Source: Acholeplasmataceae bacterium (GTDB lineage: Bacteria; Bacillota_I; Bacilli_A; Acholeplasmatales; Acholeplasmataceae). Taken from it: 43,083 nt of DNA. Positions 1 to 43,083 of the stretch are shown piece after piece (the first letter of the stretch is position 1; each line of letters begins with the position of its first letter). The stretch lies in contig JANJXB010000051.1 in NCBI GenBank assembly GCA_024709245.1, positions 1 through 43,083 of the forward strand, read 5' to 3'. The notes beneath the pieces were generated by a model. The model had not been told where the DNA came from. It saw only the letters and a program-made list of their open reading frames with translations, and searched no databases. Position numbers and translations under genes: made by a program.

Positions 1-787
1 ATACCAGCACTGTATCCGATGTTACAGTCGTTTCTTTACCATCGAGCAAGTATGTGACTTGATTGCCACTGACTGATTTCACTTCAGCATTGACATAAAT
101 TTCGATGCCTTCGCGCTTCAGTAACTTCTGGTATGTATTTCTGATGTCATCATCCATCATGGGCAAGATGCCATCTAATTTTTCAATGATGGTCACTTTG
201 GATCCAAGCGATGAGAAGATAGTTGCGAATTCACATCCGATGACCCCACCACCAATGATGACCAAATGTTTTGGAGCATCTTTGATTTGCAAGAGTTCAC
301 GAGATGTCACAGCAATCTTTTGTTCATAAGCTTCTTTAAGTCCTGGAATCGGTGGAATAATGGGTGAAGCACCTGTAGCAATAATCAAGTTCTTCGTCTC
401 ATAGGTTTCGCCATTGACTTCAACTTTGTTCTTTGATAAAACCTTACCGAAACCATTGATGACTTCAACACCATTTTTCTTGAGTAGTCCAGAGACACCT
501 GTTGTTAATCTTTTGACAACAGAATCTTTTCTCTTTAACATCAATGACCAATCGAAGGAGACTTCACCACCTAAAACGACACCATATTCAGCGGCGTGTA
601 AAATGGTTTTATAAACTTTGGCATTTTTAAGTAAAGCCTTGGTTGGAATACATCCATGATTTAAACAGATGCCACCAACAACTTCTTTTTCAATCAGTGC
701 AACCTTAGCGCCGAGTTGTGCCGCTTTAATCGCTGCCACATAACCGCCGGGTCCACCGCCTAAAACGATGATATCAAATGTCTTCAT
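1..787 (-). CDS. lpd: Dihydrolipoamide dehydrogenase (E3), N-terminal part, cut by window edge
   Basis: The minus strand is open from an ATG at 787 to the window edge, giving about 262 residues; it is absent from the ORF track because no stop lies inside the window. The N-terminus carries the FAD Rossmann motif (VLGGGPGGYVAA) followed by the redox-active disulfide segment GGICLNHGCIPTK. A second glycine-rich motif (IIGGGVIGCEF, near residue 180) is the NAD-binding site. The family reoxidises dihydrolipoamide on the E2 subunit with NAD+. It follows pdhC by 9 bases and has its own GAGGTGA ribosome site, so it is the last visible gene of the pdhABC-lpd operon. No lipoyl domain precedes the FAD domain, unlike some mollicute E3 proteins. 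Confidence 0.95.
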   Translation of the reverse strand, partial: MKTFDIIVLGGGPGGYVAAIKAAQLGAKVALIEKEVVGGICLNHGCIPTKALLKNAKVYKTILHAAEYGVVLGGEVSFDWSLMLKRKDSVVKRLTTGVSGLLKKNGVEVINGFGKVLSKNKVEVNGETYETKNLIIATGASPIIPPIPGLKEAYEQKIAVTSRELLQIKDAPKHLVIIGGGVIGCEFATIFSSLGSKVTIIEKLDGILPMMDDDIRNTYQKLLKREGIEIYVNAEVKSVSGNQVTYLLDGKETTVTSDTVLV

Positions 788-796
788 CAAATCACC

Positions 797-2086
797 TCAA
801 CTCAATAGTAACATCATTGGGTCATTTAATAAAGCCTTAATTGTATTTAAGAAGCGTCCTGCATCTGCTCCATCGATGACTCTATGGTCAACTGCTAGAG
901 AAAGAGGTAATACATAAGCTGCTTTGATTTCGCCGTTGATAACCACTGGTTTTTGTGAAATCTTGCCTACGCCTAAGATGCCTACTTCTGGATGAGGAAT
1001 GATTGGTGTACCAAATGCGACGTCTGCTGCACCAAAGTTAGTGATGGAGAATGTTGCATTTTGAAGTTGTGCAAGTTGAACAGTTCTAGCTATCGTTTGA
1101 TCTGCGACTTCTCTTAATTCTTTCGCGAGTTCAAGAATGGATTTTTTGTCAGCGTTCTTGATGTTCGGAACAATCAGTCCATCTGGCGTATCAACAGCCA
1201 TTCCTAAATTAATGAATTTCTTATAAATCATTCGTTCATTTTCTTGATCAAAGCTTGCATTGAAATTGGGGAATTTTTTGAGTGCGATGACAACAGCTTT
1301 CATGATGAATGCCATGTATGTCAGTTTGATATTTTGAGCAGCTGCTTGTGCCTTAACCTTATCTCTTAAGTCAACAAGTTTATCCACAATCACTTCATCC
1401 ATCAAAACCGTATGAGGAATGATTTGTTTGGATAATGTCATATTCTTGACAATTGCTTTTCTAAGTTTGGAAATGGGTACAAATTCCACATCTCCAGTTG
1501 CAGAAACGGATACTTTAGGTACAACAACTTGAGGAGCTGAGACTGCAACTTCAGGAGCACTCTTCTGGCTTTGTGAAGCGGCTTTCAGGATATCTTCTTT
1601 CATCACTCTTCCGAGTTCTCCAGATCCTTTGACCTTGTTGATGTCAACACCCAAATCTTTAGCGAGTTGTCTTGCAACAGGAGTCGCAAGTGCCTTCGTT
1701 GGTGCGGATTCAACCTTGGATGAAACACCTTCATTCGATGATGCCATGACAACAGAAGAGACTTCAATTTCACCAATGACACCTGGAGCTGAAGATCCTT
1801 CTGATAATTTTTCTTTCTTCGGTTCTTCTTTGACAACAGGAGCCTCTGCACCGCCATCATTGATGATGACGACCGTCTCACCGACATGAATCGTTTCACC
1901 GACAGCTCTACCAATTTTTGTAATCACACCATCTACAGGAGAGGGTAATTCAGCATTGACCTTGTCTGTTTCAACAATGACAAGTGTTTCGCCTTCTTTG
2001 ACTTTATCTCCAACCTTAAAAAACCATTTTAAGATCTTACCTTCATGAATACCTTCACCGATGTCAGCAAATTTAAAATCATACAT
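797..2086 (-). CDS. pdhC: Dihydrolipoamide acyltransferase E2 of the pyruvate dehydrogenase complex
   Basis: A 429-residue E2 protein with one N-terminal lipoyl domain (residues 1-80; lipoyl lysine in VETDKVNAEL), an Ala/Pro/Ser-rich linker, a peripheral-subunit-binding domain (about 133-170, TPVARQLAKDLGVD) and a C-terminal catalytic domain ending in the acyltransferase signature DHRVIDGADAGRF. It moves the acetyl group from E1 to CoA. The lipoyl motif reads DKV rather than the commoner DKA, which is tolerated in the family. An AGGAGG site precedes the ATG at 2086, and the gene lies 12 bases after pdhB. A branched-chain 2-oxoacid complex is a less likely alternative; the E1 sequence type and operon favour PDH. 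Confidence 0.93.
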   Translation of the reverse strand: MYDFKFADIGEGIHEGKILKWFFKVGDKVKEGETLVIVETDKVNAELPSPVDGVITKIGRAVGETIHVGETVVIINDGGAEAPVVKEEPKKEKLSEGSSAPGVIGEIEVSSVVMASSNEGVSSKVESAPTKALATPVARQLAKDLGVDINKVKGSGELGRVMKEDILKAASQSQKSAPEVAVSAPQVVVPKVSVSATGDVEFVPISKLRKAIVKNMTLSKQIIPHTVLMDEVIVDKLVDLRDKVKAQAAAQNIKLTYMAFIMKAVVIALKKFPNFNASFDQENERMIYKKFINLGMAVDTPDGLIVPNIKNADKKSILELAKELREVADQTIARTVQLAQLQNATFSITNFGAADVAFGTPIIPHPEVGILGVGKISQKPVVINGEIKAAYVLPLSLAVDHRVIDGADAGRFLNTIKALLNDPMMLLLS

Positions 2087-2098
2087 AGTAAATCCTCC

Positions 2099-3076
2099 TT
2101 AGAATTTCGCGACTTTTTTAATCTCTGCCGCGATGCGTTCAGGCTGAATAAAATGATAATGTTCGCCTTTTGCCAGTGGTACGGTGATGTCAAATCCAGT
2201 GACTCTTGCCGGAGCTGCTTCCAAATGCAGGAAAGCTTTTTCGTTCACGAGTGAAATCAGTTCAGCACCAGGACCATACGTCTTGACTGCTTCCTGAACG
2301 ACCACGAAACGTCCAGTCTTCTTCACAGAATTGATGATGGTTTCTTCATCAATCGGATTGATGGTTCTTAAGTCAATGAGTTCAACATTGATGTTGTCAT
2401 TTTCAAGGAGCTTGATTGCTTTTTCTACTTCTCTAACAAAGGCACCCCAAGCAACAACCGTAACATCGGTACCTTCTTTAACGACTTTTGCTTTTCCAAT
2501 CGGTATACGATACATCTCTTCAGGCACTTCCTGTTTACCCGAACGATAGATACGTTTAGGTTCCATGAAAATGACCGGATCTGGATCTTCTATTGCAGAA
2601 ATCATTAAGCCTTTCGCATCATAAGGTGTGGAAGGAATGACGACTTTCAAACCTGGAATATGTCCAAGCAATGTTTCAATACTTTCAGAGTGATGTTCTA
2701 GTGCTCTAATTCCACCACCTACAGGGAATCTGACAACAATCGGTAATCCGTGTCTGCCTCGGGTTCTATTTCTGTAACGTGCCATGTGTGTGACAATTTC
2801 AGTGTATCCTGGGAACACGAAACCATCAAATTGAATTTCAGCCACTGGTATCAAGCCGTTAATGGCCATACCAATCGCAGAACCTGTGATGGCTGATTCA
2901 GCAATCGGTGTATCAAATACACGATCAACACCATATTTTTTCTGTAGACCTGCAGTGACTCTAAAAACGCCACCTTCAAATCCTGTATCTTCACCATAGA
3001 CGACAACTCTGGAGTCATCTGCCATTTTTTGATCAAGTGCCTGATTGATTGCATCGAGTAATGTGAGAACTGCCAT
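2099..3076 (-). CDS. pdhB: Pyruvate dehydrogenase E1 beta subunit
   Basis: A 325-residue transketolase-like pyrimidine-binding subunit. It shows the E1-beta hallmarks VVYGEDTGFEGGVFRVTAGL, FDTPIAESAITGSAIGMA (with the conserved Glu that contacts the thiamine ring) and a C-terminal transketolase domain (VVVQEAVKTYGPGAE). With PdhA it forms the thiamine-diphosphate-dependent E1 that decarboxylates pyruvate and acetylates lipoyl-E2. The ATG at 3076 lies one base after the pdhA stop and has an AGGAGGGC ribosome site inside the pdhA 3' end, so the two are translationally coupled. Length is normal for the family. Confidence 0.95.
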   Translation of the reverse strand: MAVLTLLDAINQALDQKMADDSRVVVYGEDTGFEGGVFRVTAGLQKKYGVDRVFDTPIAESAITGSAIGMAINGLIPVAEIQFDGFVFPGYTEIVTHMARYRNRTRGRHGLPIVVRFPVGGGIRALEHHSESIETLLGHIPGLKVVIPSTPYDAKGLMISAIEDPDPVIFMEPKRIYRSGKQEVPEEMYRIPIGKAKVVKEGTDVTVVAWGAFVREVEKAIKLLENDNINVELIDLRTINPIDEETIINSVKKTGRFVVVQEAVKTYGPGAELISLVNEKAFLHLEAAPARVTGFDITVPLAKGEHYHFIQPERIAAEIKKVAKF

Positions 3077-3077
3077 A

Positions 3078-4163
3078 TTATTTGCCCTCCTCTTCTAAAA
3101 ACTTCTTCATATATTCATACTGTTCAGTGAGTTGTGGCGTCATTTCCTTGTATGTATACTTGAAAATGTCTTCCAGTGCTTCTAGACCGGTTGCTTCTAC
3201 CTTCTTGAATGTTTCACCGACATAAATATTATTTTCTTCTTCCAATGCCTGATCCTCTGCTTCAGACCAATAACCCTTGTCAATCAAATACTTTTTGAAA
3301 CGAATCATCGGATCTTTCTTTTCCCATGCTTGTACTTCTTCATCTTTACGATAAATGGTGGGGTCATCGGATGTCGTATGTGCACCTAAACGATATGTGA
3401 CGGCTTCAATTAAGACAGGACCGTTTCCAGCTCTTGCATAATCCACTGCTTCTTTGGTTGCAACATACATCGCAAGAATGTCATTACCATCCACTTGGAT
3501 GCCTGGGATACCGAATGCATAAGATTTCTGAGCGAGTGTTTCAGCTTTGGTTGCTTTAGATCTTGGGGTTGAAATCGCCCATTGATTGTTTTGAATGACA
3601 ACAACAAGGGGGGCGTTGTATGAAGATGCAAAGTTTAATCCTTCATAGAATTCACCGTGTGATGTACCGCCATCACCAATGGTTGCAACTGCAACTTCGT
3701 TTTTCTTTAAAATCTTGGATGCGTACGCAAGACCTGCAGCATGGTTGACTTGTGAACCGATAATGACGTTCACAGGAAGCACTCTCACATCAGCATCAAA
3801 ATGGTTACCCCATTCGTTACCGAACCAGTATAAATAGATTTGTTCGAGTTTTACTCCACGATAAAGCATCGCATTGAGTTCTCTAAATGCGGGTGATAAC
3901 CAGTCTTGGGGTTCAAGTGCAGCCATTGCGCCGACTTGTGCAGCTTCTTGTCCTCTGTTCGGTGGATAAGTGAGCATGCGTCCTTGACGTTGATATTGTA
4001 AAGCTTTGATGTCTGCGACACGTCCCAGAGCCATCGTTTTATACATTTTAAGCAATGTTTCCTTCGAGAGTTTGGGTTCAAGTTCAGGTTTTACCAATTG
4101 ACCCTTTTCATCCAAAATCTGGAATTGCTTCTTCTTCAATGGTTCATAATCTTTAAATAACAT
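3078..4163 (-). CDS. pdhA: Pyruvate dehydrogenase E1 alpha subunit
   Basis: A 361-residue E1-alpha protein with the thiamine-diphosphate/Mg motif GDGGTSHGEFYEGLNFA...NNQWAIS (about residues 165-200) and the typical N-terminal segment MYKTMALGRVADIKALQYQRQGRM. It is the first gene of pdhABC-lpd: an AGGAGG ribosome site lies upstream of the ATG and a good promoter just before it. In anaerobic or fermentative low-GC bacteria this complex converts pyruvate to acetyl-CoA plus NADH, in place of or beside pyruvate:ferredoxin oxidoreductase. Confidence 0.95.
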   Translation of the reverse strand: MLFKDYEPLKKKQFQILDEKGQLVKPELEPKLSKETLLKMYKTMALGRVADIKALQYQRQGRMLTYPPNRGQEAAQVGAMAALEPQDWLSPAFRELNAMLYRGVKLEQIYLYWFGNEWGNHFDADVRVLPVNVIIGSQVNHAAGLAYASKILKKNEVAVATIGDGGTSHGEFYEGLNFASSYNAPLVVVIQNNQWAISTPRSKATKAETLAQKSYAFGIPGIQVDGNDILAMYVATKEAVDYARAGNGPVLIEAVTYRLGAHTTSDDPTIYRKDEEVQAWEKKDPMIRFKKYLIDKGYWSEAEDQALEEENNIYVGETFKKVEATGLEALEDIFKYTYKEMTPQLTEQYEYMKKFLEEEGK

Positions 4164-4193
4164 GATTGATTCCTCCTTTGATTTGGCATATTC

Positions 4194-4222
4194 ATTATAC
4201 TTGACAGGAGACTTTAATTCAA
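4194..4222 (-). promoter_or_regulatory. Sigma-A-type promoter of the pdh operon
   Basis: On the minus strand TTGAAT is followed after exactly 17 bases by TATAAT. It ends about 30 bases upstream of the pdhA start, leaving a short leader with an AGGAGG site. No further operator is obvious. Confidence 0.75.
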
Positions 4223-4339
4223 AACCTTTGCTTGATGGGAGTCATCATGAAAAAACAGGTGAAATGTAAGGGTTTTATCTGCAAATCGTGTGAAATATGT
4301 GACAATTCACATCCTAATGAAAGATTCTTACATACAACA

Positions 4340-4367
4340 AAAAAAGGGAAAAGTAAATATTCCCTTT
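4340..4367 (-). terminator. Rho-independent terminator after speB
   Basis: On the minus strand AAAGGGAA pairs with TTCCCTTT around a short loop and is followed by a T run, immediately after the speB stop. The rest of 4223-4339 holds no supported gene. Confidence 0.8.
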
Positions 4368-4371
4368 GAAT

Positions 4372-5253
4372 TTAACGACCTTGTTTTTCTAGATTTTTCT
4401 GTAAAATTAAAACCATCTCTCGGAGTGTCTTTGCAGCAACCGCTGTGGATGCCCCCGAGGGGTCAAGCATGGGTGCAAGTTCGACAAAGTCAGCTGCAAC
4501 CACATGATTGAGCTTTTCAAATTGGTCAAATGCCCAGAGTAAATCTTTATACTGCATACCACCTGGTTCAGGTGTACCTGTTCCTGGGAAAACAGCAGGA
4601 TCTAGGACATCTAAATCAATGGTAATGTAGACTGGAACATTTTTAAGTCTTTCAACAACACGATCCAATCCTTCAAAATCAAACTTACGCATTTCCACAT
4701 GGCCTGATTTGGCCCAATCAAATTCCGGTTTTTCTCCACTACGGATACCAAATTGGAAAATTTTACCATCACCAACGAACTTGTGGACATGGCGCATGAA
4801 AGTAGCGTGGGATAGTTCACGACCGAAGAATGATGTTCTTAGGTCCGTATGTGCATCGAGATGAATGATGTGCAGATTCGGATACTTTTCAAAGACCGCT
4901 TTAATGACTGGATAACTGACCAAATGTTCTCCACCCACCATCATCGGTGTCTTGCCATCCTTTAAGATCTGTTGGGTCGTTTGATAGATAATCTCAAGTG
5001 CATCTTCAACTGCACCGATGGGAAGATCTAAATCACCGATGTCTGCAGTCTTGAATTCATTTAAATCGCGTTCGCGATAAGGTGAATACCATTCGACACC
5101 AAACGAATCGACTCTGATGGCATTTCCTGCGAAGCGTGTGCCCGGACGGAACGATGTGGTGGCATCCATCGGTACTGAAAAGATGACGACATCTGCTTCT
5201 TCATATGTACTCTTACAGCTTTGAAACGATAAATCAACTTTATTCATTTTCAT
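4372..5253 (-). CDS. speB: Agmatinase (ureohydrolase family)
   Basis: A 293-residue protein of the arginase/agmatinase family. All binuclear manganese motifs are visible: GGEH (about residue 110), LDAHTDLR, SHATFMR and DLDVLDP. It should hydrolyse agmatine to putrescine and urea. The ORF track starts at 5319, but the ATG at 5253 is preferred because GGAGCG sits 6-7 bases upstream and the protein then begins MKMNKVDLSF. This start lies inside the last codons of the preceding decarboxylase, so the two genes are translationally coupled. An arginase or formiminoglutamase role is possible in principle, but pairing with a decarboxylase argues for agmatinase. Confidence 0.88.
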   Translation of the reverse strand: MKMNKVDLSFQSCKSTYEEADVVIFSVPMDATTSFRPGTRFAGNAIRVDSFGVEWYSPYRERDLNEFKTADIGDLDLPIGAVEDALEIIYQTTQQILKDGKTPMMVGGEHLVSYPVIKAVFEKYPNLHIIHLDAHTDLRTSFFGRELSHATFMRHVHKFVGDGKIFQFGIRSGEKPEFDWAKSGHVEMRKFDFEGLDRVVERLKNVPVYITIDLDVLDPAVFPGTGTPEPGGMQYKDLLWAFDQFEKLNHVVAADFVELAPMLDPSGASTAVAAKTLREMVLILQKNLEKQGR

Positions 5254-6730
5254 ATAATTCGCTCCATTTAATCCAATATTCTTTGTCGATGATCTTGACG
5301 TAACCACCTTCGGTATCACTTAAGATCACGGAACCACTTCGTTGATAAAAATCTAGGTCGTTGATGATATCTTCACTGATGATTTCACCTGGAATCACCA
5401 GTGGAATTCCGGGAGGATAGATCATGATGGATTCTGCAGCAATTTCATCAACTGCTTGAGAAATCTGTACGTATTTTTTAGGTGCATGATAAGCTTCTCT
5501 TGGTCGTGTATAAGCCTCTGGATAACTGTATCTGATCTTCGGCAATACAGTTTTCAGATGCATTGGATAGAATTTGTCGGATACCATCTGAAGTGCAGTC
5601 ACTAAAGCATCCAAATCCTTCTGTTTTGTCCCAATGGAGAGTACAGCAAGAATCAAATGTGTTTCAGCAAGTTCGAGTTGAATATGATGCACATCAAAAA
5701 GTTCTTTATAGACATCAAAGCCTGTGACACCGAGATCCGATACTTTGACAATGATTTTGGTTTCATCGTAATCAAACGCATGGTTTTGGAGGAAATATGC
5801 TTTATCGACAGCCTTCATCCCTTTGATTTGATTGATTTTGAGTCTCGTTTGATGGGCCATATCAATCAGTTTTGGCAATTGTGTCGGGCCTTCTAGATAG
5901 ATCGTCTTCCGTGCAACATCAAGACTTGCAAGAAGGAGCGATGAAGGTGAGGTTGATTGGATCATGTTGATGGTTGATCTCAATCGGATATGATCAACAC
6001 GAGGTCCTTGAGTCACCAGGATGGAACTTTGTGTTAAGGATCCTACGGTTTTATGCAGTGAACATGAGCTCATGTCCGCACCTGCGGCCATGGCACTCAT
6101 GGGAAGTTTTTCAGAAAATTGAAAGTGTGATCCATGCGCCTCATCAGCAAGTACAATCATGTCGTGTTCATGGGCGAAATCTGTAATTCTTTTCAAATCC
6201 GAAACGACACCAAAATAGGTAGGATTGATGACCATCACTGCTTTGGCATCAGGATGATCAAGGATTGCTTGTTTCACTTCATCGAATTCCATATGGTTCG
6301 CAATGCCTAGTTCAAAATCCAGATGCGGTTTCACAAAAATGGGAACAGCCCCAGATAAAATGAGTGCATTGATCGCAGATTTATGAACGTTTCGTGGCAA
6401 AATGATTTTTTCTTTAGCACGACAAACGCTCATGATCATTGATAAAATGCCCATGGTTGTTCCACCTGTGAGCATATACGCTCTTTCAGCATAAAAAGCA
6501 TCCGCCATCAATTCGCAAGCTTCTTTGATGACGCCGGTTGGGCGATTTAAATTATCGAGTCCTCTGGGTGCATTTGCATCCAGTTTAAACATATGCAAAC
6601 CTACATAATCCATCATGTCATTGTCGATCTGACCAAGCTTATGACCTGGAACATCATGAGAAACCGTGTTGCTTTCGGCATACTCCAGAAGCTTGGTGAA
6701 GAAGGGTGTCAATCGATGATCTTTTTCCAT
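5240..6730 (-). CDS. speA: Orn/Lys/Arg decarboxylase family, probably arginine decarboxylase
   Basis: A 496-residue PLP-dependent fold-type I decarboxylase of the short SpeA/YaaO type. The PLP-binding lysine lies in CSLHKTVGSLTQSS, preceded by the cofactor segment VLADEAHGSHF; the major domain starts with HDVPGHK. The ATG at 6730 is chosen over the ORF-track start at 6748 because AAGGTGG lies just upstream and the protein then starts MEKDHRLTP. Together with overlapping speB it would convert arginine to agmatine and then putrescine. Substrate assignment rests mainly on that pairing; lysine or ornithine decarboxylation cannot be excluded from sequence alone, and the window is rich in lysine metabolism. 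Confidence 0.85.
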   Translation of the reverse strand: MEKDHRLTPFFTKLLEYAESNTVSHDVPGHKLGQIDNDMMDYVGLHMFKLDANAPRGLDNLNRPTGVIKEACELMADAFYAERAYMLTGGTTMGILSMIMSVCRAKEKIILPRNVHKSAINALILSGAVPIFVKPHLDFELGIANHMEFDEVKQAILDHPDAKAVMVINPTYFGVVSDLKRITDFAHEHDMIVLADEAHGSHFQFSEKLPMSAMAAGADMSSCSLHKTVGSLTQSSILVTQGPRVDHIRLRSTINMIQSTSPSSLLLASLDVARKTIYLEGPTQLPKLIDMAHQTRLKINQIKGMKAVDKAYFLQNHAFDYDETKIIVKVSDLGVTGFDVYKELFDVHHIQLELAETHLILAVLSIGTKQKDLDALVTALQMVSDKFYPMHLKTVLPKIRYSYPEAYTRPREAYHAPKKYVQISQAVDEIAAESIMIYPPGIPLVIPGEIISEDIINDLDFYQRSGSVILSDTEGGYVKIIDKEYWIKWSELYENE

Positions 6731-6760
6731 GTATGACCCACCTTTCAAATAAGCAAATCT

Positions 6761-6788
6761 ATTTTAACATGAATGCACCTATTATCAA
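6761..6788 (-). promoter_or_regulatory. Probable promoter of speA-speB
   Basis: On the minus strand TTGATA is followed by 16 bases and TAAAAT, about 30 bases before the speA start. It lies back to back with the mscS promoter. Confidence 0.55.
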
Positions 6789-6834
6789 ATATTTTTGTCC
6801 TTTTCTATAGAAAAACTCATCTCATGACTCAATT

Positions 6835-6863
6835 TTGTACTGTGGATGCCTGTATGTTATAAT
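6835..6863 (+). promoter_or_regulatory. Promoter of the mscS gene
   Basis: TTGTAC is followed by exactly 17 bases and TATAAT. The predicted transcript starts about 20 bases before the GAGGAGG ribosome site of the channel gene. Confidence 0.8.
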
Positions 6864-6888
6864 AGAAATGTACTGAGGAGGTGTTTCA

Positions 6889-7935
6889 ATGGTTCATATC
6901 ATCTTTACTTCCATTTGGCTCAACCAGTTGTTACCATCAGCTCTTGTCGTTGCAACCTTGGTGGGACTCATTATTCTGGAAAACCATTTCATCAAAAAAC
7001 ATGAACTCAATCTCAAAAAGACACTAATGATTCTAATCGTCATTTCTTCATTTATCCTTTTTTTATGTGCGATTTTCTTATTGCTCTGGATTTGGAATTT
7101 TGATTTTCAATCTTATTTGAGCGTAGTTCTCAGTGATTCGATCCTTTTTCTAGAAGATAGCGTCGGGAAATTCGTGTCGTCGGTCATCATTTTGTTTGTT
7201 GCACAATTGATCTTGCGTTTATCAAAGATTGCCCTCATGAAAATCGGATCCAAAGAAGGACCGCTGCAACGTCGTAAAAAAACCATTTCAAGAGTCATTC
7301 GAAGTACATCGAAGTATCTAGTCTGGACCATCACCATTTTGGCAATCCTTGCAGTATGGGGGATGAATGTTGTTCCCGCACTCGCAGGTTTAGGTATTCT
7401 TGGGCTTGTCATTGGTCTTGGCGCACAAAAATTCATCAATGATTTAATCAGTGGTTTCTTCATCATCTTCGAACAACACTTCAACGTTGGCGATAAAATC
7501 GAAGTACAAGGATTCAAAGGAGAAGTCATCGATATTGGACTCAAAACAACCAAGATTAAAAACTGGAAGGGTGAAATCAAAATACTTTCCAATGGGGAGA
7601 TATCAAACCTCATCAACTATTCGAAAGATGATTCCATTGCAGTCGTTGAATTTGGGATTGCTTATCGCGAAAATATTCAATCCGTTATTGATTTATTAAA
7701 TGCTGAATTACCAAAACTCAAGCTCATCTATCCTCAAATCATTGAACCACCCACTGTTTCAGGAGTCATTGATTTATCCAGTTCCTCGGTGAATTTAAGA
7801 GTCATCAGTAAAACACTCAATGAACAACACTATGCTGTTGAACGAGGGATAAGACAACGAGTCAAAGAAATCCTCGATGCAAACCAAATTGAGATTCCAT
7901 TCCCACAAGTTGTCGTTCACACACCGAAATCATAA
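6889..7935 (+). CDS. mscS: Small-conductance mechanosensitive channel, MscS family
   Basis: A 348-residue membrane protein. Three to four hydrophobic segments occupy about residues 10-165. The pore helix reads VPALAGLGILGLVIGLGAQKFINDLISG, followed by the beta domain (FEQHFNVGDKIEVQGFKGEVIDIGLKTTKIK) and a cytoplasmic alpha/beta domain. Such channels open under membrane tension during hypo-osmotic shock, which matters especially in thin-walled or wall-less cells. It is a single-gene unit with its own promoter, a strong GAGGAGG site and a terminator. Extra N-terminal helices make it longer than E. coli MscS (286 residues) and closer to YkuT-type proteins. Confidence 0.92.
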   Translation: MVHIIFTSIWLNQLLPSALVVATLVGLIILENHFIKKHELNLKKTLMILIVISSFILFLCAIFLLLWIWNFDFQSYLSVVLSDSILFLEDSVGKFVSSVIILFVAQLILRLSKIALMKIGSKEGPLQRRKKTISRVIRSTSKYLVWTITILAILAVWGMNVVPALAGLGILGLVIGLGAQKFINDLISGFFIIFEQHFNVGDKIEVQGFKGEVIDIGLKTTKIKNWKGEIKILSNGEISNLINYSKDDSIAVVEFGIAYRENIQSVIDLLNAELPKLKLIYPQIIEPPTVSGVIDLSSSSVNLRVISKTLNEQHYAVERGIRQRVKEILDANQIEIPFPQVVVHTPKS

Positions 7936-7942
7936 AAAATAA

Positions 7943-7978
7943 GAGATATCCGAATCAGCCGGATATCTTCTTTTTTTG
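7943..7978. terminator. Bidirectional terminator between mscS and the feo operon
   Basis: AGATATCCG pairs with CGGATATCT around a six-base loop and is flanked by T7 on the plus strand and by a T-rich tract on the minus strand, so it can end both convergent transcripts. The stop codon of the small Cys-rich gene lies in the loop. Confidence 0.85.
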
Positions 7979-8119
7979 AGGAATACATTCATCCGTGCAA
8001 GATTTGGCATAGGCACATTTCGAGCACACGTTTTGATCCTTTTTTCTGAAATGAGCATAGATAAAGAAGGCAATCATGGAACCCACCATCCCTACAATAA
8101 TGAAATCAGCAATCGTCAT
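7955..8119 (-). CDS. FeoB-associated small Cys-rich membrane protein (missed by ORF track)
   Basis: A 54-residue reading frame below the ORF-track cutoff. It starts with ATG overlapping the feoB stop (ATGA), with GAGGTGAT upstream. The product starts MTIADFIIVGMVGSMIAFFIYAHF, one membrane segment, and continues with a basic, cysteine-rich tail (VCSKCAYAKSCTDEC). This matches the known family of small Cys-rich membrane proteins encoded directly after feoB in Bacillota (FeoB-associated Cys-rich membrane protein). It probably assists or regulates Fe(II) transport; its mechanism is not established. The stop codon sits in the loop of the operon's terminator. Confidence 0.85.
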   Translation of the reverse strand: MTIADFIIVGMVGSMIAFFIYAHFRKKDQNVCSKCAYAKSCTDECIPQKKKISG

Positions 8120-10101
8120 GATAAAATCACCTCAATGAGTCGACCCAATTGAAAGACAATCACAGCCAAAACCCATGCAATACCCGTCTGAAACAAGACA
8201 GCTTTCCACATCCGTTTGGTTGTTCCAAGTTCTTGTCTCATCGCTCCAATCGCACCAAAACAAGGTGCGGAAAACAAATTAAAGACCATGAAAGCATAGG
8301 CTGAAGATGCCGTAAAGAAGCCAAATGTTGAACTTCCAAAGATCAATAAGCCTTCAGAAGTCGAATCTGAGTATCCGGCAATAATTGCCATCGATGCTAC
8401 GACTTGTTCTTTGGCTACAAGCCCTTGGAAGGCAGATACGGTTGCACCCCAAGAAAGTTCACCAAGCATCGGATAAAACACCCATGAAAAAAGGTTTCCA
8501 ATGCCTGCAAGCATACTGTCATTGGCAGGTATTCCATAGGTCATGTCCCAAGAAAAACTGATCAAAAACCAAACGACTAAGGATGCCATCAAAATGACAG
8601 ATCCAGCGCGTTGAATGAATGCCCAAGCTTTCTGGAATACATCATAAAGCACATAGGTCATGCTTGGAAGTTTATATTCTGGGAGTTCAAGAATAAAGCT
8701 GGATGTCTTACCTTTGAATAAGATATTCTTCATTAAATATGCAGAGAGTAATATGATAAAAATGGCTAGGAAGTAAAGGGATGCGCTGGCTAAACCGGAG
8801 TGATCTTCAAAAAAATATCCAGCAAATAAGGTGATGATGGGTAACTTAGCACTACACGGTATGAATGGGGTCAACAGAATGGTCATCTTCTTTTCAGTTT
8901 CATCATTGATGGTTCTTGCTGACATGATGGCAGGGACACTGCATCCACTACCAATGATGAAAGGAATAAGTGATTTACCCGATAATCCTACTTTTTGAAA
9001 GACTCGATCCAAGAAGAAAGCGATTCTTGCCATGTAGCCTGTTGTTTCAAGCAATGAAATTAAAAGGAACAAAATGATGAGTTGCGGTAAGAAGTTCAAT
9101 ATAGCTCCAACTCCCGCAATCATACCATCAACAACCAAACTTACAGCCCATGGAGATGCACCCACACGTTCTAAAAATCCAGACATTGTGTTTCCAAAAC
9201 CGGACATCAAACCATCCACGAGTTCAACGGTCCAACCGCCAACAGGTCCAGCCGCTAAATAATAGACTGAAAACATGATGATGACAAAAATGGGGATTGC
9301 CAAATAGCGGTTTAAAAAGAGTGCATCCAATCGATCGGTTGTGGTGAGTTGATCTCTTCTCGCTGAAACAGCCTCATCTCGGATGTGTTCAATGTAACGG
9401 TAACGTTCATCTGCAATCACTTGTTCCATGTCACGACGGTATTGTGTGGATAGATTAGAAATCAATCTGAGTGTTTCTTCCGTTTGGAGACTTTCAAAAA
9501 GCATGTCTCGCTCAATCAATTTCACCGATAGGAACCGTTGATGATCACTTTTCAACAATCCCAAGAGCGATGCGATGGTGGATTCAATGTGATGATCATA
9601 AATGTGTTTATAATGATTCTTGCGGTAATCTCTTTGTTTTATGGTTTGTATCAGATTGAAAACATTGGTTTTTTTCAGCGCTGAAATAGACATGATGGTT
9701 GTATCCAAACGCTCTTCTAATGTCTTCAAATCGATTTTGATTCCCCGTTTATCTGCAATATCTGCCATATTGAGTGCAATCATCACAGGGATATCGAGTT
9801 CAAGTAACTGTGTGGTAAGATAAAGACTTCTTTCAATCGAAGTTGAGTCAATCACATTCAAGATGAGATCAATCTTTTCTTCAAACAAAAAGCGTCTTGA
9901 AATGTTTTCTTCAATACTGTAAGGCGATAACGAATAAATACCCGGTAAATCGATGAGTTCAAAGTCTGTACCTCGAATGATACCCATCTTTCGTTCAATG
10001 GTAACGCCTGGCCAGTTACCTACTTTTTGATTTGAACCGGTCAAAACATTAAAGAGTGTAGTTTTACCAGAATTTTGATTACCAACGAGTGCGATTCTCA
10101 T
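8116..10101 (-). CDS. feoB: Ferrous iron transporter FeoB
   Basis: A 661-residue FeoB. The N-terminal G domain shows G1 GNQNSGKTTLFN, switch region GNWPGVTIERK, G3 DLPG and G4 NMAD, followed by a cytosolic helical domain to about residue 250. The membrane part has two Gate-type repeats with the conserved cysteines (IIGSGCSVPAIM, ITPFIPCSAKLPI, and FSAPCFGAIGAM near the C-terminus). It imports Fe2+ across the cytoplasmic membrane. It overlaps feoA (ATGA junction) upstream and the Cys-rich small gene downstream. Length is close to typical short FeoB proteins of Bacillota. Confidence 0.95.
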   Translation of the reverse strand: MRIALVGNQNSGKTTLFNVLTGSNQKVGNWPGVTIERKMGIIRGTDFELIDLPGIYSLSPYSIEENISRRFLFEEKIDLILNVIDSTSIERSLYLTTQLLELDIPVMIALNMADIADKRGIKIDLKTLEERLDTTIMSISALKKTNVFNLIQTIKQRDYRKNHYKHIYDHHIESTIASLLGLLKSDHQRFLSVKLIERDMLFESLQTEETLRLISNLSTQYRRDMEQVIADERYRYIEHIRDEAVSARRDQLTTTDRLDALFLNRYLAIPIFVIIMFSVYYLAAGPVGGWTVELVDGLMSGFGNTMSGFLERVGASPWAVSLVVDGMIAGVGAILNFLPQLIILFLLISLLETTGYMARIAFFLDRVFQKVGLSGKSLIPFIIGSGCSVPAIMSARTINDETEKKMTILLTPFIPCSAKLPIITLFAGYFFEDHSGLASASLYFLAIFIILLSAYLMKNILFKGKTSSFILELPEYKLPSMTYVLYDVFQKAWAFIQRAGSVILMASLVVWFLISFSWDMTYGIPANDSMLAGIGNLFSWVFYPMLGELSWGATVSAFQGLVAKEQVVASMAIIAGYSDSTSEGLLIFGSSTFGFFTASSAYAFMVFNLFSAPCFGAIGAMRQELGTTKRMWKAVLFQTGIAWVLAVIVFQLGRLIEVILS

Positions 10102-10367
10102 GCGATCACCTCAACCACAATCATCGATAAATCTTGTTTTCGAATACAAAGTTCATAGCCTCTCAGTTCAATGTCAATAGGATCTCCAAGAGGTGCTATT
10201 TTTTTGATCTTGATCTGGACACCTTCAGTAATGCCCATATCGAGTAATTTTCTTCTCATGTGTCGATCTTGTATGTCTAAAGAAAGGACTTTGCCCTTTT
10301 GTCCTTTTTTAAGATTCGATAATGAAGTATAATCTCCGATTTTATTTTTTTGATGCTTTGATTTCAT
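10098..10367 (-). CDS. feoA: FeoA SH3-like domain protein
   Basis: An 89-residue FeoA protein. The core LSNLKKGQKGKVLSLD, KLLDMGITEGVQIKIKKIAPLGDPIDIELRGYELCIRK is diagnostic of the SH3-like FeoA fold that binds and modulates FeoB. GGAGC precedes the ATG at 10367. I looked for a Fur or DtxR-type palindrome in 10368-10470 and saw only AT-rich sequence with no convincing 19-mer. Confidence 0.93.
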   Translation of the reverse strand: MKSKHQKNKIGDYTSLSNLKKGQKGKVLSLDIQDRHMRRKLLDMGITEGVQIKIKKIAPLGDPIDIELRGYELCIRKQDLSMIVVEVIA

Positions 10368-10471
10368 CTACAATGCTCCTTGAATCGATCTTTCTAATCC
10401 AATGATAAAAAAAAAACAAGCATATAGTCAAATGATGCTGTAAAGTTTATGAATAATCCTATAAATAAGAA

Positions 10472-10490
10472 AACAGGCCATTAGCCTGTT
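10472..10490 (-). terminator. Terminator overlapping the 3' end of the GGDEF gene
   Basis: AACAGGC and GCCTGTT pair around a five-base loop that contains the TAA stop of the upstream diguanylate cyclase, followed by TTCTTATTT on the minus strand. The T tract is imperfect. Confidence 0.55.
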
Positions 10491-11620
10491 GTAACTTGTG
10501 TTGCTGCTTGCGATTTGGAATCCAATTTATACTGATACATTTTTTTATCAATTTCATCAAAGAATTCATAAAATGTTGCATATTTTGAAGGGATGAAGAC
10601 CCCGTATCCATAGGATAGATTCAATTGAATGTCTTTACGATATTGATTCACATATTTTAACTGATCAACGATTCTTGCCATAATGTCTTTCAAGATGTCT
10701 TCATTGTCTGTGTCGACCAAAATAAAGAATTCATCACCGCCAATTCGAAAGACCTGATCATTTTTCCGGACACTTCTTCTTAAAATACCGCCAATTTCTA
10801 AAAGAGCATTATCTCCAGCACTATGACTATTCTCATCATTGATCTTTTTCAAGTCATCGATATCGATTAATATCGAGCCAACTGTTTTACTGATCGAACG
10901 CTGATGTAAAATCTGACCAATACGGTGTTCATACTCTAATCGGTTATATACGCCTGTCAGTGGATCTGTGGATGAAATTTTTGATTGAACATACACATAC
11001 AAGATCAAGATCGATACAGTCATGGATGGCCAAATCAGTTGATACTGAACTTCAACCAATTGAAGAACAGCTGCAATCATTGGAGCCAGTGGGAATACAA
11101 GCAGTGTGAACAAATCGGATTTTGGAAGGGTTTTTTGATGCTCTGTAATTTTGATGATGGTATAGGTAAATACCAACAAACAAAACAAGGGAAACACATA
11201 GAAAAGTGCACCACGCACATAGAGACCGTTTGAATCAAAATCAAAGATATAGTTACCAAATAAACTCATTACCGTTAAAACAATCATCGCAAGCGTTGAA
11301 GGAACTGCTATGAATTTGACAATCTGATGCAAACTCACTTTCCCATTCAAATGATAATCGATATAAAATCCCCATAAGATCACGATAAGCACTTGGAATA
11401 AGAAATAAACCAAAACAAGTCCTCGATAAAGCAAGATTTCCATTCCCTCAATGGTTGTGCCGAACAGTAACATCAGCATATCAAAAACAAGCAATCCGAT
11501 ATTGGTCCAGATCAGCATAAAAAAGAAGCGATTTCTCTTCTGATTTTCACCGTATGTCTTTCTAAAACTGAACAAAATCACCAAGAGAATTATGATGGAA
11601 ATGAGGTTCGTTTGATTCAT
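10481..11620 (-). CDS. Membrane-bound diguanylate cyclase (GGDEF)
   Basis: A 379-residue protein with about six or seven hydrophobic helices in residues 1-215 (similar to seven-TM sensor modules) and a C-terminal GGDEF domain. The active-site motif is intact (FRIGGDEFFIL), and an RxxD inhibitory site (RKND) lies exactly five residues before it, so the enzyme should make cyclic di-GMP and be feedback-inhibited. The domain begins with the usual DPLTGVYNR segment. It is a single-gene unit; AGGTGA precedes the ATG. No PilZ or EAL partner is in the window. The signal sensed by the membrane part cannot be told. Confidence 0.9.
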   Translation of the reverse strand: MNQTNLISIIILLVILFSFRKTYGENQKRNRFFFMLIWTNIGLLVFDMLMLLFGTTIEGMEILLYRGLVLVYFLFQVLIVILWGFYIDYHLNGKVSLHQIVKFIAVPSTLAMIVLTVMSLFGNYIFDFDSNGLYVRGALFYVFPLFCLLVFTYTIIKITEHQKTLPKSDLFTLLVFPLAPMIAAVLQLVEVQYQLIWPSMTVSILILYVYVQSKISSTDPLTGVYNRLEYEHRIGQILHQRSISKTVGSILIDIDDLKKINDENSHSAGDNALLEIGGILRRSVRKNDQVFRIGGDEFFILVDTDNEDILKDIMARIVDQLKYVNQYRKDIQLNLSYGYGVFIPSKYATFYEFFDEIDKKMYQYKLDSKSQAATQVTTG

Positions 11621-11652
11621 GGATTCACCTATGCTAAAGAGATTCTTTGATG

Positions 11653-11666
11653 ATATGATATCATAT
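11653..11666. promoter_or_regulatory. Perfect 14-base palindrome upstream of the GGDEF gene
   Basis: ATATGATATCATAT is a perfect palindrome about 33 bases upstream of the diguanylate cyclase start, in the region expected to hold its promoter. It may be an operator or a chance AT-rich palindrome. Confidence 0.3.
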
Positions 11667-11715
11667 TTTCATCGGTAAATATAAAGTTTCTTAGAAAATC
11701 GAATGATAGATCATG

Positions 11716-11748
11716 AAAAAAGGGCGAATCTTTGTCAAATTCGCCCTT
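11716..11748 (-). terminator. Terminator of the giant lipoprotein gene
   Basis: AAAGGGCGAAT pairs with ATTCGCCCTTT around a short loop and is followed on the minus strand by TTTTTTC, 12 bases after the stop of the 2305-residue gene. Confidence 0.85.
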
Positions 11749-11759
11749 TCATCTTTTGA

Positions 11760-14700
11760 TTATTCTAAGAGATATACGTAAAGTCCAATCATATCATGAT
11801 ACACTTGTTCACTGCCTAAAGTCCATGTCATGTTATTGATGTGAATTTGGATTGAACTGAGTCCTCTTAAATCGACTTCAACGTGGAACACATTCGGTAT
11901 TGATGTTTCAGTGATCGAAGTGATCATTAACATCTGTCCAGAGTTGTTGTAGATTTGCAACTGATCCAAATCATTGATGTCAATCATATAGTCAAATCCA
12001 ATATCAAATCCTGTCGTTGTTGTATTGGTGACATATCCTCGATTCAAGATATTAATGGTGCCCTGGCTATAAATCTTCATCATGCCACCGACATTGACTT
12101 CATCACCCGTTACTTTAACCATCATCATGTAACCCACATCATTCATGGTTGTAACATAAAGAGGTTGATTGGCTCCGGGAATCATGATTTCTTCCCAAGT
12201 ATAAGGATTAACTCGATACCATTGTAGGCTAATTCCACCTGAAACTTCTTGTCCTGTTAAGCTGTTATAAACTGTAACACTTTCAAGCTTCAATCCGCTG
12301 CCCACAAATGGACTCATGATACCTGTCAGATACATGCTTTGATCCAATGACCATCCTGCAAAATAAGTTTCAACTGAAGTGTAACCAAAGGATACAACAT
12401 TCGATACACTACCATGATCAGAAATCAAACGCACTGTCATCGGTCCATCCAGTTTCAAACTAAAATTGTTCCAAGTTGTGACTAGAGGCATACCATAATA
12501 GATCAAATCATACCACGCAAGATCAACTGGATCATAATACTGTAACTTCAGTTCACTGAATCCAAGTTCCCAAGGATATGGAAACTCAAGATCAACAATC
12601 AAATCGGTACCACCGAACCAGTCGTCGTGTCGGTCGACTTCAACCACTCTAAGTCCGCCAAAGGTATTTGGAGGAAGTGTTCCTGATACAACGGGTATCA
12701 TACCCATGGATCCTGGATTGTAACTTTGCATCGGATCTTCATATGCAGTTACAGCGAGATCTACAGCAAAATCAAGATTAAAACCATTGATAGTTGCTGT
12801 AACATGGAGGGTCACTGTATTTGGGAATTCTGATTCTGCAAATTGAATGACATTCCCGGTAAGTGTTGCATCCAGTGCATTGGCAGGATCTAAAACGAAA
12901 CTGTAGGTACCACCGTAAATCGGATGAGATGTTGAGAAATGATAACTTAAGCCATCCTTATACAATAAACCCATTTCATGCATGATGTAAGCTTTCATGA
13001 TGTCTGCTATTTCAGAATCCAGAAGCGTTACATTAAAGATTGCATCTTGAACAACGATGCATGTCCATCGAGGTCCAAACGCTGTGTAATAAAGTTGATA
13101 ATTGAAACATGACAGTCGAACATCATGATCTATGAATGTACTTAAGACATCTCGAATGGGTTGATCATAAATTTGCAGCATGATCGTATTAAGTCCATCC
13201 GTGAGGTAATAAGCATTGTCCCATGTGTTATAAATCAATCTTCCTTGTACCAAATGGTATAGCATGGGCTGTGCCACTTCATCAGCTTGTTTCGCAAGTA
13301 CTTCAAGCTCGGTTTCTGTCACAACATAAGGTAAACTCTGAAGTGTTGCGACAGGCTCGATACGTGCATTCCAAGCGTATCCACTCGCGAGAATGAAACG
13401 ATCATATTCTCTCTTTTGCGTGAAAATAATGACTTCATCGCCAACTTGTAAGGATGGATAACCTTCTCCGTAGAGATAAGATGAACTGACTCTATCATGG
13501 AAAATCACATCGCCATAAGGTGTTTTGTATAAAACAATCACTAATACTTTTGCATACTCATCATGCTCTAATTGATAGAATTCATCAATGGATAAAATAG
13601 GATAGGGTTGAGCAGTCAACGTGAAGACATGAGTCACTTCAAGTTCACCAATTGTAATCACGACTTGGAATAAGAATTGTGTTTCAGCAGTGATTTCTAA
13701 GATGAGCATTTCATCCAAATCGATGAATTCAGTACTTGAACCGATATAAGTCCAAACCAATGTTGCTTGGAGTGGTTCAAATACAGATGGTAACTCGATT
13801 GTATCACCTGGTCTAAATATCTTGCTTGTTTCAAGATGGTATGTACCTAAATCAATCAGTGCATCCATTCTTTCTTGATCTGTTGCATAATCGAGACTTA
13901 AACCCTGTTCTCTTGCAATAACCAGCATACGATCAGGTTCATATTCCTGAACGTTTAAATTGGGAATCAAGAAACCAACAAGTCTTAATCTTAATCCTTG
14001 AAGCATTCTTAACGAATCAAATGGATTATGAATTTGAATGATAGGCTCTTCTTGCATCATGAACATTGGCATAAAGGGTAAGAAATCACCAGTGCCAAGT
14101 CCTTCTGTAATCAGTGGCATATAAGAGTCATCCATGAATCCTAAATATCCAACCACTTCAACGAAGATACCCCAGTTGTTTCGATCTTCCATATCAAGTG
14201 CCCATAGACTGTCAATGGTATGAGATACCAATGTCATCGGATTTGGCATGTTATGTGATAATACTTCAACTAAAATCGTTGTTTCAGGATCCCACATCAA
14301 AGCAATACCCTCATGTGTTGCTCGGTATCCCGAAATGATGACTTCGTCACCAATCACCAAATCCATCATGGGTGCGATGAATAAATGACCGGTTGCATCC
14401 GCAATGATGGCTGGACCATCACCACCGAAATTTGATAAGACCACAATGCCTCTGAGCATGAAGAAATCCCCATCCACGCCAGCCTTAAATTCAGCAATCG
14501 TTTGTGTGTCAATCGGAACAACATGAAGTTGGAATTCGACGATTTCAACAGCTTCACCGACCGTAATGGTTGCTCTAATGTCAATAAAGATTTCTTCTTC
14601 GATGAGATGAGAGATAGCTCCCGTTGAAAGCGTATATAAACCAGCATTTAAACCAAAAACTTCGTATAAAACTGTAAATTCATAGGGAGGATAGGTATCC

Positions 14701-17700
14701 GGTAATACATGGAAAGCACCAGGTCTTAATATCTTTTCTTGATAATATCCTTCGATTTGATCAGCCAAAAAGAGCGCAAGTTCTGCATCGGTAAATCGCA
14801 AATCAATATCTCCTGGATAATCGATGTAGACAAGAACCATGAAGAGTTCACTGCCTGCTCGCATTGCAAATCCCTTAATTCTGACTTGAACACCAACATA
14901 TTCCATGAGATGTTCATATCCAGATGGACTAGCAACAAAGATTGGAACATTTTCTTCCCCTTCACTCAAATAGAACATGTCACCCATCGGATTAATCATC
15001 AGAGTGCCTTCAAGTTCGTAATACTTAAGATGTAATGATGGATCTGTTGCATCCAGTAAATTAAACGCTTCTAATGTGATCGGTGTTGCAACTAAAGGAT
15101 GCGGTACACCTGAGTTCATGATGGATTGAACAGTCTGTTCAGGATCATTCGCTAAAATCATCATGCCTTCAGAATTCATCAACATACCTTTTAACAAGAC
15201 TAAGTCACCAATCTGAATCATTTCATTGGTTGAAACGCTCATCAAGATACCCGTTGAATCCGCTATAATGATCATGTTTTGTTCCAATTGAATGAAGAGA
15301 ACAACACCTTGTACATAATACATCTCTTCATCGGTGACTTGGAGGAACTCTGCAACTGTCAAAATATCGATGGGTTGAACAAAGAGTTCGATATCAACTA
15401 TACCTGTTGCTGTGCCATAGGTGAGTGTTGCAATTAAACTAATCCATGTATCTTCTGTGATGTCTGGACTGATCTGCATTGTTAAAATATTGATCAAATG
15501 GCTATCTTCTTGGGTGACTGCATATTCAACAAAGATGTCAAAGACTGGATGTTGTAATGGTAATTCTGCAATCTGACCTGGATAGAATACAAGACTTTCT
15601 AAGAATGTTTGGAGCATAATCTTGATCAGGTCAATGAACTCTTCATCGGTATAATCCGGTTCAATCGCATCCGGTAGACCGGTAAAGATGAACATCATCG
15701 AAGGTATTCCATCAAAATTCGGTAAACTAATACCTCTGACAACGAGATCGAATTCAGTCAATCCAGAGAAATAGGAATACATGTCTTTGTCAAAGATGAC
15801 CATGGGTAACTGATGGATGCCATCGGTTAAGTAAACCATGTGTTCAAGTTCATCCAAAACAATCGTTCCTCTGATTTCAAAATATTGTACCCAATAAATA
15901 GGATTGTAGACATCTAAAGCATTAAACTGACTGATGGTAATTGGAGTTGAGATGAGTGGGGATTCTTGATCAACACCAATGACTTCAATATCAAGTCCTT
16001 CTTCTCCGCCGACCAATACATAGACACCTTCAAAAGGCATCTTGTATCCACCGACAATAACTAAATCACCAGGCTTGAATTGGTTGATGATTTCAATCGG
16101 TTCACCTTGAACTGTTGAAGATTCATCAAGCATAATCACTAGCGTTCCAGTTTCATCAGCAATCACTGCAATACCAAACATTGGATGTGAAATCAGAATG
16201 ACACCTTGAACCTTATAGTAACCCATATCTTCTGCTAGTTTGAAATCTTCAATAGACAGCAATTCAACAGGCTTCAAGATGATTTGGACTTCGATGAATC
16301 CAGTTGCTTGGTTGATTGTCACTGTAATTCTTAAATCAATGATTTTTTCTTCAACAACAGGTTGGAAGACACCTGTGGTAGGATTATAAAGTGATGCGTT
16401 AACTCCAAAGGTCACTGCTGAAATGGTTGCACCAAAAACAGGTTCAAGTGTAGGAATCATGAATGTCTGTCCGACATAGAAGACACGGCCATCCAACATG
16501 GATTCACCAAACAATAACAATTCATCCACTTTATCTTGATCTGTATAATTTTCAACAACAACAGCATTGGAATGTCCACTGTAGAGAATATGCCATTCAT
16601 AGTTATAACCATTGAAATCATGGATAATGGCTTGGAATGTAACTCTGCTACCCAATGCTGCCATGAATGGGTCATTCATTGGAGTCACAGACTTATAGTT
16701 AATAGCAATCGGTCGATCGCCACCCAAATCAGCAATGTAATAGGTCATGCCAAGTTTCATGAGGAAACCAGAGATGATGATGGGTTGACCATAGTGATAA
16801 GGATCATGTTCATCGGCTGTGGAGACTTCATTAAATGACATTGGACTGTATTCTGGCATCGTGATGGGGGTACTATTGGATGTCAAATTAGTAATGGTTA
16901 TCAGTTGTGGTGTGTTTTCAAAAGGTTGATAATCGGCTTCAAACTCAATCACATCACCAACGACGAATGAGCCAGGGAATCCTAAAACAAACATGTATCC
17001 TGTGCCATCATAGATGTAGAATCCTGGATTCATACCTGGGAACATGTAATAAATGATACCTCTTACCTTGACATGGTATGGATTGGTTTCCAAAATGGTG
17101 CTGATTCTTGTGTAACCATCATCAATAATCCATTTCGCATGAATGGTAATATCTGATGCAGGCATCGAATGGAAGTCAAATGGGATGGTGTATGTATCAT
17201 CTGCATACCAACCATCAAAAATCATGCCTTGTTTGGTAATGGGTCCTGGATATGGAACTGGTGTGTTGTAAGCTACGATTTCATCATCAATTAAAAAGTC
17301 ACCGCCATGGGTATTGTAGACAACGGTATAGAAATTGATGGTCCACTTACCATATGCATTGAGATGATTGGCTGTCATCACAGTGATGTCAAAGGGTTCT
17401 AGGAATAATTGGTCTTTGAACCAGCCAGCAAAAGTATATCCAACTCGAACTGGATCCGATGGAGCGATGATGGCTTGACCTAAACCATACACTTGAACCA
17501 ATGGACTCGATATACCATCATGCCAAGTTAAAGTATATTGATTTTGAGTATATTTCGCATAGAGAGTTGCACCACCGAGTGGCATGTTTACTTCGGTGAA
17601 TGGAATGAGTAAATCAATGTCTGTAAACCAGCCATCAAAAGCATGGTAAAGTTTCACAGGGATTGGTAAGACCAAAGCTGTTCCATAACCTTGAGTGATA

Positions 17701-18677
17701 TCCGTGACTGAACTACCACCATTTTCTTCAAAAGTGATGGTGTAGTTGTTTACTGTCCACTTCGCATAGAGTGTGATGCCATTCAGTGGCATGGTTCCAA
17801 ATGTGTATGCTGTTGTCAAAGCAACATCACTGTACCAACCACCAAATGTATAACCGTCTCGAGTAGGATTTGCAGGTTCTGTTACAGCACTTAAATAGGC
17901 TTGAGTGATATCTGTGACTGAACTACCACCATTTTCTTCAAAAGTGATGGTGTAGTTGTTTGCTGTCCACTTCGCATAAATGGTAAAGTTGCTCGTTGGC
18001 ATGTTGCCAAAAGAGTATGGGAGATTCAAAGCTGCATCGGAATACCAACCACCAAATGTATATCCGGTTTTACTTGGATTTGCTGGAGCAGTAATTTGAG
18101 TTCCAGCATTCTGTGTGATAGGTGCAATTAAACTACCACCATTGGTTTCGAAGGTTAATGTTGCAGTAACAATCACTTCATTCCATTTGGCATAGATTGT
18201 AATGTTTGCATTGGGCATTGTTGAAATCGTATAAGCTGTTAGAAGCCCAACATCACTAAACCATCCTCCAAAAGTATATCCTGATTTTGTTGGATCTGCA
18301 GGTGGCGTAATGGTTGCCCCTGCAACCAATGTAATGGGTGCGATTGTGCTACCCCCATTGGTTTCAAAGGTCATGGTAAATGAACTTAAGATTTCAGTCC
18401 ATTTCGCATAAAGCACAATCTCACTTTGTTGTGTCAAAAGCACAGCAATCGTAAACGGTGCCGTAAGCGCCTCATCTGTGAACCATCCATCAAATTCGAA
18501 TCCATTTCTGATGGGTTCAGGTAAGTCAATTGAGGTGCTGTTGATGCTAATCGTCATGTCTTCAACTTCTTCACCTCCGTTTTCTTCGAAGATGAGATTG
18601 ATTTCCTCACTACCGGTACACGCTGCTATACCGAAAATCACGAGGATGATTGAAAGCAATATCCATAATTTACGCAC
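11760..18677 (-). CDS. Giant InlB-repeat surface lipoprotein with ~290-residue super-repeats
   Basis: A 2305-residue secreted protein of unknown function. The start is taken as GTG at 18677 because AAAGGAGG lies six bases upstream; the ATG at 18698 would overlap that site. The signal peptide ends in lipobox IAAC (Cys20), so it is anchored to the membrane outer face. Residues about 25-525 hold seven InlB/Flg_new repeats (ENGG...GYTFGGW...LYAKW). Residues about 525-1990 alternate small beta domains resembling OB folds (e.g. YYVQGVVL...IIADSTG) with Ig-like segments starting FYPGQ/FRPGD...LP, spaced about 290 residues apart. The C-terminal 300 residues look like further beta domains. There is no LPXTG or enzyme motif. 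Adhesion, polymer binding or nuclease-partner roles are guesses. Confidence 0.85.
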   Translation of the reverse strand: MRKLWILLSIILVIFGIAACTGSEEINLIFEENGGEEVEDMTISINSTSIDLPEPIRNGFEFDGWFTDEALTAPFTIAVLLTQQSEIVLYAKWTEILSSFTMTFETNGGSTIAPITLVAGATITPPADPTKSGYTFGGWFSDVGLLTAYTISTMPNANITIYAKWNEVIVTATLTFETNGGSLIAPITQNAGTQITAPANPSKTGYTFGGWYSDAALNLPYSFGNMPTSNFTIYAKWTANNYTITFEENGGSSVTDITQAYLSAVTEPANPTRDGYTFGGWYSDVALTTAYTFGTMPLNGITLYAKWTVNNYTITFEENGGSSVTDITQGYGTALVLPIPVKLYHAFDGWFTDIDLLIPFTEVNMPLGGATLYAKYTQNQYTLTWHDGISSPLVQVYGLGQAIIAPSDPVRVGYTFAGWFKDQLFLEPFDITVMTANHLNAYGKWTINFYTVVYNTHGGDFLIDDEIVAYNTPVPYPGPITKQGMIFDGWYADDTYTIPFDFHSMPASDITIHAKWIIDDGYTRISTILETNPYHVKVRGIIYYMFPGMNPGFYIYDGTGYMFVLGFPGSFVVGDVIEFEADYQPFENTPQLITITNLTSNSTPITMPEYSPMSFNEVSTADEHDPYHYGQPIIISGFLMKLGMTYYIADLGGDRPIAINYKSVTPMNDPFMAALGSRVTFQAIIHDFNGYNYEWHILYSGHSNAVVVENYTDQDKVDELLLFGESMLDGRVFYVGQTFMIPTLEPVFGATISAVTFGVNASLYNPTTGVFQPVVEEKIIDLRITVTINQATGFIEVQIILKPVELLSIEDFKLAEDMGYYKVQGVILISHPMFGIAVIADETGTLVIMLDESSTVQGEPIEIINQFKPGDLVIVGGYKMPFEGVYVLVGGEEGLDIEVIGVDQESPLISTPITISQFNALDVYNPIYWVQYFEIRGTIVLDELEHMVYLTDGIHQLPMVIFDKDMYSYFSGLTEFDLVVRGISLPNFDGIPSMMFIFTGLPDAIEPDYTDEEFIDLIKIMLQTFLESLVFYPGQIAELPLQHPVFDIFVEYAVTQEDSHLINILTMQISPDITEDTWISLIATLTYGTATGIVDIELFVQPIDILTVAEFLQVTDEEMYYVQGVVLFIQLEQNMIIIADSTGILMSVSTNEMIQIGDLVLLKGMLMNSEGMMILANDPEQTVQSIMNSGVPHPLVATPITLEAFNLLDATDPSLHLKYYELEGTLMINPMGDMFYLSEGEENVPIFVASPSGYEHLMEYVGVQVRIKGFAMRAGSELFMVLVYIDYPGDIDLRFTDAELALFLADQIEGYYQEKILRPGAFHVLPDTYPPYEFTVLYEVFGLNAGLYTLSTGAISHLIEEEIFIDIRATITVGEAVEIVEFQLHVVPIDTQTIAEFKAGVDGDFFMLRGIVVLSNFGGDGPAIIADATGHLFIAPMMDLVIGDEVIISGYRATHEGIALMWDPETTILVEVLSHNMPNPMTLVSHTIDSLWALDMEDRNNWGIFVEVVGYLGFMDDSYMPLITEGLGTGDFLPFMPMFMMQEEPIIQIHNPFDSLRMLQGLRLRLVGFLIPNLNVQEYEPDRMLVIAREQGLSLDYATDQERMDALIDLGTYHLETSKIFRPGDTIELPSVFEPLQATLVWTYIGSSTEFIDLDEMLILEITAETQFLFQVVITIGELEVTHVFTLTAQPYPILSIDEFYQLEHDEYAKVLVIVLYKTPYGDVIFHDRVSSSYLYGEGYPSLQVGDEVIIFTQKREYDRFILASGYAWNARIEPVATLQSLPYVVTETELEVLAKQADEVAQPMLYHLVQGRLIYNTWDNAYYLTDGLNTIMLQIYDQPIRDVLSTFIDHDVRLSCFNYQLYYTAFGPRWTCIVVQDAIFNVTLLDSEIADIMKAYIMHEMGLLYKDGLSYHFSTSHPIYGGTYSFVLDPANALDATLTGNVIQFAESEFPNTVTLHVTATINGFNLDFAVDLAVTAYEDPMQSYNPGSMGMIPVVSGTLPPNTFGGLRVVEVDRHDDWFGGTDLIVDLEFPYPWELGFSELKLQYYDPVDLAWYDLIYYGMPLVTTWNNFSLKLDGPMTVRLISDHGSVSNVVSFGYTSVETYFAGWSLDQSMYLTGIMSPFVGSGLKLESVTVYNSLTGQEVSGGISLQWYRVNPYTWEEIMIPGANQPLYVTTMNDVGYMMMVKVTGDEVNVGGMMKIYSQGTINILNRGYVTNTTTTGFDIGFDYMIDINDLDQLQIYNNSGQMLMITSITETSIPNVFHVEVDLRGLSSIQIHINNMTWTLGSEQVYHDMIGLYVYLLE
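17691..17978. repeat. Two near-identical 78-base units inside the InlB-repeat region
   Basis: Bases 17691-17768 and 17901-17978 differ at only two of 78 positions and lie exactly 210 bases (70 codons) apart, one InlB repeat period. Other repeats in the array are clearly more diverged, so this pair looks recently duplicated or homogenised. Confidence 0.9.
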
Positions 18678-18710
18678 AAGAATGCCTCCTTTTTTCACGA
18701 TGCAAGAGAA

Positions 18711-18750
18711 GACAAAAACGCAACCAGAGACTTTTCATCTAGGGTTGCGT
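18711..18750 (-). terminator. Hairpin with T tract between photolyase and giant lipoprotein genes
   Basis: ACGCAACC pairs with GGTTGCGT, and on the minus strand the hairpin is followed by TTTTTGTC. It may terminate the photolyase operon. It also lies between the predicted promoter of the lipoprotein gene (18783-18811) and its start codon, so an attenuator role is possible. Confidence 0.65.
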
Positions 18751-18782
18751 CGTTATTTTTTTATGCATCGCTCTTTAATTGT

Positions 18783-18811
18783 ATCTTACATCTTTCTTAC
18801 TTATTTGACAA
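18783..18811 (-). promoter_or_regulatory. Predicted promoter of the giant lipoprotein gene
   Basis: TTGTCA is followed by 17 bases and TAAGAT on the minus strand, just beyond the photolyase stop. It would give a leader of about 100 nucleotides that contains the hairpin at 18711-18750. Confidence 0.5.
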
Positions 18812-18816
18812 TACTT

Positions 18817-20208
18817 TCAGGGTCTTTTGATCCCTCGATTGACTTTGTCAACATAGGCTTGAATCTCAAACTTACGTTCAAGTCCATGACTATTCATATA
18901 TCTCAGTTTTCCAAAGACTTCTCTTTCTGTCCAAGCACGATCATGTTTACCATAACACCAAGCCACGCTTGCATAACTGTTCGGGTCTCTACCATCAATA
19001 AAATACTTGTTGTTTAGAGCAATGGTCGTTTGATATGCTTCTTGATAGGTAGGCATCCATTCAATGATTTTTTTAGCCCAGTACATACGCATGTAATTGT
19101 GCATGTAACCTGTGTCACGCATCTCCTTCATCGCAGCATTAAAATAAGGATCATGGGTTTGGCTCTGTTCAAGTTCAAACTTCGTGTAAAGATAAGGACG
19201 TTGATCGAAAAGATGTTTTTCCATGGTTGAATATGCCCAGGGTTCTGTCATTTCCTCGAACTTGTCATACCCCTTCACATAAGTGACATAATTCAGTGCA
19301 AGTTCTCTTCTCACCAATAGTTGCTCAATATAGGCATCAAGCACTTGACCTTCCAATTGTCCGTGATCATGTGCTAAAAACAGACGTTCCATGATATCGA
19401 GTGTAGAGATCTGACCAAAATGAATATACATCGACATCAAGGATGTATAATCTGTCGATGGATCATTACTCTCGAGATAGTGACTGGATTTCTGGTTGAT
19501 AAATAAAAGGATGAGTCTAGATGCTTCAATGTAACCACCGTGATAAGTTTCACTTCGCTTGACGGATCGGTCGATATCAAGTTTGGCAAGCAGTGAGTCA
19601 ATATCTGTCAAGTCGACATCACTCATCAATTCCAATGCTTGGATATTCTTCAAGATACTGATCTTTGAAAAATCACGATAAAGTGGATAAAGTTTTGTAA
19701 TCTTAGGTCTCAAGGTATATGCGCCATACTCGGCATGATCCGATGAGACTCTCACAGGAACAATGGCATCGGTATCGACCATATCGATATGTAGATCAGG
19801 GTACTGAACTTTGGCAACATCAAGGACATGCTTACGCCACTGTTTTTGATGTCTTAAGTATCCATAATCCATGACGAGTGCTGCGGCTTGTTCCAAATAA
19901 GGAATAATTCCTAACTCGGGAGAAATCAATTTAATGACAACATTGATTTTAAAATGGTCTAAGATTGCTTTGACTTCTTTCAATCCTTCCAGCATGAATG
20001 CAAAATGTCTTTCATTGGCATCAGGATAGTGTGTGGATAAACCAAAAAAGACCAGAAGTGGTAAATTTTTATGATTTGCAATCTCTATAGCATGATTTAA
20101 TGCATGATTAAAATGGATGCGTTGAGCTTGTTGCATCCAGTAGATGACATATTTCTGATTTGCATTTGATTTTCCAGATTGTAGATGAATGATTCGACCC
20201 GGGTTCAC
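18817..20208 (-). CDS. phrB: Class II CPD photolyase
   Basis: A 463-residue DNA photolyase of class II. The N-terminal alpha/beta antenna domain includes YWMQQAQR, and the C-terminal FAD domain carries class II signatures: MHNYMRMYWAKKIIEW and YFIDGRDPNSYASVAWCYGKHDRAW. It repairs cyclobutane pyrimidine dimers using blue light and FADH-. The start is a GTG at 20208, six bases after AGGAGG. It is the last gene of a minus-strand operon after the VTE5-like and DUF92 genes (spacing 9 and 14 bases), divergent from the heliorhodopsin gene. Class II enzymes are scattered among bacteria, so horizontal acquisition is possible. Confidence 0.95.
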   Translation of the reverse strand: MNPGRIIHLQSGKSNANQKYVIYWMQQAQRIHFNHALNHAIEIANHKNLPLLVFFGLSTHYPDANERHFAFMLEGLKEVKAILDHFKINVVIKLISPELGIIPYLEQAAALVMDYGYLRHQKQWRKHVLDVAKVQYPDLHIDMVDTDAIVPVRVSSDHAEYGAYTLRPKITKLYPLYRDFSKISILKNIQALELMSDVDLTDIDSLLAKLDIDRSVKRSETYHGGYIEASRLILLFINQKSSHYLESNDPSTDYTSLMSMYIHFGQISTLDIMERLFLAHDHGQLEGQVLDAYIEQLLVRRELALNYVTYVKGYDKFEEMTEPWAYSTMEKHLFDQRPYLYTKFELEQSQTHDPYFNAAMKEMRDTGYMHNYMRMYWAKKIIEWMPTYQEAYQTTIALNNKYFIDGRDPNSYASVAWCYGKHDRAWTEREVFGKLRYMNSHGLERKFEIQAYVDKVNRGIKRP

Positions 20209-20217
20209 AAGAGCCTC

Positions 20218-21006
20218 CTAGATGAAGAAGATAAGGGTGAAAAGTGATGCTGCCAAACTTGATATGAAATTGACTGCGTCATTGGTGATGTAGATGAGGC
20301 CAGATGATAAGACAACCTTTTCATTGGGTAACCAGCTTTTTTCAGTGATTTTTCCCGATTTGATACCTTTAAATTGAGCTTGAAGACTTGCTCCCAATAA
20401 TGAATCGATTAAAGAACCTAGAAAGCCACACAAAGTAATGATGAATGCATACTCAATCATATTTGGAATGGTGATGGTTTTGCTTAAAGCATATATACCG
20501 ATGAAGATGACTGCAATGAATAGGGCTCCCAAAAATGATGATAATGTTCCGAGTCCAGAAATAGCTCCTGAAACACCTTTGGGAACCGATTTGAAATTAA
20601 TGATATTCATGGTTTTTCCCTTTGAAAGTGCACCGATTTCGGATGCCCATGTATCTGAATTCGATGATGCAATCGAAACAACCGCTGCTAACATTAAGAT
20701 TTCATGTTGTAAAAAGAAATACACGACTGAAAAGACAGTTGCTACCAATCCATTGGATAGCACTTGGATGTAATTTCTGCCCTGACTGTATTCTTTTTCC
20801 TTTTTTTCGTGAATCTTCGTCAATAAGGATGATGAAATGAAAAAAGCGATTAAAGATCCCCAAATCGTCATTCCTCCAAAAGTATAAATCGTGGTTCCAA
20901 GTAAAGTTGCAGCTAAAAATCCATCCCATGTCAATGATCGTTTGAGATACGCCAAAAAGGCAACCCCAAAACTAAGTAAAAATCCAATCCATAAATCAAT
21001 CAACAT
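20218..21006 (-). CDS. DUF92/TMEM19 membrane protein, VTE6-like (prenyl/phytyl phosphate kinase family)
   Basis: A 262-residue polytopic membrane protein with about six or seven helices. Conserved DUF92 motifs are present: SSNSDTWASEIGALSKG, SVPKGVSGAISGLGT, GSLIDSLLGASLQ and a C-terminal ITNDAVNF. The plant member VTE6 phosphorylates phytyl phosphate to phytyl diphosphate; bacterial members are mostly uncharacterised. GAGGAG precedes the ATG at 21006. It sits directly after a VTE5-like kinase gene, the enzyme catalysing the preceding step in plants, which supports a two-step isoprenoid-alcohol to diphosphate salvage pathway here. The substrate (phytol, geranylgeraniol, farnesol or another) cannot be read from sequence. 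Confidence 0.82.
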   Translation of the reverse strand: MLIDLWIGFLLSFGVAFLAYLKRSLTWDGFLAATLLGTTIYTFGGMTIWGSLIAFFISSSLLTKIHEKKEKEYSQGRNYIQVLSNGLVATVFSVVYFFLQHEILMLAAVVSIASSNSDTWASEIGALSKGKTMNIINFKSVPKGVSGAISGLGTLSSFLGALFIAVIFIGIYALSKTITIPNMIEYAFIITLCGFLGSLIDSLLGASLQAQFKGIKSGKITEKSWLPNEKVVLSSGLIYITNDAVNFISSLAASLFTLIFFI

Positions 21007-21020
21007 GAGAATCTCCTCGT

Positions 21021-21677
21021 TTAAATAATGAATAATAAATAATATGCAAGCGTGGTGAGCAAAGGTACCGACAGATTATCCAGACCCTTTGGTGTGAATA
21101 ACTCAATGAAAGTTGCAATGAGTGCAATCACAAGAGAAATCATGAGCCATCCAGTAACGCCTTCCATGGACAAGAGTACCATGGATACCGAGAGGGATGC
21201 AATAAACATTGCTATACTACCTTCTAAGGATTTCCCAAATAATAATTGATGTTTTCCAAATTTCTTACCAATGACCGCAGCAAATCCATCACCATATCCT
21301 AAAATCAATATCCCAAGTCCACCAATATAAGGTTGTTTTATGAAACCAAAAAATACGATGACTAAGATGAGTAGTGATATTGGAAAATAGACAGTTCCTA
21401 AATGACCTTGTCCACCTCGCTCCATGGCTTTAAAAATATTTTGTCGATATGAGAGGTAATTGAGTCCAATGAAAGTCATCGGTGGAACCATCGCATACCA
21501 TAACGAATCTTGACTGGTGAAGAAAATCATGGCCAAAATCCACCAATTTGAAACACCAATATGGATGAATTTTCTGGCTCCCTCATCACCAAGGATGTTT
21601 TTCTTTTGTAAGATGGTTGAGATCCCCATGATGAGGAAAACAAATACATAGCTCAATACAAGTCCTAATAGATTCAT
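21021..21677 (-). CDS. VTE5/SEC59-type polyprenol (phytol/dolichol) kinase family protein
   Basis: A 218-residue membrane protein with about six helices. It shows the CTP-dependent lipid kinase pattern: ARKFIHIGVSNWW near residue 35, GYGDGFAAVIGKKFGKH...KSLEGS near residue 130, and the C-terminal FTPKGLDNLSVPL. The family phosphorylates isoprenoid alcohols such as phytol and dolichol; related CdsA proteins use phosphatidate, but the short length and the DNLSVPL end favour the kinase branch. AGGAG precedes the ATG at 21677. It is the first gene of the operon with the DUF92 and photolyase genes and is preceded by a leader of about 160 nucleotides. Confidence 0.8.
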   Translation of the reverse strand: MNLLGLVLSYVFVFLIMGISTILQKKNILGDEGARKFIHIGVSNWWILAMIFFTSQDSLWYAMVPPMTFIGLNYLSYRQNIFKAMERGGQGHLGTVYFPISLLILVIVFFGFIKQPYIGGLGILILGYGDGFAAVIGKKFGKHQLLFGKSLEGSIAMFIASLSVSMVLLSMEGVTGWLMISLVIALIATFIELFTPKGLDNLSVPLLTTLAYYLLFII

Positions 21678-21838
21678 TGCTAATCTCCTATTTGCCCCAT
21701 TTCGTCATGATGGGAGGTGCTGATCTGAATCATCACCTTTGACAGTCAAGTTCACTTCACGCAGTAAAAATTCATTTATAAGGCAATCCTGGACTATATT
21801 TCTAAAATATAGGACACTCTTTACCTATTTGATGTATA
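21678..21838 (-). other. Structured leader of the VTE5-VTE6-photolyase operon, no known class recognised
   Basis: The minus strand has an extended -10 element (TGTTATAAT, 21844-21852), which predicts a transcript start near 21837 and a leader of about 160 nucleotides. Its first 60 bases can fold with an outer stem AUAGGUAA/UUGCCUUAU (21778-21838) and an inner stem CUAUAUUU/AAAUAUAG. Further on, GGTG...CACC and a CTTTGAC/GTCAAG dyad are visible. I could not match it to a known riboswitch. It may be a regulatory leader or chance pairing. The rest of the 321-base divergent gap holds the heliorhodopsin promoter and an inverted repeat. Confidence 0.35.
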
Positions 21839-21893
21839 TTTAAATTATAACAAATCCGCATACGATGCACATGAAGAAAACATATGATTGTGG

Positions 21894-21915
21894 GAAACTG
21901 TGAGAATTCAGTTTC
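21894..21915. promoter_or_regulatory. Inverted repeat upstream of the heliorhodopsin promoter
   Basis: GAAACTG and CAGTTTC form a perfect 7-base dyad around an 8-base spacer (TGAGAATT), 25 bases before the -35 box. Position and symmetry suit a dimeric regulator acting on the divergent heliorhodopsin and photolyase operons. No regulator gene is next to it. Confidence 0.45.
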
Positions 21916-21940
21916 AAAAATGTTAAGATAAGCGCATTTT

Positions 21941-21969
21941 TTGAACTTTATGAAATCCTTCTCTATAAT
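21941..21969 (+). promoter_or_regulatory. Promoter of the heliorhodopsin gene
   Basis: TTGAAC is followed by exactly 17 bases and TATAAT, with a start expected near 21977 and an AAAGGAG ribosome site before the ATG at 21999. Confidence 0.8.
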
Positions 21970-21998
21970 GAAGATGAAACAATAAAAAGGAGAAAATT

Positions 21999-22799
21999 AT
22001 GCAACAGACAACATTACAGAAATTAAAGAAGTTTAACATCATCATGGGTGGTTTCCACCTGATTCAAGGGTTATTGATGATTGTAATTGCGATTTTCGTG
22101 ATTGGTGAAATCAATCCCGCTTTCCAAATCATCGTTACCCAGAATTTCCTTGACTTTGATACCGTTAATCAAAGACTTTTCTTAAACTCAAAAGAACTCT
22201 TTGAATTACCCTTTGGTATCATGGTAGGCGTCTTCCTGTTATTATCTGCACTCGCACATGCACTGATTTCATTACCTAAGAAACTCAACGATCAGTACAA
22301 TCGCGATTTGGAAAAAGGCGTAAACCGTTTTAGATGGTTTGAATATGCACTTTCATCATCTGTGATGATTGTACTCATCGCAACCCTCTTCGGAATTTAT
22401 GACATCGCATCCCTCACATTGATTTTCATTGTGAACGCAGCTATGAACTTATTTGGTCTTGATATGGAATTGCTCAATGCAAACCGTAAAGAAGGCGAAA
22501 AGGTTAAGTGGGGCGCATTCATTTGGGGTTCTATCGCAGGTATTGCTCCCTGGATTGCAATCTTCTTCTATATGACAGGTGCAGGTGGAGATATCACTCC
22601 TCCATGGTTTGTGTGGGCAATCATCGGTACATACTTCGTTGCATTCAACACATTCCCAATCAACATGATTCTACAATACAAAAAAGTTGGTAAATGGAAG
22701 GACTATCTCTATGGAGAAAGAACTTACATCGTCCTCAGTTTGGTTGCTAAATCCATTCTTGCATGGTTAGTTCTCTTTGGAGCATTCCAACCATCTTAA
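21999..22799 (+). CDS. Heliorhodopsin
   Basis: A 266-residue seven-helix protein recognised as a heliorhodopsin, the retinal-binding family with inverted topology. Family landmarks are in place: His20 in helix 1 (GGFHLIQG), His87 in helix 2 (ALAHALI), RWFEYALSSS with Glu115 as the likely Schiff-base counterion, NAAMNLFGLDME, and helix 7 LSLVAKSILAW with Lys251 as the retinal lysine and Ser247 four residues before it. Known members show a slow photocycle without established ion pumping and probably signal light. Divergent transcription from a photolyase operon fits a light or UV-response role. No retinal-synthesis gene (brp/blh, crtB, crtI) lies in the window, so retinal must be made or obtained elsewhere. 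Confidence 0.95.
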   Translation: MQQTTLQKLKKFNIIMGGFHLIQGLLMIVIAIFVIGEINPAFQIIVTQNFLDFDTVNQRLFLNSKELFELPFGIMVGVFLLLSALAHALISLPKKLNDQYNRDLEKGVNRFRWFEYALSSSVMIVLIATLFGIYDIASLTLIFIVNAAMNLFGLDMELLNANRKEGEKVKWGAFIWGSIAGIAPWIAIFFYMTGAGGDITPPWFVWAIIGTYFVAFNTFPINMILQYKKVGKWKDYLYGERTYIVLSLVAKSILAWLVLFGAFQPS

Positions 22800-22807
22800 T
22801 ACACTCT

Positions 22808-22828
22808 GCCAGGCTAGCCTGGCTTTTT
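22808..22828 (+). terminator. Terminator between heliorhodopsin and VTE1-like genes
   Basis: GCCAGGCTAGCCTGGC is a perfect 16-base palindrome (stem GCCAGG/CCTGGC, loop CTAG) followed by TTTTTCTTT. The next gene starts 16 bases later with no space for its own promoter, so readthrough probably feeds it at a reduced level. Confidence 0.8.
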
Positions 22829-22843
22829 CTTTAGAGGTGACTT

Positions 22844-23806
22844 ATGATTCTTAAGAAAATCATCCATCCCGAATACTTTCAAGGAAACAAGAAAAAAACC
22901 AATTACTTTGAGGGTTGGTACTATAAACTTGTCTCAAAGGATCAGAAGCATACCCTTGCATTCATTCCTGGTATCAGTTTGAATGAGAAAGATCCTCATG
23001 CATTCATTCAGGTGTTTATTTCTTCTCGAGAAGCTTTGGAAACCAAATTAAAAAGTTACTATTTTAAATTCGATCTGTCTGACTTTAGTTATAGCCACGC
23101 ATCATTCAATGTTTCAATTGGATCCAATTTCTTCTCTTTGAACAAACTTTCAATCGATTTATCCAACGAACAGGTTAAACTTTTTGGTACTCTGCAAATA
23201 GAAGAGATCACACCCATTCAAAAGAGTATAGGATCTCCGAATATCATGGGATTCTTCGGTTATCTAGGATTCATGGAATGTTATCATGGAGTCATCTCCA
23301 TGAGTCACCGCTTGGATGGTGTATTACTCATCAATCAACAACCCATCTCTTTTCACGACGCTAAAGGCTATATAGAAAAAGATTGGGGTAAATCATTCCC
23401 AAGAGCCTATGTTTGGCTACAATCCAATCACTTTAAGGATCCCAACACCTCATTTATGTTCTCGTATGCAGATATTCCTTTTCTAGGATTCTATTTTAAG
23501 GGTCTCATTGCGAATCTTAGAGTTCGCGGTAAGGAGTATCGATTTGCAACCTACAATCGATCTAAAATAGTGAAGGAAGAAATCGATCAGCATCGAGTGC
23601 ACTACCGTGTTAGGAAAGGAAAATATGTCTTAGAAGTCAATGCAGAATCAACGACCTCTATCGGATTGGCTTCTCCGAAAAATGGGATGATGATCAATCA
23701 GATTAAAGAAGGACTTTCTGGCTGGATTCGTGTCCAATTATTTGAGAAAAACATTTTGGTCTATGAAGATACAGGTTATCATGCAGGCATTGAAATCATG
23801 AAGTGA
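22844..23806 (+). CDS. Tocopherol cyclase-family (VTE1-like) protein
   Basis: A 320-residue protein of the tocopherol-cyclase-like family. The start FEGWYYKLVS (residues 24-33) and the central DWGKSFPRAYVWLQSNHF (about 185-205) are typical, as is the lipocalin-like beta-rich pattern. The plant enzyme VTE1 closes the chromanol ring of tocopherols; bacterial homologues in non-photosynthetic Bacillota have no established function, and cyclase activity should not be assumed. AGAGGTGA precedes the ATG. It lies 44 bases after heliorhodopsin on the same strand, and homologues of two other vitamin E pathway proteins (VTE5, VTE6) are encoded divergently 1.2 kb away. There is no membrane segment. Confidence 0.8.
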   Translation: MILKKIIHPEYFQGNKKKTNYFEGWYYKLVSKDQKHTLAFIPGISLNEKDPHAFIQVFISSREALETKLKSYYFKFDLSDFSYSHASFNVSIGSNFFSLNKLSIDLSNEQVKLFGTLQIEEITPIQKSIGSPNIMGFFGYLGFMECYHGVISMSHRLDGVLLINQQPISFHDAKGYIEKDWGKSFPRAYVWLQSNHFKDPNTSFMFSYADIPFLGFYFKGLIANLRVRGKEYRFATYNRSKIVKEEIDQHRVHYRVRKGKYVLEVNAESTTSIGLASPKNGMMINQIKEGLSGWIRVQLFEKNILVYEDTGYHAGIEIMK

Positions 23807-23829
23807 TTTGTCGATCACTTCTTTTTTTA
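23801..23829 (+). terminator. Terminator of the heliorhodopsin-VTE1-like unit
   Basis: AAGTGAT pairs with ATCACTT around a six-base loop and is followed by CTTTTTTT. The left arm overlaps the last codons of the gene. Confidence 0.85.
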
Positions 23830-23865
23830 TGGTGAGTATTTTATGGTTAAGATCATCTTATGACA

Positions 23866-23892
23866 TTAAAAAATCGCTCGACTGAGCGATTT
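23866..23892 (-). terminator. Terminator of the lysine-fermentation operon
   Basis: AAATCGCTC pairs with GAGCGATTT around a four-base loop and is followed by TTTTTAA on the minus strand. It lies directly after the cupin gene and is the first strong terminator downstream of the lysine riboswitch region. Confidence 0.85.
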
Positions 23893-23897
23893 TATTG

Positions 23898-24227
23898 TTA
23901 TAGGAAGTCTTTTCGTGTCGGATTAAATACATCAATGAATGTACCTGATTCAATACAGGTTACCCTGTGAAATACATTGGATGGCATTTGTGCTGTATCA
24001 CCTTTGGATAAGATCATCACCTTACCGTCAATTTCAAATTCATACACTCCAGAAATGATGTGTGTCATTTGCTCATGCACGTGATTGTGCATCGGAATGA
24101 CACCATCTTGTTTCAATGTCACTTCAACCATCATCAGTTGTTCTGAATGTGTTAGAATTCTTCTTTCCATGTAGGGATTGATTTTCTTGGCTGTTGTTTC
24201 GGCATACTTCAAAAATGGACTTTTCAT
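23898..24227 (-). CDS. Small single-domain cupin protein
   Basis: A 109-residue cupin_2 protein. The metal-binding motif is HNHVHEQMTHIISG (residues about 47-60), with the second motif around NVFHRV. Proteins of this type bind a metal and act as small-molecule sensors, isomerases or dioxygenases; the substrate is unknown. It is the last gene of the lysine operon, 27 bases after the cobalamin adenosyltransferase gene, with an AGGAAG ribosome site. The genomic context suggests an accessory role in lysine or B12 metabolism, but nothing in the sequence proves it. Confidence 0.75.
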   Translation of the reverse strand: MKSPFLKYAETTAKKINPYMERRILTHSEQLMMVEVTLKQDGVIPMHNHVHEQMTHIISGVYEFEIDGKVMILSKGDTAQMPSNVFHRVTCIESGTFIDVFNPTRKDFL

Positions 24228-24253
24228 TGTTTTTCGCTTCCTTTACTCTAAAA

Positions 24254-24754
24254 TTACTGCACTTCATCAAAATATCTACCCAGAGTAAACAGAAAATCTG
24301 AAAGACGATTCACATACTGAAGTGTGTGTGGATTGATTTCTTGTTCCTGACTGAGTAAGATCAGTTCTCGTTCAGCTCTTCTCACCGTCACTCTTGCCAT
24401 GTTTAAAAACGAACCTGCTTTGGTTTGATCGAGCTTGATGAATTTGGTGAGTGGTTTTAAAAAGGAATCATAATGATCAAGTCTGGACTCAATCCAACTG
24501 ACATCTTCCGTTTTTGTTATCTTTTTTTCAGGATTATTTAAGGCTATCTCGTAACATATTGAAAAAAGATGGTCATGGGTTTTATTTAAATCTTCTAAAA
24601 CTTCAGGGATTCTGATGTAGTGCTTGGATACAAGGATGAAACCCATCGCTTCATCAAATGCACCATTGACGACAATGTGTAAATCGGCTTTACTGACACG
24701 TTTATTGAAGAGATCTGTTTGACCTGCATCACCACGTTTGGTATAGATTTTCAT
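24254..24754 (-). CDS. PduO-type cob(I)alamin adenosyltransferase
   Basis: A 166-residue ATP:cob(I)alamin adenosyltransferase of the PduO type. The N-terminal ATP loop reads TKRGDAGQTDLF, and the C-terminal helix carries NMARVTVRRAERELI, the family's Arg-rich signature. The ATG at 24754 is chosen over the ORF-track start at 24895 because AGGAG lies eight bases upstream and the protein then begins exactly with the family's MKIYTKRGD. It makes adenosylcobalamin, the cofactor of lysine 5,6-aminomutase (KamDE) encoded just upstream in the same operon, giving the cluster its own coenzyme supply. The family motif RxxDD-type residues deviate slightly (AFDEAMGF in place of the usual DELNA). Confidence 0.9.
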   Translation of the reverse strand: MKIYTKRGDAGQTDLFNKRVSKADLHIVVNGAFDEAMGFILVSKHYIRIPEVLEDLNKTHDHLFSICYEIALNNPEKKITKTEDVSWIESRLDHYDSFLKPLTKFIKLDQTKAGSFLNMARVTVRRAERELILLSQEQEINPHTLQYVNRLSDFLFTLGRYFDEVQ

Positions 24755-24764
24755 GGTTGAACTC

Positions 24765-25097
24765 CTATGTCTTCTTGTTATTGATTTTCTTTGGTTTAGG
24801 TGCAGGTAAATCATCATAGGTTGCTTTGATGAGATTGATGATTTCTTCATGAGCATCGGTGTCTTCAATGAGGAAATAAGGTTTACTTTGCTCATAAAAT
24901 TTAGCCATGATCACTTCACCTAATAATTCTCTACCTTTTTCAGTCGGTTTAATGAAAAGTTGATTATCTGCCAATACCCCGACCATTTTTTCATGATAAA
25001 ACAATCCATATTCTCCAAACATGCGTTTGAAGGATATGCCATCTGAATATTTCAATCGATCTTCCATGTACTCTTTGAATGCCAATGATGTTGCCAA
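24765..25097 (-). CDS. TfoX N-terminal-domain protein
   Basis: A 110-residue protein matching the TfoX N-terminal domain (SFKRMFGEYGLFYHEKMVGVLADNQLFIKP) with a lysine-rich tail. The start is a TTG at 25097 with GAGGTGAT upstream; a nearby ATG is in another frame. Stand-alone proteins of this kind are widespread and of unknown function; only the full-length two-domain TfoX/Sxy is tied to competence. It lies between kamE (65 bases, no terminator seen) and the adenosyltransferase gene (10 bases), so it is probably co-transcribed with the lysine operon. Confidence 0.8.
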   Translation of the reverse strand: MATSLAFKEYMEDRLKYSDGISFKRMFGEYGLFYHEKMVGVLADNQLFIKPTEKGRELLGEVIMAKFYEQSKPYFLIEDTDAHEEIINLIKATYDDLPAPKPKKINNKKT

Positions 25098-25162
25098 GAA
25101 TCATCACCTCACTTCATAGGATACACTTATTCTATCACATACTGATCCAAATCACTTCAACG

Positions 25163-25915
25163 TTACTTGAGTTTTCGGCCTTTCTTCACCAGGGTTTGAA
25201 CGATAAAACTTGCAACATCGTTGGCATATTTCTTCGGACCAAACCCAGCATCATAACCAAGTTCTTTGGCAAGTCCGAAATTGATTCTTGGTCCACCAAT
25301 GATGGCGATGAATCGATCTCTCATTTTTTCTGCTTCGAGAAGTTCAACGAAAGCTGTTAGATTTTGAATATGGATGTCTTTTTGTGTCACAGTTTGACTG
25401 ATCAGAATGACATCTGCATCATACTCGATTGCTTTTTCGAGTAATACCTCATTTTCGACTTGTCCACCTAGATTATAGGCTTTTATGCCACGATAGCGTT
25501 CGAGTCCATAATGTCCATTATATCCTTTCATGTTCATGATGGCATCAATGCCTACCGTGTGTGCATCAGTTCCTGTCGATGCTCCCACAATGACGATAGG
25601 TGCTTGTAGATGATGATCAATGAATCTTTCGACTTCTTCCATCTCCATGGATGAGGATTCTATCTCAGTCACAGAGAGTGTTGTTGTATCTATCTGATGC
25701 TCGACAGTTCCATAAATAATATAGAAAGAGAAGGACTCCGATAGTGCAGCACTGTGCACGACTGCAGGGTTATGAATGCCCATGAGTGATGCAAAACGTT
25801 TTGCTGCTTCTTCGCCTAATGCATTATGTGGCATAGGAAGTGAGAAGGATATTTGGATTTTGCCATCATTCATGGTATCTCCATAGGGTCTAATCCAATT
25901 AGATTTGAGAGGCAT
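25163..25915 (-). CDS. kamE: Lysine 5,6-aminomutase beta subunit, cobalamin-binding
   Basis: A 250-residue small subunit of the adenosylcobalamin- and PLP-dependent D-lysine/beta-lysine 5,6-aminomutase. The cobalamin-binding motif DAHTVG (DxHxxG) lies near residue 128 in a B12-binding Rossmann domain, with SQT and GGPRI loops beyond it. The lysine in GIKAYNLGGQ matches the region that holds the PLP-binding lysine in the characterised enzyme. It overlaps the end of kamD by 17 bases and has AGGTGA before its ATG. It converts beta-lysine to 3,5-diaminohexanoate together with KamD. Confidence 0.95.
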   Translation of the reverse strand: MPLKSNWIRPYGDTMNDGKIQISFSLPMPHNALGEEAAKRFASLMGIHNPAVVHSAALSESFSFYIIYGTVEHQIDTTTLSVTEIESSSMEMEEVERFIDHHLQAPIVIVGASTGTDAHTVGIDAIMNMKGYNGHYGLERYRGIKAYNLGGQVENEVLLEKAIEYDADVILISQTVTQKDIHIQNLTAFVELLEAEKMRDRFIAIIGGPRINFGLAKELGYDAGFGPKKYANDVASFIVQTLVKKGRKLK

Positions 25916-27476
25916 TTTTTTTCACCTCGAGTCTTTCAAGCATCAAATCCAATACTGGATTCATGTAGCAATCATCTTTGATCAAAACACCTTTCAATCC
26001 TTTACCACCATTTTCATGTCTGGAAATACCAGCAAATGTTCCTTTCTCAAGTGTTTTAAACATGCCATCTTTTTTGATCTCATCGAGGAGTGATTGTGCA
26101 TGACTTAAAACTTGATGTGCTCGCTTCATGATGATTCCATCTGTCTTATAGGTGATTTCATCTCCAAAGTTTTGAAATGCTTTTTCGATGTAGTTCGCAT
26201 TATCGAGTGCAATTGCACGATCACTTACAAAAGGAGTGTGGATTGCTTCTGTCATCATGCCAAGAAGTTGAATGGATTGATGCGATGTGACGGAAGCAAT
26301 GTTAAATAAGGCATTTTGAATGGTTCCTTTGAAAATGTCTCCTGTCATGTGTTTGGTTGGAGGCATATATTTGAGTGGAGAATTCGGAAATATCTCTCTT
26401 GTCATTTCCGCTTGTGCAAGTTCATATAGAAAGCTATTCTCAAATGATGGATCAATCTCATAGGCATGACCCAAACCCATGAGTGATTCAGGCATCTTGG
26501 CAAGTTTTGCAAATTGCTCATTAATGAACTGTGAAGCTAAAACTGTATGAGCATGTTCGATTGCATCAGATGTGGTCAAATAGTTATCTTCACCTGTGTT
26601 GATGATGATTTCTGCATAGGCAGATAATACTCTTGAGAAATATTGGTCAACAAAGGTTCTTTTCATGTTGATATCTCGAAAGATAATTCCATACAGTGAA
26701 TCATTGAGCATCATATCCAAACGTTCTACTGCACCTAAAGTTGCAATCTCAGGCATACATAGACCTGAAGCATAATTGACAAGTTTAATGTATCTACCTT
26801 CAGCTTCGGATGCTTCATCAAGTGCTTGACGCATCAGTCTAAAGTTTTCCTGAGTTGCGAAAGTTCCACCAAATCCTTCCGTAGTTGCTCCATTTGGAAT
26901 GTAGTCTAAAAGAGACTGACCTGTGCTTCTAATGACAGCAATGATGTCTGCACCTTTTTTAACTGCAGAGATGGCTTGTTTGATGTCTTCATAAATATTA
27001 CCGGTCGCAACAATCACATATTTGTTGGGAGTTGATTTTTTCGGTGTTCTATCTAGCCATTCTCTACGAATTGATTTCATCTCATCAATCCGTGCCAAAG
27101 TCTTCTCGAAATAAGGCATTAAATCGCCTAAATAAGGGCTTTTTGGCAATTCTTCATAGACTTTGAGATTAATAGCACCCGATTGAACTCGATGCGCAAT
27201 TTCATTGGGAGTTGCCATGTGTTCATGACATGCATACGATAGGTAATGACAGATACCTTTTGATAAATTGGCTTTTGAAAATACATGATCAACAACAACG
27301 TTCACAAGAGGAACCATCAGTTCATTCACTCCCACAACACCAAGCATTCTTAAAAGTGATCGCTCCACTGATACTGTCGTGTGCAAGTCGATGTGTGCTT
27401 GTACTTGTTTCGCAATGATGTTTGCATCATGCCTGCATCGAGATATCACTTTTGGATCGAGATTGAGTTTTCCCAT
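25899..27476 (-). CDS. kamD: Lysine 5,6-aminomutase alpha subunit
   Basis: A 525-residue protein matching KamD over its full length, with the TIM-barrel subunit segments GANIYEDIKQA-like (ATGNIYEDIKQAI), IAVIRSTGQSLLDYIPNGATTEGFGGTFATQENF and VNYASGLCMPEIA, the region that embraces PLP and substrate. It works with KamE. GGAGAGG precedes the ATG, two bases after the kamB stop. In clostridia a kamC gene usually lies between kamB and kamD; here it does not. Confidence 0.95.
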   Translation of the reverse strand: MGKLNLDPKVISRCRHDANIIAKQVQAHIDLHTTVSVERSLLRMLGVVGVNELMVPLVNVVVDHVFSKANLSKGICHYLSYACHEHMATPNEIAHRVQSGAINLKVYEELPKSPYLGDLMPYFEKTLARIDEMKSIRREWLDRTPKKSTPNKYVIVATGNIYEDIKQAISAVKKGADIIAVIRSTGQSLLDYIPNGATTEGFGGTFATQENFRLMRQALDEASEAEGRYIKLVNYASGLCMPEIATLGAVERLDMMLNDSLYGIIFRDINMKRTFVDQYFSRVLSAYAEIIINTGEDNYLTTSDAIEHAHTVLASQFINEQFAKLAKMPESLMGLGHAYEIDPSFENSFLYELAQAEMTREIFPNSPLKYMPPTKHMTGDIFKGTIQNALFNIASVTSHQSIQLLGMMTEAIHTPFVSDRAIALDNANYIEKAFQNFGDEITYKTDGIIMKRAHQVLSHAQSLLDEIKKDGMFKTLEKGTFAGISRHENGGKGLKGVLIKDDCYMNPVLDLMLERLEVKKNASQI

Positions 27477-27478
27477 TT

Positions 27479-28453
27479 CTATTCCTCTCCTTTCACATTG
27501 ATGACTGGTAGATTCAATTCCCGTTGAAATCTTGTCATCATTTCGTTTTGATCATAGCAAGCACCATCCGGTCGAAATGGATTGATGGTCACCATCAAGA
27601 TCGGAATGGGTCTTGCCACTTCGATTTGAATCTTAAAATGATTCAAGGCTCGAAGATGTTTTTGTGATGCCATCCATTTCGATGGATCTTCGATGATGAG
27701 TTTGATGGATTGAATGCTTCGATTGAAAATGCAATCGATGATGGATGAAGTGATTGCACCTTGAATATAGATGGCATCGACTTCATCTTGATGCTGGTCA
27801 AGAATGGATTCTAAGTTTTTTATCTTTTTTTCATCATGTTTCACAGAATGATCTTTGAGGTAAATTGTGATTCCTGCATGAGAATCCAATGCATATGTCG
27901 TTTTATTCATACTGAAAAGACTCAGAAGATCTCTGGTTTTTTTGATTGTCTCATCCATCACAGGACTAAAAGATGCTCCTGCTGCGAGTACAATACCTTC
28001 CATCACTTCAATATTGGAAAACGTAAGTCTATTGAAAGCACCATCAATCAAGATCTTATCACAATGTTTTTTCATTGTTTTCACGACTTGATTTAACTCT
28101 TGATTGGTTGATGGGCCTGCGACAATCACGGTTCCTTCAGATGCTATTTCTACAATCAAAATTTGCCCAAGTGGTGTAATGTAATCGGTATTTTCAATCA
28201 CTTTCCATACAACATTGGATGATTCAAGACACGATAGAGTGGTTGCAACCACCATATTGGGTCTTACCATGATTGCTGGTTTTGGAAAAAAGTGAATTTG
28301 ATCTAAAGGTTCACCATCCAACCCAATGGATGTCAGTCCAATTCTGATTTCAGGATAGATTTCAATGATCTTATTCAGTGTGGTTGTTTTTCCGGCATTC
28401 TTGGCAAGACCCATGATTCCGATGACGGATACACCATCAAGAATGTCTCTCAC
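27479..28453 (-). CDS. kamB: KamB-like P-loop protein of the lysine 5,6-aminomutase reactivase
   Basis: A 324-residue protein with a P-loop at the N-terminus (GLAKNAGKTTTLN, residues 14-26) and a middle segment resembling nucleotide-binding dethiobiotin-synthase-like folds (ILIDGAFNR). In Clostridium lysine operons the gene in this position is kamB, annotated as part of the aminomutase reactivase together with the MutS-like ATPase KamC; function is by family and position. The start is a GTG at 28453 overlapping kamA by 17 bases, with only a weak AAAGAG upstream, so the start is uncertain. Confidence 0.8.
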   Translation of the reverse strand: MRDILDGVSVIGIMGLAKNAGKTTTLNKIIEIYPEIRIGLTSIGLDGEPLDQIHFFPKPAIMVRPNMVVATTLSCLESSNVVWKVIENTDYITPLGQILIVEIASEGTVIVAGPSTNQELNQVVKTMKKHCDKILIDGAFNRLTFSNIEVMEGIVLAAGASFSPVMDETIKKTRDLLSLFSMNKTTYALDSHAGITIYLKDHSVKHDEKKIKNLESILDQHQDEVDAIYIQGAITSSIIDCIFNRSIQSIKLIIEDPSKWMASQKHLRALNHFKIQIEVARPIPILMVTINPFRPDGACYDQNEMMTRFQRELNLPVINVKGEE

Positions 28454-29711
28454 GATTCATACGCTCTTTTCTTTTTAATAACTCAGGTTCCATCGAGATT
28501 CGATTCCCCTCAAGCAATCCTGATATACCATCCAAACGGTGTGCTTTACAATCCTCACACGCACATTCGGATTTATAATTTTCAGGTTCACTGTATGTGG
28601 TAATGACACCTTCAAAGTTTCTCAAGATCACTTTGCCTGGAGCTTGCGATACAACATAGTTTGGCATCACTGGAATTTTTCCACCACCTCCAGGTGCATC
28701 CACAACAAACGTTGGGACAGCAAAACCGCTGATGTGTCCCCTTAATCCTTCGATGATTTCAATCCCCTTACTGATCGATGTTCTGAAATGTTCAATGCCT
28801 TTGGACAAATCACATTGATATAAATAATATGGTCTCACTCGAATCGCGATTAATCCCTTGACAAGTTTTCGCATGATATGTACACAATCATTCACACCTT
28901 TAAGAAGGACACTTTGATTGCCAACAGGTATACCCGCATCAGCGAGTCTGTCAATAGCAAGTTTACTTTCAATTGTAATTTCATCTGGATGATTAAAATG
29001 TGTATTCACCCAAATTGGGTGATATTTTTTGAGCATATTCACCAATTTCTCAGTCACACGCTGAGGCATAACAACAGGTGTTCTTGTCCCAAATCGAATC
29101 ACTTGGACATGATCAATAGCTCTAAGTTTTTTCAAGATATACTCGATGCGCTCATCAGAAGCCATGAATGCATCGCCGCCTGAAAGGAGGACATCATTGA
29201 CTTCTTCATGATTTTTGATGTACTCAATTGCTCGATCGATCTGCTCTATTTTCAATTCAGCATCTTTCTGACCCGCAAATCTTCTTCTTGTACAATGTCT
29301 GCAATATGTTGAGCACATATCGGTAATCAAAAAAAGTACACGATCAGGATAGCGGTGTGTGAGCCCAGGAACAGGTGAATCATGATCTTCTGCTAAAGGA
29401 TCCAATAGATCATTTTTTCCCATCAATAACTCAGATCCAAAAGGTATAGCTTGCTTTCGGATTGGGCAATTCGGGTTATTTGGATCAATCAATGTTAAAT
29501 AATATGGGGTGATGGCCATGCGTAAAGAACCGAGGACTTGCTCGATGGTATGCTCTTCTTCAGTGGTGAGTGTCATGTATTTTCTCAACTGAACCGCATT
29601 TTTGATTCGATTGGATGTCTGCCATTTCCAATCGTTCCAGTCATCATCGGACACATCTTTGAAGTATTGATATCTTCTTTCGAGATATGCCTGATTGAAT
29701 TCTGCTTTCAT
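28437..29711 (-). CDS. kamA: L-lysine 2,3-aminomutase
   Basis: A 424-residue radical SAM enzyme. The 4Fe-4S/SAM motif CSTYCRHC (CxxxCxxC) is preceded by RVLFLITDM, the PLP lysine lies in GGGGKIPVMPNY, and the C-terminus has the extra cysteine pair of KamA (CACEDCKAH). It converts L-lysine to L-beta-lysine, the first step of the pathway. The ORF track begins 36 residues early inside kdd; the ATG at 29711 is preferred because AGGGAGA lies six bases upstream and length then matches the family (about 416). EpmB and glutamate 2,3-aminomutases are related, but operon context settles the assignment. Confidence 0.95.
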   Translation of the reverse strand: MKAEFNQAYLERRYQYFKDVSDDDWNDWKWQTSNRIKNAVQLRKYMTLTTEEEHTIEQVLGSLRMAITPYYLTLIDPNNPNCPIRKQAIPFGSELLMGKNDLLDPLAEDHDSPVPGLTHRYPDRVLFLITDMCSTYCRHCTRRRFAGQKDAELKIEQIDRAIEYIKNHEEVNDVLLSGGDAFMASDERIEYILKKLRAIDHVQVIRFGTRTPVVMPQRVTEKLVNMLKKYHPIWVNTHFNHPDEITIESKLAIDRLADAGIPVGNQSVLLKGVNDCVHIMRKLVKGLIAIRVRPYYLYQCDLSKGIEHFRTSISKGIEIIEGLRGHISGFAVPTFVVDAPGGGGKIPVMPNYVVSQAPGKVILRNFEGVITTYSEPENYKSECACEDCKAHRLDGISGLLEGNRISMEPELLKRKERMNRERHS

Positions 29712-29721
29712 ATGTTTCTCC

Positions 29722-30753
29722 CTATGTGTATCGTCTCGTGAATAAATCGAATAATGCCTTACTTTCTCTAAAAATGTCAAGCGTGAATGTTGCATGTGAT
29801 TCCGTATAACCATTTCCAATCATCATCGTAATGTCTTTTCCGACACCTTCAGCACCGAGTGCTGCCTTCGTAAAAGAGGTTGCCATAGAAAAGAAATATG
29901 CGATTCCATGATCTTTCGTGGTTAAAATGGTGGTCATTTCTGTGTTTTGAACATTGACAACATTGATGGTTAGATCTGCCAATCTACCCTGTGTCACACG
30001 ATGAACCATTTCGTAGATGTGAATGCTTTCCGTCGCATCACCAACAAGTATATGATCACAATATCCAAGAGAATCTAATTCTCTTTTTTGGGCTTGATCA
30101 TAAACTAATCCAATGACTATCCCTGTGGGTTTTACCATTTTGTGTGCTTGATAGCAGCAGAGAACTCCACTTTTACCTGCAGCACCAATGACAAATACCG
30201 TATCTCCTTTGTGTGCAAGCTTATTGACTTGTGCGGGAGCACCTGCAACATCCAATGCGGATAGGACAAGTTTTTCATCAAGATCTGGAGGCAAAATGGA
30301 GAAAAGTCCTGAATCAAAGAGAATCGCTTGTCCTACAATCCGCACCTGGTCGGTGTTTAAGTCGATATCAAGAATATCAACTAAATGGAGTGGTGTGAGT
30401 GAAAGTGATACCAGTGTTGCGATGCGCATGCCTTTTTTGAGGGTTTGATCATGAAACATGGATCCCACTTCACGTACAGTACCTATCAACATACCCCCAC
30501 TTTTAGTGATAGGGTTTTGCATCTTACCTTGTGTTGTGATGATATCTTTCATCATCTGTCTCATTTTTGTCAAATCATCGTTGCAGGCATTTCGGATCTG
30601 ATGAAAGGATGCTGAATCAATGTTTAAAATATCGACGTCAATCAAGACTTCATTCTCATAAATCATGGGTGTAGAGTCAATTTGATAAGCTGCTTGAGGT
30701 AGAACACCTTTAGGTTCGATGACTCTGTGTGTTCCATACTTGCATGGTGTCAT
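29722..30753 (-). CDS. kdd: L-erythro-3,5-diaminohexanoate dehydrogenase
   Basis: A 343-residue protein starting CKYGTHRVIEPKGVLPQAAYQID, typical of Kdd, with a nucleotide-binding loop VIGAAGKSGVLC near residue 190 and the catalytic-core stretch that follows. It oxidises 3,5-diaminohexanoate to 3-keto-5-aminohexanoate with NAD+ and release of ammonia. ATGA overlap with kce upstream and 10 bases to kamA downstream show tight coupling. Confidence 0.93.
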   Translation of the reverse strand: MTPCKYGTHRVIEPKGVLPQAAYQIDSTPMIYENEVLIDVDILNIDSASFHQIRNACNDDLTKMRQMMKDIITTQGKMQNPITKSGGMLIGTVREVGSMFHDQTLKKGMRIATLVSLSLTPLHLVDILDIDLNTDQVRIVGQAILFDSGLFSILPPDLDEKLVLSALDVAGAPAQVNKLAHKGDTVFVIGAAGKSGVLCCYQAHKMVKPTGIVIGLVYDQAQKRELDSLGYCDHILVGDATESIHIYEMVHRVTQGRLADLTINVVNVQNTEMTTILTTKDHGIAYFFSMATSFTKAALGAEGVGKDITMMIGNGYTESHATFTLDIFRESKALFDLFTRRYT

Positions 30754-31580
30754 TTGCGTTTTCCCCCGATTCCCAAAATCATTCTAGCTTCATTTGGCGA
30801 TGCAATTTCTCTGCCAAAAGATGCTGCCATATGTGCAACTTTTTGAACCAAAACACCATTACCTTCAGCAAGTTTTCCTTTTTCAAGGTACAGATTATCT
30901 TCAAGTCCTACCCTGACGTGTCCTCCATGCTTGATCGAAAGTAAGGCAAGTGGAAATTCGTATTTGCCTATGCCAGCAACACTGAAGGTTGCATCCTTTG
31001 GAATGCTTTCTTTAAGAAATATAAAATCTCTTTCCTCTCCAGTCATTCCACCATTCACACCGAGAACAAAACTGAAATGCAAAGGTGCATGAATCAGTCC
31101 TTTTCGATGCAATCTAAGCACCTGATCAATATGTCCTTTTTCAAAACATTCAAGTTCTGGAAATATATTTCTATCCTTCATGATTTTTGCAAAATGAATG
31201 ATATCATTTTCAGTATTGACAAATATAGAATCTCCACCAAAATTGAGTGTTCCACAATCTAAAGTCGCCATTTCGATGTCAAGTTCAGTCGGTTGTAATC
31301 TTTCCTCTCGCTTCATGCCAATGGCTCCACCTGTTGAAGGTTGGATGATAACATCAGGACATCTAGACCGTATTTTTTCGATGATTTTTTGATATCGATC
31401 TTGATCTTGTGTTGGAGTACCATCATCAAATCGTGCGTGAACATGGATAATCGATGCACCAGCAGAGTAAGCTTGGAAAGCTTGTTCAGCCATTTCATCA
31501 ATCGTATATGGGACAAATGGATTGTCATTTTTAGTGACTTCTGCACCTGTGATTGCACAGGTGATGATGAGTTTATTCAT
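30750..31580 (-). CDS. kce: 3-keto-5-aminohexanoate cleavage enzyme
   Basis: A 276-residue BKACE-family TIM-barrel enzyme. Family motifs are visible: [13 protein letters not shown] at the N-terminus, [17 protein letters not shown] with the zinc histidines (HVH), and [14 protein letters not shown] near the end. With acetyl-CoA it cleaves 3-keto-5-aminohexanoate to acetoacetate and 3-aminobutyryl-CoA. Its ATG lies within the last codons of kal. Confidence 0.95.
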
Positions 31581-31965
31581 GTTTTTTTCGTTGATGAATT
31601 AATGGAACCACACAGGTACCATATGCTTCAGTCGTCAAAATCTTTCTTTCTAAAACATCAGCGGCAGATGGTGATATTTCGGGTCTCGCTTCAATCACTT
31701 TGTAACATTTGAAATGCATTTTACGTGAAGTGTTGCCGACTGTAGTGATTTCGCCAACCACTTCAATAAAATCACCTGCATGCAAAGGTGCAAAAAAATC
31801 GACCTTTTCATAAGCTCTAAGCAAACCCTCATTACCATCATGATGAATCAACAATTCGGTTGCAATATCGCCAAACAACCCAAGTACTCTTGCACCGTCA
31901 ACCAAAGATCCTCCATAATGGGCATCCTGTTGACTTAGTCTTAACCGGTGAACCACTCTTTCCAT
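31573..31965 (-). CDS. kal: 3-aminobutyryl-CoA ammonia lyase
   Basis: A 130-residue hot-dog-fold protein with the Kal-typical start [28 protein letters not shown] and later [17 protein letters not shown]. It removes ammonia from 3-aminobutyryl-CoA to give crotonyl-CoA. GGAGG precedes the ATG, one base after the atoA stop. Length is normal. Confidence 0.93.
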
Positions 31966-31966
31966 A

Positions 31967-32617
31967 CTATACCTCCATGATTTTAACTTGATTAATCATC
32001 AGTTTAGCTTCTGTTTGTTTAACGATGTCATCGATGGTGACATCGGGATGTCTTTCAATTAAATGTAACCCGTCTTCTTTAACTTCGATGACTGCCAGTT
32101 CAGTCACAATTAAATGGACTCTTCGATAAGCAGTCAGTGGCAATGTACAACGTTTCTTGATTTTAGGTTCTCCTGAAGATGTTGTATGCGTGGTTGCAAT
32201 GATGACTTTTTTTGCACCTGTCACTAAATCCATAGAACCACCCATTCCTGGAACTAATTTACCTGGAACAATCCATGAAGCTAGAGAACCTTCTTCATCG
32301 ACTTCGAGTGCTCCAAGAACCGTAACATCGAGGTGACCACCTCGGATGATCACAAATGACAAATCTGAATCAAATAAAACAGCGTGTTTGAGTAAGGTAG
32401 CAAATTGCCCTGAGGGGTTTGTTAGATTTTTATCAATGTGATTGGGATCTGCCAAGGGTCCAAGTCCGATGATCCCGTTTTCACTTTGAAGATAAATATC
32501 GATATCTTTTGGCACGTAATTTGCCACAAGTGTTGGTATACCGATTCCAAGATTAACCAAATTTCCATCTTTCAGTTCTTTAGCAATCCGTTTCGCAATG
32601 ATGTGTTTACTTTCCAT
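31967..32617 (-). CDS. atoA: Acetoacetate:acyl-CoA transferase subunit beta
   Basis: A 216-residue 3-oxoacid CoA-transferase beta subunit. The catalytic glutamate lies in [12 protein letters not shown], preceded by [13 protein letters not shown], and the GGxxD segment follows ([17 protein letters not shown]). The ATG at 32617 ([10 protein letters not shown]) is chosen over a GTG at 32626 because GGAGG is eight bases upstream. It overlaps atoD by 11 bases. With AtoD it activates acetoacetate released by Kce, transferring CoA from butyryl-CoA or acetyl-CoA. Confidence 0.93.
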
Positions 32618-33263
32618 CTTGAACACCTCCTAAGATGTAATCAATGAAGATGTGTGGTGTGATGATGTGTTCAGGATGGATGTCTTCGACTCTTTTTTCG
32701 ACAAGAGCAATCACTAAATCGGCTGCAGTTGCCATGATGGGATTGAAATTTCTGGCTGATCCTGAATAGGTGAGACTTCCAAGTGGATCTGCATGATAAG
32801 CGTTAATCAGTGCAACATCTGCACGAATGGGTTCAGCCAAAATATACGGTTTTCCTTTGACATGAATGATTGTTTTACCCTCTTCCGCAGGAGTATGGAG
32901 TCCAGTAGGTGTCAAGATGCCTCCTAAACCACTCCCATGTGCCCTGATCTGATCGACGAAGGTACCTTGTGGAATGAGTTCAACTTCGATTTTCTTCTCA
33001 CTCATGAGCCTACCTGCATTCGGATTTGTTCCAATATGGGTGACAACTAGTTTTTTCACTTGATTGTTGATGAGCAGTTTACCAATACCTTGATTCGGAT
33101 AACCTGCGTCATTGGCAATGATGGTTAAGTCTTTGACGCCACTTTCAACCATATAGTCAATCAATAACTCAGGTGTGCCGCAAGTCAGGAACCCCCCGAT
33201 CATGATGCTCATGCCGTCTTTGATCATCTCTTGAAACTGTATTTTCGTGATTTGCTTTTTCAT
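32607..33263 (-). CDS. atoD: Acetoacetate:acyl-CoA transferase subunit alpha
   Basis: A 218-residue 3-oxoacid CoA-transferase alpha subunit with the family start DGMSIMIGGFLTCGTPELLIDYM and the CoA-site stretch GSGLGGILTPTGLHTPAEEGK. AAGGAAGG precedes the ATG. The first 95 bases overlap the end of the MaoC-like gene in another frame. Confidence 0.93.
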   Translation of the reverse strand: MKKQITKIQFQEMIKDGMSIMIGGFLTCGTPELLIDYMVESGVKDLTIIANDAGYPNQGIGKLLINNQVKKLVVTHIGTNPNAGRLMSEKKIEVELIPQGTFVDQIRAHGSGLGGILTPTGLHTPAEEGKTIIHVKGKPYILAEPIRADVALINAYHADPLGSLTYSGSARNFNPIMATAADLVIALVEKRVEDIHPEHIITPHIFIDYILGGVQDGK

Positions 33264-33675
33264 CAGTGTTTTCCTTCCTTGGCATCATCACAGCTTCACC
33301 TGTGAGCATACACTCGCCTTCTTGGCTAAAAATTTCCGTCGTAAAGATCACACGGTTCTTTTCTAGTATAATCTCTTTCACTGTAATCTTTACAGTGAGT
33401 TGCATTCCAGGATAGACAGGTTTTAGGAATTTCAAAGACTGACCACAATAAATGGTGCCTTCCCCAGGATATTCCATACCAAAAATCTTAGAAAATAGAC
33501 AACCGACCAACATGCCATGGACAATCGGTGTTTTAAAAATGGTTTTTTTACAATACTCTTCATCAAAGTGTGCTAAATTCATATCTCCTGTCAGTTCTCC
33601 AAATTTTCTGATGTCATCACACGTGATGACTCTTTGGTAACTTCGAGTGTCTCCAATCTGCATTTTTCTGATCAT
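33169..33675 (-). CDS. MaoC-like (R)-specific enoyl-CoA hydratase
   Basis: A 168-residue hot-dog protein; the catalytic hydratase-2 motif is present (FGELTGDMNLAHFDEEYC...IVHGML, with the Asp and His). It probably hydrates crotonyl-CoA made by Kal to 3-hydroxybutyryl-CoA, linking lysine carbon to the acetoacetyl-CoA route. The ATG at 33675 is preferred over the ORF-track start at 33762 because the latter lies inside the riboswitch and AGGAG sits just before 33675. The first 139 residues match the normal family; the last 30 (polar, HEHHD-rich) overlap atoD by 95 bases. It is the first gene after the lysine riboswitch. Confidence 0.85.
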   Translation of the reverse strand: MIRKMQIGDTRSYQRVITCDDIRKFGELTGDMNLAHFDEEYCKKTIFKTPIVHGMLVGCLFSKIFGMEYPGEGTIYCGQSLKFLKPVYPGMQLTVKITVKEIILEKNRVIFTTEIFSQEGECMLTGEAVMMPRKENTDEKANHENTVSRDDQRRHEHHDRGVPDLRHT

Positions 33676-33696
33676 AATGGCTCCTCTCTTGAAAAT

Positions 33697-33720
33697 AAAA
33701 AGAACTGTTGGCAAACAGCT
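33697..33720 (-). terminator. Intrinsic terminator in the lysine riboswitch expression platform
   Basis: On the minus strand AGCTGTT pairs with AACAGTT around loop TGCC, followed by TTCTTTTTATTTT. Its 5' arm contains CTGT (33718-33715), which is also the 3' strand of riboswitch helix P1. It lies 20-40 bases before the start of the MaoC-like gene. Confidence 0.75.
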
Positions 33721-33882
33721 CTCCATTTGTTCAAAATGGCAATGAAGGAGGTGTATCCTCAATCATCAAGGCGGATAAAGGGACTTTATCAGGCTTTCGG
33801 CGGCATACTCCTTCGTGATTCACAGGATATCCCATCCTATGGTGAATCAGTACACAATAGACCGCGCCTCTGTATCGTATCT
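33715..33882 (-). ncRNA. Lysine riboswitch (L box), predicted ON switch for lysine catabolism
   Basis: Read on the minus strand, this leader has the conserved L-box core: AGAGGCGC after P1, the GTGTACTG/GGGATATCC arms, GAAGGAGTATGCCGCCGAAAGCC, and a P5 hairpin CCATTT/AAATGG followed directly by GGAGAGCT. These line up in order with the Bacillus lysC riboswitch as I know it. P1 is short (ACAG, 33873-33870, with CTGT, 33718-33715). The P1 3' strand is also the left arm of the terminator at 33697-33720, so lysine binding should block termination and turn the operon ON. Lysine-responsive leaders of catabolic genes have been predicted before in a few bacteria, to my knowledge. Confidence 0.92.
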
Positions 33883-33888
33883 AGTTCT

Positions 33889-33918
33889 ATTATAATCGAT
33901 GAATGTAAGCGCTGTCAA
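33889..33918 (-). promoter_or_regulatory. Promoter of the lysine-fermentation operon
   Basis: TTGACA is followed by 18 bases and TATAAT on the minus strand. The predicted start near 33882 lies just before riboswitch helix P1. Confidence 0.85.
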
Positions 33919-33990
33919 TGAAAAATCGTTCGAATTGTGAGCTTTGCTCAGTTTCATTTCATCCTTTGGCAAGAGTGAAATTGACACTAT

Positions 33991-34019
33991 TTGCATATGT
34001 TGATTAAAAAGACTATAAT
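33991..34019 (+). promoter_or_regulatory. Promoter of the 78-residue membrane protein gene
   Basis: TTGCAT is followed by exactly 17 bases and TATAAT, followed closely by a strong AAGGAGG ribosome site. Confidence 0.75.
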
Positions 34020-34042
34020 GTGAGATATAAGGAGGAATTCAA

Positions 34043-34279
34043 ATGAAAGAGTATGTAAGATTCATTGATGGTTTACCCTGGATCATTCGTGTTATTCTGG
34101 CTTTACCCGGTATCGATGGCATTGCTTATGGAATCTATCGTATAGCAAAAGGTCTAGACAAGAAAGACAACACAATGCTTTTTGTAGGGATTCTCTGGTT
34201 ATTTTTAGGATTTGCAATATTTTGGATTATTGACTTATTTCAAGTCATATTTACTGGAAAAGTGACATTCTTTGCATAA
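34043..34279 (+). CDS. Small membrane protein of unknown function
   Basis: A 78-residue protein with a strong AAGGAGG site, its own promoter and a terminator, so it is a real gene. It has a hydrophobic segment around residues 14-35 and a second from about 48 to 70 (LFVGILWLFLGFAIFWIIDLF), separated by a charged loop (KGLDKKDN). It resembles small two-helix membrane proteins seen widely in mollicute-like genomes; I do not recognise a named family. Neighbours give no clue to its role. Confidence 0.8.
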   Translation: MKEYVRFIDGLPWIIRVILALPGIDGIAYGIYRIAKGLDKKDNTMLFVGILWLFLGFAIFWIIDLFQVIFTGKVTFFA

Positions 34280-34284
34280 AAAAG

Positions 34285-34313
34285 AAGGCGGTTCGTTAAG
34301 AATCGCCTTTTTT
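34285..34313. terminator. Bidirectional terminator
   Basis: AAGGCG pairs with CGCCTT with an inner TTC/GAA extension; T runs lie on both sides. It ends the small membrane gene on the plus strand and overlaps the last codons of the GNAT fusion gene on the minus strand. Confidence 0.8.
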
Positions 34314-35456
34314 GATGTCAAAATATACCACATGTCTCAGTTTACCACCATACCTCAACACATTTTCAGCTGAAATATAGAAGCCTGATTTCATGAAATT
34401 GTTCAAACTGTGTAAGTTTTTCGGTGATACTGTTGCACAAATCAAATCATAGTTATTCTCTTTGGCAAAGTGAATTGCTTCCTCAATCAATCTTTTTTGT
34501 ATACCTTGCTTACGATATCTCAAATCAACGAGCATCGTGTCAATGGATAATACTCGAGTCAATAAAGAGATCTCCTCATTTGAACGATAGACACTACGAT
34601 TGATATTCTTAACTGGTTTCAGTCCAACATAGCCCATCATACCCCAACGTGACTTTTCAATCCGTACTTCCTTCTTGAGTACCATCGTTTTCAAGGATAA
34701 AAAACTACTGGGGGCGAATAACTCTTGATCATCTTTTTCAGTTGCTTTTAAAGATCTTCTTTGCATCGCCCAGATGGCAAATACATCTTTTGGTTTTGCT
34801 ACTTGAATACCATATGCAACTTCTTTGTTCGTCAAATATTCGATGCATTTGGGATGATGCTCAAATAAATTGTTTTCCCATAGTACAATCACATCACTCA
34901 CTCGTTTTCCACTTTTTTTCATCTTGCGCAAGCGATGTTTTGTCCATTTATCATAGAGCTTGAAAATATTGATGTATGAATCAATCAGTTTGGGAGCTGT
35001 CAATTCAGTTTCTTGGACAACCTTATTATGAATCATGATGAAAAAACGATATCCAAAGAGATCATCAATGGTCTCAATCTTGATGATTCCTTTCACAATC
35101 AAATCGTGAAGAGTCTCGAAAAAGGTGAGATAAACAACAAATGAAACAACATCATCTTCACCAATCTTTGAAGGATCTTCAGGTTTTCTGTAGTCATGTT
35201 CGAGTTTTTGATAAAGTGAGCAAATGAGACTGTTGGATGTAAAGTCACGATTTAAACTTGCCACAAACTCTGCTTCTTTTAATTTTCTCGTCTTATTCGA
35301 CTCATAAATCAGTTTGAGTAATCCAATCGCAGCCCCAATGAGTGCTGCACCTTCAACATATTTCATCAACTCATCAAAATAAACGGCACCTAGAATCAAT
35401 ATAAAAATGACAATAAAAAAGATTAAGCCATATTGCTTCAATCTCTGATTATCCAT
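34296..35456 (-). CDS. Membrane-anchored protein with C-terminal GNAT acetyltransferase domain
   Basis: A 386-residue protein. Two hydrophobic helices at the N-terminus (residues about 8-50) are followed by a helical charged region of about 150 residues, resembling DUF4760-type membrane proteins. The last 120-150 residues form a GNAT domain: the acetyl-CoA motif reads VDLRYRKQGIQKRLIEEAIHFAKEN and is followed by NLHSLNNFMKSGF. The ATG at 35456 is preferred over TTG at 35462. The substrate is unknown. A TATAAT -10 box lies upstream (35490s) without a clear -35. The combination of these two parts in one chain is unusual. Confidence 0.7.
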   Translation of the reverse strand: MDNQRLKQYGLIFFIVIFILILGAVYFDELMKYVEGAALIGAAIGLLKLIYESNKTRKLKEAEFVASLNRDFTSNSLICSLYQKLEHDYRKPEDPSKIGEDDVVSFVVYLTFFETLHDLIVKGIIKIETIDDLFGYRFFIMIHNKVVQETELTAPKLIDSYINIFKLYDKWTKHRLRKMKKSGKRVSDVIVLWENNLFEHHPKCIEYLTNKEVAYGIQVAKPKDVFAIWAMQRRSLKATEKDDQELFAPSSFLSLKTMVLKKEVRIEKSRWGMMGYVGLKPVKNINRSVYRSNEEISLLTRVLSIDTMLVDLRYRKQGIQKRLIEEAIHFAKENNYDLICATVSPKNLHSLNNFMKSGFYISAENVLRYGGKLRHVVYFDIKKGDS

Positions 35457-35527
35457 GATCAACCCACACCCTTTATGCTTTATTTAGATTTATTATATCA
35501 TTGTTCTTCTGTTTTAGGATATCAATT

Positions 35528-35553
35528 AAAAAACTGACCCATGACAGGTCAGT
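35528..35553 (-). terminator. Terminator of the B12-riboswitch operon
   Basis: ACTGACC pairs with GGTCAGT around a six-base loop, with TTTTTTAA following on the minus strand, right after the ECF gene. Confidence 0.85.
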
Positions 35554-35557
35554 ATTT

Positions 35558-36091
35558 TTACTTTGTTTCAAGATAATAATGTTTCGTTTGTTCCAAGAGT
35601 AACTTTTTAAGTGGCTCATACAACCAGTAGATCGAAAGAAAATTGCTGACCGCCATCACCATCTCAAAAGGCAAATCCATGATGAAATAGGTCAAAAATG
35701 GAATTCCAAGAACAAATACAGAGATGGGTATGAATGCCCAGCCATAAATGAATCCAAACAATAATCCCGTACATGCAAGATGAATTGGAGATTCAAGTTT
35801 CTTAAATACGGTTTGAAGCAATACTGGAATCATCATATAGCCCACAAACATCGAAATGAAATGTAGCGGAATCACAGCGCCAAAAGGAGATAAAGTATTG
35901 TAGAGAATGACATGAATGATGATAATCAGTGTTGTTCTCTTAAATCCAAGAACTTTTGAGTATAAAACGAGAAGTAAAACCGTGGTCTGAACATTCGGAA
36001 GAAAAGACAGTGCAATTTGCTGTACCAGCAAAATCGCTGAAAGAATGGCAATCAATGCCACATCTTTCGTTCCTTGATGCAATTTACTCAA
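35558..36091 (-). CDS. ECF transporter S component, probably cobalamin-specific
   Basis: A 177-residue protein with about five or six membrane helices. The start DVALIAILSAILLVQQIAL and the interior FGAVIPLHFISMFVGYMMIPVLL and GLLFGFIYGW resemble substrate-binding S components of energy-coupling-factor transporters. The start is a TTG at 36091 with GGTGA upstream. It is the third gene of a cobalamin-riboswitch operon, so cobalamin or a cobalamin precursor is the likely substrate. No EcfA or EcfT gene is nearby; it may share a common energising module encoded elsewhere (group II ECF). Confidence 0.78.
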   Translation of the reverse strand: MSKLHQGTKDVALIAILSAILLVQQIALSFLPNVQTTVLLLVLYSKVLGFKRTTLIIIIHVILYNTLSPFGAVIPLHFISMFVGYMMIPVLLQTVFKKLESPIHLACTGLLFGFIYGWAFIPISVFVLGIPFLTYFIMDLPFEMVMAVSNFLSIYWLYEPLKKLLLEQTKHYYLETK

Positions 36092-36097
36092 ATGTCA

Positions 36098-36565
36098 TCA
36101 CCATACTTCCTCTACCTTGATTTTAATCCGATCTTGATCATCAAATGCCAATTGCATCACGCCTTGGGGGGTCAGCTTGAATTCAGATCCATCCCATTTG
36201 TAGATGGATAAGTAGGTATGTTGCCAATCCGTCATCAATTCAAATGTCGTTCCTTGAATCCCCAGTATCACTTTATCGGATGTTCCAAAACTGGAAAATG
36301 TATAACTGCATGTATCATCTTGTTGATACGCCTGATTTGCACAGGTCAGTTCAAAATGGGCTTGTAATAGATCATAAAATGTCATGCCTTCTTCAAAACT
36401 CAACCACGCTTCATAAACAATCGTACCCGATTCATCTTCTAATATCAGCTCAATTTCACCAGATTCCAAAGCATGATTATTGGTTTGTAACAGTCTGATT
36501 GCTGTAAAAACGCTCGCCAGAGCGATGATACTGACGATGAATTTGACAGCAAGTTTTTTCATCAT
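36098..36565 (-). CDS. Membrane-anchored or secreted DUF4430 domain protein
   Basis: A 155-residue protein with one N-terminal signal/anchor helix (FIVSIIALASVFTAIRLL) and a DUF4430-type beta domain (EIELILEDESGTIVYEAWLSFEEGMTFYDLLQAHFEL...LSIYKWDGSEF). DUF4430 resembles the C-terminal beta domain of animal transcobalamin. A pair of cysteines (TCANQ...DTCSY) could form a disulfide outside the cell. It overlaps the transcobalamin-like gene by ATGA and lies six bases before the ECF gene, all under the B12 riboswitch, so a role in handing cobalamin to the S component is likely. Confidence 0.75.
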   Translation of the reverse strand: MMKKLAVKFIVSIIALASVFTAIRLLQTNNHALESGEIELILEDESGTIVYEAWLSFEEGMTFYDLLQAHFELTCANQAYQQDDTCSYTFSSFGTSDKVILGIQGTTFELMTDWQHTYLSIYKWDGSEFKLTPQGVMQLAFDDQDRIKIKVEEVW

Positions 36566-37761
36566 TGGACCTCAAAAGGAGTCAATTGAAAGAGATTGAA
36601 TGCGGGATTTCCATAAACATCTCGATACAATTTATAAGCTACAAGTGCAGCAAACACTTGAGGAGTCGAAAACATCAGATCTGCACTCTCCGAATCAAGT
36701 GTCCATTTGAATGCACCTTCTTCACTGTACAGCAAGAGCGCTTCAATCAGATCAACACCCTCAGTCTCGAAATCCACACCTCTTGGATTGATTCCAAATG
36801 AAACAAGACCTAAGATAACTGCTGCAGTTGATGATGCATTGGAGCTACCCCATGCTGATACACCTGTAGCGGTTAAATTCTCTTGGATGAAATCGATATA
36901 ACTATCCTTCGCAGCATCGACTTGAAGAACATCATGATAGGGAGAAATCGCGAGCATTGCCATGCCTGCAAAGTCTGAATCCATATAGGTTGGAAAGGTT
37001 GAAATGATTTGACTAATCAATTGATTAATGGTTGCATCACGATTTTCAATCAAAGAATATGCCGTGAGAAGGGCGATCGATTCGTAGTGATTTGCCGGTG
37101 TGAATCCATCAAGTGCTAAGATTGTTTCATCTTGATTCAAGGAGAAAATGGTTTCATATATCGTTGTCTTCATCGCATTTGCTATCGAATCTCTTGAAAG
37201 TAAGGATGCAGGTGTAGAAATCCATGCAGAAAGCGCAGGAACATCGTATCCTTTCGTGTAAAGTTGATGAATGGCAGCAGCGACATGATGATCTGTCATC
37301 GTATTTGAAAGATAAGTATCTAAATAAGTGTCAATAAACAATTGAATCAAACGATCCACTTCCAAATCGGTTTCATCCAAAAGTGTGACTTCAACAAAAC
37401 TAATTTTGGTACCGTCAGTTACCGTCACTTGATCAAGACCCACTGTGGATGAGACACCATCCACAAATAAAGAATAGTAATAATTATATGTCACACCATA
37501 TTCGGTTGGGTAATTCCCACCAACACCGTTGATGAACGTTCCTAATGAGAAAACTGTGTAATCTAATCCAATAGCCTCATCAATCAGTTCAACCAAATCC
37601 AATGTAGACTCAGGGTCAAAAGTAATCCTTTGTGAAATGATGATATCCCCTTCGAGATTCACAACTTCAACAGTAAATGTATCTTTTTCATCATCTTTCG
37701 TACACCCAGCGATGGTGATGAAAACAAGCAGTAAAACAACAACCAGTAAGATCTTTTTCAT
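36562..37761 (-). CDS. Transcobalamin-like lipoprotein (DUF4430 plus alpha/alpha-barrel)
   Basis: A 399-residue lipoprotein; lipobox IAGC follows a strong signal helix. Residues about 27-125 form a DUF4430 beta domain (FTVEVVNLEGDIII...YYYSLFVDG). The rest is a helical repeat domain of the prenyltransferase/squalene-cyclase-like alpha/alpha-barrel type, with STAAVILGLVSFGINPRG and FSTPQVFAALVAYKLYRDVYG. Animal transcobalamin and intrinsic factor have the same two domains in the opposite order (barrel first). The ATG at 37761 is used (AAGGAG seven bases upstream) rather than the ORF-track start at 37845. Being first after a cobalamin riboswitch, it is probably a surface B12-capture protein. 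Confidence 0.8.
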   Translation of the reverse strand: MKKILLVVVLLLVFITIAGCTKDDEKDTFTVEVVNLEGDIIISQRITFDPESTLDLVELIDEAIGLDYTVFSLGTFINGVGGNYPTEYGVTYNYYYSLFVDGVSSTVGLDQVTVTDGTKISFVEVTLLDETDLEVDRLIQLFIDTYLDTYLSNTMTDHHVAAAIHQLYTKGYDVPALSAWISTPASLLSRDSIANAMKTTIYETIFSLNQDETILALDGFTPANHYESIALLTAYSLIENRDATINQLISQIISTFPTYMDSDFAGMAMLAISPYHDVLQVDAAKDSYIDFIQENLTATGVSAWGSSNASSTAAVILGLVSFGINPRGVDFETEGVDLIEALLLYSEEGAFKWTLDSESADLMFSTPQVFAALVAYKLYRDVYGNPAFNLFQLTPFEVQ

Positions 37762-37782
37762 GTCCATTCTCCTTATAATAAA

Positions 37783-37812
37783 TATAAAATCCACATCTCT
37801 GGTGATGTGGAA
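37783..37812 (-). terminator. Hairpin in the cobalamin-riboswitch expression platform
   Basis: CCACATC pairs with GATGTGG around ACCAGA and is followed on the minus strand by ATTTTATATTTATT, 20 bases before the ribosome site. It may terminate transcription or mask the start when B12 is bound. Confidence 0.5.
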
Positions 37813-37870
37813 AATAGACAAAAAAGAAATTTTTGCCCTTCTCAACCCCAGAAGATGACTTCAGTTGATG

Positions 37871-38015
37871 TTCGGTAGGTCTCCCGGCTTGACTTCATCC
37901 TAATTTGCGCCTTCCCGCTTTCGCAGTGGCCTATCGCATTTCGTCCGTCTCACGGTTGCTGGGACAGCTTGAGATTGCTACTCAATTCCCTGTTATGTTG
38001 CACGCAACACCGATC
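37871..38015 (-). ncRNA. Cobalamin riboswitch
   Basis: On the minus strand the conserved core is clear: CAGGGAA, GTGAGACGGACG, GCCACTGCG...GGGAAGGCGC, AGGATGAAGTCAAG and the B12 box AGCCGGGAGACCTACCG. Closing pairs CGGT/ACCG bracket it. It precedes the transcobalamin-like, DUF4430 and ECF genes and should repress them when adenosylcobalamin is plentiful. Confidence 0.93.
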
Positions 38016-38034
38016 CATCGATTCAGTTACTTCA

Positions 38035-38063
38035 ATTATAGACTAGGTATCTACTTGAATCAA
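38035..38063 (-). promoter_or_regulatory. Promoter of the cobalamin-uptake operon
   Basis: TTGATT is followed by exactly 17 bases and TATAAT on the minus strand; the transcript should start about ten bases before the riboswitch. Confidence 0.8.
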
Positions 38064-38110
38064 TACCCCTATCCAAAAATAGTCTCTATTTATAATGAAA
38101 CTGTTTTACT

Positions 38111-38755
38111 TCATTTTTCAAGATGCTTGTAGATTGTTTCGAGCAATGTCTTTTTAGAAACATTCATCATATCCATCAGGTTTTTAACCTGATGCTCATA
38201 CTGATGTTTCAAGATTTGATCTTCCAATCCTGGTAAGTTAATCAGCACATTCATGCATGCTCCTTCAATGGCTGTAGAAAGCATCAAAACACTGACACCA
38301 AGATCCGAGATAGCTGATGTATTGCCATATTTTAACAACATTGGAAGTTGATGAAGTGCAGATAAAGACAGTGTTGCAACTTTGATTGGAACACGGATGG
38401 CTTCTGTTGTTCCTTCTTGAATCTTTTGATTTCTCTCAAGCACTTCAATGGCATTATTCTTAGGCATTTTATAAGCTTTCATGATGAGATTGAATGCATT
38501 GGTATCTTCATCAATCAATGCTTTTAACTCATCTTTGATTAAAATCAGTGCTCGATTGACATCGATGAATTCATATTGAATTTCTTGAGGTAACGCTAAA
38601 AACTTCTTCTTTTCAACCGTCAAATGTCCAACCATACGGGATAAAGCAACACCCATGGTTGCACAAAGTGCACTCACGGATCCTCCTCCAGGAGTTGGAC
38701 TATTGGAGTCAATGGCTTCAACAAAATCTTTTAATGTGTAATCATAGAGTTTCAT
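38111..38755 (-). CDS. fchA: Formiminotetrahydrofolate cyclodeaminase
   Basis: A 214-residue protein with the cyclodeaminase signature at the start (FVEAIDSNSPTPGGGSVSALCATMGVALSRMV) and mostly helical structure. It converts 5-formimino-THF to 5,10-methenyl-THF and ammonia, recovering the one-carbon unit of histidine. ATGA overlap with hutI shows coupling. It is the last hut gene; only a weak AAATAG/CTATTT hairpin separates it from the next promoter. Confidence 0.92.
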   Translation of the reverse strand: MKLYDYTLKDFVEAIDSNSPTPGGGSVSALCATMGVALSRMVGHLTVEKKKFLALPQEIQYEFIDVNRALILIKDELKALIDEDTNAFNLIMKAYKMPKNNAIEVLERNQKIQEGTTEAIRVPIKVATLSLSALHQLPMLLKYGNTSAISDLGVSVLMLSTAIEGACMNVLINLPGLEDQILKHQYEHQVKNLMDMMNVSKKTLLETIYKHLEK

Positions 38756-40014
38756 ATTTTCCTCACAATCTGTCTATTGAGGACAACCAGTTTTCCATCA
38801 ATAAAGACATCTTTTGTATGATTAATACCATAATGATAAAGCATGTACGATAAATTAGGAACATTCAGTAAAACGATATTGGCATGTTTTCCGGGCTCCA
38901 GTGATCCATGCGTTTCATGAATACCCAGATGATATGCAGGATTTAATGTGGTGGCATTCAAAATCTCTTCTGGCTTCATATCGTAATGTTGATAAGCCAG
39001 TTGCATGATGAACTGAAAATTTTCTGTAGGACAACTTCCCGGGTTATAATCACCTGAAATGGAGACGATACATCCTGCATCCAGAATTTTGCGTGCGGGT
39101 GCGTATTTTTTCTTTAAATAAAACGAAGTCCCAGGCAATAAATTCGCGGCTACATTGCTTTTTGCAAGTTTTGCAATATCGGAATCCGTGATACTCATCA
39201 AATGATCAATCGAAGTTGCTTCCAAGTCAATGCCTAATGAAGTCCCACCGATCGATTTCATTTCATCGGAATGTAACTTGATTTTAAATCCCATTGCATG
39301 CGCACTCATCAAAATATGTTTGGTATCTTCAACAGAGAACACACCTTCCTCACAGAAAACATCCACCGCTTCTGCAAGTCCGTTTTTTTTGATAAACTTC
39401 AAATCTTCAATCACTTCATCGACATAATCATCTTTATAGTGCGTGTATTCAATCGGTATCGCATGTGCACCCATGTAGGTTGATAGAATATGGATAGGAT
39501 GGTCTTTCGATAATTCTCTAGCTACAGAGAGTTGTTTAACCTCGGTTTCAAGATTCAATCCATATCCACTCTTGGCTTCAACAACCGTAACGCCATAGAG
39601 CATCATTTCATCGAGTGACTGGTAAGCTTTTCGATACAGTTCTCCAAAGGATGCTTGTCTTGTTTTTTCAACCGTATTCAAAATACCTCCACCGGATTTC
39701 AAAATATCCAGATAGGGTACGCCTGCTTTCATTTTGTCATATTCCATCTCGCGAGAACCTGCATGCACCAAATGGGTGTGTGAATCGATGAGACCCGGAA
39801 TCGCAATGGCACCTTTCGCGTCATGTAAAACCGTATATTCTGAAACATGTTGATCAAACGAACCTGTCGATACTGCTAAAATACGATCACCTTGGACAGC
39901 AATAAAAGCACGATCGAGAGAATAGAGTCTCGACATGTTTTTACCCCGAATGGGTGGAACGATATAGGGTGTATACACCGTGTTGATGTTGTAAATGATG
40001 AGATCTGCTTTCAC
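38752..40014 (-). CDS. hutI: Imidazolonepropionase
   Basis: A 420-residue amidohydrolase with the metal motif GLIDSHTHLVHAGSREMEYD, the central KLHSDEMKSIGGTSLGID and the metal Asp in VSISGDYNPGSCPTENF. It opens imidazolonepropionate to N-formimino-L-glutamate. The start is a GTG at 40014 with AGGAGGG upstream. Length fits the family. Confidence 0.95.
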   Translation of the reverse strand: MKADLIIYNINTVYTPYIVPPIRGKNMSRLYSLDRAFIAVQGDRILAVSTGSFDQHVSEYTVLHDAKGAIAIPGLIDSHTHLVHAGSREMEYDKMKAGVPYLDILKSGGGILNTVEKTRQASFGELYRKAYQSLDEMMLYGVTVVEAKSGYGLNLETEVKQLSVARELSKDHPIHILSTYMGAHAIPIEYTHYKDDYVDEVIEDLKFIKKNGLAEAVDVFCEEGVFSVEDTKHILMSAHAMGFKIKLHSDEMKSIGGTSLGIDLEATSIDHLMSITDSDIAKLAKSNVAANLLPGTSFYLKKKYAPARKILDAGCIVSISGDYNPGSCPTENFQFIMQLAYQHYDMKPEEILNATTLNPAYHLGIHETHGSLEPGKHANIVLLNVPNLSYMLYHYGINHTKDVFIDGKLVVLNRQIVRKI

Positions 40015-40023
40015 AGTACCCTC

Positions 40024-40986
40024 CTATACATTAGCCTCAATGATCTTATGTTTTGAAAATCCTCTAAGTTTTAAATGTTTGATGGATAACTCAGTTAATG
40101 TTTCAAGACTCATCTGTTTATCATAAGTCTGCTGGGATGATTGCATGTAATATTTGACAGAGTCCATTAATGCTTCCTGGGGTATTAGACCTATCACCTC
40201 GGAACCTGTAATACTGACTTGATAGCGTTTGGCTTCCATGACTACGGTTTCAAAGATTCGATAGATTGGGTTTTTCTTATAATCCAATATATTCATAGTG
40301 ACCTGTACACAATTCATCTCAGACAATGTTGCAGGTCCTGCTTGAATGTATTGAAATCCACCAGAGGATTGTCGAATTGCTTTTGCAATGAATGAAGCTA
40401 CTTTCTCATCGGTCGTATTCAAATCAATGTTGTAAGCCACTAAAGGCATTCTCGCACCAATAGCAACCACTCCAAAGGTTGGATGAATCATGGGTTGACC
40501 ATAGTCTGGTTTCCATTCCGGCAATGTGATCTTTGTCGACATGCCTTCAAACTCACCTTTTCGAATATCCGGCAATTGGATACGGTTATCCTGTGTAGCT
40601 GCCTTCGCATATAAGTATACAGGAATTTGATGCATATAGGACACATGAATGGCTAAATCCTTGGCACATTCAATACATTCTTCCATGGTGATATTCGAAA
40701 TAGGGATGAAGGGAACCACATCAACTGCTCCCATTCTGGGATGTTCACCTTTGTGCATTCTCATGTCAATTTTTTCGATTGCACGTCTAAAAAACTCAAT
40801 CAAAGGGAGAATCATGAAATGAGGATCACCAATCAATGTGATGACTGTTCGATGATAGTCCTGATCTGGTTCATAGGAAATCAATTGGAATCCTTGTTGG
40901 TTCTTTAAAGGTTCAACGATGTATTCAATGATATCTAAGTTTCTACCTTCGCTGATGTTGGGTACGCATTGAGCTATTCTATTCAT
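40024..40986 (-). CDS. ftcD: Glutamate formiminotransferase
   Basis: A 320-residue protein with the formiminotransferase N-terminal signature (CVPNISEGRNLDIIEYIVEPL) and GEHPRMGAVDVVPFIPI. It transfers the formimino group from formiminoglutamate to tetrahydrofolate, giving glutamate. The ATG at 40986 (MNRIAQCVPN) is preferred over the ORF-track start at 41100, which lies inside hutU; AAAGGAA precedes it. The cyclodeaminase is a separate gene (fchA) rather than fused as in animals. Confidence 0.93.
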   Translation of the reverse strand: MNRIAQCVPNISEGRNLDIIEYIVEPLKNQQGFQLISYEPDQDYHRTVITLIGDPHFMILPLIEFFRRAIEKIDMRMHKGEHPRMGAVDVVPFIPISNITMEECIECAKDLAIHVSYMHQIPVYLYAKAATQDNRIQLPDIRKGEFEGMSTKITLPEWKPDYGQPMIHPTFGVVAIGARMPLVAYNIDLNTTDEKVASFIAKAIRQSSGGFQYIQAGPATLSEMNCVQVTMNILDYKKNPIYRIFETVVMEAKRYQVSITGSEVIGLIPQEALMDSVKYYMQSSQQTYDKQMSLETLTELSIKHLKLRGFSKHKIIEANV

Positions 40987-43000
40987 GTTTTTTTCCTTTG
41001 TAGTGATGGATGACTTGATCCAAAAGTGATGGGTCTGCATGTTCAGGGAGTGTGATCGTGGTGTGTGATTGAGTCTGATGATACATCTTGACAGTCTCAA
41101 TGGCGTGAGGGTTTTGTGCCCATGCTCTTCTGGATACCCCTGTCATGACATCATGAAGCATTGCACTTTTTAAGATGGCATCACATCGCTTCGATCCGTC
41201 TAGAACCATACCATAACCGCCATTGATGGATTTACCGATACCGACACCTCCACCGTTGTGTAAAGCGACTAAACTCATTCCACGACTTGCATTGCCTAGT
41301 GCAACTTGGGTTGCCATTTCAGCCATGATATTACTGCCATCCTTGATGTTTGATGTTTCGCGGAAAGGACTATCGGTTCCACCTGTATCATGATGATCTC
41401 TACCGAGCATGATGGGTCCTATTTCTTTATTTCTAACCATTTCATTGAATTTGAGTGCAATTTTTAAGCGCCCATATGCGTCTTGATATAGTATACGTGC
41501 TTTTGTACCGACAACGAGTTGATTGGATTTGGCATGCTTGATCCAAAGATAATTATCCATATCCTGGAATCTTCTGTTTTGATCAATCATGTCCATGGCT
41601 GCTTGATCGGTTAAATCTAAATCATGATCACTTCCTGATAGACAAACCCATCGGAATGGTCCATAACCATAGTCAAAAAGGATGGGACCCATGATATCTT
41701 CAACATAGGACGGATAGATGAAACCTTCTAAATCATCGTGTCCGTTTTTGCAGATGGAGGTTTCTCCTGTATCGTAGATTGCTTTTAAGAATGAATTGCC
41801 GTAATCAAAAAAGTATGTACCTTGTTGTGTCAATTTTTGTATGGCTTGATAGTGTCTGATCAAACTTTCATTGACTTTACGATTGAATAATTTGGGATTG
41901 TTTTTGAGTAATTGAGTGCGTTCTTCGAATGTTAAACCGACAGGACAGTACCCACCTTCGTACACAGCATGACAAGAAGTTTGATCCGATAACAGATCAA
42001 TAGGATGTTGATTTAATATGGCGTATTCGAGTAGATCGACGATGTTACCATGATAGGCAATGGCAATCGCCTGTCCTTTTTTCTGAGCATCTGATGCGGT
42101 CATAAAGGCTTCATGAGGCGATGAATAGACTTGATGAATCCAACCTTGTTTCAATCTGGTTTCGATTCTAGATGGATCTACTTCTGCGATTAATGCAACT
42201 CCACCAGCAATTTGGCATGCCTTACCTTGAGCACCACTCATCCCACCGAGACCCGATGAAACAAACAGTTTCCCCATCAGGTTTTGATCAGGTTTTAAAC
42301 CAAGTTTCATTCTTCCTGCATTCAGCAATGTTGAATAGGTTCCATGGACAATACCTTGTGGTCCGATGTACATTAAACCTCCAGCAGTCATCTGTCCATA
42401 ATTGGCAACACCGATGGCGGATGCTCGATTGAAACTATCAGCATGATCAAACTGTCCAATCATTAAACCATTGGTAATGACGACTCGAGGTGAGTTTTTG
42501 CTAGATAGAAAGAGACCTAAAGGGTGACCCGACATGATGATGAGTGTTTGATTTGAATGCATGATTTCCAAGTACTTTTTGATTAAGGTGTATTGCATCC
42601 AGTTCTGACAGACTTGGCCCGTTTCTCCATACGTCACCAGTTCATAGGGATAGAGGGCAACATCAAAATCCAAGTTATTATCCATCATGACTTGGAACGC
42701 TTTTCCTTCAAGAGTGAAACCCTGATACTGATCGATTGGTTTTCCTTTCAGATGTCCTTCGGGTCGAAAGCGGTAACCGTATATACGGCCTCTTTCCATC
42801 AACTCTTCCATGAATTCACCTGCAAGTATAGGGTGCCACTTTTCAGGTATGTATCGTAATGCATTTGAAAGTGCGAGTTTGATATCGGACTCGGATAAAT
42901 TTGATGATCTTTTTGGAGCTCTTCGGATGCCTTTCACAAAGTCTTGTTTATCTGGAAGAGTCTTAAATAAGTCTTCGATACTGATGGTTTTATGCTTCAT
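40979..43000 (-). CDS. hutU: Urocanate hydratase, long form
   Basis: A 673-residue urocanase. Recognisable segments include MSGHPLGLF, GQMTAGGLMYIGPQGIVHGT and GLGGMSGAQGKACQIAGG (NAD site), plus GRDHHDTGGTDSPFRETSN and HNGGGVGIGKSINGG near the C-terminus. It hydrates urocanate to imidazolonepropionate using bound NAD+. It is about 120 residues longer than the classic Bacillus/Pseudomonas enzyme, fitting the longer type found in animals and some Bacillota. ATGA overlap with the preceding hutH. Confidence 0.95.
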   Translation of the reverse strand: MKHKTISIEDLFKTLPDKQDFVKGIRRAPKRSSNLSESDIKLALSNALRYIPEKWHPILAGEFMEELMERGRIYGYRFRPEGHLKGKPIDQYQGFTLEGKAFQVMMDNNLDFDVALYPYELVTYGETGQVCQNWMQYTLIKKYLEIMHSNQTLIIMSGHPLGLFLSSKNSPRVVITNGLMIGQFDHADSFNRASAIGVANYGQMTAGGLMYIGPQGIVHGTYSTLLNAGRMKLGLKPDQNLMGKLFVSSGLGGMSGAQGKACQIAGGVALIAEVDPSRIETRLKQGWIHQVYSSPHEAFMTASDAQKKGQAIAIAYHGNIVDLLEYAILNQHPIDLLSDQTSCHAVYEGGYCPVGLTFEERTQLLKNNPKLFNRKVNESLIRHYQAIQKLTQQGTYFFDYGNSFLKAIYDTGETSICKNGHDDLEGFIYPSYVEDIMGPILFDYGYGPFRWVCLSGSDHDLDLTDQAAMDMIDQNRRFQDMDNYLWIKHAKSNQLVVGTKARILYQDAYGRLKIALKFNEMVRNKEIGPIMLGRDHHDTGGTDSPFRETSNIKDGSNIMAEMATQVALGNASRGMSLVALHNGGGVGIGKSINGGYGMVLDGSKRCDAILKSAMLHDVMTGVSRRAWAQNPHAIETVKMYHQTQSHTTITLPEHADPSLLDQVIHHYKGKKHE

Positions 43001-43083
43001 TTCTCCTCCGTTACAAAAACGTCATCAATGAACGCTTGGCTCATGACCAGTGATTCAATCTGATGTAAGTATGGATACATGAT
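42997..43083 (-). CDS. hutH: Histidine ammonia-lyase, C-terminal 28 residues, cut by window edge
   Basis: An open frame from the right window edge ends at TGA overlapping the hutU start (ATGA). The visible end IMYPYLHQIESLVMSQAFIDDVF resembles the end of histidine ammonia-lyases, and its position just before hutU supports this. Too little is visible for certainty. Confidence 0.65.
   Translation of the reverse strand: MMYPYLHQIESLVMSQAFIDDVFVTEEK

Follow-up and report, generated by a model that had tools for sequence, protein, structure and literature searches.

Heliorhodopsins (HeRs) were proposed in a 2021 mSphere survey to be light switches that act against light-induced oxidative stress (PMC8612252), and several described systems resemble the locus reported here. 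In Trichococcus flocculiformis an HeR is partnered with a class II CPD photolyase, a partnership that has been shown for Trichococcus (PMC9769723), and the Zn-finger HeRs, which are fusion proteins, lie beside lycopene/phytoene genes and photolyase genes (PMC8612252). The archaeal TaHeR (PDB 6is6) comes from a host without retinal synthesis, and for this reason uptake of retinal through a fenestration was postulated (PMC9385722). Plant and cyanobacterial phytol salvage by VTE5 and VTE6 phosphorylates a prenol in two steps, and an Arg-Lys-x-x-His clamp has been described for the prenol kinase of the malaria parasite Plasmodium (PMC10849223).

The DNA analysed here, a stretch of 43,083 nucleotides that we call the window, belongs to the draft genome of a wall-less bacterium of the family Acholeplasmataceae (1.54 Mb, 126 contigs, 92.7% completeness), and was compared with a set of 88 genomes of that family, of which 35 have an HeR and 20 a phytoene synthase. 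The HeR gene (21999..22799, + strand, 266 aa) begins with an ATG preceded by AAGGAG and is followed on the same strand by a terminator-like hairpin (22808..22823) and by a gene for a tocopherol-cyclase-like protein, TOC (22844..23806). Across a divergent intergenic region (21678..21998) lie three genes on the minus strand: a 218 aa membrane protein that we assign by its motifs as a VTE5-like putative prenol (phytol/geranylgeraniol) kinase (21021..21677), a DUF92 membrane protein that is a VTE6-like putative prenyl-phosphate kinase (20218..21006; PF01940, 218.6 bits) and, at the end of the string, a class II-type photolyase (phr2, 18817..20208). The photolyase matches TIGR00591 over its full length at 436 bits, below the curated cut-off of 550, and also matches PF00875. 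A promoter-like TTGAAC-17-TATAAT is present at 21941-21969 (+), and the count of such promoters is no higher than in shuffled sequence.

As in T. flocculiformis, whose HeR is 68% identical in protein sequence, the window HeR lies near a class II-type photolyase; there, however, the photolyase is on the same strand and accompanied by DUF2238, whereas here it is divergent, with the kinases in between and TOC behind the HeR. The locus shares the photoprotection theme of the Zn-finger HeR loci, but the window HeR is not a fusion, the window has no carotenoid genes, and tocopherol is unmentioned in the paper on those HeRs (PMC8612252).

The HeR itself is intact, as judged by profiles and residues. 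Residues 9-262 match profile positions 1-241 of 242 of Pfam Heliorhodopsin PF18761 (315.8 bits, E 2e-94), and the NCBIfam equivalog model HeR gives 298.3 bits against a cut-off of 100, which places the full-length protein in the family. TaHeR is matched at E 5e-51 and, although archaeal, has all five key residues in common with the window protein: by alignment count, with a construct offset of 6, H20, H87, E115, S247 and K251 fall on TaHeR H23, H82, E108, S234 and K238. The window HeR thus has the Schiff-base Lys, the Glu counterion, the two His and the Ser near the Schiff base that are expected of the family. H20, H87, E115 and K251 are invariant in 98 distinct aligned HeR proteins and S247 is Ser in 97 of them; the structure 7clj has an Asp in the E115 column, consistent with this being the counterion column. 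The first-pass annotation, made from the window alone, had read the gene as an intact HeR with these five residues, and the profile matches and both alignments bear this out, with the key lysine where it should be and not displaced. The gene is also under strong purifying selection (dN/dS = 0.03 between the window and its nearest relative, at 96% protein identity), and its opposite strand has many stops. Elsewhere in the family, eight genomes have two HeR genes each (G026, G030, G035, G039, G044, G082, G083, G085), and broken HeR remnants occur in G003 and G006.

The same locus in relatives has carotenoid genes. In five genomes (G028, G029, G031, G042, G077) the order photolyase - DUF92 - VTE5-like - phytoene synthase - CrtI is found with all genes directed away from the HeR, so that CrtI and phytoene synthase occupy exactly the interval between HeR and kinases, and TOC follows the HeR in all of these except G042. 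The phytoene synthase-like protein matches PF00494 at 226 bits and has both aspartate motifs; it scores best with CrtB and HpnD, under the cut-off in both cases, and its product may be C40 or C30. The CrtI-family protein matches TIGR02734 at 441 bits (cut-off 238). In the window and in G030, G032 and G039 the kinases lie directly opposite the HeR and exactly crtI and the phytoene synthase gene are missing, while in ten further genomes a photolyase alone lies opposite the HeR, always divergent. The genus is thus a natural series at one locus, from the full carotenoid string through kinases only to photolyase only, with nearly all HeRs intact; the exceptions are one frameshifted copy and two loci without an HeR. 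The frameshifted HeR is that of G042 (L075 6926-8050), where TOC is 5 kb away and the carotenoid string is nonetheless whole. In G035 and G045 (L187 116-2300, L186 1-1650) phytoene synthase is directly divergent to TOC, with neither CrtI nor the HeR between them, and each of these genomes has another HeR elsewhere.

The absence of crtI and phytoene synthase from the window lineage is most likely a loss, as read from gene order and a tree of the two kinases. In this tree the window with G030, and G032 with G039, each form a group with full support nested among carriers of phytoene synthase; the order of forks within the genus is only moderately supported and is compatible with two losses as well as with a single loss and a regain. 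A count of changes alone does not separate gain from loss, and for the direction we rely on the outer carriers of phytoene synthase, G077 and other genera.

Both kinases remain conserved in the window, where 0 of 50 invariant residues of the VTE5-like protein and 1 of 51 of DUF92 are changed. Pfam, NCBIfam and PDB hold nothing that matches the VTE5-like protein, and a plasmid search with it gave no match; its structure model (pLDDT 57.7) is too poor for fold comparison. Its RKxxH clamp (R35, K36, H39) and GDGxAA motif are invariant in 14 relatives. We take the GDGxAA region, with the conserved Lys and Gly behind it, to resemble that of dolichol/phytol kinases, and VTE6 presumably corresponds to DUF92. 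The two putative kinases would thus act on prenols and prenyl phosphates, in the two-step logic of the VTE5-VTE6 and Plasmodium systems; unlike in VTE5-VTE6 systems, the pair in relatives forms a cluster with the genes for phytoene synthase and desaturase.

Leaving aside two weak paralogues, the VTE5-like gene and DUF92 share one set of 19 genomes, and the VTE5-like gene is also present as a fragment at a contig edge beside phytoene synthase in G035. Kinases are present in 15 of the 20 phytoene synthase genomes and are clustered there with phytoene synthase; 11 of these 15 lack a prenyl synthase. The other five, in which kinases are missing, make up one genus, and four of them have a prenyl synthase. 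Since UbiA is absent from all 88 genomes, no user of long prenyl diphosphates other than phytoene synthase was found. That these relatives feed carotenoid synthesis from salvaged prenols is therefore a good hypothesis from gene content, and the series points to it in genomes without any prenyl synthase. The earlier suggestion that the divergent membrane proteins supply isoprenoids gains support in this form, from the clustering of the pair with phytoene synthase and desaturase beside the HeR in relatives, and fails for retinal in the window genome. There, conservation of the kinases without a known user means that they must serve something that the lost pathway leaves unexplained. Gene spacing had suggested that prenyl synthase and the VTE5-like kinase strictly replace each other, an idea given up as G003 and G005-G007 have both. 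Relaxed constraint on DUF92 in the pair lacking phytoene synthase (58% identity versus 87% in a pair having it) is not claimed, key residues being kept.

The genome-wide searches covered phytoene synthase, prenyl synthase, Blh/BCD, RPE65-type oxygenase and UbiA. Neither a phytoene/squalene synthase (same search positive in 7 of 14 controls and 20 of 88 relatives) nor a trans-prenyl synthase (14 of 14 controls, 8 of 88 relatives) was found in the draft genome. Among the 88 genomes there is no RPE65-type carotenoid oxygenase (2 controls positive), no UbiA (14 of 14 controls positive) and nothing over cut-off for Blh/BCD, the last a weaker negative as no control matched either. A weak hit to BCD in G031, at 21.8 bits and with two stops, falls on an ordinary membrane ORF and was set aside. 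The absence of carotenoid and retinal genes that the first-pass annotation noted in the window thus extends to the draft genome as far as searched: of the genes it had suggested looking for there, no crtB-type, crtE-type or Blh gene was detected, Blh without a positive control. Its proposal that retinal is made from isoprenoids delivered by the salvage kinases finds no support here, as phytoene and prenyl synthases, Blh/BCD and carotenoid oxygenase were not found, while its other suggestion, that the organism may take up retinal, is plausible. As far as a draft allows, known routes to retinal are excluded by these searches, both in the window genome and in the relatives that carry phytoene synthase. 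Retinal uptake from outside is the best reading for the window HeR, as was postulated for TaHeR on the same ground of a host without retinal synthesis; a retinal-forming enzyme of an undescribed kind is possible.

We think it probable that the window encodes a functional HeR light sensor in a module against light damage that includes photolyase and TOC, and that, its carotenoid genes having been lost, it takes retinal from the surroundings and signals to a partner. As the genome is 92.7% complete in 126 contigs, a retinal pathway could instead lie in the missing 7%. This is improbable, given that the reduced locus is common to four genomes of the genus, all of them without phytoene and prenyl synthase, G032 and G039 among them being 98-99% complete, and that neither BCD over cut-off nor RPE65 occurs in any of the 88 genomes. 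Retention and conservation of the kinases without phytoene synthase would be accounted for if the organism made its own chromophore by a non-canonical route, in which salvaged geranylgeraniol is doubly phosphorylated by the VTE5-like protein and DUF92 and other enzymes, TOC perhaps, complete the work, or in which the same set of enzymes, TOC perhaps included, converts a scavenged carotenoid. TOC occurs in 30 of the 35 HeR genomes and has the fold of polyene/terpenoid hydratases, cyclases and lyases, in keeping with such a role. However, the draft genome yielded no phytoene synthase, prenyl synthase, UbiA, BCD or RPE65-type enzyme, nor any enzyme known to cleave a carotenoid, and we regard this route, too, as having a small chance of being correct.

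The lack of a retinal source in the draft genome as searched would also fit an HeR that has become a chromophore-free scaffold and still regulates its partners. Such a scaffold would not need a Schiff-base lysine, and the invariance of this lysine, of the counterion and of both histidines, with a dN/dS of 0.03, makes it very unlikely. A further, rather doubtful combination is that carotenoids in the relatives start from prenols salvaged by the VTE5-like protein and DUF92 and not from a prenyl synthase, with TOC as a new polyene-handling enzyme or carrier that would supply or tailor the HeR chromophore and still work on scavenged material in the window lineage.

TOC matches PF14249 only with its C-terminal half (residues 135-318; 62 bits, cut-off 26.6). 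When a model built on eight sequences (pLDDT 75.8) was compared with known structures, VIA gave Z 17-21 and rmsd 3.5-4.2 over 262-288 residues for AttH, kievitone hydratase, a phosphosteroid lyase and the Diels-Alderases CghA, Fsa2 and Phm7; 2ich is among the matches, and the next unrelated fold has a Z of 6.5. By this model TOC is of the CrtC/AttH-type two-domain lipocalin-like fold, a shared fold that shows no function. A true tocopherol cyclase (VTE1) was rejected, as UbiA, which makes its substrate, is found in none of the 88 genomes. HeR and TOC occur together in 30 genomes and alone in 5 and 3, respectively, these genomes being related; TOC is the next gene to the HeR in most family members, and in G005 the two are adjacent in opposite order. 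A possible role of TOC is to bind or alter a polyene. A hairpin with a T tract lies between the two genes in all 18 loci examined, where shuffled sequence would give 0.5, although the loci are related and not independent; the sequences of the stems differ, and the start of TOC follows after 14-32 bases. This arrangement suggests a terminator with partial readthrough, by which more HeR than TOC would be made.

The photolyase is the best candidate for the HeR partner, being its most constant divergent neighbour as well as the partner in Trichococcus (PMC9769723). In genus g14 (L139 11549-14373) the next genes after HeR-TOC encode a DASH cryptochrome and a photolyase-related (DPRP) protein, so that three photolyase-type genes surround one HeR. 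Under the uptake reading, the ancestor of the genus would have had the string crtI - phytoene synthase - VTE5-like - DUF92 - photolyase opposite HeR-TOC, and the window lineage would have lost crtI and phytoene synthase and kept the kinases and photolyase. With the known routes gone, the retinal that the HeR binds, or a polyene aldehyde resembling it, must come from the surroundings, probably by way of the lateral opening that heliorhodopsins are known to have. Light would isomerise the retinal and the HeR would then act on a partner, most likely the photolyase. Carotenoids, where present, may add photoprotection, in keeping with the light-switch role proposed for HeRs (PMC8612252).

Other features of the window were recorded alongside. 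Downstream of TOC is a lysine-fermentation string (24254-33880; lysine 2,3-aminomutase, lysine 5,6-aminomutase, 3,5-diaminohexanoate dehydrogenase, cobalamin adenosyltransferase) that includes a lysine riboswitch at 33708-33880 (-), and a cobalamin riboswitch (85.6 bits) lies at 37857-38029 (-). Adjoining the photolyase gene is one for a 2312-residue protein with Listeria-Bacteroides (InlB-type) repeats (11760-18698, -), and 10481-11620 (-) encodes a GGDEF (diguanylate cyclase) protein in this Acholeplasmataceae genome.

The supply of the chromophore, the link between HeR and photolyase and the role of TOC would all be testable in the genus series. The genus thereby addresses the question of how HeRs acquire retinal in hosts unable to make it.
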